Assembly (NCBI RefSeq): GCF_021190955.1
Contig: NZ_JAIOAO010000004.1
Coordinates: 62,001 to 126,000 of the forward strand
Direction: 5' to 3'
Length of the DNA stretch: 64,000 nucleotides
DNA from: Parachryseolinea silvisoli
GTDB taxonomy: Bacteria > Bacteroidota > Bacteroidia > Cytophagales > Cyclobacteriaceae
The translations under genes were made by a program, and so were the position numbers. Within the stretch, counting starts at the first letter, position 1, and every line of letters starts with the position of its first letter. This document shows, piece after piece, positions 1 through 64,000 of this stretch. The notes under the pieces are model-generated. The model did not search any database. It saw only the letters and a list, made by a program, of their open reading frames with translations, and was not told where the DNA came from.

Positions 1-1
1 G

Positions 2-742
2 TCAGGCGAGAAGCTGGCGCTGGTGGCCGACCTGGGCGGTGGTACGTCCGACTTTACCGTCATTCGTCTTTCAAACGCCTACGTAAAGAAGGCCGACCGC
101 ACCAGCGACATCCTGGCCAACACCGGTGTGCGCATCGGCGGAAACGATTTTGACAAAGATCTGAGCTTGTCGGCCATTTTGCCCGAACTGGGCTACCGCA
201 GTACCTACGGAGAGAAACATCTGGAGGTGCCGCTTAAACCGTATCACGACCTGGCCGAGTGGAGCAAAGTAAACGTTCTCTATACCACCAAGACGGTGGC
301 GCAAACGCGCCAGTTGTTATACCAGTCGCACGATAAAAAACGCTTCGGCCGGTTGCTCACGGTGTTGGAGCAGGAGACGGGCCATGCATTGCTCGCGTCT
401 GCGGAGGAAACCAAAATTGCGTTAACGTCGGCGGCAACGTATCAGGCGCCATTTGAATTTATAGAGCCGGGCTTTTTTATCGATGTGCCCCGCCAACTTT
501 TTGAAGAATCCATTCGCGTGGAGATTGAGAAGATTGCACAGGCGGCCACGCAGTGTATACATGACGCCGGCGTGGGCGCTGCCGCCATCGAGCTGGTGAT
601 CCTGACGGGCGGCTCTACAGAGGTGCCTCGGGTACAAGAGGAGTTTCGCCGGTTGTTTCCCAACGCAGCGCTGGCAGACGAGAATAAACTTTCCAGTGTA
701 GGACTGGGCCTGGCGTACGATAGTCGCAATAAATTTGGCTAG
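2..742 (+). CDS. Hsp70-family chaperone, YegD-like (5' end outside window)
   Basis: This is the last 246 codons of an actin-fold Hsp70 ATPase; the reading frame is open to the window edge. The phosphate-binding motif DLGGGTSDF lies close to the left edge. The adenosine-binding segment VILTGGSTEVPRVQEEF lies near the C-terminus. The protein stops just after the nucleotide-binding domain, so it has no substrate-binding beta-sandwich and lid. That architecture is the one of E. coli YegD and unlike DnaK. A role as a cytoplasmic chaperone-like ATPase is inferred from the family. Without the N-terminus the exact subfamily cannot be fixed. Confidence 0.85.
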   Translation, partial: SGEKLALVADLGGGTSDFTVIRLSNAYVKKADRTSDILANTGVRIGGNDFDKDLSLSAILPELGYRSTYGEKHLEVPLKPYHDLAEWSKVNVLYTTKTVAQTRQLLYQSHDKKRFGRLLTVLEQETGHALLASAEETKIALTSAATYQAPFEFIEPGFFIDVPRQLFEESIRVEIEKIAQAATQCIHDAGVGAAAIELVILTGGSTEVPRVQEEFRRLFPNAALADENKLSSVGLGLAYDSRNKFG

Positions 743-851
743 CCAGCCGCCGATTTATACAACTAATTTTACACATACACTTTTATACGATTGAGCGATA
801 TTGAGCGTTAAGTTTCCAGAAACGTTCTGGTTAATCTTTACGTGTATGTAT

Positions 852-1391
852 ATGAAAAGTAAAATCCTAACCGCGGTATCGCTGTCCCTATTTGCCGTCC
901 TGGTCATTACGTCGTGTGGAGATGATGACGATGCCCGGGAAAACTATTTTACGACGGGTGCTCAGCAACATCCGGTAACGCTCGCAGCACGAATAGGTCC
1001 CGCCATTCAAATGCAGAATGCTTCCGGGAGTACATTTTACAGGCATCGAATTAAGTTTTGGGACGATGGTTATAGCTATGTCAATAACGCAGTGACAGGC
1101 GAAGGTGAAACAGTCGACTTTTGGCTAAACACCCGCAGTGAGACGCTGGAACCCAATAATTACATTCTTCAACTGAACCATGCCGAAGGTGGCTGGGGTC
1201 AGATCGTGCAAGGCATATGGGCCAACGCGGCGAATATGGATGAGCGTGAAGCTTTGGTTAAGGGAGGGCTTATGCGCATACAAAAGGATAATGATGTGTA
1301 CACTATATCATACGATCTGGAACTGAACGGGCGCATATATACTAAGCTCAAAGGCTACTACCAGGGCAAACTGGATATGATGGAGGAGTAG
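852..1391 (+). CDS. Putative lipoprotein, unknown function
   Basis: A 179-aa product that I do not recognise. The start at 852 is preferred over in-frame upstream starts (801, 846) because it gives a clean lipoprotein signal peptide: a basic MKSK start, a hydrophobic core and the lipobox ITSC with Cys22. An acidic GDDDD stretch follows, which in Bacteroidota can favour surface export. The mature part is rich in Tyr, Asn and Gly and has no recognised domain. No ribosome-binding site is visible. The gene stands alone, with about 110 bp upstream and 177 bp downstream. Confidence 0.7.
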   Translation: MKSKILTAVSLSLFAVLVITSCGDDDDARENYFTTGAQQHPVTLAARIGPAIQMQNASGSTFYRHRIKFWDDGYSYVNNAVTGEGETVDFWLNTRSETLEPNNYILQLNHAEGGWGQIVQGIWANAANMDEREALVKGGLMRIQKDNDVYTISYDLELNGRIYTKLKGYYQGKLDMMEE

Positions 1392-1568
1392 CCGGGGCGC
1401 ATGTCGGTAATCCGTGCCCCCTTGATTTTGTACGAATTAGCGCCCTTTTCCTGCCGCGGATAGGGGGAGAAGGGGGAAAAATACCCTTTCGGGTACCCTT
1501 AGTTTTCTGGTGCTGGTTTTCTGCATAGTTTAGTCGTTAAACACAGCTAACTCATTAACGGCTATATC

Positions 1569-2144
1569 ATGAAAACTGGACGTTTTACGGGGACCCTCCC
1601 GTTTGTGCTCGTGATCTGCATGTTGTCTATCGGTTGTCAGAAAGACCACGGTCACCCGCCAAAGCCCTCCGGGCTTATTAGTTTAAAACGTGCGCGCGAA
1701 ATGTACCAGGCCTACCAGCCCCGGTTTGACGCCGTTACCAAATTCCGCGATGGCAACGAAGACGCCCGCTACGGCTGGCACTCGCTGGACTACTACAAAG
1801 AGTACATTGCCTACCTCGAAGATGAAAGTAAAAAGATTGGTGTGGAGGTCTCCGGCCTGCGCTTATACTACGTAGCGTATCCGGAGGATGCCGAGTCCGG
1901 CGATCAGCGCGGCTACCAGACCTTTATATACCTCCCCACATACTACGACAAAAAACAGGATAAACATATTGCCTTTGACCCGCTGTACCTGGACGATGCC
2001 GGTAAACCTATACCGGTGCACGACCTGATCACCAAGGGTGAAAGCAAAGAAGCTATGTTTCTGAAGGCAGGTTTGCTGATGTCGGTAGCGCCTGGCTCGG
2101 TTGGAAATATGGGTGAGATGTGTAAGCCGAACTGTTCGGAGTAA
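1569..2144 (+). CDS. Putative lipoprotein, unknown function
   Basis: A 191-aa product with a type II signal peptide ending in LSIGC (Cys23), so probably lipid-anchored in the periplasm or outer membrane. The mature part is rich in Tyr, Asp and Lys and ends in a short tail with two cysteines (MCKPNC). No known domain was recognised. The stop is only 9 bp before the 7-TM protein at 2154, which suggests co-transcription with that gene and perhaps with the signalling genes after it. A role as the periplasmic partner of that system is only inference from position. Confidence 0.7.
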   Translation: MKTGRFTGTLPFVLVICMLSIGCQKDHGHPPKPSGLISLKRAREMYQAYQPRFDAVTKFRDGNEDARYGWHSLDYYKEYIAYLEDESKKIGVEVSGLRLYYVAYPEDAESGDQRGYQTFIYLPTYYDKKQDKHIAFDPLYLDDAGKPIPVHDLITKGESKEAMFLKAGLLMSVAPGSVGNMGEMCKPNCSE

Positions 2145-2153
2145 CAGGCGGTC

Positions 2154-2807
2154 ATGAGCCTTTTCGGACTGATTAAATACCTGGAGCTGCTGGCAGCCCT
2201 GGTGGCGCTGTTGTACTATCGCAAGTATGCGACGTCACACCTGCGGCACTTTGTGTACCTGTTGTGGGGTGTGGCTGCCATCGAATTTGTGATGGCCGCT
2301 GTGAAGCATTTTTACGCTGGAGTAGTCGTGCAAAATAATTTTCTATATAACCTCCTGACGTCGGTACAATATGTATACTTCTTTTTCGTGTATTATTATA
2401 CGTTGAAGACTCATCGGTACAAAAAGATCGTGGCAGGCTTTCTGGTGGCGTTTCCCATAGCCGTAACGATCAATTTTTTGTGGATGCAGCGGCTAACCCT
2501 CACGGCACCGTTTCATTCCTATACCTTTACCCTGGGCGCTATTTTGCTGATGGTAACGATTGGGTTATTCTTTGCCGAAATATTGAATACCGAGAAGGTG
2601 TTGTATTTTAAGCGCTACCTCATGTTCTGGATCAGCATCGGGCTGTTCCTGTTTTATACAGGGATCATTCCGTTTATGGTGGGTGTGAACTTTATGCCCC
2701 TATTGCTGAGCTCGGACATGTTGTCAATTATATTCTTTACACTGAACCTGGTGATGTATAGTTGCTTTATCGCCGGGTTCGCGTTAGCCAACACGTATAC
2801 GGATTAA
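2154..2807 (+). CDS. Seven-transmembrane protein, possible sensor component
   Basis: A 217-aa integral membrane protein with about seven hydrophobic helices (roughly residues 5-22, 30-50, 58-80, 87-107, 117-138, 148-168 and 180-210) and short loops, leaving no room for a catalytic domain. I do not recognise the family. It sits 9 bp after a lipoprotein gene and 81 bp before a one-TM histidine-kinase-like protein and its regulator. Small 7-TM proteins encoded beside kinases often act as sensory or accessory membrane subunits, so a sensing role for the system at 2889-4293 is a reasonable inference. Transport is an alternative. Confidence 0.7.
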   Translation: MSLFGLIKYLELLAALVALLYYRKYATSHLRHFVYLLWGVAAIEFVMAAVKHFYAGVVVQNNFLYNLLTSVQYVYFFFVYYYTLKTHRYKKIVAGFLVAFPIAVTINFLWMQRLTLTAPFHSYTFTLGAILLMVTIGLFFAEILNTEKVLYFKRYLMFWISIGLFLFYTGIIPFMVGVNFMPLLLSSDMLSIIFFTLNLVMYSCFIAGFALANTYTD

Positions 2808-2888
2808 TGCTACCGGCTGCGGACACAGTCCGGCGGCACGGCACATTTTTTTAGAGCGGAAGTGAGGAGAGATTAAAGAAGAGAAACG

Positions 2889-3656
2889 ATGATGGAACGC
2901 GAAGTTATTTTAGCAGCAACGCTTACGTTGATTACACTGGTGGTCATCATCATTATCTTTTTTGTCATTTTTCAAAGCAAAAAGAATCAGTTCATCCTGG
3001 CTCGCATCGAAGCGGAGAAGCGCCTGGCCGATGAGCTGGCAAAATCAAAAATGGAGATTCGCGAGCAGGGCCTGAAAAATGTGTCCTGGGAGCTGTACGA
3101 CCACGTGGGCCAGCTGCTGTCCATTGCCAAGTTACAGCTGAGCATGCTGCAATCGCGGCTGTCTGAAGAAGACAAACAGTATGTCGAGGAGGTCAACAAC
3201 CTGATCGGCGCCAGCCTGGGAGAAATACGTCTGTTGTCGAAAACCCTCAGCCCCGAGGCACTTGGGGCAGCCGGGCTGATCAAATCCATCAATATTGAGC
3301 TGCAGCGCTTTAACCGGCTGAAATTCCTGGACGCCAATCTGACTACTATCGGAGAGGAGACCTCGATTGAGCACGAGGAGGAGATCATTTTATTCCGCAT
3401 TCTGCAAGAGTTTTTCCTGTACGTTGTCAAGCAATCCGGTGCCAGCAAATTGCAGGTAACCCTTAGCTACCAGGCTGATAGCCTGCATGTAGACGCCTAC
3501 CACAACGGCACCCGGGGTGTGCTCGGTACCTCCAGCCTCGACAATATGCGGCGCCGGGCATCCCTCATTGGTGCTACTTATGACCTCGAAACTTCCCCAA
3601 ATCGCGGCGTTCACCTATCTTTAGGGTACACTTTTAAAAAAATGGCGCATGCCTGA
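2889..3656 (+). CDS. Degenerate HisKA_3-type sensor kinase (probable pseudokinase)
   Basis: A 255-aa protein: one N-terminal TM helix (residues 5-28), a helical segment, a HisKA_3-like dimerisation region and a HATPase-like C-terminus. The H-box reads WELYDHVGQLL, with Tyr70 where the phospho-acceptor His of the ELHDxxGQ motif belongs; a His sits two residues later (His72). The N-box reads RILQEFFLYVVKQ, lacking the Asn pair and the following His of RIxQExxNNxxKH. The ATP-lid Asp is replaced (HNG at 205-207 instead of DNG). The SSLDNMRRRA segment is kept. By family rules it should not autophosphorylate normally. It overlaps the downstream regulator by 8 bp. Confidence 0.8.
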   Translation: MMEREVILAATLTLITLVVIIIIFFVIFQSKKNQFILARIEAEKRLADELAKSKMEIREQGLKNVSWELYDHVGQLLSIAKLQLSMLQSRLSEEDKQYVEEVNNLIGASLGEIRLLSKTLSPEALGAAGLIKSINIELQRFNRLKFLDANLTTIGEETSIEHEEEIILFRILQEFFLYVVKQSGASKLQVTLSYQADSLHVDAYHNGTRGVLGTSSLDNMRRRASLIGATYDLETSPNRGVHLSLGYTFKKMAHA

Positions 3657-4293
3657 CCAATACTCTATTGTAATTGTCGACGACCACGCACTTTTCGCCC
3701 AAGCTTTAAAGACTCTTATCAATACATTTGACAAGTATCATGTACTCTATCACGTCAAGAACGGCGAAGAGCTGATCGAAAAACTGAAATCGCCCGAGAA
3801 CATACCGGATATTTGCCTTCTGGACATCAACATGCCGGTCATGAATGGCATCGAGACCATGCAGTGGCTTACCCGCCACAAACCGCAGATCAAGGGTCTG
3901 GCACTGTCCATGGACGACGAAGAGGCGACCGTGATCCGAATGCTGCGGGCCGGTGCCCATGGCTACCTGCTCAAGGACATTAATCCTACCGTGCTGCAAG
4001 ACGCCTTCCGCGACGTACTGGAAAAAGGTTTCTATTATTCGGATAAGATCACCAACACCGTCCTCAGCTCCCTGCACCGGGCTGAAGAGGAAATAGTCCT
4101 GAAGGACCGCGAAATTGAGTTCCTTAAACTCGTTTGCTCCGAGAAGACCTACAAGGAAATTGCTGCCGACATGTTTCTTAGCCCTAAGACCATCGATGGT
4201 TATCGCGAGGCGCTTTTTGAAAAGCTTCAGATCAAAAGCCGCGTAGGACTGGTCATTTACGCCATTAAGAACAAGGTTTATAAGGTGGAGTAG
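3649..4293 (+). CDS. NarL/FixJ-family response regulator
   Basis: A 214-aa regulator. The receiver domain (about 5-125) has the acidic pair Asp11-Asp12, the phospho-acceptor Asp59 in LLDINMP and a conserved Lys in GYLLKDI. A LuxR-type helix-turn-helix occupies about 145-205, with the recognition region around IAADMFLSPKTIDGYR. All catalytic receiver residues are present, in contrast to the degenerate kinase that overlaps it. Its phosphodonor may therefore be another kinase, a small phosphodonor, or an unusual reaction of the partner. Its DNA target is unknown. Confidence 0.92.
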   Translation: MPDQYSIVIVDDHALFAQALKTLINTFDKYHVLYHVKNGEELIEKLKSPENIPDICLLDINMPVMNGIETMQWLTRHKPQIKGLALSMDDEEATVIRMLRAGAHGYLLKDINPTVLQDAFRDVLEKGFYYSDKITNTVLSSLHRAEEEIVLKDREIEFLKLVCSEKTYKEIAADMFLSPKTIDGYREALFEKLQIKSRVGLVIYAIKNKVYKVE

Positions 4294-4373
4294 TACTCCA
4301 TGCGTCTGCTGGCGCCAGCAAAGCTGCCGTGCCGGCACATCTTTCCTACCAGCCAGCTCCTATAAAAAAACGA

Positions 4374-4415
4374 GGCCAAAGATTTGCAACTGTGGGGTTT
4401 ACAAAATCCTTGGCC
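4374..4415. repeat. Imperfect inverted repeat (GGCCAAAGATTT / AAATCCTTGGCC)
   Basis: Two 12-bp arms with one mismatch are separated by a loop of about 18 nt in the 356-bp gap after the response regulator. There is no clear T-run next to it, so it may be a transcript-stabilising hairpin, a weak terminator or a protein-binding site. The rest of the gap up to the terminator at 4618 shows no convincing gene. Confidence 0.4.
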
Positions 4416-4617
4416 TGTGCTTTCGAGAGAGGGATTCTCTTTGCGTGTTACAAAGATGGCGAATGTACCCCCCTGGCTTCAAGGGTGATTTTCCCCTTTA
4501 GCATGGGTACTTCTCCTCTTACCTCCCCCTATATGACGTAGTACCTTTGACATATCAAACACGTAATTAAAATATCTGTCTTTATATGTCGTAGTTGGTT
4601 TAGGTCTCTAGGTTAAT

Positions 4618-4651
4618 AGAAAGGGTGTCGAAAGACACCTTTCTGTTTTTT
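4618..4651 (+). terminator. Rho-independent terminator between convergent genes
   Basis: The stem AGAAAGGGTGTC / GACACCTTTCT has a GAAA loop and one bulged G, and is followed on the plus strand by GTTTTTT. It lies right after the stop of the minus-strand permease and would mainly stop plus-strand transcripts from the regulator side; the hairpin can also serve the permease transcript. Confidence 0.75.
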
Positions 4652-6077
4652 AGGCCTGTTTCTTTTCCTGACGACTCCAGTACCAATAGAAGGGCAGCCC
4701 GCTGCACATCAGGGCTAATCCGATCAGCGCTTCGCGCGGCTTGCCGATAAGTGTGACAACAATCAACGCTATACAGAAAAGTATAAAGATGGCCGGCACA
4801 ACCGGATATCCCCATGCTTTGTAAGGGCGTGGTACATCCGGCATCTTGTAGCGCAAGACGAATACGCCCAGTGTAGTGGCACCGTAGAAGATAAAAGCTG
4901 CAAAGATGAGCATATCGGTCAACTGGTCGAAGCTGCCGGAAAACACCAGGATGGATGACCAGACAGCCTGGATCCAAATAGCCTTGGACGGTGTATTATA
5001 CCTGGGGTGAATATACGATGCGGCCTTGAAGAACATACCCTCTTTGGCCATCGCATAATACAATCGTGGCGGCCCCAACAGTGTGGTGTTGGTACAACCA
5101 AACGTTGTCAGCAGGATGAGGATAGCAATAAAGAAGGCACCTTGCTCGCCCAGGAAGTGACGCACGACCGCGACAGCGGCAATCGTGTTCTGCGAGGTTT
5201 TGGAAGCGATAATCTGATCTACCGGCAGGATGTAGAGGTAGGTAAAGTTGATGCACAGGTATACCACCATTACAAACATTACTCCAGACACGAGTGCCAG
5301 CGGCAGGTTACGGTTGGGGTTCTTGATCTCCCCACCGATGTAGCCCGTGGCACTCCATCCTTCGTATGCCCAGAAGGCACCGAGCAACGCCGCGAACATA
5401 CTTTGAATAAAGGATGCGCTCAGCCACGACCGCGGTTGGAAGTTAATCGAAGGCGTTTGAAACGTCTCCAGGCTGCCACCACCTATGGTAAGTCCAAGAA
5501 TGACGATCATAGCGATACTGAACACTACAATGATCAGTACGGCTTTGCTCAGACCTTCTCCGAACTTCAATCCGATGTAGTTGTTATATGACAGGGCCAT
5601 GATCAGTACGACGGTCAGTACCTTCACGCCAAAATTATCGAAGGGAGTAAAGACACCCCCGATTGAAATCGTGGCCCACTCCGCCGGCAGTACGGGCAGC
5701 GGTACCAGGGCATTAAACGATTGCGAAAAGACATAGGCAATGGACGCCACCGCCGCAGAGCGAATGACGGTAAAGGTGGTCCACCCAAAAAGAAACGCAA
5801 AAAAGCGATTGTATAGCTTCCGGAAATACACAAACTCACCGCCCGAGTCGGCCAGCAGACCGGCAACCTCTGCGTTGCTAAGCGCGCCACACAGCGTAAT
5901 AAGACCGGCCAGTATCCAGGCCATCAGGACAAGATCCGCCGAGTGTAGCTCGGAGGCCATCGGTGCTACCTTTTTATATACGCCCGAGCCGATGACAGAG
6001 CTTACGGTCAGGATGAAGGCGGAAAAGAGCCCAAGTGAGCGGACGAGCTGTCCTTGTGAGGAAGATGGTTGTGCCAT
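4650..6077 (-). CDS. APC-superfamily amino acid permease (LAT-like)
   Basis: A 475-aa protein with about 12 hydrophobic helices, the usual size and layout for amino acid/polyamine/organocation transporters. Helix 1 has the unwound substrate-binding motif SSVIGSGVY. Helix 2-3 contains GGEFVYFRKLYNRFFAFLFGW, a stretch typical of the L-amino-acid transporter branch. It should move amino acids across the inner membrane by exchange or cation coupling; the substrate cannot be told. It is transcribed alone, convergent with the regulator at 3649 across a terminator. Confidence 0.9.
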   Translation of the reverse strand: MAQPSSSQGQLVRSLGLFSAFILTVSSVIGSGVYKKVAPMASELHSADLVLMAWILAGLITLCGALSNAEVAGLLADSGGEFVYFRKLYNRFFAFLFGWTTFTVIRSAAVASIAYVFSQSFNALVPLPVLPAEWATISIGGVFTPFDNFGVKVLTVVLIMALSYNNYIGLKFGEGLSKAVLIIVVFSIAMIVILGLTIGGGSLETFQTPSINFQPRSWLSASFIQSMFAALLGAFWAYEGWSATGYIGGEIKNPNRNLPLALVSGVMFVMVVYLCINFTYLYILPVDQIIASKTSQNTIAAVAVVRHFLGEQGAFFIAILILLTTFGCTNTTLLGPPRLYYAMAKEGMFFKAASYIHPRYNTPSKAIWIQAVWSSILVFSGSFDQLTDMLIFAAFIFYGATTLGVFVLRYKMPDVPRPYKAWGYPVVPAIFILFCIALIVVTLIGKPREALIGLALMCSGLPFYWYWSRQEKKQA

Positions 6078-6147
6078 AGTTTCAGGTTGGCGTCAAAGAA
6101 CGGGAAATTATGTTCAAATATCCAACCCGCTACCCGGGCCGACAGTC

Positions 6148-6354
6148 CTATTTGTCGTCCGTGGTGTTTTTTTCGCGGTATAGTTCCAGGATACGCTGCC
6201 GTTGGTAAAACACAATGGCCTTTAGCTTCCTGAGCTTCTGCCGGGCTGCCTTGAGCCGTGTCTGTGCCAGGCGAAGCTGAGCCTTCTTTTTCTGCAGCTT
6301 TTGCTCCAGTGTGTCCGTCGTGTGTTTCGTGCCAGAATCACGTGTCGGGTTCAT
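6148..6354 (-). CDS. Small basic coiled-coil protein
   Basis: A 68-aa, Lys/Arg/Gln-rich protein that is almost entirely predicted helix with a heptad-like pattern (about residues 15-60), without signal peptide or TM segment. I do not recognise a family. Its start overlaps the stop of the upstream protease gene in an ATGA arrangement (4 bp), so the two are very likely translationally coupled. The coupling is the best argument that the ORF is real. Function unknown; a nucleic-acid or protein-binding role would fit its charge. Confidence 0.6.
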   Translation of the reverse strand: MNPTRDSGTKHTTDTLEQKLQKKKAQLRLAQTRLKAARQKLRKLKAIVFYQRQRILELYREKNTTDDK

Positions 6355-6962
6355 GGCAGGTGGGGTGTGATGAGTGATGTCAGCGTCGGCGCGATCGAAA
6401 GGGTATCGGTTGTTATGGGCGCAGGGACAACGTGGCGTGGCGGCCGGTAAGACAACGCGAGCTTGTTGTAGTGAATGCTGATGCGATACTTCGACAATAC
6501 ATCGGAGCCGATGATGCCGGCAATGCGAATCTCTTCGTTATCGTGTATCGCCCGGAACAGTGCGTGCATATCCTGACCTTGCCAGGCGATATACTTCAGC
6601 GGGAGCTGTCCGATTTCGAGGTCACATCCCGACACCTGGTAGATGTTGCTGCGTCCGCCCAGGCCATTGATCGATCGCGCTTCGTGATATACCGTATTGG
6701 CTACATGAAAACCAAAGTGCCGGGCTTCGCCAGCGTTCAGCACCGACACGGAAGCGCCCGTATCGATAATAAACCAGGCAGACTTGCCATTGATACGACC
6801 GCTCACCACCGGTATGCGGTTGACCATGCGAAAGGAAACATACGCCTCTTCCTTCCGGGCAACACCTGTATGTTGCGGTGCACAGCTCGCGAGGATAGAT
6901 ACCATCAGCATTAGCCCCGGGAGCCACTTGCTGGAATTATGAAAGTAAAGAGTCGATGCCAT
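6351..6962 (-). CDS. Exported retropepsin-like aspartic protease, lipoprotein
   Basis: The start at 6962 (MASTLYF) gives 203 aa; an upstream in-frame ATG at 7004 would add 14 residues before the signal peptide. The signal sequence ends at a lipobox-like ILASC. The mature protein is a single aspartyl-protease lobe with the signature FIIDTGASVSVL (catalytic Asp67, counted from this start) and a later hydrophobic-Gly segment GIIGSDVLSKY. These proteins dimerise to form the active site, as retroviral proteases do. Likely location is periplasm or outer membrane. Coupled by 4 bp to the small coiled-coil gene. Substrate unknown. Confidence 0.85.
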   Translation of the reverse strand: MASTLYFHNSSKWLPGLMLMVSILASCAPQHTGVARKEEAYVSFRMVNRIPVVSGRINGKSAWFIIDTGASVSVLNAGEARHFGFHVANTVYHEARSINGLGGRSNIYQVSGCDLEIGQLPLKYIAWQGQDMHALFRAIHDNEEIRIAGIIGSDVLSKYRISIHYNKLALSYRPPRHVVPAPITTDTLSIAPTLTSLITPHLP

Positions 6963-7197
6963 ACACAGTTTGTTTATGAGCGATTGTACTGCGAAGAAAG
7001 GCAACGGGTTTCTTACTGTACCGACCTATTAGACTAAGGTTACAAAGACGACGTTACATACCGCCTGTACCGCACCAGGGCCCGCAACGGTCGATGAAAG
7101 TCGTTTGTATGGCCCGTTGTGTCGTTCGTCTAAAAAGAATGCAGTTCTATAACCTATTTCAGACATTCACAGTATATGCTGAGAGACTCAGCCTGCC

Positions 7198-8343
7198 ATG
7201 GATAAAAAAATGTCCTTTTTTGACCTCCGGCAAGATCGCTACCGCATTTGGCTGCACGTGATCTTCTGGATGGCCTACGTCTTTTACGAGGGCATTGTGT
7301 GGGGCCGTGTCGACGGGGACTACAGCCGGCGCCTGGTCTGCTCCCTGATTGATCTGCCCGTCAAGCTCGCCGCAGCCTATTATACCCTCTACGTACTGAT
7401 CGATCGCTTCTTCATTCAGCGCCGGTATGCCGGCTTCGTCTTTTTGCTGTTGTTGTCGATGACGGTGTTCGGTATCATCTCCCGCGTGGTGGGGTACTAT
7501 GTCATCTACCCCATGTATTATCCCGAGGCCCTTGGCGTGGGCGTATTTTTTACACCCAAGATCCTGATCACCATCTTCTCCATTTATTCCGTGGTGGGGA
7601 TCCTGGCATCTTTTCACCTGGTGCGACAATGGTATCGACACGAGCAGGCCACAAGAGCTCTTGAAGACGTCAGGCAGCAATTACAAAAAGAAATGCTCGA
7701 GGCCGAGCTCAAGCTGCTCAAGTCACAGATCAATCCGCATTTTCTTTTTAACACACTGAATAACTTATATGTGCTGGCACTTCAGCAATCCGAGAAGACA
7801 CCGGAGATCGTCTATAAGTTGTCCAACCTCATGAGCTATATGCTCTATGAAGGCAATCACGCCGAAGTGCCATTGGAACGCGAGATCCACTATATCCGCA
7901 ACTATATCGCACTCGAGCAGATCCGCTATGACGCCCGCCTGGAGGTGGCCTTTAATATATATGATGACGTGGGCCACTTACAGGTTGCACCGCTCGTGCT
8001 GCTACCCTTTGTGGAAAATGGATTCAAGCACGGCGTCAGCCACCAACTGGCAGGTGCGTGGATCCGTATTGACATTGGTTTTCACGACGGCGTGCTGATT
8101 ATCAAAGTGGAGAACAGCAAGCCCCCGGAAAGCGAGCGCTTCTATCACTCGAACCTTCATTCAGGCTTTGGTCTGGACAACTTGAAGAAAAGGCTCGACC
8201 TGATGTACCCCGGCCGTTACCACCTCGACGTACTGGACGAAGAAGACTCCTACTTAGTCGTATTGCGATTGGCCCTCGAAGAAAATGCCCATGCAGAAAT
8301 GAACCCTAGCCCCGAAGCGTATGAAATGTCTTATCGTGGATGA
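7198..8343 (+). CDS. LytS/YehU-type sensor histidine kinase
   Basis: A 381-aa kinase with four N-terminal TM helices (about 15-145) and no extracytoplasmic domain, then a short coiled coil and a His_kinase domain. The phospho-acceptor is His181 in SQINPHFLFNTLNNLY. The ATPase part includes LPFVENGFKHG (N-box) and GFGLDNLKKRL. It overlaps the LytTR regulator gene by 23 bp, so the pair is clearly one operon. The signal is unknown; the four-helix membrane part probably senses in or near the membrane. Confidence 0.93.
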   Translation: MDKKMSFFDLRQDRYRIWLHVIFWMAYVFYEGIVWGRVDGDYSRRLVCSLIDLPVKLAAAYYTLYVLIDRFFIQRRYAGFVFLLLLSMTVFGIISRVVGYYVIYPMYYPEALGVGVFFTPKILITIFSIYSVVGILASFHLVRQWYRHEQATRALEDVRQQLQKEMLEAELKLLKSQINPHFLFNTLNNLYVLALQQSEKTPEIVYKLSNLMSYMLYEGNHAEVPLEREIHYIRNYIALEQIRYDARLEVAFNIYDDVGHLQVAPLVLLPFVENGFKHGVSHQLAGAWIRIDIGFHDGVLIIKVENSKPPESERFYHSNLHSGFGLDNLKKRLDLMYPGRYHLDVLDEEDSYLVVLRLALEENAHAEMNPSPEAYEMSYRG

Positions 8344-9043
8344 CGAACCCCTGGCCCGGCAATTGCTGGAGCGGTACATTGCCGGCGTAAACGGCCTGAC
8401 CCTGGTAAAAAGCGCCGAGAACTCCATCGACGCCTTCACGGTAATCCAGAACCGGCCCGTCGACCTCATCTTTCTGGACATACAGATGCCCCAGATCACC
8501 GGCATCGAATTGCTCCGGTCGCTCAAGCAGCGCCCCCGCGTCATCCTCACCACTGCCTACCGCGAATACGCCTTTGAAGCGTATGACCTCGACGTGGTAG
8601 ACTACCTGCTAAAGCCGATCTCCTTCGACCGCTTTTTACGCAGCATCAGCAAAATATACCAGCTCCGCCAGCCCATCACCCAAAACGAAGATGTATTACC
8701 CGGGGTACAATCCTTTGATGGTGCATACATCTATGTAAAAGAAGATCGCGAAATGATTAAAGTATTTCTAAAAGATATACTCTACATCGAAAGCCTGCGG
8801 GATTACGTTCGCATCAAAACCGAGCAGCGGCAGATCATTACTTATCAGAAGATCAGCTACCTGGAGCAGAAGCTCCCCGAAAACAAGTTCGTTCGAATAC
8901 ATCGATCGTTCATCGTAGCCTGCGATCACGTCTCGTCGTTCACCGTACATTCGGTGCGGGTAGGAGGGCTGGAGATCCCCATCGGTAGGAACTATAAAAA
9001 CAGTACACTGAAGGTATTGCACCGCGATAATGTGTTGCAATGA
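8321..9043 (+). CDS. LytTR-family response regulator
   Basis: A 240-aa regulator. The receiver domain has Asp7-Asp8 and phospho-acceptor Asp53 in FLDIQMP, with Lys in YLLKPIS. The C-terminal LytTR DNA-binding domain (about 135-237) contains the typical DILYIESLRDYVRI and FVRIHRSFIV segments. LytTR domains bind paired direct repeats as dimers. Partner of the LytS-type kinase whose gene overlaps it. No target site was identified in the window. Confidence 0.93.
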   Translation: MKCLIVDDEPLARQLLERYIAGVNGLTLVKSAENSIDAFTVIQNRPVDLIFLDIQMPQITGIELLRSLKQRPRVILTTAYREYAFEAYDLDVVDYLLKPISFDRFLRSISKIYQLRQPITQNEDVLPGVQSFDGAYIYVKEDREMIKVFLKDILYIESLRDYVRIKTEQRQIITYQKISYLEQKLPENKFVRIHRSFIVACDHVSSFTVHSVRVGGLEIPIGRNYKNSTLKVLHRDNVLQ

Positions 9044-9079
9044 CAGCACAACGAGTAGGCGGAGCCAGCTGACGGGTTT

Positions 9080-9170
9080 CTCGCCAGTCTGAAGACTGTC
9101 ACGATGGTAGGCACTCCCGATAGCTATCGGGATCTCCGCCCCGGGGCGGGGCTAAGACTTGCGCCAGTTT
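9080..9170. repeat. Dispersed REP/MITE-like repeat, copy 1
   Basis: The repeat begins CGCCAGTCTGAAGACTG and ends CTAAGACTTGCGCCAG, and encloses two further palindromes (CCCGATAGCTATCGGGA and CCGCCCCGGGGCGG). The same end sequences, in opposite orientation, border the repeat at 45508-45573. It lies between the convergent LytTR regulator and histidine kinase genes and could also act as a terminator-like structure. No transposase is in the window, so mobilisation in trans is inference. Confidence 0.7.
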
Positions 9171-9174
9171 CGCG

Positions 9175-10539
9175 TTAAGATTGTTTCTTAAAGTAAAGTG
9201 AAAAAGTTGCCCCCTGCCCGGTAACCGATTGTACTCGAATACTGCCGCCATGCAGACTCATAATCTGTTTCGATAAGCTTAGCCCAATTCCCATCCCTTC
9301 CTTTCTTGTGGAGAAGAAGGGAATAAAGATATCGTTGATCTCTTTGGGCGGTATACCTCTACCATTGTCTGTCACTTCTATAACAATATGTCGCTCGGCC
9401 GTATACGCACGAATCGAAATTCGTTTCTGCTGCGTCGTCTGCAACGCATGCGTGCTATTACTCACCAGGTTGATAATGACTTGCTCAATAAGCGCTGCAT
9501 CGCCGGCAATAGTCAACGCCGGATCATCCACAGCGGTAGCAAGTGTGATCTCCTGACGTTGTAAATCCGGCGTGAGGAGTGTACTCAAATGTTCCAGGAA
9601 CGACCGGAGGTGAACGGTGTCTATCGCTGGACGCGGCACACGCGACAACGTGCGGTACTTGTCAACAAACCCCAGCAGACCCTCGCTCCGCTTGTGAATA
9701 GTATTAAGCGAGAAGCGTATATCGTCCAGGTTGTCGGCCGTCACGGCGGTGTAGGGTTTGGGGTGTCCCTGGGCATCGGTCAGCATGGCCTGTAATGTTT
9801 CTGTGAGCGACGCGATGGGCGTCACGGAGTTCATGATCTCGTGTGTGAGGATTCGGATCAGCTTGTGCCAGGCTTCAATCTCTTGTTGCTCGATCTCGGT
9901 GCGAATATCTTGCAGGCTGATCAACCGGTGGGGCTTGCCCAGAATGACAGTGGTACTCACGGCCACCGCGAGGTGCCCCGTACCACTTTCTTGCCCGGGC
10001 GCTAACAACGTACGCCCGTGGTCGCCCAGGTTTTCGAGGGCCTGGACCAGGCCGGGGTGCTGTGCCTGCAAGCGCTTCCAATCGCGGGTGTCATCCGCCT
10101 GTAACAAGCTGGCGGCCGTTTGATTCATGAGCACCAACTCGCCGTCGGCGAATGTCAGGATGCCGATGGGCAATTGTCCGACGAGCATTTGCAGAAAATG
10201 ATACTGCGCTTCCTTTTCGATCTTTACCTGCTGATACCCCTCCAGTACTTGCTGCATACTGGCTTCCAGGCTCCGGAAGCCGCGGCCGCCCGAGGTCTGT
10301 TGAAACGTCATGGTAAAGTCGCCGTGGCGGATGCCCAGGAAGAAACGTTCCAGCGCGCGGTTGGTCTTTTGTACATACCAAATCAAGCCGCCGGTTTGCA
10401 GCACCACCAGCAGCCCGACCGTAAGCTGGTTAAAGCGTAGATCGGGATGTTGCAACAACCAGGCAAAGGCTACCATGGTCGCGAGCAGCAACGCGGTACG
10501 CACGACCACCTGTACGGTAAAATTCTGATTAAATGCCAT
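9175..10539 (-). CDS. NtrB/NtrY-like sensor histidine kinase
   Basis: A 454-aa kinase: two TM helices (about 12-30 and 38-57), a linker, a PAS-like domain (about 115-210), a HisKA domain with His233 in LTHEIMNSVTPIASL, and a complete HATPase domain (N-box INLVSNSTHAL, DNGRGIPP, and GMGIGLSLSKQIM). Its first 11 bp overlap the end of the sigma-54 regulator gene, with which it forms an operon. It should phosphorylate that regulator. The short gap between the two TM helices points to membrane or cytoplasmic sensing. Confidence 0.92.
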   Translation of the reverse strand: MAFNQNFTVQVVVRTALLLATMVAFAWLLQHPDLRFNQLTVGLLVVLQTGGLIWYVQKTNRALERFFLGIRHGDFTMTFQQTSGGRGFRSLEASMQQVLEGYQQVKIEKEAQYHFLQMLVGQLPIGILTFADGELVLMNQTAASLLQADDTRDWKRLQAQHPGLVQALENLGDHGRTLLAPGQESGTGHLAVAVSTTVILGKPHRLISLQDIRTEIEQQEIEAWHKLIRILTHEIMNSVTPIASLTETLQAMLTDAQGHPKPYTAVTADNLDDIRFSLNTIHKRSEGLLGFVDKYRTLSRVPRPAIDTVHLRSFLEHLSTLLTPDLQRQEITLATAVDDPALTIAGDAALIEQVIINLVSNSTHALQTTQQKRISIRAYTAERHIVIEVTDNGRGIPPKEINDIFIPFFSTRKEGMGIGLSLSKQIMSLHGGSIRVQSVTGQGATFSLYFKKQS

Positions 10540-11893
10540 GGCGTTTCATTCGGCGGTAAAGTGCTGTGCGGGTGAGGCCTAGCGTTCGGGCCGTGGTACT
10601 TACATTGCCGTGGTGGTTGGCCAGGGCCTGTTGAATAAATAACTTCTCCATTTCATCCAGCGTCTGCGGGGTAGCGGTAACCGGCTGGCGCAGTCCACCG
10701 CCCGTGAGCAATCCTTCGGAAGCAATAACTTTTCCTTCGGTCAAAATGATTGCCCGCTCGACGGCATGTTGCAGCTCGCGGATGTTGCCGGGCCAGGCAT
10801 ACTTCTTCAGGCGGCTTAATACTGCTTTGTCGAACTTTATACCCGGTCGCTTATATTTCTGGGCATAGCGCGCCAGGAAGCGCTCGGCCAGTAAGGGAAT
10901 ATCATCGGCCCGCTCGCGCAACGACGGTACACGGATCTCTACCGTGTTGATGCGATACAGCAGATCCTGTCGGAACTTCTTGTCAAAGACCATCTCGTGC
11001 AGCGGCATGTTAGTCGCGCATACCAACCGGAAGTCTACCGCAATTTCTTTTGCCGAACCTACCCGTTGTATGCGGCGGTGTTGGAGTACGGTCAGCAACT
11101 TTGCCTGCAAGGCGGGCGATAGGTTGCCAATCTCGTCCAGGAAGATGGTGCCACCCGCAGCAATTTCAAAGCGCCCCGCCTTGTCCTGCCGGGCATCTGT
11201 GAAAGCACCCTTCACATGTCCGAATAGCTCACTCTCAAAAAGCGTCTCGCTAATAGCCCCGAGGTCGACGCTGATAAACACATGGTCGCGTCGTACCGAC
11301 TGCCGGTGAATGGCCCGCGCCACCAATTCCTTGCCTGTACCGTTCTCGCCGAGAATCAACACATCGGCATCGGTAGCCGCCACGCGCGTGATAAGCTCTT
11401 GCACACGCTGTATCGCCGGTGATGTACCAATAAACTCATGATAGTGATGATCGAGGTCGCCGCTGAGCTTCTCCTGTGTGTCTTTCAGCCGTAGCACTTC
11501 TTTCTTAGAACTGCGCAGTTGCAGGGCCGAGAGGACGGTGCCCAGCAGCTTTTGGTTCTTCCATGGCTTGAGCACAAAGTCAGTCGCGCCATTCTTCATA
11601 GCCTTTACCGCCAGATCAACTTCGCCGTACGCCGTGATGAGGATGACAACGGCTTGCGGATCGAGGCGTAGAATTTCGCTGAGCCAATAAAATCCTTCTT
11701 CGCCGTCGTTTACACCGCGTGTGAAATTCATGTCGAGCAGGATCACATCGTAGTCTGTCGCCTTCATCCGCGCCGGCAGCTGTGTGGGATCGCTTTCGAT
11801 ATGCACAGTGCTTAGCTCCTGTTTTAAGAACATTCGCGCCGTGTCCAGAATGTCCTGTTCATCGTCGACAATCAATACCGAAGCCGTGGTCAT
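10529..11893 (-). CDS. NtrC-family sigma-54-dependent response regulator
   Basis: A 454-aa bacterial enhancer-binding protein. The start at 11893 (MTTASVLIVDDEQ) is chosen; the longer frame adds 16 residues not expected in a receiver domain. Receiver: phospho-acceptor Asp54. Central AAA+ domain: Walker A GENGTGKE, the sigma-54 contact loop FGHVKGAFTDA (a GAFTGA variant with Asp in the fifth position) and the Arg-finger region. C-terminal Fis-type HTH (TTARTLGLTRTALYRRMKRH). It is divergent from the permease at 12076, whose upstream region carries a sigma-54-like promoter and a palindrome, so that gene is the probable target. Confidence 0.94.
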   Translation of the reverse strand: MTTASVLIVDDEQDILDTARMFLKQELSTVHIESDPTQLPARMKATDYDVILLDMNFTRGVNDGEEGFYWLSEILRLDPQAVVILITAYGEVDLAVKAMKNGATDFVLKPWKNQKLLGTVLSALQLRSSKKEVLRLKDTQEKLSGDLDHHYHEFIGTSPAIQRVQELITRVAATDADVLILGENGTGKELVARAIHRQSVRRDHVFISVDLGAISETLFESELFGHVKGAFTDARQDKAGRFEIAAGGTIFLDEIGNLSPALQAKLLTVLQHRRIQRVGSAKEIAVDFRLVCATNMPLHEMVFDKKFRQDLLYRINTVEIRVPSLRERADDIPLLAERFLARYAQKYKRPGIKFDKAVLSRLKKYAWPGNIRELQHAVERAIILTEGKVIASEGLLTGGGLRQPVTATPQTLDEMEKLFIQQALANHHGNVSTTARTLGLTRTALYRRMKRHGI

Positions 11894-11927
11894 ACGCCGT
11901 CTTTTAGTGCGGGGAAAGGTAGAGAAT

Positions 11928-11969
11928 TGTATCGGAAACAACCAAGCGGGTGTATCGGAATCGATACAC
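11928..11969. promoter_or_regulatory. Palindromic upstream activator site plus second half-copy
   Basis: At 11950-11969 lies a perfect inverted repeat with 8-bp arms GTGTATCG / CGATACAC and a 4-bp centre. The 10-mer TGTATCGGAA that begins it recurs at 11928-11937, 23 bp away (about two helical turns). This is the arrangement expected for a Fis-HTH enhancer-binding protein. It sits between the NtrC-like regulator and the divergent permease, 63 bp upstream of the -24/-12 element. Binding by the adjacent regulator is inferred. Confidence 0.65.
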
Positions 11970-12031
11970 TTTATGGTGCAATATTGAGTAGTGTTAATTG
12001 TAATTCGTTGAAAAATAGATGATTATAAGTG

Positions 12032-12047
12032 TGGCACTGCATTTGGA
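12032..12047 (+). promoter_or_regulatory. Sigma-54 (RpoN) -24/-12 promoter candidate
   Basis: TGGCACTGCATTTGGA matches the TGGCAC-N5-TTGC consensus with correct GG-to-G spacing; the only deviation is TTGG instead of TTGC at -12. Transcription would start near 12058, about 18 nt before the ATG of the permease at 12076. Confidence 0.65.
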
Positions 12048-12075
12048 TGATCAGGATCACTAACTTTCTGCTTTT

Positions 12076-14508
12076 ATGATCAAGAATTATCTGTTGCTCG
12101 CCTTTCGGAACTTCCTCCGCAACCGGAGTTATACGCTCATCAACGTGCTGGGATTGACGATCGGCCTAACGGCCTGCATCATCATTTTCTTATTGATCTC
12201 GTACGAGGTGCGGTTTGATCGTTTTCACAAACACTACGACCACATCTATCGGATCACCCAACGCACCCGTTCGTCTTCTGGCGAAGAACTCAACGCCGCG
12301 ACGCCATATCCTATTGCGAAAGCGTTTCGCAACGACTTCTCTCAAATACCGCTGGTTACACAGATTCACCTGCAAGACGAAAGCCTGGTAGCTGTAGGAG
12401 ATGATAAGCGTATGCTAAAAGATATAGTCTACGCCGATTCACTGTTCTTTGAAGTGTTTGAATTTAAAGTGCTGTCCGGTAACCCCAAGGTTGAACTGGG
12501 CGAGCCCGGGAAAGTATTTCTGACGCAATCAACGGCTGACAAGTTACTGAAGGGCCAGACCCGCGGTACTATCCGGTTCAACGGCGTGGAAGATCTGGAA
12601 GTAGCAGGCATCATAGAAGACCCCGCCCCAGAGTCGCACATACAATTTTCGATGATCATCTCCATGGCCTCTTTGAAGAACAACGTATTCGGAGGCTTTT
12701 CCACCGACTCATGGGAAATGACGGCATCAGGTTACACGTATTTTGTATTGCCGGAAAACATGAAGGCTGAAACAGTATTGCAGGGTCTGAAAGGCTTTGT
12801 TGAAAAATACTACCGCAAGGAGGAGAAGGAATCAACCCGCGATCGGGCCTTCGAGCTACAACCGCTGGATGAAATACATTTTGATACCCGGTTTACAGAC
12901 CATGCAACGGTAACAAAAGCCATCGATTCGTCCAATCTATGGGTTATGGGCGTATTGGGGTTGTTCATTCTAATGATTGCCTGCGTAAACTTTATCAACC
13001 TGGCTACCGCGTTGGCCATACGCAAGGCGAAAGAAATAGGCGTACGCAAAACCCTTGGTGCCCGCCGCAGCCAATTGACGTTGTATTTCTTAGGGGAGAC
13101 GTTTCTCATTACACTTATTGCGGTATTAATCTCACTCTGCGTCACCGAGTGGACGTTGCCCTGGTTGAACGGATTTCTCGAAAAGAGCCTGCGCGTGAAC
13201 TTACTGTCCAATGGCATGCTACTGGCTTTTCTCTTCGTGCTGATCCTCTTCACAACACTCTTCTCGGGATTTTACCCGGCCATCATATTGTCGGGCTTTA
13301 ATCCAGCCACGGTATTGAAAAGTAAAGTAACGGCACAGGGCACGTCAGGCGCCGGTGTACGAAAAGTGCTGGTCGTATTTCAATTTATTATCGCACAGGC
13401 GCTGATTATCTGCACGCTGGTGATCGCCGGGCAGATGACATACTTCCGCAATAAGCCGCTTGGCTTTAGTCAAGATGCAATCATCAATGTACCACTCCCC
13501 AGTAATGAGAAGGCCACGCTGGCGTCGCTTCGTACACGGCTGGAAGCTATACCGGAAGTTCAGAACATGTCGCTTTCGCTGGGGCCGCCTACGTCGGACA
13601 ATCTTTTCAGGACTAATTTTCAGCTGTACGAAAAATCGAGCGAAGGATATAGCACCAGCGTAAAACCCGTCGACTGGCATTACCTGAGCACGTATGACAT
13701 CAAGTTGCTGGCAGGCCGTTGGCTCACCGATGCAGATGAAAGACAAACAGATATGGACCTGCCCCTGGAGCAACGGCAATATGTATACATCCTAAATGAA
13801 GCGGCAATCAAGCGGCTGGGCTTCCCCAACCCGCAAGCCGCCATCGGCAAAACCATCATCACCGGCGTATACCGTATCAAGGCAGAAATCGCCGGCGTCG
13901 TAGCCGACTATCACACCACGTCGCTACACGAATCCATAGAGCCCGTGATCATGATGACCTTTCCTAAGTTCTATTATGATGCCGGTATCAAGGTGAACAG
14001 CAAAAACCTGCCGCAGACGATCGCCGCTGTTAAAGCTGCCTGGGAAAGCGTATACCCTGACTTCTACTTTGAATATACTTTCCTCGATCAGGAAGTCGCC
14101 GCGCAATACCGGCAAGATGAGCGCACCTTTATCCTCTTTAAGATCTTTGCCGGCATCTCGATCTTTATCGGCTGCCTCGGCCTGTATGGTCTGATCTCGT
14201 TCATGGCCAACCAAAAGCTGAAAGAGGTAGGCATTCGCAAGGTCATGGGTGCTTCGGTAACAAGCATCGTTATGCTTTTTGCGCGGGAGTTTATCAAGCT
14301 CATTCTAATAGCCTTCGCGTTGGCCGCACCGCTGGCATACTACTTTATGGATAAATGGCTGCAGGGTTTTGCCTACCGTATTGATATGCCGTGGTGGGTA
14401 TTCCTGCTGGCGGTCGTTGCCACGCTGGTCATTGCGCTGCTAACAGTAGGCTATCGCTCCATCCGCGCGGCCGTTACCAACCCGGCCGAGGTGTTGGCAG
14501 CGGAGTAA
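12076..14508 (+). CDS. FtsX/MacB-type ABC transporter permease (two-domain)
   Basis: An 810-aa membrane protein typical of Bacteroidota: an N-terminal TM helix (about 20-42) followed by a MacB-type periplasmic domain, three TM helices (about 290-425, FtsX domain with IRKAKEIGVRKTLGARRSQL), then the same pattern repeated (helix about 435-455, periplasmic domain, three helices from about 690 with EVGIRKVMGASVTSIV). It has no ATPase domain and no ATPase gene is nearby. Proteins of this type work in mechanotransmission or efflux in the envelope. The upstream sigma-54-like promoter and palindrome tie it to the divergent NtrC-like regulator. Confidence 0.88.
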   Translation: MIKNYLLLAFRNFLRNRSYTLINVLGLTIGLTACIIIFLLISYEVRFDRFHKHYDHIYRITQRTRSSSGEELNAATPYPIAKAFRNDFSQIPLVTQIHLQDESLVAVGDDKRMLKDIVYADSLFFEVFEFKVLSGNPKVELGEPGKVFLTQSTADKLLKGQTRGTIRFNGVEDLEVAGIIEDPAPESHIQFSMIISMASLKNNVFGGFSTDSWEMTASGYTYFVLPENMKAETVLQGLKGFVEKYYRKEEKESTRDRAFELQPLDEIHFDTRFTDHATVTKAIDSSNLWVMGVLGLFILMIACVNFINLATALAIRKAKEIGVRKTLGARRSQLTLYFLGETFLITLIAVLISLCVTEWTLPWLNGFLEKSLRVNLLSNGMLLAFLFVLILFTTLFSGFYPAIILSGFNPATVLKSKVTAQGTSGAGVRKVLVVFQFIIAQALIICTLVIAGQMTYFRNKPLGFSQDAIINVPLPSNEKATLASLRTRLEAIPEVQNMSLSLGPPTSDNLFRTNFQLYEKSSEGYSTSVKPVDWHYLSTYDIKLLAGRWLTDADERQTDMDLPLEQRQYVYILNEAAIKRLGFPNPQAAIGKTIITGVYRIKAEIAGVVADYHTTSLHESIEPVIMMTFPKFYYDAGIKVNSKNLPQTIAAVKAAWESVYPDFYFEYTFLDQEVAAQYRQDERTFILFKIFAGISIFIGCLGLYGLISFMANQKLKEVGIRKVMGASVTSIVMLFAREFIKLILIAFALAAPLAYYFMDKWLQGFAYRIDMPWWVFLLAVVATLVIALLTVGYRSIRAAVTNPAEVLAAE

Positions 14509-14513
14509 GGAAA

Positions 14514-15848
14514 TCAAAAGGCCAGGGGCAGCCGCATCGTACAGCGGGTGCCCTTGCCTTCCTCACTGGTAATTTGAAAGCTGCCGCGGTGTACGGATAC
14601 AATGCGGTCGACCAGCGACAGGCCCAACCCCGCGCCCGGAATAGACCAGGCATTCGACGCGCGAAACAAGGGTACACGTATTCGCTGCAGATCGTCAGGC
14701 GGAATACCAATGCCATAATCTTGAATCACAATGGTCACGTCGTGGTCCGTGCTGCTGAGAATGACCGAAATTTTGTCGGATGAGTATTTATAGGCGTTGT
14801 CTAATATGTTGAGCAATGCCGTTTGCAGCAGGTGAAAGTTGCCTTGCAGCGGCGATGGTCCCAGCTTTCCTTCCCGTATCACGGTGCGCTCGGGGTGGTG
14901 GAGGCTGAAGGCGGCCAATGTGCGATCGACAAGCTCCGATACATCGAGGTTATTCATTTCCGTCTTCATCGGCCCTTCCTCCAGGCGTGCCAGTGTCAGT
15001 AGCCCTTGCGTAATGGTGGCCAGCCGCTCGGTTTCCTGCAACACCACATACAGTGTACGTTGATACTCTTCGGGTGGCCGCTCGCGGGTAAGCGCCAGCT
15101 CTACTTCTGCCATGATCGCGGTAAGCGGTGTCTTCAGCTCGTGCGAGGCATTTTGTACAAACCGTCGTTGATTTATAAACGCGCGCTCGATACGTCCCAG
15201 CAGCGCGTTGAATGTAAGGATCAGCTCGTCGATCTCGTCTACGGCAGAGTCTTTGCGATCGGGCTCCAGGCGATGGCTCAGGTTGTCTTCGGTAACCTGA
15301 TTTACCTCAGCCACCACGCGTGTTACCGGCTGTAACGCTTTTCCGGAAAAATATACGCCAGACAAATAGGAGAGGATCAGACTCATGATCCACCCAGTAA
15401 TCGTAGCCTTGAGCAGGAACGTCAGCTCGCGCTCGCCCGGCAGATCTTTCGCGGAGACAAACACAAAGTACAACACATCATTTACTTCGTGCTTGCGCCC
15501 GGCTGTGGTATATTCGCCGCGCTCGGCATTAAAGACATCGTTTTGTTTCAAGAATGTGAGCCAGGTAGAAGGGATGTTATATTCACCCCGACCATACAAC
15601 TTTTTTCCGTCACGGGTATAAATCGATACGGATGGGTTTACGAGGTTAAAGGATCCCGCCGGCATCACATCACGCACTTGTGGTGTCGCATAGTGCAATA
15701 CTTCGAGGCTCGACTGTTGCGTCAGACGGTCTACAAAGTCGGCGTGTACGAAGCCGCGGGTAAAAAGATAAATAAAGATCAGGATAGCACCGGTAACGAG
15801 TGCGCTAACGATCATAAAACGCAGGGCGAGGCGCTGTCTTATTTTCAC
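14514..15848 (-). CDS. HAMP-containing sensor histidine kinase
   Basis: A 444-aa classical kinase: TM helix 1 (about 11-31), periplasmic domain of about 115 residues, TM helix 2 (about 146-166), HAMP (about 167-220), HisKA with His236 in NASHELKTPLTAIM, and HATPase with LLNILDNAYKYS, YGIGIPPDD and GAGLGLSLVDRIV. The gene overlaps the OmpR-type regulator upstream by 4 bp (ATGA), so the pair is translationally coupled. The signal is unknown. The likely output includes the divergent small exported protein at 16736. Confidence 0.94.
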   Translation of the reverse strand: MKIRQRLALRFMIVSALVTGAILIFIYLFTRGFVHADFVDRLTQQSSLEVLHYATPQVRDVMPAGSFNLVNPSVSIYTRDGKKLYGRGEYNIPSTWLTFLKQNDVFNAERGEYTTAGRKHEVNDVLYFVFVSAKDLPGERELTFLLKATITGWIMSLILSYLSGVYFSGKALQPVTRVVAEVNQVTEDNLSHRLEPDRKDSAVDEIDELILTFNALLGRIERAFINQRRFVQNASHELKTPLTAIMAEVELALTRERPPEEYQRTLYVVLQETERLATITQGLLTLARLEEGPMKTEMNNLDVSELVDRTLAAFSLHHPERTVIREGKLGPSPLQGNFHLLQTALLNILDNAYKYSSDKISVILSSTDHDVTIVIQDYGIGIPPDDLQRIRVPLFRASNAWSIPGAGLGLSLVDRIVSVHRGSFQITSEEGKGTRCTMRLPLAF

Positions 15849-16558
15849 AACTCCGGTAGTTTTAACACATAGCCGAAGCCCGTGATGGTATGGATAAGCT
15901 TTGGCGTAAAAGGTTTATCGATCTTGTTGCGCAGGTAGTTGATGTAGACATCGATAAAATTAGTACCCGTCTCGAAGTTCAGCCCCCACACCGCCTCGGC
16001 AATTTCCAACCGCGAGCGTACACGCCCCGCGTTGCGGGCCAGGTATTCCAGCAAAGCATATTCTTTCGCTGTAAGCTGCAGCAGCTTACCCGCGCGTTTA
16101 ACTTCGCGCGCGTCGAAATCGATTTCCAAATCGGCCAACACAAGTTTCTCTTCTGCGTGCGTGGCGCTATCGGTTGCAGCGGCCTGTAGTGTCTGCACAC
16201 TCCGGCGACGTGTCAGGGCTTTAATGCGTGCATACAGCTCGTTGAAGCGAAAGGGCTTTGGCAAATAGTCATCTGCGCCGGCTTCCAGCCCGGCAACAAT
16301 GTCGTCGCTCATGCCGAGCGCCGTTAACATCAGCACAGGTGTAAGCTCATCTTTTTCACGCAATTGTTTGCAGAGCTCCAGTCCATTGAGCAAAGGGAGA
16401 TTTACATCAAGTACAATAAGATCATAGCTGCCGCTCTTCGCTAAACGCAGACCGATTTGTCCGTCGTAGGCCACATCGGTTTCATACCCTGCTTCCACAA
16501 GGCCGCGCTTTAATACTTCGGCGACTTTTGTCTCATCTTCAACGACCAATATCTTCAT
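15845..16558 (-). CDS. OmpR/PhoB-family response regulator
   Basis: A 237-aa regulator with a receiver domain (acidic residues Glu7-Asp8, phospho-acceptor Asp51 in VLDVNLP, Lys in YLPKPF) and a winged-helix DNA-binding domain (about 140-235, with LTAKEYALLEYLARNAG and the C-terminal FTPKLIHTITGFGYVL). The layout is that of CusR/QseB-like regulators. It precedes its kinase in the operon. Family members bind direct repeats about 10-11 bp apart; just such an array lies in its divergent upstream region. Confidence 0.95.
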   Translation of the reverse strand: MKILVVEDETKVAEVLKRGLVEAGYETDVAYDGQIGLRLAKSGSYDLIVLDVNLPLLNGLELCKQLREKDELTPVLMLTALGMSDDIVAGLEAGADDYLPKPFRFNELYARIKALTRRRSVQTLQAAATDSATHAEEKLVLADLEIDFDAREVKRAGKLLQLTAKEYALLEYLARNAGRVRSRLEIAEAVWGLNFETGTNFIDVYINYLRNKIDKPFTPKLIHTITGFGYVLKLPEL

Positions 16559-16621
16559 AATACCCCTATAATAAACGGTTTCGGAATTTTATACGAATCA
16601 CCACGGGATAATACCGACATC

Positions 16622-16678
16622 CTAATGTATTTCTAATACTCTAATATAAATCTAATGAGGTTATAAGTGGATCCTAAT
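16622..16678. promoter_or_regulatory. Array of five YCTAAT direct repeats, probable OmpR-type operator
   Basis: CTAAT starts at 16622, 16633, 16641, 16652 and 16674, each preceded by C or T. Spacings are 11, 8, 11 and 22 bp, so four of the five sites form two pairs on the same DNA face. The array lies between the divergent OmpR-type regulator (start 16558) and the small exported protein (start 16736). OmpR-family dimers bind such direct repeats. Autoregulation plus control of the small protein is inferred. Confidence 0.55.
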
Positions 16679-16735
16679 ATCATTTTCCCCGCGGACCTCG
16701 TAAACTTGAGCAAGAAAACAAACGATCAAATATAT

Positions 16736-17041
16736 ATGAAAAAGCTAGGGTTAATGATGTTTCTGGTGGGCTGTGTAACGGTTGGCGCATCTGCCCAAAC
16801 TGGCGAGAAAAATGATAACGCGCCAATATGGATCTCGAAAGACGTACAACGATTGCAGTTCCGTGAAACGGGATACACACCTGCCGTTGTCACCACGGGA
16901 ACTGCCGCTTCGGTGGTCTCCAAGGGAGTGGCTGCCGTCAACGCGCGTCGTACGGCGCGTCCTGCTGTGCGTGTTGTTACCGGCGGCACGCCGTCATGGG
17001 TCGTATCGAAGGGCGTAGCCCGCATGCAGGCTGAACGTTAG
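16736..17041 (+). CDS. Small exported protein with three SKxV motif repeats
   Basis: A 101-aa protein; the start at 16736 (MKKLGLMMF) gives a good signal peptide cleaved after ASAQ near residue 21. The mature part, about 80 residues, carries three copies of a short motif: WISKDVQRLQFRE, VVSKGVAAVNARR and WVVSKGVARMQAER, separated by Thr/Val/Pro-rich linkers. It is basic and has no cysteine. I do not recognise the family. Divergent from an OmpR/kinase pair across an array of direct repeats, it is probably a target of that system, perhaps an envelope stress effector or sensor modulator. Confidence 0.65.
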   Translation: MKKLGLMMFLVGCVTVGASAQTGEKNDNAPIWISKDVQRLQFRETGYTPAVVTTGTAASVVSKGVAAVNARRTARPAVRVVTGGTPSWVVSKGVARMQAER

Positions 17042-17127
17042 CCATATGCCGCGCAAATGCTTATAAATAGTTTTAGGTTTTAGGTTTGGTTAGAGCCCCT
17101 TCGCGAAAGGGGCAGAGGTTAGGTAAG

Positions 17128-17161
17128 GGCCGTCTCACACAACGTGAGGCGGCCTTTTTTT
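17128..17161 (+). terminator. Rho-independent terminator
   Basis: The stem GGCCGTCTCAC / GTGAGGCGGCC (one G-T pair) with loop ACAAC is followed by TTTTTTT. It ends the transcript of the small exported protein and isolates the dcw cluster. A second small hairpin (GCCCCTTCGCGAAAGGGGC) lies just upstream at 17095-17113. The remaining DNA up to the MraZ boxes holds no convincing gene. Confidence 0.85.
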
Positions 17162-17335
17162 ATGGCCTGGCCTTCCCTTTTTCAACCACTTTGCTCCACC
17201 ATGACGTCTTTGCCCGTCGAAAACCCACCGTCTTGCTCAAAAACGCAGGGTTGAAAATATTTTCCTGGTGTCGTTTAGCCATCAAAAGTGACATTTGAAG
17301 TGCCTTTTTGGACATTTTTTCGTTAATAATGCAAG

Positions 17336-17365
17336 AATGTGGGAGAAAGTGGTTGGAAGTGGAGC
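17336..17365 (+). promoter_or_regulatory. Three tandem MraZ-type boxes (AAAGTGG-N3)
   Basis: AATGTGG-gag, AAAGTGG-ttg and GAAGTGG-agc follow each other with an exact 10-bp period. This matches the operator type described for MraZ (tandem TGG-containing boxes at 10-bp spacing upstream of mraZ). They lie 49-78 bp before the mraZ start and overlap the -33 region of the promoter, which fits autorepression. Confidence 0.75.
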
Positions 17366-17382
17366 AAAAATACTTATGTTTG
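17353..17382 (+). promoter_or_regulatory. mraZ/dcw promoter, Bacteroidota type
   Basis: TTG at 17353-17355, exactly 19 nt, then TATGTTTG at 17375-17382: an exact match to the Bacteroidota housekeeping consensus TTG-N19-TAnnTTTG. A start near 17389 would leave a leader of about 25 nt. The TTG falls between MraZ boxes 2 and 3. Confidence 0.7.
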
Positions 17383-17413
17383 CTTAGGAGAAAAAGACAA
17401 CCACTACACGTCT

Positions 17414-17857
17414 ATGACTTTCTTCACCAGCGAATATGAGAGCAAACTTGACGCGAAGGGCAGACTTGTCCTGCCTGCGCGGATCAAAGCGCAGTTGCCT
17501 GAGACTGACGGCAATGTGCTTATGATCCGTAAGTCGCTCGACCCTTGCCTCATAATCTACCCGATGGTGGAGTTCAACAAGGTCTTCTCGAAAATTTCGG
17601 GGTTAAATGAGTTTAACAAAGAGGCTGTACCGCTGCAGCGCAGTTTTTTTGCGGGGATTACGGAAGTAGAAATGGACAACAACGGTCGTATCCTGATCCC
17701 CAAGAAATACCTGGCGCACGCTCAGATCGAAAAGGACATTATCCTGGTCGGTATGGGAAACAAAGTAGAGGTATGGAACCCTGCCCTGTACGAGAAGCAC
17801 CTGATTCAAGATCCAGGTGAATTGTCGACTCTGGCGCAGAAGTACCTGGGCGAGTAG
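17414..17857 (+). CDS. mraZ: Transcriptional regulator MraZ
   Basis: A 147-aa AbrB-fold regulator with two SpoVT-AbrB repeats: the first contains YESKLDAKGRLVLPARIK, the second EVEMDNNGRILIPKKYL. The start at 17414 (MTFFTSEYESK) is chosen because it matches the family N-terminus; the frame extends 25 codons upstream through the operator and promoter. MraZ forms ring-shaped oligomers and represses the dcw cluster that it heads. Its stop is 2 bp before rsmH. Three MraZ-type boxes lie upstream. Confidence 0.96.
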   Translation: MTFFTSEYESKLDAKGRLVLPARIKAQLPETDGNVLMIRKSLDPCLIIYPMVEFNKVFSKISGLNEFNKEAVPLQRSFFAGITEVEMDNNGRILIPKKYLAHAQIEKDIILVGMGNKVEVWNPALYEKHLIQDPGELSTLAQKYLGE

Positions 17858-17859
17858 CT

Positions 17860-18780
17860 ATGACAGAAGGTTATCACAACCCTGTCATGCTCCGCGAGTG
17901 TATCGAAGCGCTGCGTATTCAGCCAGAAGGCACCTACGTCGATGTGACGTTTGGTGGCGGTGGGCACAGTAAGGCAATATTGGAAAAGCTCCAGGGTGGC
18001 CGGCTGATTGCCTTCGATCAGGATGAAGACGCAAAGCGTGAAGCCGCTAGCATCACGGATCGTTCTTTCACATTTTGTCAGGCAAACTTCATGTACTTAA
18101 AAAAGTACCTGAAGATCAACGGTATCACCAAAGTTGACGGCATCCTCGCCGATCTCGGCATTTCTTCACACCAGATCGACTCGCCGGAACGTGGCTTCTC
18201 TACTCGCTTTGACGGCCCCCTCGATATGCGCATGGATCAAAATCTGGCGCTTACCGCCGCGGGCGTGTTGAACGAATATACAGAGCAAGACCTGCACAAG
18301 ATCTTCGGCATGTACGGCGAACTTAAAAACGCCCGGACCGCCGCGAAGATGGTGACTCAACAACGCGCCAATCGTCCCTTTGTCCGTACGGAAGATTTAA
18401 AGGCAGCGCTGCAAAGCATTGCCCCGCGCGGCAAGGAGAATAAATATTTCGCCCAGGTGTTTCAGGCACTACGCATTGAAGTGAACACAGAGATGAAAGC
18501 ACTTGAAAATTTTTTGCACCAATGTGGCGAAGTCATGAATACCGAAGGCCGACTGGTGGTGATGTCGTATCACTCGCTGGAAGACAGAATGGTAAAGAAC
18601 TATATCAACAAAGGGAAAGTTTTTGGTGACGTAGAAAAAGACTTCTACGGCCATGAGCTGAAACCCTTTGAGGCGGTAAACCGCAAACCGATCGAAGCGT
18701 CGGAGGAAGAAACGGAACAAAACCGGCGGGCACGCAGCGCAAAACTGCGGATCGCCGAAAGACTGGTAGACAGGAAGTAA
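17860..18780 (+). CDS. rsmH: 16S rRNA m4C1402 methyltransferase RsmH
   Basis: A 306-aa SAM-dependent enzyme that N4-methylates C1402 of 16S rRNA. Visible family marks are the N-terminal HNPVML, the SAM-binding VDVTFGGGGHSKAIL, LADLGISSHQID, and the C-terminal VMSYHSLEDRMVKN followed by RRARSAKLRIAERL. Normal family length. It follows mraZ by 2 bp, the usual order at the head of dcw clusters. Confidence 0.97.
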   Translation: MTEGYHNPVMLRECIEALRIQPEGTYVDVTFGGGGHSKAILEKLQGGRLIAFDQDEDAKREAASITDRSFTFCQANFMYLKKYLKINGITKVDGILADLGISSHQIDSPERGFSTRFDGPLDMRMDQNLALTAAGVLNEYTEQDLHKIFGMYGELKNARTAAKMVTQQRANRPFVRTEDLKAALQSIAPRGKENKYFAQVFQALRIEVNTEMKALENFLHQCGEVMNTEGRLVVMSYHSLEDRMVKNYINKGKVFGDVEKDFYGHELKPFEAVNRKPIEASEEETEQNRRARSAKLRIAERLVDRK

Positions 18781-18804
18781 TATAATAGAGTAGGCAGGAG
18801 CACG

Positions 18805-19203
18805 ATGAGCGAGAACAAATTTAAGATTCGCCCCAGTAGCAGCAAAAGTCGCGAAGCGACCGCCGGTAACGGTGGTGGCTTGTTTGCTGTATTGGAGCGC
18901 CGCATCAGACTGGAGAGTTATTTCGAAGAAGGGTTCCCGGTGCAGTATCTGCCGAAGATTCTGTTCGTATTGGCACTCGGCATACTGTATATCAGTAACA
19001 CACACTATGCGGAAAAGACCGTGCGCGGCATAAATGCCATACAGGCAGAAGTAGAAGACCTGCGCGCCGACTATACCACATTGAAAGCCGACCTGATGTT
19101 TTCCAGCAAACAGTCGGAAGTAGCGCGTAAAGTGAACGACTACGGATTACAAGAAAGTTTGACACCGCCCTATAAGATAGTAGTACAGAAAGGTGAATAT
19201 TAA
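18805..19203 (+). CDS. ftsL: FtsL-like divisome protein
   Basis: A 132-aa bitopic protein: a cytoplasmic N-terminus of about 50 residues, one TM helix (about 52-68, PKILFVLALGILYIS), then a periplasmic coiled coil (about 75-110, IQAEVEDLRADYTTLKADL) and a short C-terminus. Position between rsmH and ftsI, size and topology identify it as FtsL although sequence conservation is poor, as usual. It should pair with FtsB/DivIC-like partners in the FtsQLB complex. It overlaps ftsI by 11 bp. Confidence 0.8.
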   Translation: MSENKFKIRPSSSKSREATAGNGGGLFAVLERRIRLESYFEEGFPVQYLPKILFVLALGILYISNTHYAEKTVRGINAIQAEVEDLRADYTTLKADLMFSSKQSEVARKVNDYGLQESLTPPYKIVVQKGEY

Positions 19204-21283
19204 AAAGTCCATATTATTAAGAGTACGGATCGCATTCCTGTTTGTCGTCCTGTTCGCCATTGCTGTGGTGATCAAGACCGGACATATTCAGTTTGTGGAG
19301 GGGGAGAAGTGGGCGAAGATGGGCGCAAAGATTTCGTTCGATTACAAAAAAGTAAAAGCCACCCGCGGGAACATATACTCTGACAATGGCAGCCTGCTGG
19401 CTACGTCGTTGCCTTTTTATAAGGTAGCATTTGATGCCACTGTGCCGAAAGAAGAGATCTTCAAAAAAGGCGTAGACTCGTTGGCACTGCAACTGTCCCG
19501 ATTCTTTAAAGACAAGTCTGCCGAAGAGTATCGCCGCATTTTGAAAGATGCACGCGCGGGGCACAAACGATATATTATCCTGAACCGTCGTCAAATCGAC
19601 TACCAGGAAAAGAAGATCATGAGAAGCTGGCCCATCTTCCGCGAGGGACGTCAGGCGGGTGGTGCGATCTTTGAAAAGATCGATGTGCGTTACCGCCCGT
19701 TCTCGAACCTGAGCCGCCGTACCATCGGATTTATCAACGAGAACGAAACCGGCGCCGGGCTGGAATATAGCTTCAATAAACAGCTGGGTGGAACAGATGG
19801 TTATGCCTACTATCAGAAGCTGGCGGGTGGTGTATGGATGCCGGTACAAGACGCCAACAACGTGAAAGCCGTGAATGGCCTGGACCTGCGAACGACGCTT
19901 GACATTAACCTGCAGGACGTAGCCGAGACTGCACTACTCAAAGCGATGAAGGCGCACAATGCCGACGACGGACTGGTAGCCGTGATGGAAGTAAGCACGG
20001 GCGAGATCAAAGCCGTGTCCAACCTGAGCAGCAACGGTCAGGGTAGCTTCTACGAGAAATTCAACTTCGCGGCGGGTGGCCTGTTCGAACCCGGTTCTAC
20101 CTTCAAGCTGGTGACGATGATCGCCCTGCTGGAAGATACGAATATAGAGCTGAGCGATACGATCGACGTTGGCAATGGTGAATATACCTTCTACAACCGC
20201 ACGGTAAAAGATCACGAAGAAGGCGGTCTGGGACGTGTTTCGATCCAGGAAGCGTTCGAGCACTCCTCGAACGTAGCGATGGCCAAACTTGTCGACAAAC
20301 ACTTTGGTCTGAAACCGCAGAAATTTGTAGACTATATAGACCAGTTGAAGCTGTCAAAACCACTGGGCGTGCAATTGGTAGGGGAGCCCATGCCGAAGAT
20401 CAAACGCCCGGGACAAAAAGGATGGAGCGGTATCAGCTTACCCTGGATGGCCTATGGTTACGGTTTTGAGATCACGCCGCTGCATACCCTCGCACTGTAC
20501 AATGCGGTAGCAAACGGAGGCAAAATGATCAAACCCGTATTTGTCCGCTCGGTAAGCCGCGCAGACGAAGAGGAGGAGAAGTTTGAAACAGAGGTATTGA
20601 ACAGTCAGATCTGCTCGGGCAAAACACTCGATAAGCTGCATCTGTTGTTAGAGGGTGTTGTTGAAAAGGGTACAGCCAAGAACATCAAAGGTACACACTA
20701 CCGTATCGCGGGTAAGACAGGTACATCGCAGATTCTGGAGAATGGCCGCTACACACGGAAGTATATCACATCCTTTGTAGGCTACTTCCCGGCGCACAAC
20801 CCGAAGTATAGCGCCATTGTGCTGATCAAAAATCCACGGGGATGGTACCAGTATGGTAGCAGCGTGGCCGCGCCGGTGTTTAAGGAAATTGCCGACAATA
20901 TCTATGCACGCGACATCAACCTGCACCAGCCGATGGACGTGCGAAAGTTCGCCAAAACTGATGTGCTGCCGGTGATCCGTGCGGGCAATCAGCAGGAGCT
21001 GACCATGCTCTGCAACGAGCTGGGTATCTCAAACCACTCCCAGACAGAGGAGGAGTGGGTGCGATCGTCTCGCACAGGCGACGGGGTGGATTGGAAAAAG
21101 GCTGCGGCGGGCCGCGACCTGGTGCCCGATGTCATGGGCATGACGTTTCGCGATGCGATCTTTCTCCTGGAGAAGTCGGGCTTAAATGTATTTTACGAAG
21201 GCAAAGGACGTGTTCAGCAACAGTCGATAACGGGCGGGGCACGCGTAAAAAGAGGTGATAGAATTTATATACGCCTGGGGTAA
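19193..21283 (+). CDS. ftsI: Division-specific transpeptidase (FtsI/PBP3-like) with PASTA domain
   Basis: A 696-aa class B penicillin-binding protein starting at a GTG inside ftsL. One N-terminal TM helix (about 8-26), a pedestal domain, then the transpeptidase domain with the catalytic Ser302 of FEPGSTFK, the SSN motif in EHSSNVAMAKL and the KTG motif in IAGKTGTSQI. The C-terminus has a single PASTA domain (about 640-696, PDVMGMTFRDAIFLLEKSGL), typical for Bacteroidota and absent in E. coli FtsI. It crosslinks septal peptidoglycan together with FtsW. Confidence 0.95.
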   Translation: MNIKKSILLRVRIAFLFVVLFAIAVVIKTGHIQFVEGEKWAKMGAKISFDYKKVKATRGNIYSDNGSLLATSLPFYKVAFDATVPKEEIFKKGVDSLALQLSRFFKDKSAEEYRRILKDARAGHKRYIILNRRQIDYQEKKIMRSWPIFREGRQAGGAIFEKIDVRYRPFSNLSRRTIGFINENETGAGLEYSFNKQLGGTDGYAYYQKLAGGVWMPVQDANNVKAVNGLDLRTTLDINLQDVAETALLKAMKAHNADDGLVAVMEVSTGEIKAVSNLSSNGQGSFYEKFNFAAGGLFEPGSTFKLVTMIALLEDTNIELSDTIDVGNGEYTFYNRTVKDHEEGGLGRVSIQEAFEHSSNVAMAKLVDKHFGLKPQKFVDYIDQLKLSKPLGVQLVGEPMPKIKRPGQKGWSGISLPWMAYGYGFEITPLHTLALYNAVANGGKMIKPVFVRSVSRADEEEEKFETEVLNSQICSGKTLDKLHLLLEGVVEKGTAKNIKGTHYRIAGKTGTSQILENGRYTRKYITSFVGYFPAHNPKYSAIVLIKNPRGWYQYGSSVAAPVFKEIADNIYARDINLHQPMDVRKFAKTDVLPVIRAGNQQELTMLCNELGISNHSQTEEEWVRSSRTGDGVDWKKAAAGRDLVPDVMGMTFRDAIFLLEKSGLNVFYEGKGRVQQQSITGGARVKRGDRIYIRLG

Positions 21284-21384
21284 AACATGCCCAATGTGGA
21301 AATGTGTATAGAATTTGTGGATAACTTTTAGGAGTATACTTCAAGAGAGACCATAGAAATAGAAAATTATACCGGGTTATAAAC

Positions 21385-22848
21385 GTGGCAGAGCTCAAAG
21401 ACATCGTATACAAAGTTTCACTGACTTCCAGCTATGGCAACATGCACGTGGAAGTCGCGAATCTTTGCTTCGACTCCCGCAAAGTAACGCCCGGTACTTT
21501 GTTTGTGGCCGTGCGCGGCACGCAGTCCGATGGACATGCGTACATCGAGAAGGCTGTTGCGCAAGGTGCCGTGGCCGTTGTATGCGAGAAGCTGCCCGAG
21601 ATGATCTCTGAAACCGTTACGTATGTAACCGTCAAGAGCAGTGCCCATGCACTCGGGATAATCGCGGCAAACTTTTATGGTAACCCTTCCGATAAGCTGA
21701 AGCTAACCGGTGTGACCGGCACCAACGGTAAAACAACAACGGCGACATTATTGTTCCAGCTCTTTACCAAGCTGGGCTACGCTGTGGGGTTGATCTCGAC
21801 AGTGGAGAATCGTATTAATGACACGGTTGTTCCTTCCACGCATACTACGCCGGATCCGATCCAGCTCAACGAGCTGCTGAAACGGATGGTAGAGGAAGGC
21901 TGCACGCATGTATTTATGGAAGTGAGCTCGCACGCGGTAGACCAGGAGCGTATTGCTGGCGTAAAATTCGCTGGCGCGATTTTTACCAACATCACGCACG
22001 ATCACCTGGATTATCACAAAACGTTCGAGAACTATATCAAAGCCAAGAAGAAATTCTTCGACGATCTGAACAGCGACGCGTTTGCGCTGGTGAATGCCGA
22101 CGACAAGCGCGGCATGGTTATGCTGCAAAACACACGCGCAGCCAAGCATACATTCGGCTTGAAGAAGATGGTCGATTTCAAAGGCAAGATCATTACCAAT
22201 TCCATTGAAGGTCTCGAGCTGGAAGTCGGCGGCAAGAATGTATGGTTTAAAATAGTCGGCGACTTTAATGCTTACAACCTGCTGGGCGTCTACGGCGCCG
22301 CAATGCTGTTAGGCGAAGATTCCGAAGAAGTGCTGACACAGCTTTCGTCGCTGACAGGTGCCCCCGGCCGCTTTGAGCTGGTGATGCCGGGCGCGAAGGT
22401 GACGGCCATTGTAGACTACGCCCACACGCCCGATGCTTTGAAAAATGTATTGGAAACCATCGCCCAATTCCGCACGGGAAATGAACAAGTCATTACCGTC
22501 GTGGGCTGTGGTGGAAACCGCGACAAGACAAAGCGGCCGTTGATGGCTTCTATTGCTTGCCGTTTCAGCGACAAGGTTGTGCTGACGTCAGATAACCCGC
22601 GGGACGAAGATCCGATGGAGATCATCCGCGAGATGCAGACCGGTGTAACGCCTACGGAAACACGCAAGACCCTGGTAATGGCCGACCGCGAGGAGGCAAT
22701 CAAAACGGCTTGCATGATGGCCAAAGACCACGACATTATACTCGTGGCCGGCAAAGGACACGAAGACTACCAGGAGATCAAAGGGGTGAAATATCCGTTT
22801 GATGACCGCGAGGTAGTGGCCCGTATGATAAAATTGATGACACACTAG
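21385..22848 (+). CDS. murE: UDP-MurNAc-tripeptide synthetase MurE (meso-DAP adding)
   Basis: A 487-aa cytoplasmic ligase; a GTG at 21385 is the start. The ATP-binding loop is TGTNGKTTTATLL. The sequence SDNPRDEDP contains the DNPR motif that marks enzymes adding meso-diaminopimelate rather than lysine, so the wall is probably of the Gram-negative A1-gamma type. Family length and the SSHAVDQERI motif are normal. It follows ftsI after 101 bp. Confidence 0.96.
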   Translation: MAELKDIVYKVSLTSSYGNMHVEVANLCFDSRKVTPGTLFVAVRGTQSDGHAYIEKAVAQGAVAVVCEKLPEMISETVTYVTVKSSAHALGIIAANFYGNPSDKLKLTGVTGTNGKTTTATLLFQLFTKLGYAVGLISTVENRINDTVVPSTHTTPDPIQLNELLKRMVEEGCTHVFMEVSSHAVDQERIAGVKFAGAIFTNITHDHLDYHKTFENYIKAKKKFFDDLNSDAFALVNADDKRGMVMLQNTRAAKHTFGLKKMVDFKGKIITNSIEGLELEVGGKNVWFKIVGDFNAYNLLGVYGAAMLLGEDSEEVLTQLSSLTGAPGRFELVMPGAKVTAIVDYAHTPDALKNVLETIAQFRTGNEQVITVVGCGGNRDKTKRPLMASIACRFSDKVVLTSDNPRDEDPMEIIREMQTGVTPTETRKTLVMADREEAIKTACMMAKDHDIILVAGKGHEDYQEIKGVKYPFDDREVVARMIKLMTH

Positions 22849-22864
22849 CGATACTGATTGAGGA

Positions 22865-24106
22865 ATGCTGTACTATCTCTTTAATTATCTGAATGAGCTG
22901 AACTTCCCGGGAGCCGGGGTATTCCAGTATATTTCATTCCGTGCGGGCATGGCGGCATTCCTGTCATTGCTTATCACGATCACATTCGGCAAGAACCTCA
23001 TCAATTTCCTCCGCCGCAAGCAAGTAGGTGAGAGTATTCGCGACCTCGGTCTGGAAGGTCAGTTGCAGAAGAAGGGTACACCCACCATGGGCGGCCTCAT
23101 CATCATTGCCGCCATCCTGATTCCTACGTTGCTGTTCGCAAAGCTGGACAACGTGTACGTGGTGCTGCTCATCATTGCCACATGCTGGCTGGGATTGATC
23201 GGTTTCCTGGATGACTATATTAAAGTATTTCGCAAGAACAAGGAGGGGCTGGCAGGCCGCTTTAAAATCGTTGGTCAGGTAGGCCTCGGGTTGATTGTCG
23301 GGCTGACGCTGTACTTTAACGACTTTGTCGTAGTACGGGAAGTTGACAATGCTGCCTCGCTTACCACGTCCGAGGTACAGGATTTTCAGCAGGAGACCGG
23401 GCCGACCACCAACAAGGTGCACTATAAAGACAAGAAGACAACGATTACTACGGTGCCGTTTGTGAAAAACAACGAGCTGGACTATAGCAAGATCCTGCCG
23501 GAGGCGCTGCGGGAGTATACCTGGGTGCTATACGTACTGGTGGTGATCCTGATTATCACCGCAGTGTCGAACGGTGCGAACATCACGGATGGTATTGACG
23601 GATTGGCGGCGGGGACGTCCGGAATTATCGGGTTGGCGCTGGCAATCTTAGCCTATCTGTCTGGGCGTATAGACTTTAGTAACTATCTCAACATCATGTA
23701 CATTCCCAACCTGGCAGAGGTCGTAATTTTCTGTACGGCCTTCGTGGGAGCATGTTTGGGCTTTTTGTGGTACAACGCCTACCCCGCGCAGGTATTCATG
23801 GGCGACACGGGGAGTCTCACGTTGGGCGGTGTCATTGCCGTGCTGGCGCTGGCGGTACGCAAAGAACTGCTGATACCGGTATTGTGCGGCATCTTCCTGG
23901 TTGAAAACCTATCGGTGATCATTCAGGTGTCGTACTTCAAGTACACGAAGAAGAAATATGGTGAAGGGCGCCGCATCTTTTTGATGTCGCCGCTGCACCA
24001 CCACTACCAGAAGAAAAACATACACGAGGCAAAGATCGTGACGCGCTTCTGGATCTGTGGCATCTTGTTGGCCATCCTGACGCTGGCCACCTTGAAGCTA
24101 CGCTAA
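22865..24106 (+). CDS. mraY: Phospho-MurNAc-pentapeptide transferase MraY
   Basis: A 413-aa polytopic enzyme that makes lipid I from UDP-MurNAc-pentapeptide and undecaprenyl phosphate. Visible motifs: GTPTMGGL near residue 75, GFLDDYIKV, the [12 protein letters not shown] active-site loop, the FMGDTGSL segment and the C-terminal PLHHHYQ. About 10 TM helices. Compared with E. coli (360 aa) there is an extra loop of some 60 residues (about 155-215) rich in Thr/Asp/Lys, common in Bacteroidota MraY. Placed 16 bp after murE. Confidence 0.97.
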
Positions 24107-24146
24107 CATTAAATTGAAAAGAACAGCTTAGTATAAAGAGTAAAAA

Positions 24147-25499
24147 ATGATTGAACGGATTGCCATTGTAGGTGCAGGAGAAAGCGGAACGGGTGCTGCC
24201 ATACTCGCGAAAGCGAAGGGGTACGACGTATTCGTATCGGACCAGGGGCAAATCAAAGATAAATACAAGGCTGAGCTGACCACCGCCGGTATTCCGTTCG
24301 AAGAAGGCAAACATACCGAAGAGCAGATTCTGCTGGCCAGCCTGGTGATCAAAAGCCCCGGTATTCCCGACAAGGCCGAGATCATAAAAAAGATTAAGGG
24401 AGCCGGCATCTCGATCATCGACGAGATCGAGTTCGCATGCCGGTACATCGATGGTAAGATCATTGGGATTACCGGTACCAACGGGAAGACCACGACAACC
24501 CTGTTGACATACCACCTGTTGCAAAGCGCAGGGCACAAGGTAGCCCTGGCGGGCAACGTAGGCTTTAGCCTGGCACGCCAGATCACAACGGAAAAGTTCG
24601 ACTGGTATGTGCTGGAAATGAGCAGCTACCAACTGGATGGCACGTGTGACTTTTCACCGGCCATCGGTGTGTTGTTGAACATCACCCCGGACCACCTGGA
24701 CCGCTACGAGTATACCATGCAGAAATACGTAGACTCGAAGTTCCGACTGATTCAGAATATGAAGACCCCGAACCACTTCATCTACTATGCAGACGACGTG
24801 GTCATCTCGACTGAATTGAAGAAACGCGAGATCGCAGCCAAGCAGGTGGCGGTATCGTTGCAGCGCGACAAAGCAGCGCCGGCGTATTACGATGGTTCGG
24901 TGATGCGCTTCGACCTGGGCGAGCACTTTAGCATTGCACAGGAAGACACCACGCTGAAAGGTCCGCACAACCTGATCAACACCATGGCAGCCGTATCGGC
25001 CGCCTACCTGGCCGGTGTATCGGTAGCAGCCCTCCGCGCGGGACTGAAAACCTTTAAGAATGCGCCGCATCGCCTGGAGCCGGTGGCTACAATTAAAGGT
25101 GTTGATTTTGTAAACGACTCGAAGGCCACTAACGTGGACTCTGTAGTATATGCACTTGGCAGCTATGACAAGCCGCTGGTGTGGATTGCCGGGGGTGTCG
25201 ATAAAGGCAATGACTATGGCCTGATCGAAGACGCCGTGCGGCAGAAGGTTCGTGCCCTGATTTGTCTGGGCAAGGACAATGAGAAGCTGAAGAAAGCTTT
25301 TGGCGACGTAGTGCCCGTGGTACGGGAGACACAGAGCGTGCCGGAGCTTGTGAAGATGGCCCTGCAGGAGGCAAAACCCGGCGACGTGGTATTGTTATCT
25401 CCCGCCTGTGCAAGCTTTGATCTTTTCCGGAACTATGAAGACCGGGGTGATCAGTTTAGGAAGGCAGTATTGGATTTGAAAAAAGAAGTAGAAGGGTAA
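24147..25499 (+). CDS. murD: UDP-MurNAc-L-Ala:D-Glu ligase MurD
   Basis: A 450-aa Mur ligase. N-terminal UDP-binding fold (IAIVGAGESGTGAA), central ATP-binding domain with GITGTNGKTTTTLL, the VLEMSSYQLDG segment and the C-terminal domain with FVNDSKATNVDSV, a MurD signature. It adds D-glutamate to UDP-MurNAc-L-Ala in the cytoplasm. Its stop overlaps the ftsW start by one base (TAATG), which indicates translational coupling. Confidence 0.96.
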   Translation: MIERIAIVGAGESGTGAAILAKAKGYDVFVSDQGQIKDKYKAELTTAGIPFEEGKHTEEQILLASLVIKSPGIPDKAEIIKKIKGAGISIIDEIEFACRYIDGKIIGITGTNGKTTTTLLTYHLLQSAGHKVALAGNVGFSLARQITTEKFDWYVLEMSSYQLDGTCDFSPAIGVLLNITPDHLDRYEYTMQKYVDSKFRLIQNMKTPNHFIYYADDVVISTELKKREIAAKQVAVSLQRDKAAPAYYDGSVMRFDLGEHFSIAQEDTTLKGPHNLINTMAAVSAAYLAGVSVAALRAGLKTFKNAPHRLEPVATIKGVDFVNDSKATNVDSVVYALGSYDKPLVWIAGGVDKGNDYGLIEDAVRQKVRALICLGKDNEKLKKAFGDVVPVVRETQSVPELVKMALQEAKPGDVVLLSPACASFDLFRNYEDRGDQFRKAVLDLKKEVEG

Positions 25500-26692
25500 T
25501 GATGATCAAGGTTAAAGAGTGGGCGGACAAATACCTCGAGGGTGACAAAGTCATCTGGGCGGTTGTATTTGCATTGTCGGCGATCAGCATCCTGGTGGTC
25601 TATAGCTCCATCGGTACGCTGGCCTACAAACATTCGACCATGCCCGAGCGTATTTTATTAACGCACACCATGCACGTATTCATCGGTCTGGCGGCGATGT
25701 GGTTTGCCCACCGTGTGGACTACCGGTATTATTCCAAGCTCTCCAAGTTTGCCTTGTGGATCAGCATTCCATTACTAATCTATACGTTTACCAACGGTGT
25801 GTCGCTGAACGACGCTGCGCGCTGGATCTATATTCCCATCGTAGGATCATTCCAGCCTTCGGACTTTGCGTCGCTGGCGCTGATCGTAAACCTGGCCAGC
25901 ATGCTCTCGAAGCGTCAGCAGAACATCGATGATATTAAAGAGTCGCTTATCCCGATCCTGTTCTGGTGCGGCGTGATCTGCGGGTTGATTGCCCTGACAA
26001 ACTTGTCGACAGCCGTATTGCTGCTGGTGACCTGCATGTTGATCATGTTTATCGGCCGGGTTCCGACCAAGTACCTCGCCATGCTGGTATTTGTCGGGTT
26101 GCTGTTCGGGGCATTGGCGCTTAAGTTTGGTTCTCGGGGGGAAACTGCCAGGAGCCGGATCACGAGCTTTATTGAAGGCACACACCTTCCGTTCCAGGCG
26201 GTGCAAGGACACATTGCCGTGGCCACGGGGGGTATACTTGGCAAAGGCCCGGGTAACAGTGATCAACGTAACATTCTGCCGCACCCGTACTCGGACTTTA
26301 TCTATGCCATCGTCATTGAAGAGTATGGCATGGTAGGAGGGATCGTAGTGTTGGTCTTATACCTGCTGTTGTTGCACCGGGGCATGAAAGCTTCGTATGC
26401 CAGCGAGCGCGCCTTTGGCGGATTACTGTCGGCAGGGCTATGCTTCGATACGGTGTGTCAGGCGATGGTAAACATGGGCGTCGTGGTAGGCCTGGGGCCG
26501 ATCACGGGGCAGCCGTTGCCGTTGATCTCCATGGGGGGTACATCGATGGTCTTTACCGGCTTGGCCCTGGGCATTGTGCTCAGCGTAAGCCGCGGTGAGA
26601 AAGATGCCCACTGGGAACAGAATGCGGAGCCCAGCGAAGAACGCGAACAACAGAAACAACCAAGGAACGTACCGACAGCCAAAGCGGCGTAA
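25499..26692 (+). CDS. ftsW: SEDS glycosyltransferase FtsW
   Basis: A 397-aa protein with about 10 TM helices. SEDS marks are visible: LNDAARWIYIPIVGSFQPSDFASLAL in pieces (NDAARWIYIP, FQPSDFA), the large periplasmic loop with GGILGKGPGNSDQRNILP, and GQPLPLISMGGTSMV. It polymerises lipid II into septal glycan strands together with the transpeptidase encoded upstream. An ATG two codons into the frame is an alternative start. It has a polar tail of about 40 residues. Confidence 0.96.
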   Translation: MMIKVKEWADKYLEGDKVIWAVVFALSAISILVVYSSIGTLAYKHSTMPERILLTHTMHVFIGLAAMWFAHRVDYRYYSKLSKFALWISIPLLIYTFTNGVSLNDAARWIYIPIVGSFQPSDFASLALIVNLASMLSKRQQNIDDIKESLIPILFWCGVICGLIALTNLSTAVLLLVTCMLIMFIGRVPTKYLAMLVFVGLLFGALALKFGSRGETARSRITSFIEGTHLPFQAVQGHIAVATGGILGKGPGNSDQRNILPHPYSDFIYAIVIEEYGMVGGIVVLVLYLLLLHRGMKASYASERAFGGLLSAGLCFDTVCQAMVNMGVVVGLGPITGQPLPLISMGGTSMVFTGLALGIVLSVSRGEKDAHWEQNAEPSEEREQQKQPRNVPTAKAA

Positions 26693-26694
26693 GC

Positions 26695-27807
26695 ATGACA
26701 ACGAAGTCATCACCATATCGACTCATTATTAGCGGCGGCGGAACCGGTGGCCACATCTTTCCCGCGGTAGCGATTGCGAATGCATTTCGCGAACGGCATC
26801 CCGATGCGGATATCCTGTTCGTCGGTGCGCAGGGCAAGATGGAGATGACCCGTGTGCCGGAGGCTGGCTATAAAATAGTAGGCCTGTGGATCAGTGGACT
26901 GCAGCGTCGGCTGACGTTGACGAACCTCTTGTTCCCGCTAAAAGTGCTGGTGAGTCTGATAAAGGCCCGTCGCATTGTGAAAGACTTTAAACCGCATGCA
27001 GTGATCGGCACCGGCGGTTTTGCCAGCAGCCCGGTAATGCTGGCGGCAACACGCCTGGGTGTACCGTCGCTCATTCAGGAGCAGAACTCCTACGCCGGCC
27101 TGGCGAATAAGCAAGTGGCCGGCAAAGTGTCGAAGGTATGCGTAGCATACGCCGGCATGGAAAAATACTTTCCGGCAGCGAAGATCGTCTTTACCGGCAA
27201 CCCGGTACGGAAGGATATCCTCACCGTGGCGACGAAACGTGATAAGGCTTTGAGCCACTTCGGGTTTGATGGCCGCATCCGCACGCTGCTGATCATCGGT
27301 GGTAGCCTGGGTGCCCGCACCATCAACGAGAGCATTCTGCACGGCATCGAAAAGTTAATCGATGCAGGGGTGCAAGTAATCTGGCAGACAGGCAAAGGAT
27401 ATTATGAAACGTACAAAGCCCAATTGGGCAAGTACGATCTGCGCAAGATTCGCGTGCACGACTTCGTGCGCGAGATGGATTTGGCCTATGCGGCGGCCGA
27501 CGTAGTAGTCTCCCGCGCAGGCGCGCTGTCGGTATCCGAACTGTGTGTCGCCGGCAAGGCGAGTATCCTCGTGCCTTCCCCCAACGTAGCGGAAGATCAC
27601 CAGACAAAAAATGCGCAGGCGCTATCGGAACAGGATGCAGCCATCCTGATCGCCGACAAAGACGCAAATGCGACACTCGTAGAGACAGCGTTGAAACTGC
27701 TCTTCGACGAACAACGGACGGCCCGCTTGCGGGCAAACATCAGCCGGCTGGCCAAGCCGGATGCGACGGCAGACATTGTACTACAAATTGAAAAGCTGAT
27801 CAAGTGA
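26695..27807 (+). CDS. murG: UDP-GlcNAc:lipid I N-acetylglucosaminyltransferase MurG
   Basis: A 370-aa GT-B enzyme converting lipid I to lipid II at the inner face of the membrane. Motifs: ISGGGTGGHIFPA near the N-terminus, GTGGFASSPVM, the GGSLGARTINE loop, and SRAGALSVSELCVAGKASI for UDP-GlcNAc binding. Starts 2 bp after ftsW and overlaps murC by 4 bp. Confidence 0.97.
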   Translation: MTTKSSPYRLIISGGGTGGHIFPAVAIANAFRERHPDADILFVGAQGKMEMTRVPEAGYKIVGLWISGLQRRLTLTNLLFPLKVLVSLIKARRIVKDFKPHAVIGTGGFASSPVMLAATRLGVPSLIQEQNSYAGLANKQVAGKVSKVCVAYAGMEKYFPAAKIVFTGNPVRKDILTVATKRDKALSHFGFDGRIRTLLIIGGSLGARTINESILHGIEKLIDAGVQVIWQTGKGYYETYKAQLGKYDLRKIRVHDFVREMDLAYAAADVVVSRAGALSVSELCVAGKASILVPSPNVAEDHQTKNAQALSEQDAAILIADKDANATLVETALKLLFDEQRTARLRANISRLAKPDATADIVLQIEKLIK

Positions 27808-29198
27808 AGATAGAGCAATACGATAATATTTATTTCCTCGGCATCGGTGGCATTGGTATGAGCGCCCTGGCGCGGTGGTTTATGAAAAAAGGCCTGAAGG
27901 TATCGGGATATGATCGTACGGCCACAGCGCTCACGGCAGCGCTGGAAGCAGAAGGCATGGTGGTTCACTACGACGACAACGTCCAGTCTATCCCCGCCGA
28001 AGTGCGGAGCCAGAAGGACAAAACGCTGGTGGTATTTACCCCCGCCATTCCGAAAGATCACCAGGAGCACGCGTATTTAAAGGAGCAAGGCTATACCATC
28101 CTGAAGCGCTCGGAAGTATTGGGCCTGATTACCAAAGGATACAAAACCATTGGTGTGGCCGGTACGCACGGCAAGACGACCACATCGTCCCTGGTGTCGC
28201 ATATCCTGCACGTGGCGGGCCGCAACATGGTGGGTTTCCTCGGCGGGATCACCACCAACTACAGCTCGAACCTGATCATGCAGGGCGAGGTAACGCCAGA
28301 CACGACAGTGGTGGTGGAGGCCGATGAGTTTGACCGTTCCTTCCTGCGGCTTTTTCCGCAGATCGCGATCATCACCTCTGCCGATGCAGACCACCTGGAC
28401 ATTTATGGTGACCATGACGCGTTGATCACCTCGTTCCGGGATTATATCAAACAGATCAACACAGGCGGTGCGCTGATCATCCATGAGTCTGTTGCCGAGC
28501 AACTGACGGCAGGCATGGATCACGTTACCAAATATGTATACAGCATGAGCCGGGGACAATTTTTTGCCGGCAACATTAACGCTAGTAGCGGATTTTTTGA
28601 GTTCGACCTCCATGGACTTGGATCGGTTGAACACGTAAGGCTCGGTGTCCCTGGTTTTCATAATATCGAAAATGCGATTGCCGCTTCGGTGGCAGCACAT
28701 CTATGCGGTGTTCCAACGGCGACGATTGTCGAAGCGTTGGGTTCATTCAAAGGCGTGAAGCGCCGCTTTGAGTTTATCGTGCGCGGTAAGAAAGTGGTAT
28801 ACGTAGACGACTACGCCCATCACCCCACCGAGATCGAGGCGTTTCTGCGGTCTATGAAGTCGATGTACCCCGGGCGGAAGCTGACGGTCATCTTCCAGCC
28901 GCACCTCTTCAGCCGCACACGCGATTTCGCGGAAGGCTTTTCCGCCAGCCTGAGCCTGGCCGACGAGCTGCTGCTGATGGACATTTACCCGGCGCGGGAG
29001 TTGCCGATACCGGGAGTAGATTCTGATATGCTGATGAAAGACATCACCAGCCCGGTCAAGATCCGCTGCAACAAAAATGATTTGATGGAAAAACTGGCGT
29101 CACTCGACCTCGACGTAGTCGTGACAGTAGGTGCCGGGGATATAGACACTTTTATTGAGCCCATTAAAAAGCTCGTGGAGACAAAGTATGAAGGTTAA
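27804..29198 (+). CDS. murC: UDP-MurNAc:L-alanine ligase MurC
   Basis: A 464-aa Mur ligase that starts the peptide stem. N-terminal Rossmann motif FLGIGGIGMSALARW, ATP loop GVAGTHGKTTTSSL, VVEADEFDRSFL and the C-terminal VYVDDYAHHPTEIEAFL. The start is a GTG in the TGA overlap with murG (GTGA, 4 bp). The 3' end overlaps ftsQ by 11 bp. Family length normal. Confidence 0.97.
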   Translation: MKIEQYDNIYFLGIGGIGMSALARWFMKKGLKVSGYDRTATALTAALEAEGMVVHYDDNVQSIPAEVRSQKDKTLVVFTPAIPKDHQEHAYLKEQGYTILKRSEVLGLITKGYKTIGVAGTHGKTTTSSLVSHILHVAGRNMVGFLGGITTNYSSNLIMQGEVTPDTTVVVEADEFDRSFLRLFPQIAIITSADADHLDIYGDHDALITSFRDYIKQINTGGALIIHESVAEQLTAGMDHVTKYVYSMSRGQFFAGNINASSGFFEFDLHGLGSVEHVRLGVPGFHNIENAIAASVAAHLCGVPTATIVEALGSFKGVKRRFEFIVRGKKVVYVDDYAHHPTEIEAFLRSMKSMYPGRKLTVIFQPHLFSRTRDFAEGFSASLSLADELLLMDIYPARELPIPGVDSDMLMKDITSPVKIRCNKNDLMEKLASLDLDVVVTVGAGDIDTFIEPIKKLVETKYEG

Positions 29199-29952
29199 GT
29201 TTAACCTGAAGCGCGAAGTAAAGATCATCGCCGCGGTCATCGTGGTAGCGATATTTATTGCCTTTACCGAACGCCGGCAGGGAGATATCACCGTACGCGA
29301 CATTACTGTAAAGATCGAGAATGAGCAGGAGAACCACTTCCTGGACGAGGCCGATGTCATGAAGCTCATGCAGCTGAACCTCGAGAACCTGCGGGGTACA
29401 GGTCTGAACGAAGTCAACCTGAAAGCGATCGAGCAGCGTGTAAAGAGCGAGCCGTTTGTGAAAGAAGGTGAGCTTTATAGTGACCTGAAAGGAAATATGG
29501 TCATTCGCGTGGAACTTCGCAGACCGATTGCACGTATTGTCCGCAACGATGGGCCTGATGGCTATATCGCCGAGGACGGTACGATCATGCCGGTGTCGGA
29601 GAAGTTTACCTCACGGGTGGTGCTGATCAGCGGCGGTTTTGTGCGGCAATTATTGAAGCAGAAGAACGTTAACGATACAGAAGAAGGCAAACAATTGATC
29701 GAACTGATCAATGCCATTCGCGAAGACGAATTTTGGAATGCCCAGATCGCTCAGCTTGACATGGATAGCAAGGCACGCATCACGATGTACTCGCAAGTAG
29801 GCGATGAGCGCATCGAGTTCGGCCGGCCGGATAACCCGGAAGTAAAATTTAAGAAACTGCGGGTCTTTTATAAAGAGATCCTGCCGCGCATGGGATGGAA
29901 TAAATACGACCGGGTAAACCTGGAGTACGAAGGGCAGATTGTCGCGGAGTAA
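29188..29952 (+). CDS. ftsQ: Divisome protein FtsQ/DivIB-like
   Basis: A 254-aa bitopic protein: a short basic cytoplasmic tail (MKVKFNLKREVK), a TM helix (about 12-27), and a POTRA-like periplasmic domain beginning with VRDITVKIENEQENHFLDE, then the FtsQ domain with VELRRPIARI and YIAEDGTIMPVS. The ATG at 29188 is preferred to an upstream in-frame codon at 29155 because it places the basic tail directly before the helix. It links the FtsL/B-type proteins to the rest of the divisome. Confidence 0.9.
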   Translation: MKVKFNLKREVKIIAAVIVVAIFIAFTERRQGDITVRDITVKIENEQENHFLDEADVMKLMQLNLENLRGTGLNEVNLKAIEQRVKSEPFVKEGELYSDLKGNMVIRVELRRPIARIVRNDGPDGYIAEDGTIMPVSEKFTSRVVLISGGFVRQLLKQKNVNDTEEGKQLIELINAIREDEFWNAQIAQLDMDSKARITMYSQVGDERIEFGRPDNPEVKFKKLRVFYKEILPRMGWNKYDRVNLEYEGQIVAE

Positions 29953-29994
29953 TAAAAAAAGAACAACACAACCACTATAAATAGAATTACTACC

Positions 29995-31302
29995 ATGGAA
30001 CACGAGAAAATAGTCGTCGGATTGGACATAGGCACAACCAAGATCTGTGCGATTGTCGGTCGTAAGAATGAATTCGGTAAGCTGGAAGTCCTCGGTATGG
30101 GCAAGGCTGAATCGGAGGGCGTGGTGAAAGGTATCGTATTCAATATCGACAAAACCGTGCACGCGATCGAAAAGGCGATCAAGGAAGCGGGTGACCAGGC
30201 CGGTATCGACATCGGTGTGGTAAACGTGGGAATTGCAGGTCAACATATCCGCAGCTTTATTCAACATGGTGGTATTACGCGTTCCTCAAAAGAAGATGAG
30301 ATCACGATCGACGACGTGGAGCGTCTGACGCAGGACATGTATCGCATGGTCGTGCCTCCGGGCAGCCAGATCATCCACGTCATGCCGCAAGATTATATGG
30401 TAGACTACGAAGACGGCATTAAAGAGCCGGTAGGGATGTCGGGTGTGCGCCTGGAGGCGGACTTCCACATCATTACCGCGCAGACCAACGCCATCAACAA
30501 TATCAACAAGTGCGTGCGCCGCAAAGGATTGGAGATTGAAGACCTGATCCTGGAACCGCTGGCGTCCAGCCTGGCCGTGCTGAACGACGAAGAGAAGGAA
30601 GCCGGCGTTTGCCTGATCGATATTGGTGGTGGTACGACCGATATTGCAATCTTCTATGACAACATCATCCGTCACACGGCAGTGATCCCATTCGGAGGTA
30701 ACATCATTACCAACGACATCAAGCAAGGGTTGATGGTGTTGCCGCAGCAAGCCGAGCAGCTGAAGACCCGTTTCGGCAGGGCCATTGCCGAAGAGGCAAG
30801 CCCGAACGAGATCGTGTCGATCCCCGGCATCCGCAACCGTGCGGCCAAGGAGATTTCCGTGAAGAACCTGTCGAACATCATCCAGGCGCGCATGGAGGAG
30901 ATCATCGAAATGGCACACGCCGAGATCATCGCGTCGGGATTTGAAAACCGGCTGGCGGGTGGTATCGTCATCACCGGCGGCGGTTCACAGCTGGCCAACC
31001 TGAAACAACTGGTAGAGTATATGACGGGAATGGATACCCGTATAGGTTACCCGAATGAGCACCTGGGCAAGACGAAGATCGAGGCGGCGAAGAGCCCGAT
31101 GTATGCGACTGCGGTAGGGCTGGTATTATCGGGGTTCCGTTCGCTGGACGAGCGGGAATCGCGCTACAAGGAAGCTCGCGAGGTGGTCAGAGTAGCCCCC
31201 AAAGCGAAGAAGCCCGTCGCATCGAGGAATTTCTTCAACGACATCTTGAACAAAACCAAGAGCCTGTTGATCGATGACCTGGACGGTAAGAACGAATATT
31301 AA
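29995..31302 (+). CDS. ftsA: Cell division protein FtsA
   Basis: A 435-aa actin-like ATPase that anchors FtsZ to the membrane. Visible are VGLDIGTTKICAIVGR at the N-terminus, the SHS2-1C insertion region, CLIDIGGGTTDIAIF (phosphate-binding), and GIVITGGGSQLANL. The C-terminal tail FFNDILNKTKSLLIDD looks like the amphipathic membrane-targeting helix, followed by a short charged end. 42 bp after ftsQ, 95 bp before ftsZ. Confidence 0.97.
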   Translation: MEHEKIVVGLDIGTTKICAIVGRKNEFGKLEVLGMGKAESEGVVKGIVFNIDKTVHAIEKAIKEAGDQAGIDIGVVNVGIAGQHIRSFIQHGGITRSSKEDEITIDDVERLTQDMYRMVVPPGSQIIHVMPQDYMVDYEDGIKEPVGMSGVRLEADFHIITAQTNAINNINKCVRRKGLEIEDLILEPLASSLAVLNDEEKEAGVCLIDIGGGTTDIAIFYDNIIRHTAVIPFGGNIITNDIKQGLMVLPQQAEQLKTRFGRAIAEEASPNEIVSIPGIRNRAAKEISVKNLSNIIQARMEEIIEMAHAEIIASGFENRLAGGIVITGGGSQLANLKQLVEYMTGMDTRIGYPNEHLGKTKIEAAKSPMYATAVGLVLSGFRSLDERESRYKEAREVVRVAPKAKKPVASRNFFNDILNKTKSLLIDDLDGKNEY

Positions 31303-31397
31303 ATACAGAGAACTGGCACCAGAGTATTGGCACTTGAGATTCGGAACGATATTTTTGCCGGTCACAAAAAAAGCAACAACCACTAAAAGTAATACAC

Positions 31398-33002
31398 ATG
31401 TTCGAAACAGGATCCTACAAATTTGATGTTCCTAAGACGAGCCCCATGCGATCGATCATCAAAGTGATCGGCGTGGGCGGCGGCGGAAGCAATGCTGTGA
31501 ACCACATGTACAAACAAGGCATTAAAGATGTCGAGTTTGTCGTCTGCAACACCGACGCTCAGGCGTTGAACCTGAGCCCGATACCGAACAAGCTGCAGAT
31601 TGGCCTGAACCTCACGGAAGGGCTGGGCTGCGGCGCAAACCCCGAAGTAGGGAAGAACGCTGCCCTTGAAAGCAAGGAGCAGATTCGCGAGATGCTGACA
31701 GGCACCAAAATGGTTTTCGTCACGGCCGGTATGGGCGGTGGTACAGGAACCGGCGCGGCGCCCGTCATTGCCAAGATCGCCAAGGATATGGACATCCTGA
31801 CGGTCGGCATCATCACCTCGCCGTTCTCATTCGAAGGAAAGAAAAAAATGGCACAGGCCGAGCTGGGCATCGGTGCCTTGCGTCAAAGCTGCGATACAGT
31901 ACTGGTCATACTGAACGATAAGCTGCGCGAGATCTACGGTAACCTCTCGATCAACCAGGCCTTTGCCCAAGCCGATAACGTATTGACTACCGGTGCTAAA
32001 GGCATCGCCGAGATCATCACCCTGGCCGGCTACGTAAACGTAGACTTCCAGGACGTACGCACGGTCATGCTCAATGCAGGCGCGGCTGTGATGGGCTCCA
32101 GCGAAACGCGCGGTGAAGATCGCGCCAAGAAAGCTGCCGAAGGCGCCCTGTCGTCACCGTTGCTGGACAACCGTGACATCATGGGTGCAAAGAAAATCTT
32201 GCTGTCCATTATCTCGGGTGTAGAAGCCGAGTTGCAGATGGACGAGCTTACCGAGATCACCGAATATATCCAGGAGCAGGCCGGCGAAGAAGCCGAAATG
32301 ATCTTCGGTCACGGTGTAGACTCCGACCTGGGCGACCGCATTCGTGTAACGGTAATTGCTACCGGTTTTAACCATGAGTCAACGAAGTTTACTACTTCGC
32401 CGCCCAGGAAGGCAGAAGATACCAAGAAAGTGCACGATCTGGACCGTAGCATCGAGCGCCAACAAGGCTGGTTGTTCAACGGTAACAGCACGCAGACGCA
32501 TAGCGACAACTCGGTAAACGAGCGCAACTTCGACGTGAAAGCCAAGCCGGAAATAAAGCCCGAGCGTCCGGAAGAGAACCGTTCGTCAGAACGTGAGTTT
32601 ACCTTCTCCGGCCCGTTCAACAATAACAAGCAGCAGGAACCTGTCGTGCGTCACGATGACGAGGGCGATGAAGGCTTGTTCCGCGACGACGAGTTTGACG
32701 ACGTGTCTGTGAAGTATGGTGACCAGATCATCAACGATGACGGCATGATGGAGCTGCGCAACACCAAACAGCGTTTGCAGCAACAGGCTCGCGAGCGCCA
32801 GGACAAGCTCAAGCAAGCGCGCAAGAACGAAATGACGAAAGAGGAGTTCAACGAAAAGTGGGCGTTGCCTGCGTACCTGCGTCGTGGTGTAAAGATGACG
32901 GACGTGCCGCACTCTTCGGAGCCGTTCATTTCAAAGTATAACCTGAATGATGACAACAGCATTCTGGGCAATAATAAGTTTTTACATGACAATGTAGATT
33001 AA
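31398..33002 (+). CDS. ftsZ: Cell division GTPase FtsZ
   Basis: A 534-aa tubulin homologue that forms the Z ring. The core (about 1-330) has VIGVGGGGSNAVNHM, the tubulin signature GGGTGTGAAPVIA, NVDFQDVRTVM and FGHGVDSDLGDRIRVTVIATGF. A linker of roughly 170 residues, rich in Asn, Arg, Glu and Asp, follows; it is much longer than the E. coli one. The C-terminal end (EPFISKYNLNDDNSIL) probably carries the FtsA-binding peptide region. Last gene of the dcw run, followed by a hairpin and a terminator. Confidence 0.98.
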   Translation: MFETGSYKFDVPKTSPMRSIIKVIGVGGGGSNAVNHMYKQGIKDVEFVVCNTDAQALNLSPIPNKLQIGLNLTEGLGCGANPEVGKNAALESKEQIREMLTGTKMVFVTAGMGGGTGTGAAPVIAKIAKDMDILTVGIITSPFSFEGKKKMAQAELGIGALRQSCDTVLVILNDKLREIYGNLSINQAFAQADNVLTTGAKGIAEIITLAGYVNVDFQDVRTVMLNAGAAVMGSSETRGEDRAKKAAEGALSSPLLDNRDIMGAKKILLSIISGVEAELQMDELTEITEYIQEQAGEEAEMIFGHGVDSDLGDRIRVTVIATGFNHESTKFTTSPPRKAEDTKKVHDLDRSIERQQGWLFNGNSTQTHSDNSVNERNFDVKAKPEIKPERPEENRSSEREFTFSGPFNNNKQQEPVVRHDDEGDEGLFRDDEFDDVSVKYGDQIINDDGMMELRNTKQRLQQQARERQDKLKQARKNEMTKEEFNEKWALPAYLRRGVKMTDVPHSSEPFISKYNLNDDNSILGNNKFLHDNVD

Positions 33003-33007
33003 CAGCG

Positions 33008-33027
33008 CTACAGGCGGTTGCCTGTAG
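33008..33027 (+). repeat. Stem-loop directly after ftsZ
   Basis: CTACAGGC / GCCTGTAG with loop GGTT, a perfect 8-bp stem 6 bp after the ftsZ stop. It has no T-run and so looks like an mRNA 3'-end stabiliser or a pause hairpin and not a terminator; the likely terminator lies 155 bp further on. Confidence 0.5.
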
Positions 33028-33183
33028 GTAAAGATATGGCATTCCGGTGCGACAGGTCATTTACTCCATTCGTAGTGGTTGTTGGTGGTAAATATTTTTT
33101 GCCGGTACCGGATGCCAATTTTTTAACTGAAGAATAGCGCGCATTTTTTGTCTGCAGCTTTTTATTCAGCAGATGCGCGCAAG

Positions 33184-33221
33184 GCAATGCCGGACGTTGA
33201 CCACGTCCGGCATTTGCTTTT
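33184..33221. terminator. Terminator between convergent ftsZ and nth
   Basis: The stem GCAATGCCGGACGT / ACGTCCGGCATTTGC (one bulged base) with loop TGACC is followed on the plus strand by TTTTC. It ends right at the stop codon of the minus-strand nth gene, so it may serve both directions. Confidence 0.7.
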
Positions 33222-33857
33222 CTAGTCGCGCAGGTCTTTGCGCATATATTTAGAACAGATCGGACACTTCGTCCACACGTGGCCGCGGGCCGGGCAGAAC
33301 TTTCGCCCGAAGTAGATAATCTGCAGGTGAGCTTTATTCCATTTCTCCTGGGGGATGAGGCGTTTCAGATCGTGCTCGGTCTGCTCGACGCTCTTGCCGT
33401 TGGTCAGGCCCCACCGGTAGGCCAGGCGATGAATGTGTGTATCGACGGGGAAGGCCGGCAGCCCGAACCATTGAGTCATCACGACGGAGGCCGTCTTGTG
33501 CCCCACCGCCGGCAACGCTTCGAGCGCTTCGAATGTGCCGGGCACTTCGCCGTCGTATTGGTCGATCAGGATCTGCGAGAGCCCATGTATACCTTTTGAT
33601 TTCATCGGCGACAGCCCGCATGGTTTAATGATCTCGCGGATTTCTTCCACGCTCATCTTTACCATATCGTACGGGTTGTCGGCTTGCTTAAAGAGGGCGG
33701 GGGTAGTTTTGTTTACGCGCTCATCCGTACACTGCGCCGAGAGCAGCACCGAGATGAGCAGGGTATAGGCGTCTTTGTGCTGCAGTGGTATTTCAGGGGC
33801 GGGAAAATAGTGTTCGAGGATGGCGAGTATATCCGCCACTTTTTCGGCTTTGGTCAT
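33222..33857 (-). CDS. nth: Endonuclease III (DNA glycosylase/AP lyase), variant Fe-S motif
   Basis: A 211-aa HhH-GPD base-excision repair enzyme. The helix-hairpin-helix reads LPAVGHKTASVV with the catalytic Lys121, and the catalytic Asp139 sits in FPVDTHIHRLAYRWG. The C-terminal cluster region reads CPARGHVWTKCPICSKYMRK: Cys188, Cys198 and Cys201, i.e. C-x9-C-x2-C, without the fourth Cys of the canonical C-x6-C-x2-C-x5-C. His193 could be the missing ligand, or the cluster may be altered. Removal of oxidised pyrimidines is expected from the fold and catalytic residues. Confidence 0.93.
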   Translation of the reverse strand: MTKAEKVADILAILEHYFPAPEIPLQHKDAYTLLISVLLSAQCTDERVNKTTPALFKQADNPYDMVKMSVEEIREIIKPCGLSPMKSKGIHGLSQILIDQYDGEVPGTFEALEALPAVGHKTASVVMTQWFGLPAFPVDTHIHRLAYRWGLTNGKSVEQTEHDLKRLIPQEKWNKAHLQIIYFGRKFCPARGHVWTKCPICSKYMRKDLRD

Positions 33858-33869
33858 GGAACGATACGG

Positions 33870-35117
33870 TCAGGGATACAGCAGGTATTGCTTGCGTTTT
33901 TCTTTAAAGGCGTCCAGGCCGGGTTGCCAGCTGGCGCGGATCTGCTCTTCGGTCATACCCGCCTTGATCTGCTGCTGCAGCTCTTCTGTGCCGGCCAGCA
34001 CATTGAAAGACTTGATAAAGAACTTCTCTTTATTGGGATACAGTTTATATACCTTCAGGAGGTATTGCAGGTCTACCTTGCGGGCTACCGGCACCTGGCG
34101 CAGATCTATTCCATAGCAGGTTTCGTTCTCGTGCGGTGGATCCATCGTTGTGCCTTTGATCTCCACCGGGGTGAATTGGAACGTCATGTTGGGCACATTC
34201 TTTAACGCAGGACTGCCCAGTATCTGGAAGGGCATCGGCGTACCGCGGCCGAGGCTGATGTCGGTACCCTCAAAGAGACAGATTGAGGGATACAGGCGTA
34301 TGGCCTGGTCGTTTGGCAGATTGGGCGAAGGCCTGACCGGCAGTGAATAATCGTCGGTATGTTTCCAATGCAACAACTGAATTACTTCGAAGTCACATTT
34401 GCGTTGGCCGTCCAGCCAGCCTTCGCCGTTGATCATGCCCGCCATTTCGCCCAGCGTCATACCGTGGGTGACAGGAATGGGGTGCATGGCCAGGAACGAT
34501 TTAAACTCGGGTTTGCGTACAGGGCCGTCGACATAACTGCCGTTGGGATTGGGGCGGTCGAGAATAATGAGGTGTTTTTTGTTTTCGGCGCAGGCCTCCA
34601 TGAGGTAATGCAGCGTGCTGATATAGGTATAGAAGCGGGCGCCTACATCCTGGATGTCAAAAATCACGACGTCGACATCGGCCAACTGACGGGGTGTAGG
34701 CTTACGGTTCTTGCCGTAGAGCGATACCACGAGCACACCGGTCTGGTGGTCGATACTATCTTGCACATGTTCCCCATTGGCGGCATTGCCGCGAAATCCA
34801 TGCTCGGGGCCAAAGATCTTCACCAGGTTCACACCGCGGCTTTTAAGGGTGTCGGCTACGTGGGTTTTATTGATCAGCGCGGTATTGTTGACGACCAGGG
34901 CTACCCGCTTGCCGGTCAGCTTGGGCAGCAGGACATCGAGCCGGGCGGCCCCGACAACGACTCCGGGGGGTGGGGCAGGGGTCTGCGCGGCGGCCGGAAA
35001 CTCCGTTGCCGGCGTTGTGGGCCGGGCGTGGCATTGTACCAACCCCAGCAGGCAAACGACGAACAGCCTCGGTTGGAGCAAAAAGGCGGTTCGGATGGCA
35101 GCAGTGCGGACTTTCAT
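33870..35117 (-). CDS. DUF1343/NamZ-type exo-beta-N-acetylmuramidase
   Basis: A 415-aa exported protein of the DUF1343 family, whose characterised member NamZ of Bacillus subtilis removes terminal MurNAc from peptidoglycan fragments. Family motifs seen: RVALVVNNTALIN, FGPEHGFRGNAANGE, DVVIFDIQDVGARFYTYISTL, ILDRPNPNG and PVTHGMTLGEMAGM. An N-terminal hydrophobic stretch (about 15-28, ending near VQC) acts as signal peptide, possibly lipidated. It follows nth by 12 bp in the same direction and probably serves muropeptide recycling in the periplasm. Confidence 0.88.
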   Translation of the reverse strand: MKVRTAAIRTAFLLQPRLFVVCLLGLVQCHARPTTPATEFPAAAQTPAPPPGVVVGAARLDVLLPKLTGKRVALVVNNTALINKTHVADTLKSRGVNLVKIFGPEHGFRGNAANGEHVQDSIDHQTGVLVVSLYGKNRKPTPRQLADVDVVIFDIQDVGARFYTYISTLHYLMEACAENKKHLIILDRPNPNGSYVDGPVRKPEFKSFLAMHPIPVTHGMTLGEMAGMINGEGWLDGQRKCDFEVIQLLHWKHTDDYSLPVRPSPNLPNDQAIRLYPSICLFEGTDISLGRGTPMPFQILGSPALKNVPNMTFQFTPVEIKGTTMDPPHENETCYGIDLRQVPVARKVDLQYLLKVYKLYPNKEKFFIKSFNVLAGTEELQQQIKAGMTEEQIRASWQPGLDAFKEKRKQYLLYP

Positions 35118-35210
35118 AGGAACGGGCGGTTGTTTTACGGACAGTTGGTTATGGGCCGTTCAAGTCCTACTTTTACGGCCACATTTTAGCTGAAAAGGTA
35201 ATAATTAGGC

Positions 35211-36431
35211 TTGAACCTTTCGTATTTCATATCTAAAAGAATCAGCCGGGAGCAGCGGTCAGGTTTTGCCTCGACGATCCACAAGATCGCCATTGTCAGT
35301 ATCGGCATTGGGCTGGGCGCCGCCATCGTCTCTTTTCTGATCATGAAGGGATTTCAGGAGACTATTCAGAATAAAATATACGGCTTCAACGGCCATCTGC
35401 TCATCACCAAGCTTACCCCCAGCAATTCCGTGGACGAGGAGCCGATGGACTTTCACGTCGACGCGTACGATCACCCCGAGCGATATCCCTATATCCGCCA
35501 CATGCAGGAGTATGCGCATAAGACCGGATTGGTAAAGACACAAGATGAAGTGTTGGGCGTCGTGTTTAAAGGTGTCGGTAAAAGCTTTGATCAAAAGGCC
35601 TTTCAGGAAAACCTGATCGCGGGAAAGTTTATTCAATTCCCCGACTCCAGTCACTCAAACGAGGTTGTTATCAGTCAAATCATCGCCGATAAGTTGAAAG
35701 CAAAGGTTGGCGATTTTATTATTGTACACTTTTTTCAAAATCCGCCGCGCTTTCGCAAACTTAAGATCGCCGGTATTTATGAGACGAATTTATCGGAGTA
35801 TTTTGACAGCAAAGTAATTCTCGGTGACATTCGCCTGATCGCACGGTTAAACGATTGGGCGGAGGGTGTAAGCGGTGGGTTAGAAGTGTTTATATATGAT
35901 CCCGAGCACGCGGAAGAAGCCCGCGAAGTACTGGCAGAATCGACGGATTTTGATATGCGTATAGACCTGATCAGCGAGCGGTATCAACAGGTGTTTGAAT
36001 GGCTTGGGCTGGTGAACCGTCAGGTAGTAATTTTGTTATGCATTATACTAACCGTGGTATGTGTAAATATGATTTCAATCGTGTTGATTTTGGTGATGGA
36101 GCGAACACAAATGATCGGTATGTTAAAAGCGTTGGGAGGCAACGACCGCCTGGTGCGTTCAATCTTTATATACCAGGGTTTCAGTCTTGTAATAAAAGGC
36201 CTGTTTTTAGGCAATTTGATTGGATTGGGGCTTTGCAGCTTGCAGTATTATTTTAAAATCGCTAAACTGAATCCTCATGACTATTACATGAGCTTTGTGC
36301 CCATTAGCTGGCACTGGGAGACTGTCTGGATGCTTAATTTATTGACACTCATGGTTGTTACCGCGGTCCTGATTATCCCTACCGAGGTTATTGTTCGTAT
36401 CCGGCCCATAAAAGCCATTCGTTTTGATTAG
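35211..36431 (+). CDS. LolC/LolE-like ABC transporter permease
   Basis: A 406-aa membrane protein with a TTG start; the N-terminus NLSYFISKRI is a family mark. Topology: one TM helix (about 23-46), a periplasmic domain of about 220 residues, then three TM helices (about 270-300, 320-345, 370-392) forming an FtsX domain that includes ERTQMIGMLKALGGNDRLV. This is the layout of lipoprotein-releasing permeases LolC/E. The ATPase partner is not nearby. It is divergent from the NamZ-like gene. Confidence 0.85.
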   Translation: MNLSYFISKRISREQRSGFASTIHKIAIVSIGIGLGAAIVSFLIMKGFQETIQNKIYGFNGHLLITKLTPSNSVDEEPMDFHVDAYDHPERYPYIRHMQEYAHKTGLVKTQDEVLGVVFKGVGKSFDQKAFQENLIAGKFIQFPDSSHSNEVVISQIIADKLKAKVGDFIIVHFFQNPPRFRKLKIAGIYETNLSEYFDSKVILGDIRLIARLNDWAEGVSGGLEVFIYDPEHAEEAREVLAESTDFDMRIDLISERYQQVFEWLGLVNRQVVILLCIILTVVCVNMISIVLILVMERTQMIGMLKALGGNDRLVRSIFIYQGFSLVIKGLFLGNLIGLGLCSLQYYFKIAKLNPHDYYMSFVPISWHWETVWMLNLLTLMVVTAVLIIPTEVIVRIRPIKAIRFD

Positions 36432-36451
36432 TTAATCCGTGGTTATAAGCG

Positions 36452-36480
36452 TTTAAACTTCAAATAATTTCCTATTTTTG
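36452..36480 (+). promoter_or_regulatory. Putative promoter, TAnnTTTG type
   Basis: TATTTTTG at 36473-36480 matches the -7 element; a TTTA at 36452-36455 stands 17-18 nt before it as a weak -33 element. It would drive the unknown gene at 36523 with a leader of about 35 nt. Confidence 0.4.
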
Positions 36481-36522
36481 TTGATGTAAGGAGCCCACCT
36501 TATATCGAAATGTTTTAATGTT

Positions 36523-37080
36523 ATGCAATTAAAATTCAAAAATCCGGTCAGGCCTGACCTGACCTCAACTATCCAGAAGCGCAACCGCCGGCTTCAGGCG
36601 TTCTTTAACGCCAAGAATCTGGATGTGCGGTTGCACGGCGACGCTCAAAATCCGCTCATGGTATTGTGCGGATGCGTAGGACTGTCTGCTTATGTACACA
36701 ACTTTGACCTGCGTATGTTGGATAAGCCCAACCAGGGAGAAGTTATGCGCATTTTTAAGCTGACAGAGATCGTACAAGGTACACGCGAAGAAGTTGTAGA
36801 ATGGCTACAGCAGTATCCGCAAATGCCTTTGTATCGTATCCAGCACGCAGGTAGCAAGCTGTTTTTGTGTGGTTTCAACTTTGTTGACCGCGAGCAGAAA
36901 TTAGGCCGGTACCCGGTCTTTGCCCGCGAAGACTACCACATTTACAAACAGCGTGAAGCTGCGGAAGACATCCTCAACATGCTAAAAGAGGACGGTTACG
37001 AAGTGGAAATTACCGAGCCCGATCTCGAGCTGGTGAAATCACACGTCGGTCCGATCACTTTTGTTGGCCTGGAGGATTAG
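36523..37080 (+). CDS. Conserved-looking cytoplasmic protein, unknown function
   Basis: A 185-aa soluble protein without signal peptide or TM helix. I do not recognise a domain. It starts with a Lys/Arg-rich segment (TSTIQKRNRRLQAFF), contains a CGCVGLSAYVHNF stretch and ends in an acidic part (EVEITEPDLELV). Codon use resembles that of neighbouring genes, it has a promoter-like element upstream and a strong stem-loop downstream, so it is very probably a real single-gene unit. Confidence 0.8.
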   Translation: MQLKFKNPVRPDLTSTIQKRNRRLQAFFNAKNLDVRLHGDAQNPLMVLCGCVGLSAYVHNFDLRMLDKPNQGEVMRIFKLTEIVQGTREEVVEWLQQYPQMPLYRIQHAGSKLFLCGFNFVDREQKLGRYPVFAREDYHIYKQREAAEDILNMLKEDGYEVEITEPDLELVKSHVGPITFVGLED

Positions 37081-37095
37081 CTGACGTGATTTGAT

Positions 37096-37137
37096 CCGTT
37101 GGTTCGCGGGTAGGTCACCTTGTCCGCGAATCAACGG
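37096..37137. terminator. Stem-loop, probable bidirectional terminator
   Basis: CCGTTGGTTCGCGG / CCGCGAATCAACGG, a 14-bp stem with one G-T pair and a 14-nt loop, lies between the convergent genes ending at 37080 and 37168. There is no clear T-run. Confidence 0.5.
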
Positions 37138-37167
37138 GTTGGATGTTATGTTAGTTACCTTTAATGC

Positions 37168-37932
37168 TTAGCGCGCCGCTGTAACGGCTGGGTTGGGAAT
37201 GTATTTTCTGAACCAGCTTTGAATGGTCATTTGCAAGACCCCGAAGAAGGCCTCCTTGAAGATGCCCGGAGACATCTTTGACTCTCCGCGCGTGCGGTCG
37301 GTAAAGATGATCGGAACTTCTGTTAGCTTAAAGCCAAACTTCCAGGCGAGGAATTTCATCTCGATCTGGAAAGCATATCCCACAAATCTGATCTGATCCA
37401 GCGCAATGGTCTCCAGCACCACACGCCTGTAGCAAACAAAGCCCGCGGTCGTGTCGCGTATCGGCATGCTCGTGATCATGCGCACATAGCTACTGGCAAA
37501 GTACGACAACAACACCCGGCCCATGGGCCAGTTCACAACATTTACCCCCGTAGCATAACGCGAGCCGATCGAAACATCACTGCCGTGCTCCGTGCACGAG
37601 AGATATAGATTTACCAGGTCTTTCGGATCGTGCGAAAAGTCGGCATCCATTTCCAGGATGTATTCATAGCCTTTCTCCAGAGCAAATTTAAAGCCTGTGA
37701 TATAGGCAGTACCCAATCCTTGTTTTCCCGGACGTTTTAATAAGTGAAGCCGGGTAACTGCTGTGTTGTAGGTAAGCTGAAGCTGTTCGACGATTTCGGC
37801 CGTGCCGTCGGGAGAGTTATCGTCTACAATGAGAATGTCAAAATCCTTGGGCAGTGCAAAAACAGTATCGATGATCGCGCGGATATTCTCGCGTTCCTTA
37901 TACGTGGGAACAATGACGATGGCGTTATTCAC
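37168..37932 (-). CDS. GT2 polyprenol-phosphate mannosyltransferase-like enzyme
   Basis: A 254-aa GT-A glycosyltransferase resembling DPM1. N-terminal VPTYKERENI, the nucleotide-binding IVDDNSPDGTAEIVEQL, the metal-binding EMDADFSHDPKDL (DxD-like), SIGSRYATG and DTTAGFVCYRR are all typical. It has no C-terminal TM anchor, as in the soluble DPM1 type. Expected reaction: transfer of a hexose (mannose or a related sugar) from a nucleotide sugar to a polyprenyl phosphate for envelope glycan synthesis. Stands alone. Confidence 0.88.
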   Translation of the reverse strand: MNNAIVIVPTYKERENIRAIIDTVFALPKDFDILIVDDNSPDGTAEIVEQLQLTYNTAVTRLHLLKRPGKQGLGTAYITGFKFALEKGYEYILEMDADFSHDPKDLVNLYLSCTEHGSDVSIGSRYATGVNVVNWPMGRVLLSYFASSYVRMITSMPIRDTTAGFVCYRRVVLETIALDQIRFVGYAFQIEMKFLAWKFGFKLTEVPIIFTDRTRGESKMSPGIFKEAFFGVLQMTIQSWFRKYIPNPAVTAAR

Positions 37933-38273
37933 GACTGGTTTTTGGATTATAGCAAAACTAAAAAAAGCCTGCGTTTATACAATTCGTCCGGCGTGCCAGG
38001 CGTCGATTTTTTACCATGTGTTGTCGATTGCGATGGTGCCCAGGTCGCGATTGTGTCGCATCAGAGCAGTTTTCCCTCTTTTATTCACCGGCCATACTCC
38101 GTAAAATTTAACATACGGTGGAAGGCGCACAGGGGCCGATTTTTGGATTGGCGGAGAATCTGTTACTTTGGCAACGTTCGGCGCCGCATCCGGCGCAACG
38201 GACAACCTGACTGGCACGGTAATCGTACTACAAGACGCTGGCATAAAACCCCTTTAAAATTTATAAACATCCT
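37933..38273. other. 341-bp divergent intergenic region
   Basis: No convincing gene. Near its right end TTACTTTG (38161-38168) resembles the -7 promoter element with one mismatch, about 105 bp before the DUF4412 gene; no good -33 match at the standard spacing. Nothing else stands out. Confidence 0.3.
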
Positions 38274-39116
38274 ATGAAACAACTATTCTTCGCCGCCCTG
38301 TTGCTGCTCCTGGTTTTACCCGGTCACGCGCAACTATTCGAAGGCACGATCCGCTGGAAGATGGAAGCTGTGATCACCGATCCGGCCACCAAAGCCAAGA
38401 TGGAAGAAGCACAAAAGAAAATGAACGACCCGGCTACACAGGCGCAAATGAAAGAGCTGGAAGCAAAAATGAGCGACCCCCAATTCAAGGCGATGATGGA
38501 CGCAAACCCCCAGATGAAGACACAAATGGAGGCGATGCTCAAGGCAGCGAAAGGTGGTAACATTAATTCGTTCATACCGACGGGGCTTGAGCAAAAGACC
38601 AAAAATGGCAACGCACTGACCAAGATGGAAGGTGGTATCATGGCTAACATGGAAATACTCTATCTCAAAGATAAAAATCAATCCTACCGCATCGACCGCG
38701 AAAGCAAGACCTATTCGGTATTGCCCAAAGGCGACGAAAATCAGGATGATAAAACCAAGACGCCTGAGGTGAAAGTCACCAAAACAACCGAGACAAAAAA
38801 GATCCTGGACTACACCTGTACCAAGTACGTTGCAGAGACCACCTATGAAGGAAAAAAAAGCACGCAGATATTCTGGACGACCACGGCTATTCAGGACTTC
38901 GACATGAAGAGTATGGCGCAGCAACGTTTTGGCAACCATCCCCAGCTGTTGTTCTATGAGAAGATCGACGGAGTGCCGTTGCGCATCGAGATGACCGTTC
39001 CCGAAGGCAACATGACCATGGAAGTTACGTCTTTGAAGCGCCACGCATTGCCGGCAGCAGACTTCGCTATACCAACAGGATATAAAGAGACGCAGCTGTC
39101 GATGTTCGGACGGTAA
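38274..39116 (+). CDS. DUF4412-type exported protein with DP-rich repeat segment
   Basis: A 280-aa exported protein: signal peptide (1-20, cleaved after GHAQ), then FEGTIRWKME typical of DUF4412. An inserted helical segment (about 33-90) is very rich in Met, Lys and Gln and contains repeated DPAT/DPQF units (DPATKAKMEEAQKKM, DPATQAQMKELEAKM, DPQFKAMMDANPQM), resembling STI1-like DP repeats. The C-terminal half (about 130-275) resembles the LolA-like fold of these proteins, ending in LKRHALPAADFAIPTGY. Location: periplasm. Function unknown. Confidence 0.75.
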   Translation: MKQLFFAALLLLLVLPGHAQLFEGTIRWKMEAVITDPATKAKMEEAQKKMNDPATQAQMKELEAKMSDPQFKAMMDANPQMKTQMEAMLKAAKGGNINSFIPTGLEQKTKNGNALTKMEGGIMANMEILYLKDKNQSYRIDRESKTYSVLPKGDENQDDKTKTPEVKVTKTTETKKILDYTCTKYVAETTYEGKKSTQIFWTTTAIQDFDMKSMAQQRFGNHPQLLFYEKIDGVPLRIEMTVPEGNMTMEVTSLKRHALPAADFAIPTGYKETQLSMFGR

Positions 39117-39143
39117 TCCCCGAGAGCATAACAGTAAAAAACA

Positions 39144-39175
39144 AAGAAGCCCGCATGTATACATGCGGGCTTCTT
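39144..39175. terminator. Bidirectional terminator
   Basis: A perfect 32-bp palindrome, arms AAGAAGCCCGCATGTA / TACATGCGGGCTTCTT. It is preceded by A-rich and followed by T-containing sequence and lies between convergent genes ending at 39116 and 39194. Confidence 0.85.
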
Positions 39176-39193
39176 ATTTCTGTTGGCGTTATC

Positions 39194-40585
39194 TTAATAT
39201 CCCAATACCTTCAGCATACTCTCCGCAGTCTGCTGCGCAGCAAATAGCCGGGTCGTGATCTCACCGTCTTCGTTGCGGTCGATCAGGACGTGCTGCGGCG
39301 CCGGTACAAGGCAGTGTTGAATGCCACCATAACCACCCAGTGATTCCTGGTAAGCGCCCGTGTGGAAGAAGCCGATGTATAAAGGCTCTTCGTCGTTGAT
39401 CATGGGCAAGAACACCTCGCCCGTGTGAGCTTCCGAGTTGTAATAATCCATGCTATCGCACGTCAGGCCACCCATGTTTACCTTGTGGTAAGGGTCGTCC
39501 CACTTGTTGGCAGCCAGTAGCACATACTTCTGGTTGAGGCCCCATGCGTCGGGCAGGTGGGTGATGAACGAACCATCGATCATGTACCACAGCTCTTTGT
39601 CGTTCTGCAGTTTCTGATCGATAACATTGTACAGCACCGCGCCGCTTTCGCCCACGGTGTAGCTACCGAACTCCGTGAAGATGTTCGGCACAGGTACGTT
39701 GTTCTTATCACAAATCCACTTGATGTTTTCCACGATCTGTTCGATCATGTACTTATAGTCAAAGTGGAACGTAAGGGACGTCTTAATCGGGAAACCACCG
39801 CCGATGTCGATCGAGTCGAGCGACGGGCAAATCTTTTTCATTTCGCAATACTTGAAAACAAAGCGGCTCAGTTCGCTCCAATAGTATGCGGTGTCTTTGA
39901 TGCCCGTGTTGATGAAGAAGTGAAGCATCTTGAGCGACGCCTTTTCGCTCTTCTCAATATTCTCACGGTAGAATGGAAGGATGTCGCTGTAGCGAATGCC
40001 GAGACGCGAGGTGTAAAACTCGAACTTAGGTTCTTCGTCGGCTGCGACGCGGATGCCTACCCGGTAGGGGGTCTTGACATTCTTTTCGTATTCTTCGAAT
40101 TCTCCCATCTCGTCCAGGATCGGAATACAGTTGTGGAAACCGTCGTTGAGGAGGTCGGAGATGTATTGCGTGTACAGCGGCATTTTAAAGCCGTTGCACA
40201 AAATGTACGTATCCTTGGTGATCTTGCCTTTGGCGTAGAGAGACCGCACGATGGGAATGTCGAATGCCGACGAGGTCTCCATGTGTACGTCCTCGTTCTT
40301 CACGGCTTCTTCCAGAACGAAAGAAAAGTGCGAAGACTTGGTACAGTAGCAATATGTGTAGTTGCCGTTGTATTTGAATTTCTCCAGAGCAGCCTTAAAA
40401 AGAGCCTGTACAGAGCGAATATTCTCGCTGATGCGGGGCAGGTAGGTTAGCTTGAGGGGAGTGCCGTATTGTTTGATGATGTCCATCACGGGGACATCGT
40501 TAAACAGCAATTCGTGGTCGCGGACCTTAAATTCTTTTTGAGGAAACTCAAAAGTTTGCTCAATCAGTTCGCGGTAGCTCTTCAT
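39194..40585 (-). CDS. Arginine decarboxylase, short fold-III type
   Basis: A 463-aa PLP enzyme of alanine-racemase fold type III. Visible: the CYCTKSSHF region holding the expected PLP Lys, the glycine-rich IDIGGGFPI loop, FTEFGSYTVGESGAVL and the active-site Cys in GGLTCDSMD. It is shorter than E. coli SpeA (about 660 aa) and of the size usual for Bacteroidota enzymes annotated as arginine decarboxylase. It should make agmatine; the divergent agmatinase-like gene supports this. Related decarboxylases of carboxynorspermidine or DAP are the alternative. Confidence 0.82.
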   Translation of the reverse strand: MKSYRELIEQTFEFPQKEFKVRDHELLFNDVPVMDIIKQYGTPLKLTYLPRISENIRSVQALFKAALEKFKYNGNYTYCYCTKSSHFSFVLEEAVKNEDVHMETSSAFDIPIVRSLYAKGKITKDTYILCNGFKMPLYTQYISDLLNDGFHNCIPILDEMGEFEEYEKNVKTPYRVGIRVAADEEPKFEFYTSRLGIRYSDILPFYRENIEKSEKASLKMLHFFINTGIKDTAYYWSELSRFVFKYCEMKKICPSLDSIDIGGGFPIKTSLTFHFDYKYMIEQIVENIKWICDKNNVPVPNIFTEFGSYTVGESGAVLYNVIDQKLQNDKELWYMIDGSFITHLPDAWGLNQKYVLLAANKWDDPYHKVNMGGLTCDSMDYYNSEAHTGEVFLPMINDEEPLYIGFFHTGAYQESLGGYGGIQHCLVPAPQHVLIDRNEDGEITTRLFAAQQTAESMLKVLGY

Positions 40586-40931
40586 TTACTCCGTTGTCTG
40601 TTAGTCTGTTGAACGTCTTGAAAAGTAATGACTTTAGTTTGGTGCGGAGGGCTTCCTGCGCCGGTCTTTTTATTGTCAGTAGTCTACTACAGGCCGATTG
40701 CTGCTGTTGCAACGACCAGATAGTGACGAACGCTCTGGCAAAGGGTGCAATATTGGGATAAATTTGCCATCTTTGCAATAATTCATTTGGAACCCATGGT
40801 TAATCGTTTTTCCGATCTGATTGTTCCGGTCTACACCGGTCAGCCCGACCTCTAAGGGCGGACGGAAGCGCGTTTTTTTAACTTATTCCTGCGGTTAACC
40901 ACTAATTCATAAAACCTTAATAGACATTGTC
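40586..40931. other. 346-bp divergent intergenic region
   Basis: Separates the decarboxylase and agmatinase genes. TAAATTTG at 40759-40766 matches the -7 promoter consensus on the plus strand without a clear -33 partner. A small hairpin CCGGT-ctac-ACCGG lies at 40826-40839. No convincing ORF and no recognised riboswitch. Confidence 0.35.
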
Positions 40932-41894
40932 GTGAAAGAGCTAAAGATCATTGAAGTGAAGTCCGAAATCGGTGCCGGAACCCGCGGCGCGAGCATGGGC
41001 GTGGAAGCCATGAAGATCGCCAGCCTCGACCTGCAGTCGGATTTTTTTAAGCAGCACGAGTCCGTAGAAGTAGAGAACGTCAACGAGCTCCTGTTTGACG
41101 GCGCCCAACATGCACACGCCAAGTTCATCGACGGCGTCATGATTATGGAAGAGCGCGTTTGCCTGGAAGTATACGAAACCATCTTTGATGAGTTTTTTCC
41201 GCTGGTACTGGCCGGCGACCACAGCACCGCCTATGGCACCATTGCCGGCATTAAAAAAGCACATCCCAAAGCACGTCTCGGCGTGATCTGGATCGACGCC
41301 CATGCCGACATCCACACACCGTTCACTACCCCGTCCGGCAACATGCATGGCATGGCGCTGGCCATGGCGTGTGGCATTGACAATTATGAGTGTAAGATCA
41401 ACGACCCGCTCGGCGAGACGCTCGAATACTGGGAGCAACTTAAGAACGTGGGCATGCCCGGCCCGAAGATCTACCCGGAAGACATTGTCTATATCGGTGT
41501 ACGCGAACTGGAAAAGCCCGAGAACTACCTGTTGAACAAATACAACGTCAACTTTATCGAGATCGAAGACGTGCAGCGCGAAGGCGCGGAAGCCATTGCC
41601 CGCAAAGCGTCGGCGATGCTCGACCACTGCGATTATGTTTATGTGTCGTTTGACGTCGACAGTCTCGACAGCCATGTATCGACCGGCACCGGCACACCGT
41701 CGCCCAACGGCCTGACTGTAGCGGAAGCAAAGGCGCTTAACACCGAGCTGGCGCGCGACCCCAAGGTTTGTGCCTGGGAGATCGTGGAAGTAAACCCGAC
41801 ACTGGACACAGAAAACCGCATGGCGGAAAGCGCATTCGAGATTCTGGAGGCCACTGCCAAGGCTATTGCCAGCCGCCCCGTATTGGCGGAATAA
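40932..41894 (+). CDS. Agmatinase/arginase-family ureohydrolase
   Basis: A 320-aa binuclear-manganese enzyme, GTG start. The metal-binding motifs LAGDHSTAYGT, WIDAHADIHT and SFDVDSLDS are complete. Beside arginine decarboxylase, agmatinase activity (agmatine to putrescine and urea) is the best call, but arginase or formiminoglutamase cannot be excluded from motifs alone. Its stop codon directly abuts the stop of the convergent START-like gene, with no spacer. Confidence 0.85.
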   Translation: MKELKIIEVKSEIGAGTRGASMGVEAMKIASLDLQSDFFKQHESVEVENVNELLFDGAQHAHAKFIDGVMIMEERVCLEVYETIFDEFFPLVLAGDHSTAYGTIAGIKKAHPKARLGVIWIDAHADIHTPFTTPSGNMHGMALAMACGIDNYECKINDPLGETLEYWEQLKNVGMPGPKIYPEDIVYIGVRELEKPENYLLNKYNVNFIEIEDVQREGAEAIARKASAMLDHCDYVYVSFDVDSLDSHVSTGTGTPSPNGLTVAEAKALNTELARDPKVCAWEIVEVNPTLDTENRMAESAFEILEATAKAIASRPVLAE

Positions 41895-42542
41895 TCATTT
41901 TTTATTATTGTAGCGTGACGGATCCTCGAGTAATGCAATGTACTCGCGGATCGTCGTCATCATGTTATTGCGGATGATCGGGTCGGTGATAAACTTGGGT
42001 ATGCTTCCCGGTTTGGACAAGATGCGATAGGTGGCCTTTGTGCGTCCGGGCGTCAGCCGCTCCAGGCGCCAGCTGCCGGCCAGCTCCAGGCGGGTAACAC
42101 CTTTACGCACGGGAGCACGTGTAGCGTCGACGTACGATTCGAAGGCAATAAAGAGAATGCCGGGGCCCGGGCTGGAGAGACGATAGATCAGGTAGCTATC
42201 CTGGTCGGCGACGGGCCAGGGAATATCGTGGTACGAATATTCGAACCAGGTAGTAGTGTCGCCGCGTTGTTTGTAGATCTTAAACTCGCTCACATGGCTT
42301 TGCCATTGCTCAACCAACGTTTGGTCCTGAATAATGCGCAGCCCTTCATATACCGTGTTGTTGAAAAAAAACTCCCCCTTTACTTCGCGGGCCTCTACGG
42401 GCGGTGAGACCTTGGAAAATGTAATCCAGCGCTCGTAAATGCTGATATCCCCATCTTTTTTAACCAGTTCAAACCCCTCGTCGTCCTGTGCTTTCGTGGC
42501 GAGGGCCATGAAACTACAAAACACCCAAACGTACATCTTCAT
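41895..42542 (-). CDS. Exported START-like (SRPBCC fold) protein
   Basis: A 215-aa protein with signal peptide (MKMYVWVFCSFMALATKAQ). The mature part resembles START lipid-binding domains: GDISIYERW, the central DTTTWFEYSYHDIPWPVADQDSY, then a Gly/Pro segment and a C-terminal helix (PIIRNNMMTTIREYIALL). START domains hold a hydrophobic ligand in a deep pocket; here the location is periplasm or outer membrane. Divergent from the deoxyhypusine-synthase-like gene (97-bp gap). The ligand is unknown. Confidence 0.8.
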   Translation of the reverse strand: MKMYVWVFCSFMALATKAQDDEGFELVKKDGDISIYERWITFSKVSPPVEAREVKGEFFFNNTVYEGLRIIQDQTLVEQWQSHVSEFKIYKQRGDTTTWFEYSYHDIPWPVADQDSYLIYRLSSPGPGILFIAFESYVDATRAPVRKGVTRLELAGSWRLERLTPGRTKATYRILSKPGSIPKFITDPIIRNNMMTTIREYIALLEDPSRYNNKK

Positions 42543-42639
42543 AAGCTTTTTAATAATTTACCAATCGGGCCGCTGCTTTTCATAACGCGTAAATCCCTGT
42601 TTTTCTTAATTTCGCCCCGTAATTTGAATAACACAAGCC

Positions 42640-43617
42640 ATGAGCCAGAACACACCAATATCGTCGTTTATTGAGAAAAACTTTCTGCATTTTAATGCAG
42701 CTGCGCTGGTAGATGCCGCCAAAGGCTATAAAAAACACCTTGCCGAAGGTAAAAAAATGATGGTAACACTGGCTGGCGCCATGAGTACCGGCGAGCTGGG
42801 CATCAGCTTTGCCGAAATGATCCGCCAGAACAAGGTGCACATCATTTCCTGTACCGGTGCCAACCTCGAAGAGGACATCATGAACCTGGTGGCACATTCA
42901 CACTACAAGCGCATTCCCAACTATCGCGACCTCACGCCCGAGCAGGAGTGGGGCCTTCTGGAAAACCACCTCAACCGCGTAACCGATACGTGTATTCCCG
43001 AAGAGGAAGCCTTCCGCCGTCTGCAGAAGCATCTGTTCAAGGTGTGGAAAGATGCGGAAGACGCGGGCGAGCGTCTGTTTCCGCATGAATTTATGTTCCG
43101 CATGATCAACAGCGGCGACTTGAAGCAATATTATGAAATTGATCCGAAGAATTCCTGGATGATCGCCGCCGCAGAACGCAATATGCCGATGGTTGTGCCG
43201 GGTTGGGAAGATTCCACGATGGGGAACATCTTCGCGTCGTACGTACTAACGGGCGAGCTGAAGGCCAGCACCATGAAGTCGGGTATCGAGTACATGGTAT
43301 GGCTGGCAGACTGGTACACAGAAAACGCCGGCAAAGACGGTATCGGCTTCTTCCAGATCGGTGGTGGTATCGCCGGTGACTTCCCGATCTGTGTGGTGCC
43401 TATGCTGCACCAGGATCTGGAGCGTACCAACGTGCCCTTCTGGAGCTATTTCTGCCAGATCAGCGACTCGACTACCAGCTACGGGTCGTATTCGGGCGCA
43501 GTACCCAACGAGAAAATCACGTGGGGTAAGCTGAGCATTGAAACACCTAAGTTTATTGTTGAATCAGACGCGACCATTGTCGCACCCCTGATGTTTGCCT
43601 ACATACTCGAGTGGTAG
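42640..43617 (+). CDS. Deoxyhypusine-synthase-family protein
   Basis: A 325-aa protein of the family that in eukaryotes transfers aminobutyl from spermidine to eIF5A. The N-terminal NAAALVDAAKGYKK, the NAD-contact MVTLAGAMSTGELG and SCTGANLEEDI, and the catalytic lysine region KITWGKL (Lys297) are kept. Bacteria lack eIF5A; homologues are thought to act as homospermidine-synthase-like polyamine enzymes. Neighbouring decarboxylase and agmatinase genes, which would supply putrescine, support a polyamine role. It precedes argS by 16 bp. Confidence 0.88.
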   Translation: MSQNTPISSFIEKNFLHFNAAALVDAAKGYKKHLAEGKKMMVTLAGAMSTGELGISFAEMIRQNKVHIISCTGANLEEDIMNLVAHSHYKRIPNYRDLTPEQEWGLLENHLNRVTDTCIPEEEAFRRLQKHLFKVWKDAEDAGERLFPHEFMFRMINSGDLKQYYEIDPKNSWMIAAAERNMPMVVPGWEDSTMGNIFASYVLTGELKASTMKSGIEYMVWLADWYTENAGKDGIGFFQIGGGIAGDFPICVVPMLHQDLERTNVPFWSYFCQISDSTTSYGSYSGAVPNEKITWGKLSIETPKFIVESDATIVAPLMFAYILEW

Positions 43618-43633
43618 GGCGGGTATCTTTATT

Positions 43634-45421
43634 ATGAACGTAGATCAGTCACTTCGCACAGCGGTCAAACAAGCGGCAGAAGCCCTGTTTGGTCAGCCGC
43701 TGTCAGCTATACAACTGCAACCCACAAACGCCGAGTTTGAAGGGTCGCACACGGTCGTGTGTTTCCCCCTCACCAAACTGTCGCGCAAAGGCCCCGAAGA
43801 AACGGCACGCCTGGTAGGCGACTACCTGGTGCAACATGCTGGCATCGTAAGCCGCTACAATGTGGTAAAAGGTTTTTTGAACCTGGTCCTGAGCGACCAG
43901 GTGTGGGTAGACGTACTGCGCGCAATTGTCGCCAACCCGAATTATGGCCAACTGCCGGACAACGGCCAGGAGATCATGATCGAGTATTCGTCGCCCAACA
44001 CCAACAAACCCTTGCACCTGGGTCACCTGCGCAACAACTTCCTGGGATGGAGCGTAAGCGAGATTTACAAAAACAACGGCTATACCGTACGCAAGGTACA
44101 GATCATCAACGACCGCGGCATACACATCTGTAAGTCGATGGCCGCCTGGAAACTGTACGGCGATGGCGAAACGCCACAGAGCACGAATATGAAGGGCGAT
44201 CACCTCGTAGGCAAATATTATGTCGAGTTCGACAAGGCCTACAAGGCGCAGATGGCAGCCCTGATCACCAAAGGCGCCAGCGAAGAGGAGGCCTCGAAGC
44301 AGGCCCCCATCATGCAGCTGGCATCTGACATGCTGCGCAAGTGGGAGCAGAAAGACCCCGACACGGTTTCTCTCTGGCAAACCATGAACGGCTGGGTGTA
44401 CGAAGGCTTTAGCGCCACCTATGCCCGCATGGGTGTAGACTTTGATAAACTGTATTACGAATCCGACACCTACCTGCTGGGCCGCGACGAAGTGTTGAAA
44501 GGCGTGGAGAAAGGTATATTCTTTAAGAAAGACGACGGCTCTGTCTGGGTAGACCTGACGGCCGACGGCCTGGACCAAAAAGTATTGCTGCGTTCCGACG
44601 GCACCTCCGTATACATGACGCAGGATATCGGTACCGCCATCCTGCGCTTCCGCGATTTCCCGAAGATCATGGGTCAGGTATATACCGTGGGGAATGAACA
44701 GGAGTACCATTTCAAGGTTTTGTTCCTGATCCTGGGCAAACTGGGCTACGAATGGGCCAAACAATGCTTCCACCTGTCCTACGGCATGGTCGACCTGCCC
44801 ACCGGTAAGATGAAGTCGCGCGAAGGCACCGTAGTGGATGCCGACGAGCTTATGCAGGAAATGTACGAAGACGCCGAAAAGCAGTCGCGTGAGCTGGGCA
44901 AGCTGGACGAGATGAGCCACGACGAAGCGAAACGTCTCTTTGAAATGGTCGGCCTGGGCGCGTTGAAATTCTTCCTGTTGAAAGTAGATCCCAAGAAGCG
45001 GATGATGTTTGATCCGCAGGAGTCCATCCAGCTGCAAGGTTTTACCGGCCCGTTTGTACAGTATACTCACGCACGTATCCGCTCCATTATTCGCAAGGCC
45101 GAGGGCATGGGCTTACAGGTATCGGCCGGCGACCTGAACGGTGTGACTGCCCTCGAGCCCGCTGAACGCGAAGCGCTGCAGGTGCTGAGTGTATTTGAAA
45201 ACAAAGTACAGGAAGCTGCCCGCGAATACGCTCCTTCCATCATTGCCAACTACGCCTACGACCTGGCGAAGGAGTACAACAAATTCTATCAGAACATACC
45301 GATCTTTAACGAGACCGACACAAACAAGCTGAAGTTTCGCATAGCCTTGTCACAGTCCATCGCCAAATCCATCAAACGCGCGATGCATATGCTGGGCATT
45401 GAAGTGCCCGAGCGCATGTAG
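43634..45421 (+). CDS. argS: Arginyl-tRNA synthetase
   Basis: A 595-aa class I synthetase. The start at 43634 (MNVDQSLRTAV) is chosen over 13 extra upstream codons that overlap the previous gene. N-terminal Arg-tRNA-synthetase additional domain; HIGH motif as HLGHLRNN in PLHLGHLRNNF; KMSKS region as GKMKSREGTV; C-terminal DALR anticodon-binding domain (about 475-595). It charges tRNA-Arg. Its place after polyamine genes, all using arginine, may be chance or shared regulation. A terminator follows. Confidence 0.97.
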   Translation: MNVDQSLRTAVKQAAEALFGQPLSAIQLQPTNAEFEGSHTVVCFPLTKLSRKGPEETARLVGDYLVQHAGIVSRYNVVKGFLNLVLSDQVWVDVLRAIVANPNYGQLPDNGQEIMIEYSSPNTNKPLHLGHLRNNFLGWSVSEIYKNNGYTVRKVQIINDRGIHICKSMAAWKLYGDGETPQSTNMKGDHLVGKYYVEFDKAYKAQMAALITKGASEEEASKQAPIMQLASDMLRKWEQKDPDTVSLWQTMNGWVYEGFSATYARMGVDFDKLYYESDTYLLGRDEVLKGVEKGIFFKKDDGSVWVDLTADGLDQKVLLRSDGTSVYMTQDIGTAILRFRDFPKIMGQVYTVGNEQEYHFKVLFLILGKLGYEWAKQCFHLSYGMVDLPTGKMKSREGTVVDADELMQEMYEDAEKQSRELGKLDEMSHDEAKRLFEMVGLGALKFFLLKVDPKKRMMFDPQESIQLQGFTGPFVQYTHARIRSIIRKAEGMGLQVSAGDLNGVTALEPAEREALQVLSVFENKVQEAAREYAPSIIANYAYDLAKEYNKFYQNIPIFNETDTNKLKFRIALSQSIAKSIKRAMHMLGIEVPERM

Positions 45422-45444
45422 ACTGACATCATTTGATACTATTG

Positions 45445-45475
45445 AAAAGGCCGCCTGCTCTGGGTGGCCTTTTTG
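45445..45475 (+). terminator. Terminator after argS
   Basis: AAAAGGCCGCC / GGTGGCCTTTT (one G-T pair) with an 8-nt loop, followed by TTTGTTTAT. Confidence 0.8.
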
Positions 45476-45507
45476 TTTATACAAGGATTTGATCTTAACG
45501 GGTTTGC

Positions 45508-45573
45508 TGGCGCAAGTTTAAGTCCCGAAGGGACGGAACTTGTGACGGCGACTGCTACCAGTCTTAGACTGGC
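45508..45573. repeat. Dispersed REP/MITE-like repeat, copy 2
   Basis: Begins CTGGCGCAAGTTTAAG and ends CAGTCTTAGACTGGCG, the reverse-complement layout of the repeat at 9080-9170; a GTCCCGAAGGGAC palindrome is inside. The shorter internal part shows that the ends are conserved while the middle varies. Confidence 0.7.
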
Positions 45574-46058
45574 GTGGAGCCGTACCGCAAACACCGCAAG
45601 GGCTCATTTACCCAAAAAAACACGTTTGTGTCATGATTTACAGTCTCTTAGGGGGATATTTTGCCATCCAAACCAACCGTTACTATACTATAATTATATG
45701 TCAAATTTCCTCATAATGTATATTCTAAACAACTTCCAAGTACTATACTATATTTTTATTTAACGCAACCTTTTCAAAATCTCAACTAAACTGTAACGGC
45801 TACGTTTATTCTCCCACGAACAACGCATTAACAAGCACTCAACAACGAACATGACCAGTAACCCCCCCGCTACTTTCTAATTCTCTGCAGAAAGGCATTC
45901 TTAGACGGCTGGTTTATTTCCCCTGACGTACCGAACAACAAACGAGGTTTAAAAACTTAAACCAAGTCCTTCTATTGCCTTCACGGAGCATCGCCGAAGA
46001 AAGTACACTGCTGTGTCTACTCGGCTTCCCTGATTTCTTCACATAAACCAAAACAACA
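45574..46058. other. Long AT-rich intergenic leader
   Basis: About 485 bp between the repeat and the small ORF, without a convincing gene. The part 45640-45790 is clearly richer in A and T than the surroundings and holds two copies of TACTATACTATA (45681-45692 and 45741-45752) exactly 60 bp apart. It is probably the regulatory region or long 5' leader of the module at 46059-49001. No clear -7/-33 pair was found. Confidence 0.45.
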
Positions 46059-46217
46059 ATGGCTGGGATTTTCAAAAAAGGCCATGGGCCTCCTCGTGGA
46101 ATTCGCGGAGGACATGGCAACGCATTGGCTATCCGAAAAGATAGCCGGACAACGGCGTGCGAGGCCATGCTTCGAAAGATCAACGACCACATAACCCAAA
46201 TACAAACAATGGTATAA
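46059..46217 (+). CDS. Small ORF, possibly carrying two compensating frameshifts
   Basis: An open frame of 52 codons, ATG in an A-rich context (CAAAACAACAATGG), ending 3 bp before the next gene. As read, the product has an odd Gly/Arg-rich middle. If one A of the AAAAAA run at 46074-46079 is skipped, the +1 frame gives MAGIFKK-AMGLLVEFAEDMATHW, a clear amphipathic helix. Restoring one base near 46162 returns to the original frame with AMLRKINDHITQIQTMV and the same stop. A small helical membrane-associating protein with two indels (mutation or base-calling error) explains this best. Low certainty. Confidence 0.4.
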   Translation: MAGIFKKGHGPPRGIRGGHGNALAIRKDSRTTACEAMLRKINDHITQIQTMV

Positions 46218-46220
46218 ACT

Positions 46221-47183
46221 ATGGAAACACAATTCTTTCCTGCAGACTCGCAACAGCTTAAGTCGTACTGGAAGCGTCCCGGTGGCAAGTTCGGTACCCT
46301 GGTAGGCATCGGCTTACTGGTAGCGGCCGGCTACTATGTATTGCCAGTATTGACCAAGGTCGTATGGAACACGGTAAACTTTGGTATTGCCCTGGCATCG
46401 CTGGGTGCATTCCTCTACATGGTCACGCATCGAAAGTTCAGGCTGGGCCTCTTTTACCTCTATGAGATTCTGATGAAGAAGTTCGCGGGCATCGTGATCG
46501 AGCTGGACCCCTTCATCATTGCCGAGGACTATATCCGCGACATGACCGACGAGCGCGAGAAGCTATACAAGCAATCGCTCGAAGTCGATGGTCAGAAGGA
46601 GAAGATCGATCTCAAGATTAAGGAAAAGGAAAGCGAGATCAATAAGTTCATGACCAAGGCACAAGTGGCGCGCGAGCGAAACATGTTGCCGGAGCTTGGC
46701 AACATGACGCGGCAGATCGGCCGACTGAAAGAGTATATCCAACAGCTGACGCCGATCCGGGATAACCTGTCGCGCATTGGTGAGTACCTCACCCGCATTC
46801 ACCAGAACAGTGCCTACCTCATTGAAGACGCGCGCAATGAGCTGGAGCTGAAGCGCGACCTGTATAAATCCGTCACGTCGGGTAACCGTGCACTGAACTC
46901 CGCCCTCAAGATCTTCAAAGGTGACCCCGAGAAGAAGCTGCTGGTAGAACAGTCTATGGAATACCTCAAAGATGACATCGCGGGTAAGCTCGCCAACATG
47001 AAAAAGGCCATTACCTATTCGGCCGACTTTATGAAATCGATCGACCTCGACAATGCCACGTATGAAAAAGAAGGCCTTAAAATGCTCGAGTCTTTCAACG
47101 GAGAGGACGCTTTTAAGCTTACCACGGGCAATACAACAAAAGAATCGGGTGAAGGCACTGAATTCCAGAACCTCTTAAAATAA
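46221..47183 (+). CDS. Membrane-anchored coiled-coil protein, unknown function
   Basis: A 320-aa protein I do not recognise. Residues about 27-75 form two adjacent hydrophobic helices (GTLVGIGLLVAAGYYVLPVL and TVNFGIALASLGAFLYMV), followed by a basic THRKFRLG. Residues about 105-280 are charged and helical, with coiled-coil heptads (EKIDLKIKEKESEINKFM, LGNMTRQIGRLKEYIQQL), recalling PspA or TelA-like proteins in style only. The Ser/Thr-rich tail ends in TEFQNLLK. The coiled coil is probably cytoplasmic. It is followed after 51 bp by the OmpA-domain protein. Confidence 0.8.
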   Translation: METQFFPADSQQLKSYWKRPGGKFGTLVGIGLLVAAGYYVLPVLTKVVWNTVNFGIALASLGAFLYMVTHRKFRLGLFYLYEILMKKFAGIVIELDPFIIAEDYIRDMTDEREKLYKQSLEVDGQKEKIDLKIKEKESEINKFMTKAQVARERNMLPELGNMTRQIGRLKEYIQQLTPIRDNLSRIGEYLTRIHQNSAYLIEDARNELELKRDLYKSVTSGNRALNSALKIFKGDPEKKLLVEQSMEYLKDDIAGKLANMKKAITYSADFMKSIDLDNATYEKEGLKMLESFNGEDAFKLTTGNTTKESGEGTEFQNLLK

Positions 47184-47234
47184 ACAGTATAATAAACAAC
47201 GTAACCAACGAACAACAACAAACCTACATTTACC

Positions 47235-49001
47235 ATGGCAACTAAATTAAAATCATCGGGCAAGATCATATTGATTGTTCTTACCCTGGGGCTCATCCTC
47301 TTTGGCAAGCTTTACTGGTATGACAAACGTCCGCAGGAAGCAAAGGCTTCACACGACATCGGTCGCGTGGCCTTGCCCGACGCACCGGAAGCCTCGCTTG
47401 CGGGTAACGCGATAGCGTTGCCATTACCTTCCCAGGAGGAATCGGTAAACGGTGGTACACGCATCGTGTGGAAGATCATGGCGTGGAACGCGCAGTTCCC
47501 CTTGCTCTATGCCAACGGTGGTGCGAACACCACCAAAGGGTCGCTGGCCGATAAGTCCAGGTTGCAGATCCAGATCGTGCGACAGGACGACTGTTTTAAG
47601 TCGATTACCGACATCGTCAAGTTCGCGCAGGATTATAAAAACAACCCCGACGCGCCCGGCGTGTTTGCGTCCTTTATGGGCGACGGTATGCCGGCCTTCT
47701 TCGCAGCGCTCTCCAAAGAGCTGGAGCCCCTGGGCCCCGAGTATCAGCCGATAGCATTCTATGCCATGGGTAAATCGTACGGCGAAGACCAGTTGATGGG
47801 TCCCGTGGAATGGAAAAAAGATCCTGCGTCGGCTGTGGGTAAAACAGTAGCCTGTGTGTTGCGCGACGGCGACATGAACATTCTGCTGAAGTGGGCGGGT
47901 GACAACAACCTGAAAGTGAACCCCGACGAAACGACGTATGACAAGAACGCAATCAACCTGATTGCAGCCAACGACTTCCTTGATGCGGCCAACAAATACA
48001 TCACCGGCTACAAGGAAACCCGCAAGCTCATTCAGGATGGTAAAAAAGTAAGCGAAGAGATCACAGTAGGTGTGGACGCTGTATCGACCTGGACACCGGC
48101 CGACGTGAACGTCGCCCAGCAAAAAGGTGGCCTGGTATCCATCGCCACCACCAGGCAGTACTCGTCGCAGATGCCAAACATTACGATCACGATCAAGAAG
48201 TTCGCCTACGACCACCGTACCGACATCGAAAACCTGATCATGATGCTGGGCCAGGCGGGCGACCAGGTGCGCTCTTTTACAGAAGCCAAGGTGTTTGCCG
48301 CGAAGGTCTCCGCGAAGGTATATGATGAGCAGACGGCCGACTACTGGTTGAAATACTACAACGGTATTACCGAGAAAGACCGTCAGGGTAACATGGTGTC
48401 ACTGGGTGGTTCCATGGCCTTCAATCTGCAAGACGCTGCGAACATGTTCGGCCTGGGTAAAGACGGCATCGACCGCTATAAAATTGTATACACCACGTTC
48501 GGTGACATACTTTCCAGGATGTACCCGGAATACATGGCCACGTACCCGGCGTACGCTACTGTAGTGGACAAATCATTCCTACAGTCGGTGTTGGTCAACC
48601 ATCCCGAGCTCCTGGAAGGTCAGGCGTTAAAGCAGACCTACTCGGCGGAGATCACGACGGAGGTATCGTCGCGTACGTACGAAATCCAGTTTGAGACCGG
48701 AAGCGCCGTGATCAAATCTGCTTCGTACCAGGTGCTGGACGAGATTCTGAGCAGCTCGGTGGTGGCCGAAGGCCTGAAAGTAGGCATCTACGGTCACACC
48801 GATAACACCGGTAGCATTGCCGTCAACCAGGAGCTGTCAGAAGCTCGCGCGGCGGCGGTAAAACGCTACCTCGTGAGCAAAGGCCTGACCGAGCAGCGTA
48901 TCGAGTCGAAAGGCTTTGGCCCCGCCAAACCGATTGCTGATAACGCTACGGCTGCCGGCCGCGCCAAGAACCGTCGTGTGCAAATTGTATTGGGTGAATA
49001 A
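47235..49001 (+). CDS. Inner-membrane-anchored solute-binding-like protein with OmpA domain
   Basis: A 588-aa protein. N-terminal signal anchor (about 9-28, IILIVLTLGLILFGKLYWYD); then a periplasmic part of about 400 residues with the look of a type 2 periplasmic binding protein (SITDIVKFAQDY, VGKTVACVLRDGDMNILLKW, VDAVSTWTPADVNVAQQKGG). The C-terminus (about 480-588) is an OmpA-like peptidoglycan-binding domain: IQFETGSAVIKSASYQVL, IYGHTDNTGSIAVNQELSE, RIESKGFGPAKPIADN, GRAKNRRVQI. It therefore ties the inner membrane to the wall. Operon with the coiled-coil gene upstream. Confidence 0.85.
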   Translation: MATKLKSSGKIILIVLTLGLILFGKLYWYDKRPQEAKASHDIGRVALPDAPEASLAGNAIALPLPSQEESVNGGTRIVWKIMAWNAQFPLLYANGGANTTKGSLADKSRLQIQIVRQDDCFKSITDIVKFAQDYKNNPDAPGVFASFMGDGMPAFFAALSKELEPLGPEYQPIAFYAMGKSYGEDQLMGPVEWKKDPASAVGKTVACVLRDGDMNILLKWAGDNNLKVNPDETTYDKNAINLIAANDFLDAANKYITGYKETRKLIQDGKKVSEEITVGVDAVSTWTPADVNVAQQKGGLVSIATTRQYSSQMPNITITIKKFAYDHRTDIENLIMMLGQAGDQVRSFTEAKVFAAKVSAKVYDEQTADYWLKYYNGITEKDRQGNMVSLGGSMAFNLQDAANMFGLGKDGIDRYKIVYTTFGDILSRMYPEYMATYPAYATVVDKSFLQSVLVNHPELLEGQALKQTYSAEITTEVSSRTYEIQFETGSAVIKSASYQVLDEILSSSVVAEGLKVGIYGHTDNTGSIAVNQELSEARAAAVKRYLVSKGLTEQRIESKGFGPAKPIADNATAAGRAKNRRVQIVLGE

Positions 49002-49037
49002 GGAAACCGGATCAAACACAAGAATGAATGAAACAGA

Positions 49038-49063
49038 AAGGCCGTCCCCTTGGGGACGGCCTT
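49038..49063. terminator. Bidirectional terminator
   Basis: AAGGCCGTCCCC / GGGGACGGCCTT with a 2-nt loop, followed by ATTTG. It lies between convergent genes ending at 49001 and 49114. Confidence 0.85.
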
Positions 49064-49113
49064 ATTTGTCTGCCGAAGCCTTTGCGAAGGCAGATCCAGG
49101 TTCAGGTTTATGA

Positions 49114-51030
49114 TTATTCTTTAATGATTTTCTCTTTGCGTATCGTCAGATCGTGATGTTCGACAACGACGATGTGTATGCCGGGCTTCAGTTGCTGCAC
49201 AGAGATCGCGCTACCGGGATTCTCCACAGCCATTATTTTTTGGCCGTCCACGGCATAAATACTCACGCGTTTTACAGTTTCAGCATGGTGTATCGACAGC
49301 AGGTCGCGCACAGGGTTGGGCGATAGCACGACTGCATTCTCCTCACGCAATGTTACCGTAGCGGCTGTCTTGTTTTCGGCCTGGCTTCGCGCGCTGACGG
49401 CAGCGGTACTGGCGACAGTAATATAGTTCAGGTTGAAGCCACCCGTGGTGGTGGCAATGCCGACGGAGTATGTACCGGCAGGCAATGTTACGTCGTGTGA
49501 CACATTCGCCCAGTTCTGCCAGCCCCCGGTGTTAGGAACTGTCACCGTGCCCAGTTGGGTGGCGCCGGCATCTTTTTCGAGCTTAAGCGTGGTATTGCTG
49601 TTAGGCGATGCCACCCGGTATGTAATGCGGTATGTACCGGCCTGGGGTATCGTAATGTTATAGGCCAGCCAATCGCCTGCGTCGATCCAGCCGACGTTCA
49701 GACCGCCGCCAGCGTCGGTGGTGGCTTCCGTTTGAACGCCCGCCATGTAGGCCCACGATTCTGCCTGAATCACCGTGCTGAACCCGCCGCCCGTTGTGCC
49801 GGCGAAACCACCGATGGTAACGGTAGCACGTATAGGCGAAGAAGCATTGATCGTCGATGACCGGTCGAAAGCATCATCATAGCAGAAGCCGTACGAGAAT
49901 CCTTCGTGGCTGATATCAGTACCGTGCCAGAATTTAGAATACCAGTTGTAGGGCGACGTGCCGTAATATCCGGAAGCAGGAGAGAAGTCCTGCGTGGCAC
50001 CGGTGGCAAGATTGAGATTGATAGCATGGCGGTTGATGGCGGCACAGATTTGTGTCTGTACGGCCTTGTCCAATCCACTGCCCGCGGCCAGTGAGCCGCT
50101 GCCTTCCAACGCTTCGATGGTGGTAGGCTTGCGCGTAATGGTCGCGATCGCCCCGTCGGAACTGCGGGTGAATGTAAAGGTCTGTCCGGATACGCGGCCG
50201 CGCCACGTGCCGACGTCGCCGCCGTTAAACACCAGGTCGCCGGAAGTATACTTCGACCAGATCGCATCGATATACCCGCCGAGGTAATTACCCTGCGCAC
50301 CGCCGGGCGCAAAGGCCGGGGTTTTGGAAGGGCAATGAATAATGCCTTTGGTGGCATCCAGACAGCTGGCAAAGGCCGCGGGAGCGGTGGATTGCCACTG
50401 CGCCAGAATGTCGGCATGCGTTTTCAGCTCGCCCACTTTTTTGTAAAAGCCATTGTTGCCCCACACCTCCAGGCCCATGGGATATTGATAGGCATCGACA
50501 CGCGTCGTGTTGGCCCATAATCCATTGGTGGCATTGGCCAGCTCGATAATCTCATAGCGAACACCCTGGTTGGGATCATTGGGGTTGGCCAGGTTCGGTG
50601 CAGCGTAACCGCCCGTGGCGCCGAAGAAATATAGATATAACTGAGAGTTGAACGCGATCAGGATCCGGCATCCAACAATGCCGGGTACTTGAATGGTTTT
50701 GTTCGGGATCTCACTGAGGCGTGCAAAGCAATTAGCATACTTGCCATTGCCTCCCGGCCCCTGGTCGCCATTGTTTACGGGCCCCTGCACAGTATTGTCT
50801 GCCGTGCTCATCGTCCGCACCGCGCCGGTACGCGTGTCGATCCATACGTGATTGTCGTTGATGATACCCACCACGGCCACATACACATTGGCATCGGCGT
50901 AAGCCGAGCGGTTGTTCAGCGTGAAAGGTATCGCGGCCTGACTCCAGGCCTGTTGTGCATACAGTATAAAGGTGATAGCAATGATCGCGGGCAGACGGAA
51001 ATTCCATCGGCGGTGTAGTAAAGTGTTCAT
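49114..51030 (-). CDS. Secreted GH64 beta-1,3-glucanase with CBM6 and T9SS tail
   Basis: A 638-aa secreted protein; the start at 51030 gives a normal signal peptide ending in AWSQ. Residues about 25-400 match GH64 (thaumatin-like glucanases): FTLNNRSAYADANVYVAVVG near the start and YQYPMGLEVWG, NWYSKFWHGTDISHEGFSYG further on. A CBM6 module follows (about 430-550: IQAESWAYMAGVQTE, VGWIDAGDWLAYNITIP). The last 70 residues (LSPNPVRDLLSIHH, VSIYAVDGQKI, LKPGIHIVVV) are a type IX secretion sorting domain. Predicted role: digestion of fungal or algal beta-1,3-glucan outside the cell. Confidence 0.88.
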   Translation of the reverse strand: MNTLLHRRWNFRLPAIIAITFILYAQQAWSQAAIPFTLNNRSAYADANVYVAVVGIINDNHVWIDTRTGAVRTMSTADNTVQGPVNNGDQGPGGNGKYANCFARLSEIPNKTIQVPGIVGCRILIAFNSQLYLYFFGATGGYAAPNLANPNDPNQGVRYEIIELANATNGLWANTTRVDAYQYPMGLEVWGNNGFYKKVGELKTHADILAQWQSTAPAAFASCLDATKGIIHCPSKTPAFAPGGAQGNYLGGYIDAIWSKYTSGDLVFNGGDVGTWRGRVSGQTFTFTRSSDGAIATITRKPTTIEALEGSGSLAAGSGLDKAVQTQICAAINRHAINLNLATGATQDFSPASGYYGTSPYNWYSKFWHGTDISHEGFSYGFCYDDAFDRSSTINASSPIRATVTIGGFAGTTGGGFSTVIQAESWAYMAGVQTEATTDAGGGLNVGWIDAGDWLAYNITIPQAGTYRITYRVASPNSNTTLKLEKDAGATQLGTVTVPNTGGWQNWANVSHDVTLPAGTYSVGIATTTGGFNLNYITVASTAAVSARSQAENKTAATVTLREENAVVLSPNPVRDLLSIHHAETVKRVSIYAVDGQKIMAVENPGSAISVQQLKPGIHIVVVEHHDLTIRKEKIIKE

Positions 51031-51128
51031 AAACGTTGTGGTTTTCGGGTGCAACACAAAGCTACGGGAATAGCCACAGGAACACCGGTCGACTGATTGA
51101 ACGGTACCGCTCAGTTATTAAAAGGCAG

Positions 51129-51168
51129 AAAAAACAGAAGCCACCTCAAAAATATGAGATGGCCTCTG
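51129..51168 (-). terminator. Terminator of the YceI gene
   Basis: On the minus strand, CAGAGGCCATCTCA / TGAGGTGGCTTCTG with two non-Watson-Crick positions, followed by TTTTTT (plus-strand A-run 51129-51134). Confidence 0.7.
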
Positions 51169-51191
51169 CTATTTATACCTTCTATGAGCTC

Positions 51192-51719
51192 TTAGCTCTT
51201 CGCTACTTCCACGTTCAGGTGCAGTTTAACATCGTCACCTACGACCATGCCACCGGCTTCCGTCAGGGCGCTCCAGCTCAAGCCGAAGTCTTTCCGGTTG
51301 ATCTTGCCATTCAGCTCGAAACCAGCTTTGATATTGCCCCAGGGATCTTTCATGATGCCGCCGAACTCAACGTCGAGGACAACAGACTTTGTTACGTCGC
51401 GTACGGTCAGGTCGCCAGTCAGTGAATAGCTCTCGGCAGATTTTTTCTTCAGCACACCGTTCTTGAAAGTAATAGTCGGGTGTTGTGCAGCAGCAAAGAA
51501 GTCGTCAGACTTTAAGTGGCCGTCGCGGTCAGCCTGGTTGGTATCGATGCTGTCCACGTCCAGGCTGAACTGTGCTTTTGCACCGTCGAAGTTCTCGCCG
51601 TCAGCTTCGATGCTACCCGAGAATTTTTTGAAAGCACCCGTTACGGTAGAGATCACCAGGTGTTTTACTTTGAATTGTACCTCGCTGTGGGTAGGATCGA
51701 TGTTCCAGATAGTTGCCAT
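51192..51719 (-). CDS. YceI-family lipid-binding-like protein
   Basis: A 175-aa beta-barrel protein of the YceI family, which bind polyisoprenoid or amide lipids in a long pocket. The start at 51719 (MATIWNIDPTHSEVQFKV) matches the family N-terminus; the frame upstream is not family-like. Motifs: SEVQFKVKHL, FSGSIEADGENF, SIDTNQADRDGHLKSDDFF, LTGDLTVRDVTK and GFELNGKINRKDFGLSW. There is no signal peptide, so this copy should stay in the cytoplasm. A TACCTTTG element (minus strand, 51772-51779) may be its -7 box. Confidence 0.92.
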   Translation of the reverse strand: MATIWNIDPTHSEVQFKVKHLVISTVTGAFKKFSGSIEADGENFDGAKAQFSLDVDSIDTNQADRDGHLKSDDFFAAAQHPTITFKNGVLKKKSAESYSLTGDLTVRDVTKSVVLDVEFGGIMKDPWGNIKAGFELNGKINRKDFGLSWSALTEAGGMVVGDDVKLHLNVEVAKS

Positions 51720-51862
51720 AATCTTTAAAGTTTTTATTGTGTTTGAATGTTTTTCCGTCGTTTTGACAATACAAAGGTAGCCGCTCTCCCAACAGAGATT
51801 GCTTGACATAGAACAAGAAAGAATGGATAGTTTATTGAACTAGGTTAAGATCGGGGGTGTCG

Positions 51863-52447
51863 TCACGACTTTTCCATCAGCCGACGGCGCACCTTACTGA
51901 GGAATTCGGGCGTAATGCCCAGGTAGGAGGCAATGTACTTCTGGGGCACGTATTGCTCCAACGACGGGTATTTTTCACGGAATTGCAGGTAACGCTCGTC
52001 GACCGTGGCTGAGTAACTCTGGATAATTCGGTGTTGCTGAGTAATAAGCGAGTTCTGGAAAATAATGCGAAAATAGCGCTCAAAACGCGGCACACGCTCC
52101 AATAACTGCTCCATACTGGCCTTGGGCAGCAGCCATACCTCGCTGTCGGCCAGGCCCTTGGTCGTGTAAATAGACGGGACCTGTTTGGTAAAGCTGTGCA
52201 GGTCGCCCGTCCACCAGCCCGTTGTGGCAAACTGAATGACGTGGTCGACATCCTCCTTATCCGTAAAATAGGTCATCAGGCAACCGGCGTTAACAAAGAT
52301 AAAACACCGGGTAGGCTCGCCTTCCCGCTCGATCATCTCGCCCTGCCGTACCCGTTGGGGCAGCAGGAGGGAGGTAAAAAAGGCGGTTTCGTCATCGGTC
52401 AGGGTGACATGGCGCTGAATGGCGGAAAGAATCGTAGCCGTGGTCAT
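51863..52447 (-). CDS. Crp/Fnr-family transcriptional regulator
   Basis: A 194-aa regulator; the start at 52447 (MTTATILSAIQRH) gives the normal cNMP-domain N-terminus, the longer frame does not. The effector domain (about 5-120) has LPQRVRQGEMIEREGEPTRCFIFVNAG in parts; the C-terminal HTH region (about 145-194) ends in YIASYLGITPEFLSKVRRRL. The HTH is short and degenerate, as in many Bacteroidota members annotated only as cyclic-nucleotide-binding regulators. Ligand and target unknown; YceI next to it is a candidate target. Confidence 0.88.
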   Translation of the reverse strand: MTTATILSAIQRHVTLTDDETAFFTSLLLPQRVRQGEMIEREGEPTRCFIFVNAGCLMTYFTDKEDVDHVIQFATTGWWTGDLHSFTKQVPSIYTTKGLADSEVWLLPKASMEQLLERVPRFERYFRIIFQNSLITQQHRIIQSYSATVDERYLQFREKYPSLEQYVPQKYIASYLGITPEFLSKVRRRLMEKS

Positions 52448-52474
52448 GGACGGTAAAAATAATAACTTTGCGGA

Positions 52475-52957
52475 ATGGATGTAGAGCGGTTTCGTGAGCA
52501 GGCAAAAAAACGCGCCCCCGAGAACAAGAAGTTTCTGCAAGGGCTAAAACGCAAGGACCCCCGTCTGGTGGACGACCATTTCCACCAGGCCCACGAAGAG
52601 GTCTTCGAAACGCTCGATTGTCTGACCTGCGCGAACTGCTGCAAAACCACCAGCCCCATCTTCTACCAGCACGACATTGAGCGTGCCGCCAAAGCGCTGC
52701 GCATGAAGCCGGGTGACTTTGTGGAGAAATACTTGCGGATAGACGAAGACAAAGACTACGTATTACAAACGGCGCCGTGCCCCTTTCTGGATCACGAAAA
52801 TTACTGCAGCATCTACGAAGACCGGCCCAAGGCGTGTCGCGAGTACCCGCACACTGACCGCAAGAAGATGGTGCAAATTTTGGAATTAACCTATAAGAAC
52901 ACGCTGGTATGCCCCGCGGTGTTGGAAATGACGGAACGTCTGAAGAAGATCTTTTAA
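52475..52957 (+). CDS. YkgJ-family cysteine-cluster protein
   Basis: A 160-aa soluble protein of the family annotated as zinc/iron-chelating domain. The cluster residues are CLTCANCC (about 49-56), CPFLDHENYCSIYEDRP and ACREYP, in the usual order. The N-terminus is basic (ERFREQAKKRAPENKKFL). Function in bacteria is not established; the cysteines probably bind an Fe-S cluster or metal. Divergent from the Crp-like gene across 27 bp, so their promoters must overlap. Confidence 0.85.
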   Translation: MDVERFREQAKKRAPENKKFLQGLKRKDPRLVDDHFHQAHEEVFETLDCLTCANCCKTTSPIFYQHDIERAAKALRMKPGDFVEKYLRIDEDKDYVLQTAPCPFLDHENYCSIYEDRPKACREYPHTDRKKMVQILELTYKNTLVCPAVLEMTERLKKIF

Positions 52958-52962
52958 AACAG

Positions 52963-52999
52963 ACGCTGCGCGAAGTGGTTACAAATCTCCGCGCAGCGT
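52963..52999. terminator. Stem-loop between convergent genes
   Basis: ACGCTGCGCG / CGCGCAGCGT, a perfect 10-bp stem with a 17-nt loop, 6 bp after the YkgJ-like stop. A T-rich stretch is some 10 bp further. A likely terminator for the plus-strand gene. Confidence 0.55.
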
Positions 53000-53036
53000 A
53001 TCTGTTAGCTGTTGTTTTCTTGTGTTATTCTAATTG

Positions 53037-56000
53037 TTATTCTAATCCGATCATGATAAACGCACCCCAGTAGATAGGCTCGGGGTACTCCATGCGCAAC
53101 TCCTTCTTGGCACCAATAAAGCTTTCGCGCAGGTTGCCTGTGTTGAGCCACTTCTGGTAGAACTTCAGCATCAGCTTCTGCGTGGCCTCGTCGTCTACCT
53201 TAAACATACTCATGATCAAAACTTTTGCGCCGGCCACCAGGAACGCGCGCTGCAGACCGTATACCCCTTCGCCGGCTTCCATATCGCCGAGGCCCGTCTC
53301 ACAGGCGCTGAGTACTACCAGGTCGGTCTTATCGAGGTTAAGGCTCATCGCTTCATAGGCCGTCAGGATACCGTTCTCCATGTTGAAATTATACTGGGTC
53401 TTGTCCATCAGGTCGCCGGCACCGCGCAACAGCAGGCCTGTACGCATCAGCGGGTTCTGGGTCAACATGGCCTCGTTGCCTTCAATCTCCTGCTCCAGGT
53501 TCACCTGCATCGACGGGCGGTAGAAACCGTGGGTGGCAATGTGGAAGATCTTGGGGTTTTTAAGCTCCTTGATTTTTTCTTCCGACGCCATCTTCTCCAT
53601 GTACTCCGCCGTGAGCCAACCTTTTTGCTTCAGCATAAACTGCACCTGCGTTACCTCTTTTTCCGTACCGGGCAGTGCCGAAATACGCTGGTCAGCCGAT
53701 GCCGTGACATAGAACGACGGATTGCCAAACATCGTAGCCGTGTTCTCCGTGGCGGAGGGGCGCGTCTTGATGTTGCGCAGGTATAAATCCTTGGTGTTGC
53801 TGACCAATACAATGTTGGCATTGTCGATCACATATTTACCATCGGGTGTCGGAATGGCCTCCAGGTTGATCTGGTTATAGACACCGTCGGCCGACAGGTA
53901 TACCGTAGCGGCCTGGCCGATCTCTTTTGCAATAGGTTCCCAGAAGACGCCGTACGAGTAGGTGTCGGGCACTTTGCCGACAATGGCATTACGGTAGAAT
54001 TTGAAGAAACGCGTCTCCATCTTCTTGCCGTCTTTGAGCATCACCGCCTTTGGCTTCACGATATCCTTCTTGATATACAGTGCGGCGTAGATGATGGAGT
54101 CTGTAAAGGAGTGATTGAAGTGACGGTAGCGTACCATCTCGATCGCCACATCGTTCGGCTTTAGAATTTTCTTGATATCTTCAAACGTGATGCGCTTGTC
54201 GTCGAAGCTTTGGCCAAACAGCTCAGAGCTTTGGCTCAAGTCTTTCTCCAGGCGTTCTACCTCCTGTTGAAGCCCCGCGGGGTCGATCTGGTTCTCGGTC
54301 AGCTGAGCAGGGCTCATCGAGAGGGCCAGCGTGAGCAGTTCCTTTTTCTGCACCCACGTCGTATAGCGGGTCTTGAGCTCTTCATCTGTACTGTTCAGGA
54401 TGCGCTCACGTACCTTAATAGACGAGCTTAGCAGCAGCGCTTTGGTGAGCAACTGGTAGTTGTAGATCTTGCCGGCCAGGTCTTTAAAGTCGTCAAGATT
54501 GCTAAAGGCAAGCGTGTTGTAAAACTCGAAGTCGCCTTTAATGGTGTTCCAGTATTTAGCTTTCTCGCGCTCGCTCAGGGCCGGGAAGAATTCTTTGATG
54601 AACTTCTCGTAGTTGTTCAGCGACTCCTCGATCATATTCTTCGAGCGCTTGTAGTCCTGCTGCATGTAATACACCTTGCTGAGCTTCGAAAGCACTTTAA
54701 CATACTCCGGGTGTGTGCGGCTGAAGAATTTTTCGTACAGGGCTTTCGCCTGGTTGTAAAACTCTTCCGACTTCTTGTAATTTTTCTGCTGGTAATAAAC
54801 GTCTCCTGTCAGGGTATAAATGCCGGCAGCGTTAATGTTGTTTTTTGTGCCGGTCTTCGTACGCCAGATGGTCTCGGCTACCGTCAACGAATTGAAGGCA
54901 ATGTCGAATTTCTTTTGAGAGATATACAACACGGCCATGTTCTTCAGGATCTCGGCGTATTGCGGGTTGTCTTTGCCCAGGCGGGTCTCAATGATCGTAC
55001 GGGCCTCCAGCATCAGTTTTTCTACTTCCTTGCCATTGTCGCCCTCGTAGAATTTAATCAGCGCCAGCTGCGCCAGTGAGCGGGCCACTTCAATGTGGTT
55101 GCGGCCGAACTGTTTCTCCTGGCTACCCAGGGCCTTGGTAATGTTCTCTTCGGCTTTTTCGTAGTCACCGAGCGTATAGTATATATCGCTCAGTAGTTTT
55201 TGCGTGGGTGCCGTTTTGGTGGAGGTCATACCGTACGTCTTGACCGCGATCTGGTTGGCGCGAGTCGCCGTGCGCTCGGCCTCGGTATAGTCGCCTTTGG
55301 CCAGTAACAGGCGGCCTCTGTTCACCAGCGGGTCGATAAGACGGCGGGAAGTATTGCCGTACAGTTTTTCCGACTCGGGTATCTGGTCGGCCACCAGGCG
55401 GTCAGCTTCAGAGAAGCGGCCCAGCTGGATAAAGAGGGACGTTAGCTCTTCTTCCGCCGACAGCTCGCTGTTGATGTCGGTCTTGGAGCGTGTGACCAGC
55501 TTGTGCGAGCGCTCCAGGTTGCTCTCGGCTTCGTCAAACATACCTTTGATGCCGTACAGCTTAGCCTGCGTTTCCAACGCATTGATATACGTGGGGCGCC
55601 ACTCTTTGTAGTCGCGGTTGTCTTTTATGTCGATGACCTCGAGTGACTTCGTCAACCCTTTTTCCGCTTCTTCATATTCGCCCAGTTTTAGTTGCAGGTA
55701 GGCAATCTTATTGAGCTCGGCAGCGTACAAAATATCTTTATAATCGTATTTAACACGGGCAGCTTCCAGCGCCGCCTTCAGCGTTTTAGAGGCGCGGGCG
55801 TACGAATCAACCGCTTCGTAGTACGTAGCGAGGTGATTGAGAATATCCAGCAAGTCTTTGTGGCGGTCGCCGATCTGGGGGGCGACGATTTTGTTATAGC
55901 TCTCTTCGTAGATTTTGCCGGCTTCTTCAAACTTGTTGGTATAATCCAGGTAAAAGTTTGCGGCAAAGATGCGTGACAGGTGATACTCCGGCGAAGTTTC

Positions 56001-57266
56001 GCCGTACAGCTCCTTCTCGATCTCCAGGCGTTGATTCAGATAGCTTTCTGCATTGGTATAGCGTTTCTCCGCAATGGCGGCATTATAAAGGAAGTTCAGG
56101 ATCTTCAGCGCCGTCGGGTGATTGCGCGGCAAGGTCTTGGTATTGAGTACGCCCAGCGCGTCACCCTCCACGTTCTTGGTTTTATCGCGCCCGAGCTTGG
56201 TATCGAACTCTACCGCCTGCAAGTTGATACGCACCACGCTGCCTTTCGAGAAATACTTGCTCAGCACTTTCTCAAATTCTGCTTTTGTATTTACGTAGCG
56301 GTTTTTTTCTTCGTCCACCAGCAGCTTATGCAGGTAAGCGATATAGATATCCTGTGCGAGGGTGTTGGTGGGGTTTACTTTTTTCTTAAGATCGTCCAGG
56401 GTGCGGTTGAGCTCTATTTCCTTCGGCAGCGTGAGGTTGCCGTTTTCAATCAGGCTAATAGCCCATTGATAGTTGTTACGCTCCGCAGAAAGATCGGTTT
56501 CGCCGAGGTAATTTCTTTTGCTTCTGAGCCACGTACGGGCGGCGGTGAAAGCAGAGTCCGCGCTAATGAGGCTACCTTTTTGGCTATAGGCCATGGCAAC
56601 CTGAGTTAGAAGACGTGCATAGTCGCCATACCGTTGCGTCAGTTCGGCTTCCGGCACGCGCTGTGTTTTGATCACACCACCTTCCACTTTGGTTTCTTTC
56701 TCTACTGCGCGGCTGGCAAAGAAGCTTTCCTGCTCGTGCATAATTCCCAGGGCGTCGTTACAAAACCCCTGACCGATCAGGGCTTCGCTTTCCACGAGGG
56801 CAATGCGAGCCTTCAACAGGTCGGTCATCTGTCCCGTGCGGGTCAGTTGTTCCTTCGCTTTGGTAATATATTCACGGCTGATGCGGTAGTTGCCGTAAGC
56901 ATTATAGATCTCGGCGACGTCAATCTGCGTGGTAGCATAACTGGCGCTGTTTTCACCAAACACGGCCAGGCTGGCGGCTTGCGCGTTTTCCAGCGCTTTG
57001 TCAAAGCCGCCCAACATCCCCAACGCCAGGCCAATGCGGGCTTCGCGTAAGTAAATCCCCGGCATGTAGGCATTCTGCGGGCCCATGTTGGCCGTAATCG
57101 TCTTTTTGAGCTTGGCCAGCGAGCTTTCCGCTTTCTCGAAGCTACCTCCGGCATAGGACGCATCGATCTTGGCGAGCGACTTGTCATACTTTTTATTTTG
57201 TGAGCGTGCAGGTTGAGCACACGCCAGGAACAGTGCAACCAACAGGAGGATCCCGTTTTTCATCAT
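53037..57266 (-). CDS. Exported TPR-CHAT protein (caspase-like protease domain)
   Basis: A 1409-aa protein with an N-terminal signal sequence (about 1-22, ARSQ). Residues about 30-950 are mostly tetratricopeptide-type helical repeats (e.g. GDYEKAEENITKALG, KNYKKSEEFYNQAKALYEK). The C-terminal CHAT domain (about 1080-1409) keeps the catalytic dyad: His1246 in HIATHGFY and Cys1322 in VVLSACETGLGD. CHAT domains belong to the caspase/separase clan; TPR arrays usually carry the partner-sensing part. Unlike the cytoplasmic CRISPR-associated TPR-CHAT protease, this one is predicted to be exported. Substrate unknown. Confidence 0.9.
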   Translation of the reverse strand: MMKNGILLLVALFLACAQPARSQNKKYDKSLAKIDASYAGGSFEKAESSLAKLKKTITANMGPQNAYMPGIYLREARIGLALGMLGGFDKALENAQAASLAVFGENSASYATTQIDVAEIYNAYGNYRISREYITKAKEQLTRTGQMTDLLKARIALVESEALIGQGFCNDALGIMHEQESFFASRAVEKETKVEGGVIKTQRVPEAELTQRYGDYARLLTQVAMAYSQKGSLISADSAFTAARTWLRSKRNYLGETDLSAERNNYQWAISLIENGNLTLPKEIELNRTLDDLKKKVNPTNTLAQDIYIAYLHKLLVDEEKNRYVNTKAEFEKVLSKYFSKGSVVRINLQAVEFDTKLGRDKTKNVEGDALGVLNTKTLPRNHPTALKILNFLYNAAIAEKRYTNAESYLNQRLEIEKELYGETSPEYHLSRIFAANFYLDYTNKFEEAGKIYEESYNKIVAPQIGDRHKDLLDILNHLATYYEAVDSYARASKTLKAALEAARVKYDYKDILYAAELNKIAYLQLKLGEYEEAEKGLTKSLEVIDIKDNRDYKEWRPTYINALETQAKLYGIKGMFDEAESNLERSHKLVTRSKTDINSELSAEEELTSLFIQLGRFSEADRLVADQIPESEKLYGNTSRRLIDPLVNRGRLLLAKGDYTEAERTATRANQIAVKTYGMTSTKTAPTQKLLSDIYYTLGDYEKAEENITKALGSQEKQFGRNHIEVARSLAQLALIKFYEGDNGKEVEKLMLEARTIIETRLGKDNPQYAEILKNMAVLYISQKKFDIAFNSLTVAETIWRTKTGTKNNINAAGIYTLTGDVYYQQKNYKKSEEFYNQAKALYEKFFSRTHPEYVKVLSKLSKVYYMQQDYKRSKNMIEESLNNYEKFIKEFFPALSEREKAKYWNTIKGDFEFYNTLAFSNLDDFKDLAGKIYNYQLLTKALLLSSSIKVRERILNSTDEELKTRYTTWVQKKELLTLALSMSPAQLTENQIDPAGLQQEVERLEKDLSQSSELFGQSFDDKRITFEDIKKILKPNDVAIEMVRYRHFNHSFTDSIIYAALYIKKDIVKPKAVMLKDGKKMETRFFKFYRNAIVGKVPDTYSYGVFWEPIAKEIGQAATVYLSADGVYNQINLEAIPTPDGKYVIDNANIVLVSNTKDLYLRNIKTRPSATENTATMFGNPSFYVTASADQRISALPGTEKEVTQVQFMLKQKGWLTAEYMEKMASEEKIKELKNPKIFHIATHGFYRPSMQVNLEQEIEGNEAMLTQNPLMRTGLLLRGAGDLMDKTQYNFNMENGILTAYEAMSLNLDKTDLVVLSACETGLGDMEAGEGVYGLQRAFLVAGAKVLIMSMFKVDDEATQKLMLKFYQKWLNTGNLRESFIGAKKELRMEYPEPIYWGAFIMIGLE

Positions 57267-57423
57267 GGTAGGGGATGTTAGATTTTTTTGGGCTTATAAA
57301 TTTACAAATTCCCCGGCACTATCGTAACCCTACCGGTGCAGTTTATGCAGCACCCTTGCAGAAAGGGTAAAAATACGGTATCTGCACTCCTGTTGCAGCC
57401 GTTTTGTGTCGACTTTTGAGGCC

Positions 57424-58377
57424 ATGGGGCATCATCACCACGACCATCCGCACGACCACGATCATGCACATGATCACGGGCATAGCCATGCGCACGGCCA
57501 CCATCACCACCACAGTGGCGGCAACATAGCGGTAGCCTTTTGGTTAAACCTGGGGTTTGCGTTGCTCGAATTGGTGGGCGGGCTGTATACCAACTCGGTG
57601 GCTATTATGTCAGACGCGCTGCACGACCTCGGCGACAGCCTGTCCCTGGGCACCGCGTGGTTCTTCGAGCGCAAGTCGCACCAGCAGCCCGATACAATAT
57701 ATACCTACGGGTATAAACGCTTCTCGCTCGTCGGCGCGTTTATCAACGCCGTGGTGCTTACCGTCGGCTCCATCTTCATTCTCATAGAGGCCTTCAAGCG
57801 GTTGTGGCACCCCGAACAGCCCGATACGACCGGCATGCTGATCTTTGCCGTCATCGGTATACTGGTGAACGGCGCCGCCATGCTGCGCCTCAAGAAAGGG
57901 GAATCGATCAATGAGAAAGTATTGTCGCTGCACTTCCTGGAAGATGTGTTGGGCTGGGTAGCCGTGCTGATCGGCAGCATCGTCATGAAGTTTGCCGACG
58001 TGCCCATCGTCGATCCGTTGTTGTCGATGATCATCGGCGGCATCATCCTGTTTAACGTATACCGCAACATCCGCGGCGCCTTTCAGATCATGCTGCAAGG
58101 CGTGCCGCACAATATACCCGAAGAACGGGTACGCAAAGAGCTTGCCGCCTTCGAGGAGGTGGAAGCGCTGCACGACCTGCACATTTGGACGCTCGATGGC
58201 GCCTTCAATATTTTGACGACGCACATTGTACTCCGGCAGCCGCTGGATACCGCGCCGCTCGAAGCATTAAAAACACGCATCAAAAAACAACTGCAAACCA
58301 TCGGCATTCAGCATGCCACCATTGAATTCGAAATAAAAGGCTATGCGGCGTGCGACACCACGCCGGTAGTACATTAG
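57424..58377 (+). CDS. Cation diffusion facilitator, zinc-type
   Basis: A 317-aa CDF transporter. The ATG at 57424 begins a strongly His-rich cytoplasmic tail (about 24 of the first 35 residues are His or Asp), typical of Zn2+ exporters of the ZitB/CzcD group; a GTG six codons upstream is possible. Six TM helices follow with the metal-site motifs SDALHDLGD (helix 2) and HFLEDVLGW (helix 5). The C-terminal cytoplasmic domain has DLHIWTLDG. Expected role: proton-driven export of Zn2+ and related ions. Confidence 0.93.
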   Translation: MGHHHHDHPHDHDHAHDHGHSHAHGHHHHHSGGNIAVAFWLNLGFALLELVGGLYTNSVAIMSDALHDLGDSLSLGTAWFFERKSHQQPDTIYTYGYKRFSLVGAFINAVVLTVGSIFILIEAFKRLWHPEQPDTTGMLIFAVIGILVNGAAMLRLKKGESINEKVLSLHFLEDVLGWVAVLIGSIVMKFADVPIVDPLLSMIIGGIILFNVYRNIRGAFQIMLQGVPHNIPEERVRKELAAFEEVEALHDLHIWTLDGAFNILTTHIVLRQPLDTAPLEALKTRIKKQLQTIGIQHATIEFEIKGYAACDTTPVVH

Positions 58378-58392
58378 CCGCCAAAATCCATA

Positions 58393-59166
58393 TTACGTCT
58401 GAGGCTCGACCAGTAAGAATTCTTTTGTTACCAGGAAGTCGAACGGGAAGAAGTTGATGTTATACTTCTTCAGCAGGGTCGCGCGGTTCAGAATCGTGTG
58501 ACTTTTGCGGAACAGCGTACGCAGACCGTTGGCATCGAGAATCTCTTGTAGCTTGGTATGCGTCAGATGATTGAGATTCGTATAAACCTCTTTAATTGTG
58601 CCTTCTTCTTCGCCCACGATGATGTGATTCCGCTCTTCCAGCATCTTGTTCAGAATGGGTTTGGGAAGGAATTGACACCAGGGAATTTTGATAATATGCG
58701 TGAGGTGAGACGCATACGGGCTGCGCCACGGCGGATAGCTGATAAAGATTTTGCCACCCTTGGCGAGTGATTTTTTGACACTGGCCAACAGCCGCCGCAG
58801 TAAATTGAGTTCAATGTGCTCCACCACGTCGTTGATAAAAACGAGGTCGAATTTTTCAGCGAACGGGTTGGTCATGATGTTACGCTTTTCAAACCGCGCA
58901 TTGTCGATATGCAATTCTTGCTGCAAGTGTTGCGCAATCGTGATGTGGTGGTTATCAATGTCCACACCCGTCACTTCACAATTCCAGTTCTTGGCATACC
59001 ACAGCGTCATGCCGCCCATACCGCAGCCGAAGTCCAGCACTTTCATGCCGGTCAGGTCGAACTTGTCTTTGATAAGAGCTTTGTCGAGAATTAGATGAGA
59101 ATCTTCTGCTTGAAAATTGTTCCGGGCATAGGCCACTCCTTCAGTAAACTGAGCTTCCGTCAACAT
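58393..59166 (-). CDS. Class I SAM-dependent methyltransferase
   Basis: A 257-aa enzyme with a Rossmann methyltransferase core: motif I VLDFGCGMGGMTLWYAK, motif II VTGVDIDNHHI, and VFINDVVEHIE. The start at 59166 (MLTEAQFTEG) is chosen; an ATG at 59202 would add 12 residues. The fold is of the UbiE/small-molecule type. The C-terminal 80 residues (HIIKIPWCQFLPKPIL onward) are specific and may bind the substrate, which I cannot name. It is convergent with the CDF gene, 15 bp apart. Confidence 0.85.
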   Translation of the reverse strand: MLTEAQFTEGVAYARNNFQAEDSHLILDKALIKDKFDLTGMKVLDFGCGMGGMTLWYAKNWNCEVTGVDIDNHHITIAQHLQQELHIDNARFEKRNIMTNPFAEKFDLVFINDVVEHIELNLLRRLLASVKKSLAKGGKIFISYPPWRSPYASHLTHIIKIPWCQFLPKPILNKMLEERNHIIVGEEEGTIKEVYTNLNHLTHTKLQEILDANGLRTLFRKSHTILNRATLLKKYNINFFPFDFLVTKEFLLVEPQT

Positions 59167-59531
59167 GGGGGTTGTTTTTTGGTTACGTATACAATAAGAC
59201 ATGTCGTGCGTACAGCGCACAACCACACAGGCTCACCCAACGCGCAGGCTATCGCATGCGGCAGGGCCACCAACTCAGGACTCGTACGGGATGATTGTAA
59301 AGGCGCACCCGAATCTCTGTGGTAGAATGGATGCTGAGCGCATCACACAAGAGGTTACGGGCAAGACCACATCCGGCGAACAGACGCATACGACAGGTAC
59401 AGGGTAGATAGTACTGTCCACCGGTATGGTAACAAAGATAATATGAAATCACGAATGTCCCGACGCGAAAGGGAAAATCACCCGTGTGTATTATTCTCTA
59501 CAGGCGCAGTGTTCTGACAGACCAACGGTCG
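59167..59531. other. 365-bp intergenic region
   Basis: Between the mutase gene's end and the methyltransferase start (both on the minus strand). On the minus strand TATCTTTG (59440-59433) matches the -7 promoter consensus, but it is 267 bp from the start codon and lacks a -33 partner. Short ORFs here look random. No tRNA or riboswitch recognised. Confidence 0.3.
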
Positions 59532-62500
59532 TCACGACTTCATTAGTTTTCCCAGTATCTCCTTCGCAGCATCGGTAATAACAGTGCCCGGCCCAAAGAT
59601 AAACGACACGCCGGCTTTGTACAGGAAGTCATAATCCTGTTGTGGGATCACACCGCCCGCCACCACCATTATATCGGCGCGTCCAATCTTCGCCAACGTG
59701 TGTATCAGCTCCGGCACCAACGTCTTGTGGCCACCGGCCAGGCTCGAAGCACCAACGATATGCACGTCGTTCTCTGCAGCCTGCATGGCCACCTCTTCCG
59801 GAGTTTGAAAGAGCGGCCCAATGTCAACATCAAAGCCAAGATCTGCGAAGCTCGTAGCAATCACCTTCGCCCCGCGGTCGTGACCGTCCTGCCCCATCTT
59901 CGCCACGAGAATGCGTGGCCGGCGGCCATCGAGTGCAGCAAACTGGTCCGACAGCGCCCGCACATCTTCAAAAACTTGCTGATTTTTCATTTCTCCTGCA
60001 TATACACCGGTAATAGAACGTACACTAGCCTTATAACGTCCAAATACTTTTTCAAGCGCCGCCGAGATCTCACCCAGCGTAGCCCGTGCCCGCGCGGCAT
60101 CGACTGCGAGCGCCAGCAGATTTCCTTCGCCTGTCGTAGCGGACGTCGTCAACGCCTGTAGCGCCGCTTCTACCGCTGCATTGTCGCGTGTGGCTTTCAG
60201 CTCCGTCAGGCGATCCACCTGCTCTTGCCGTACGGCAACGTTATCGACTTCCAGAATATCGAAGTCGGTTTTGTCGGTAACAGTATATTTGTTCACACCG
60301 ACAATCACATCCTTGCCCGCGTCGATCCGCGCTTGTTTCGCCGCGGCGGCTTGTTCAATGCGCATCTTGGGTAAGCCACTTTCAATCGCTTTCGTCATGC
60401 CCCCAAGTTTTTCCACCTCCTGAATCAGTTCCCACGCTTTCTCGGCAAGCTCCGCCGTGAGGTTCTCCAGGTAATACGAGCCCGCCAGCGGATCGACCGT
60501 ACGCGTAATACCTGTTTCTTTTTCAATGAACAACTGCGTGTTGCGCGCAATGCGTGCCGAGAAGTCGGTCGGCAAGGCAATGGCTTCGTCGAGCGAGTTG
60601 GTATGCAGCGACTGCGTGCCGCCACTGATCGCAGCAAGGGCTTCAATATAGGTACGCGTCACATTGTTATACGGGTCTTGCTCCGTCAGGCTCCACCCCG
60701 ACGTTTGGCAGTGCGTGCGCAGCGCCATAGACTTTGGATTCGTGGGCTGGAATTGTTTTACCAGGTACGACCACAACATCCGGCCTGCGCGCATCTTGGC
60801 GACCTCCATAAAGAAGTTCATGCCAATGCCCCAGAAGAACGACAGGCGGGGAGCGAAGTCGTCGATGGCAATGCCGGCGGCAAGGCCCGTACGGATATAC
60901 TCCAATCCATCGGCCAGTGTATAGGCCAGCTCCAGGTGCGCCGGCGCACCGGCTTCATGCATGTGGTAGCCACTGATGCTGATGGAATTGAACTTGGGCA
61001 TGTGGCGCGAGGTATAGGCAAAGATATCAGCCACAATGCGCATCGACGGCGCCGGTGGATAGATATAGGTATTGCGCACCATAAACTCCTTCAGTATATC
61101 GTTCTGAATGGTACCGCTCAGTTGTTTGGGGGCTACACCCTGCTCTTCTGCCGCGACAATATAAAATGCCATGATGGGCAGCACCGCGCCGTTCATCGTC
61201 ATCGACACCGACATCTTGTCGAGCGGAATCTGGTCGAAGAGAATCTTCATATCCAGCACGGAATCAATGGCCACACCGGCTTTGCCCACATCGCCCGTTA
61301 CGCGTGGGTGGTCGGAGTCATAACCACGGTGGGTAGCCAGGTCAAACGCCACCGACAAGCCGCGTTGTCCCGCGGCCAGGTTGCGACGATAAAAGGCGTT
61401 GGAGTCTTTGGCCGTAGAGAAGCCCGCATATTGGCGGATGGTCCACGGCTTCGTGGTATACATTGTGGCATAAGGGCCGCGCAGGTAGGGGGGCAGGCCC
61501 GAAGGATAGTCGAGGTGGATCAGGTTGTTAACCGTTTCCGATGCATACGCCGGAAGCACGGCGATCTTCTCGGGGCTGAGCCAGGGCTTATCTTTACCGG
61601 CCGGCAGGGGCGTGACGGGAGTATATACTTGCGCCGGCAACTTTTGCGGCAGCAGTCGTTTTACTTCCACAATGATAGCCTGTATAGCGGCCTCGGCCGT
61701 ATACGAGCCTGCCAGCGGATCGGCGACTTTGTCGAGGTGACTTTCTTCGCGCAGGATGCTGCCGACGTTGCGCGCAATACGACGGTAGGTGGCATTGTGC
61801 TCATCTTCGGGAAGCACCGACAGCGCGCTGCAGCCTCCGAATATAGAGGCCAGCGAGGCCGCGGTGGCCTTCAGCATGGTACCATGCGGAGCATAGGCCT
61901 CGGCAGCAAACGCTTCTGCCCTCACATGAACATGTAGGGTGTCTAACGGCAGATCATGTATACCGTAGGTGTTCACCAGCTCAAGGTATAAATAGCGCAA
62001 TGCCTTGAGCTTGGCGGCCTCTATAATAAAGTCGTTTTCAGTCTCTACCGAGAAGGCTACCTGGCGCACCGCGCTGGCAGTAGTATTTCCAGCGCGCACA
62101 GCCGCATCGATGGCGGTTGCTGCGCGGGTAAGGGCTTCGACAATCTCTTGTACCGGTGTCGTGCGGTGAATGATCATGCCCAGCGTGCGAAGCTTGTTTT
62201 GATTCGCCACAGGCGTCACCGCAACAGCAGGTGGGAGAAAGATGGCGCCCGTCAGCGAATCGGGCGCATAGGCTTGCTGCTCTATATAAGAGGTCACCGC
62301 AGCGAAGTGCTCAGACGTTGACAGCCAGAAGCTTACGCTGCAATAGGGCCAGTCAATGCCCGCCAGTAAAACGGCCATGTCAACGGGCGATGCTTCCGGC
62401 AGCTTAAATAAAATTCCATCCGCGCCCTGCGATAAGTGTTCTAACGCATGTTGGTTTGCGGCGCGGGCGTCGGAAACAGTGATTAAAGGCTGATTCCACC

Positions 62501-62744
62501 AATGCCGGGCGCCGGCGTATGGATCGGAAGATGGTGGAAGGCTGAACGGAAGGGCCTCCGGAAGGTTATGCGGGCCATAATAAGGCCCAAAAGACAAATT
62601 GTCCTCGGTGGCCCAGGCCAGTGTTTCGTCGGGATTTTTTCCGTCAAGTTCTTGTGACGCTATTCGATACCAGTCGGCCTGATCGGTTTTGGGAAAGGCC
62701 TCCTGCAACAACTCCTGAAACGTTTTTTCAGCCATGCTATGCAA
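59532..62744 (-). CDS. Methylmalonyl-CoA mutase, fused small and large subunits
   Basis: A 1070-aa B12-dependent mutase interconverting methylmalonyl-CoA and succinyl-CoA. Residues about 1-395 resemble the non-catalytic small subunit MutA; about 400-930 are the catalytic MutB barrel ([22 protein letters not shown], in parts; [20 protein letters not shown]); about 940-1070 the B12 domain with the cobalt-binding His955 in GQDGHDRG. Tyr439 and Arg557 are those of methylmalonyl-CoA mutase, where isobutyryl-CoA mutases have Phe and Gln. No GTPase insert, so not IcmF. Separate mutA and mutB genes are the usual arrangement. An ATG three codons in is an alternative start. Confidence 0.94.
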
Positions 62745-62842
62745 TTCAACTCAATTTTAGCTAAGTTTTATTCAACCGTTTGCGTTTTTATTTTAAAAAT
62801 TTGGAAGCACATTTTTTTCCGGAAAATCAAGGAGAAAGGTGC

Positions 62843-62874
62843 TTGTTTTCTTAATCTCTTTTTTCACATCTTTG
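62843..62874 (+). promoter_or_regulatory. Putative dnaA promoter
   Basis: TTG at 62843-62845, 21 nt, then CATCTTTG at 62867-62874, which matches TAnnTTTG except for the first base. Start of transcription would be near 62881, leaving a leader of about 43 nt. No TTATCCACA-type box is seen in the 179-bp gap between mutase and dnaA. Confidence 0.4.
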
Positions 62875-62923
62875 TCTCCCTTTCCCCGACGGGGAACTCA
62901 AAATCCTAACAAATTCAGATCTC

Positions 62924-64000
62924 ATGGAAGTTAGCTGTGGCACAGTATGGAACGATTGTCTGGAAGTCATTCGCGAGAATGTTGGCGAAGAGAATTTCAG
63001 CACTTGGTTCAAGCCCATCGTGCCACTGCGTGTGGAAGGCGACATACTGACCATACAGGTGCCTTCGCAGTTCTTTTACGAATGGCTGGAAGAGCACTAT
63101 GTGCCCGTGCTAAAGAAAGCTATACACACCGTACTGGGCCCGACAGGGCGTCTGGAATATTCCGTAGTAGTAGACAGCGGTAACAAGCAAGCGCCCGCCG
63201 TGTCGGTTAACTACCCTGTAAACGGTACGATCACCAATCGCCGCAGCGGTGTAAACGGCAGCTTCGGCAACGACGACTATTCGCCCTTTACCTTTAAGGC
63301 CCTCAATCCGCAAACGGTAAACTCGCGCTTAAACCCGACCTATACCTTCGACAACTTTGTAGAAGGAGACTGTAACCGCCTGGCGCGCTCCGCGGGACTC
63401 GCGGTAGCCAAGAAGCCCGGCGTAACCTCTTTCAACCCGCTCATGCTATACGGTGGCGTAGGGGTAGGCAAGACCCACCTCGTACAAGCCATTGGCAACG
63501 AGATCAAAAACAACATGCCGGGCAAAGTGGCCCTGTATATTGATCAGAACGATTTTACCACGCAGTTCCTCAACGCCCTGCAAAACCACAAGGTGCAGGA
63601 GTTTCAGAACTATTACCTGCAGGTAGACCTGCTGATATTGGATGACGTGCAGTTCCTCGCCGGCCGCGAGAAAACACAGGAGATGTTCTTCCACATCTTC
63701 AACCAGCTGCACCAATCCGGCAAGCAGATCATCATGACAAGCGACTGCCCGCCACGCGACATGAAAGGCTTCCAGGAGCGTCTGCTGTCCCGCTTTAAGT
63801 GGGGCCTCACCGCCGACCTGCAAGAGCCCGACTTTGAAACCAAGCTGGCGATCATCAACCGCAAGATGCTGGCCGACGGCATCCAGATCCCGACCGAAGT
63901 GTCGGAGTACCTGGCTTATAGCGTCGACACCAACCTGCGCGACATGGAAGGCGTACTCAACTCGCTGATCTTCCACGCTACGCTGCTCAAGAAAGAGATC
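62924..64000 (+). CDS. dnaA: Replication initiator DnaA (3' end outside window)
   Basis: The first 359 codons are present and the frame is open to the window edge. Domain I (about 1-85) includes WFKPIVPLRVEG; a Asn/Ser-rich linker follows (about 85-140); the AAA+ domain begins near FDNFVEGDCNRLA, with Walker A GGVGVGKT (177-184), Walker B LLILDDVQFL and the sensor region MTSDCPPRDM. The DNA-binding domain IV lies beyond the edge. The gene is divergent from the mutase gene. Confidence 0.97.
   Translation, partial: MEVSCGTVWNDCLEVIRENVGEENFSTWFKPIVPLRVEGDILTIQVPSQFFYEWLEEHYVPVLKKAIHTVLGPTGRLEYSVVVDSGNKQAPAVSVNYPVNGTITNRRSGVNGSFGNDDYSPFTFKALNPQTVNSRLNPTYTFDNFVEGDCNRLARSAGLAVAKKPGVTSFNPLMLYGGVGVGKTHLVQAIGNEIKNNMPGKVALYIDQNDFTTQFLNALQNHKVQEFQNYYLQVDLLILDDVQFLAGREKTQEMFFHIFNQLHQSGKQIIMTSDCPPRDMKGFQERLLSRFKWGLTADLQEPDFETKLAIINRKMLADGIQIPTEVSEYLAYSVDTNLRDMEGVLNSLIFHATLLKKEI

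Follow-up and report, generated by a model that had tools for sequence, protein, structure and literature searches.

The two genes described here make up a second, incomplete copy of a five-gene envelope operon of Bacteroidota, of which an intact copy lies elsewhere in the same genome. They are located in a window of 64,000 nucleotides from Parachryseolinea silvisoli, which belongs to one contig (C8) of a 7.9-Mb assembly, and a second copy of both genes was found on another contig (C5), with 77% identity for gene 2 and 82% for the receptor part of gene 3. By computation, gene 1 encodes a soluble helical protein, gene 2 a PspA/Vipp1-like protein with an inner-membrane tether, gene 3 a NitT/TauT-type receptor joined to an OmpA domain, gene 4 a TauC/SaoP-like permease and gene 5 an NtrCD/TauB-like ATPase. 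As the best explanation of the incomplete copy and its parent operon, we consider it probable that the complete machine couples a wall-anchored importer receptor with a tethered PspA-like protein. In the window we see a reduced form of an operon kind that has already been reported; the differences here are the distribution among phages, the two-gene derivative free of an importer and the fact that no AAA+ gene was detected at 80 operon loci (the best 80 of 237). The window copy itself is modest in importance, and the conserved operon, above all in large phages, is the more interesting part.

According to the ORF list, the two intact genes lie side by side on the + strand (Table 1).

Table 1. 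Features of the module and its surroundings in the window.
Feature	Position	Strand	Basis
Gene 1 remnant (52-aa ORF)	46059..46217	+	DNA match with the C5 copy at both ends
Membrane-anchored PspA/Vipp1-like (ESCRT-III superfamily) protein, very probable assignment, 320 aa	46221..47183	+	Intact ORF, profiles, model
N-terminal helices, residues 22-95 of the 320-aa protein	46284..46505	+	Secondary structure, hydropathy, hydrophobic moment
PspA-like part, residues 96-273, begins at the Asp-Pro motif	46506..47039	+	Vipp1 structural alignment, register control
Wall-anchored substrate-binding protein, 588 aa: TM helix, NitT/TauT-type substrate-binding domain and OmpA domain	47235..49001	+	
Substrate-binding domain, residues about 72-475, TauA/SsuA/CmpA/NrtA fold	47448..48659	+	
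OmpA-like peptidoglycan-binding domain, residues 476-588	48660..48998	+	
Insertion that, compared with congener G398, separates argS from the 49114-51057 gene	45422..49113	.	
Terminator-like hairpin followed by a T-rich stretch, directly after the module	49040..49067	.	Read by eye from the letters

An earlier note on this DNA had let the module begin with a small helix protein at position 46,059, where only the 52-aa ORF exists. At the matching position the C5 locus has an intact gene for a 216-aa helical protein, of which only the first 7 and the last approximately 20 residues are matched by the ORF. In the DNA alignment of the two loci the start and the end of gene 1 are kept, about 490 bp are lost between them and the reading frame is disturbed near the start. 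The supposed first component is therefore the remnant of a broken gene. This is one of three corrections to that note, the others being an importer receptor that was taken as a sensor and a PspA signal that was missed.

The gene order of the operon was established by ORF clustering of the C5 copy and of relatives in the phylum: helical protein (g1), PspA-like protein, receptor-OmpA protein, ABC permease and ABC ATPase. The permease matches BPD_transp_1 (E 3e-9; best NCBIfam models SaoP and TauC) and the ATPase matches ABC_tran (E 2e-25; best NCBIfam model ntrCD). Both ABC genes are absent beside the window copy, while they are present in the C5 copy and in the relatives. A scan with one genome per species returned 237 relatives of the substrate-binding domain, the best 80 of which were kept as loci; by their titles nearly all of these are from Bacteroidota, with a MAG of Chlorobiota (L058) and one of Williamsia (L100) as exceptions. 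The fetched loci include one of Chitinophaga pinensis (L072). Sixty-five of the best 80 loci contain the complete five-gene operon, 13 are cut by contig ends and 2 are without g1 and gene 2 (presence of single genes: g1 74, gene 2 78, permease 75, ATPase 71), and the median gaps between successive genes are 12, 45, 71 and -1 bases. Missing genes sit at contig ends except in L100 and L120, where neither g1 nor gene 2 was found within more than 9.7 kb upstream; the final 0.56 kb of the L070 contig still begins a permease. Gene 2 is situated directly upstream of the receptor-OmpA gene in 78 of these best 80 loci. The two genes that had been proposed as partners do co-occur in other genomes, and the objection that they might not does not apply. 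Apart from the operon members, no neighbouring gene recurs in more than 12 of the best 80 loci. In a phylum sample of 395 genomes the substrate-binding domain was detected in 8 and gene 2 in 13 (E ≤ 0.001), and the two genes adjoin each other in all 8 once diverged members are counted. Because the substrate-binding domain is absent from 8 of the 13 genomes with gene 2, the latter, often together with g1, is the wider core.

What kind of protein does gene 2 encode? We are confident that it is a relative of PspA/Vipp1, tethered through N-terminal membrane spans. Helices are predicted for residues 22-69 and 71-95, for a hairpin of residues 97-152 and 156-231, and for residues 236-273 and 282-291; the structural model has a mean pLDDT of 69, with block means of 84-94 across residues 101-200. 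The hydropathy profile has peaks at residues 26-44 and 47-65 and a weaker one at 83-101. Because the last lies inside an amphipathic stretch, two membrane spans are the likeliest reading of hydropathy and helix prediction, in agreement with the two-helix membrane protein that had been described before, and hydropathy together with charge suggests that these spans (at about residues 26-65) leave both ends of the chain inside.

The remainder of the chain has the anatomy of the PspA/IM30/Vipp1 family (PF04012), namely an Asp-Pro motif at the start, a long α1/α2-3 hairpin in the register of PspA, and then α4/5. Residues 96-229/233 of the model superimpose on residues 24-157/161 of Vipp1 with a constant offset of 72 and an r.m.s.d. 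of 2.0-3.0 Å (8qhx, 6zvs and 7o3w); VIA-align matches 133 of 133 residues of 6zvs at 2.2 Å and 138 residues of 8qhx at 2.0 Å. In two further Vipp1 entries, 7o3x and 6zvr, the alignment starts from model residue 71/72, with an r.m.s.d. of 5.8 and 5.6 Å, respectively. The helix of residues 71-95, which takes the place of α0 of PspA, is moderately amphipathic (moment 0.19-0.32) and follows the probable membrane spans; these additional spans ahead of the α0 position distinguish the window protein from the family. BAR domains give higher Z values with the model (up to 13.2) at 2-12% identity; according to a warning of the tool, such Z values can be generic for long helices.

At the level of sequence the window protein stays below detection by Pfam: its match to PspA_IM30 has an E value of 0.12 and 12.4 bits, under the cut-off of 33.9, and alone it matches no Pfam family at E ≤ 0.01. 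Among 75 relatives scanned, PspA_IM30 was matched at this threshold by 23 (best E 4.1e-8) and the next most frequent family by 5, and in the Pfam genome search one member (genome G072) reaches 33.1 bits, just below the cut-off. When 18 members were combined in a profile, it matched Vipp1/IM30 in the PDB in one collinear register (E 0.008-0.03), with a designed coiled coil ahead of them (0.0042); a larger and more lopsided profile finds CdvB (E 0.028) instead of Vipp1, and the same designed coiled coil again ranks above. In hhalign the family and PspA gave 34%, and 58% with more rows, against 0.3-0.6% for reversed controls, yet the family and g1 gave 62% over 52 columns. A narrow PspA HMM gave gene 2 proteins 14.3 bits at best, weakly separated from g1 (10.3) and its reverse (10.2). 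As both methods also score g1, they are indecisive alone for the kinship. To distinguish kinship from the general similarity of coiled coils, a register control compared a profile of 114 rows with 12 PspA proteins, once with the Asp-Pro motifs aligned and then at shifts from -20 to +60. The register with aligned motifs scored -8.6, whereas the shifted ones had a mean of -79.8 (SD 14.3), the best of them being -47.7 at a heptad shift. The earlier impression of a Psp-like character is thereby borne out, whereas the accompanying statement that no known family motif is present does not hold in view of the signal in the 23 relatives, the fold and the register.

The model of gene 3 (pLDDT 88) has an N-terminal helix (residues 7-30), an α/β substrate-binding domain and a C-terminal OmpA domain with the fold of OmpA-like wall binders, which agrees with the inner-membrane anchor, solute-binding-like part and OmpA end that had been read from the sequence. 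The OmpA domain is matched by Pfam (E 3.7e-22, residues 486-580) and contains the conserved residues Asp-523 and Arg-538, which we take to be the conserved Asp and Arg of the OmpA peptidoglycan site. The binding part is a receptor of NitT/TauT-type ABC importers, with the fold of TauA, SsuA and NrtA. The solute-binding assignment of the earlier note is thus confirmed, whereas its reading as a sensor has to be corrected to that of an importer receptor, the permease and ATPase genes following in relatives. The earlier reading as an envelope module with a wall-anchored binding protein is supported.

We hypothesize that in the complete machine the receptor would be fixed between the inner membrane and the peptidoglycan and would pass a small solute, probably anionic or sulfonate-like, to the ABC permease. 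The PspA-like protein might polymerise with the gene 1 product on the cytoplasmic face and be kept by the receptor where the membrane contacts the wall; remodelling or repair of the membrane could in this way be coupled to import activity or to tension between wall and membrane. With the importer gone and gene 1 broken, the window copy retains only the tethered PspA-like protein and the wall-anchored receptor; they may work with the C5 importer, act as a transport-free tether or sensor between wall and membrane, or be decaying. The operon gives the family a testable anatomy, in which a PspA relative and a wall-anchored partner are encoded in one transcription unit, and it bears on the anchoring and coupling of PspA relatives outside Proteobacteria.

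The module arrived in the window as an insertion beside argS. In G398, the nearest congener by these loci, argS and the homologue of the downstream gene (from position 49,114) are 0.16 kb apart with no module between them; in the other congeners argS is present, and neither the module genes nor the downstream gene was found in the stretch examined (one such stretch ends just after argS). The operon copy that G398 has of its own carries a receptor identical to that of Dawidia soli (L045). The substrate-binding domain is present in 4 of the 7 genomes of the genus. In the receptor tree the window sequence is sister to the remaining nine rows of its clade, which represent six different sequences, with support of 91/88 for the nine and 100/98 for the ten; a second tree leaves the branching order within this clade open. 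Given this placement and a branch of 0.27, the window copy either is a duplicate of long standing or was acquired from a close relative, and is not a recent copy of C5.

That the pair is a functionless, decaying duplicate is quite possible, although we lean against it. Gene 1 is broken, the ABC genes are absent, the window genome is the only one of the 7 congeneric genomes with a second copy and the receptor branch is long. On the other hand, genes 2 and 3 are intact, and the window receptor keeps 96 of 98 near-invariant columns. Compared with C5, dN and dS are 0.161 and 1.50 for gene 2 and 0.140 and 1.57 for the receptor, giving a dN/dS of about 0.1 for both, with the dS near 1.5 being close to saturation and 6 of 14 comparisons having given no dS. 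As far as such sequence comparison reaches, these ratios show constraint, without a date for its action. The conserved adjacency in 78 of the best 80 loci and the low dN/dS indicate that the gene pair is more than chance.

A scan of viral contigs revealed 21 relatives and a phage collection one more, LR756500.1, a phage record of 462 kb in which the operon occurs together with capsid and terminase genes. Judged from sequence, phages do carry the operon: all five genes, in the same order and on the same strand, are found in 18 of the 22 virus-collection loci, even with other genes intervening. The incomplete loci (L167, L172, L174 and L176) stop at contig ends, and in L183 the ATPase is split over two ORFs. 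The T4-type capsid protein Gp23 was detected in 5 of the 22 records (L164, L166, L176, L183 and L184), of which four have the complete operon, and the terminase PF03237 in 3 (L166, L183 and L184); among 14 control genomes the corresponding numbers are 0 and 6. The operon of L171 encloses a phage DNA ligase gene (phrog_114, E 2e-105), and in L164 a gene for an endolysin (phrog_181, E 1.8e-69) is found 0.7 kb upstream of g1. No mention of operon carriage by phages was found in the literature searched.

These records allow a reading, rather unlikely in our judgement, in which the module would move between Bacteroidota and large phages and might strengthen the envelope or block rival phages during infection. 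The gene order in the virus-collection loci and the capsid and terminase genes speak for it, as do the well-supported branches of a 47-sequence tree, which force at least four host/virus changes. Against it, Gp23 was not found in 17 of the 22 records (the 416-kb record included) and PF03237 not in 19; L165 groups within Hymenobacteraceae and may be of bacterial origin; L178 and L179 share one receptor sequence; the tree carries long-branch warnings; and the window copy groups with bacterial sequences in both trees. Only tentatively do we suggest that large T4-like Bacteroidota phages carry a complete, host-exchanged machine to hold or alter the host envelope in infection, and that the window pair would be a transporter-free derivative in which a sensor anchored to the wall is connected with a PspA-like polymer tethered to the membrane; here we infer the phage hosts, the role in infection and the sensor role. 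If phages express the operon, it would constitute a viral ESCRT-III-like envelope system.

A plain taurine- or nitrate-type importer with a wall-anchored receptor, in which the PspA-like protein is a passenger for stress protection, appears unlikely to us. The operon does share the receptor fold, permease type and ATPase type with the NitT/TauT importers (TauABC, SsuABC, NrtABCD and CmpABCD), the three types agree with each other, and the receptor is strongly conserved, 51 of its 398 columns reaching ≥98% across 110 sequences; the OmpA part, with 21 of 113 columns, is conserved to at least the same degree. Unlike in these importers, the receptor is anchored by a TM helix and fused to OmpA, and the importer genes are absent at the window. 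Against the passenger reading, the gene order is kept with gene 2 in 78 and with gene 1 in 74 of the best 80 loci, and also in the virus-collection loci despite intervening genes.

A Zorya-like or stator-like defence module, to which the earlier note had likened the pair, is highly improbable: a TM helix and an OmpA domain in one protein are common to gene 3, ZorA/ZorB and the MotA/MotB stators, and ZorB models match (best E 3.2e-12), but only within residues 471-584, in or next to the OmpA domain, while neither protein matches a ZorA model at E ≤ 1, acidic residues are absent from the hydrophobic span of gene 3 (residues 11-29), a large substrate-binding domain intervenes, and the partner genes encode an ABC importer instead of a MotA/ZorA partner or ZorC/ZorD. 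Beyond ZorB, defence models gave nothing better than LmuB (E 0.013) for the two window proteins, and the neighbours of the module, read by eye, are housekeeping genes; as no flanking gene outside the operon recurs in more than 12 of the best 80 loci either, the proposed defence role is left without support.

The operon kind has been treated before, in a paper with Ravi as an author. In its available part, this paper (mSystems 2024, PMC11237479) describes operons of PspA and TM-bearing Snf7 homologues, an AAA+ ATPase, an ABC ATPase, a permease and a PBPB-OmpA protein, and reports them as a comparative-genomics association, without an experiment on the operon type. The earlier possibility that the module belongs to an already characterised system is therefore correct as regards the kind of operon, known as a genomic association, and not as regards experimental characterisation. 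The operons found here share the TM-bearing PspA/Snf7-like protein, the SBP-OmpA protein and the ABC permease and ATPase with the type as there described, and the first two stand side by side in the window and in 78 of the best 80 loci. The available part of PMC11237479 makes no mention of phage carriage. The window copy differs from the described type in having no permease, ATPase or intact gene 1, and the operons here in that no AAA+ gene was detected at C5 or at the best 80 loci. This result comes from an HMM built from three AAA proteins of family f7, which gave no match at these loci, at C5 or in the window. In three genomes of f7 (L033, L034 and L035) the operon is followed by a CbbX/SpoVK-type AAA ATPase; the protein of L034 has a best E value of 3.8e-81, below the cut-off of the model, and those of L033 and L035 cluster with it.

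The five-gene operon, in the order g1 (a soluble helical protein), CC (a membrane protein resembling PspA/Vipp1), SBP-OmpA, ABC permease and ABC ATPase, is carried whole and with its order kept by 18 of the 22 loci from virus collections (L163-L184: large viral contigs and the phage record LR756500.1). A Gp23 capsid protein is present in five of the 22 records and a terminase (PF03237) in three of 22.

In locus L171, an ATP-dependent DNA ligase of phage type (phrog_114; 9661-11055) lies within the operon, between SBP-OmpA and the permease, and three further loci (L170, L173 and L174) have an ORF similar to this ligase ORF at the same operon position. In L166 (1397-15555) the operon order is retained although the genes are scattered across 14 kb; numerous small ORFs and one that resembles a transposase (phrog_506) are interspersed among them.

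In family f3 (L039:5330-6397 and L040:8348-9433), the place of SBP-OmpA after g1 and CC is taken by a transmembrane protein that by eye resembles actin/exopolyphosphatase proteins (weak NCBIfam match, E 0.0072).

The canonical PspA_IM30 family (PF04012) scores above the cut-off in 77 of the 198 genomes sampled from the phylum; a canonical match was also looked for in the whole genome of P. silvisoli, and none was found.

In the congener G398 the argS match (C35:71489-73498; L154/L155) is split into two pieces about 243 bases apart in a single open frame. In the window, what appears by eye to be a polyamine-type cluster adjoins argS (first row of the table).

Other genes of the window, assigned by eye
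Position	Feature
39194-45421	arginine decarboxylase-, agmatinase/arginase- and deoxyhypusine-synthase-like genes
17339-33002	dcw cluster for cell wall and division, with mraZ, rsmH, ftsI and the mur genes as far as ftsZ
53037-57266	secreted protein, 1409 aa; numerous TPR-like repeats, CHAT-like end
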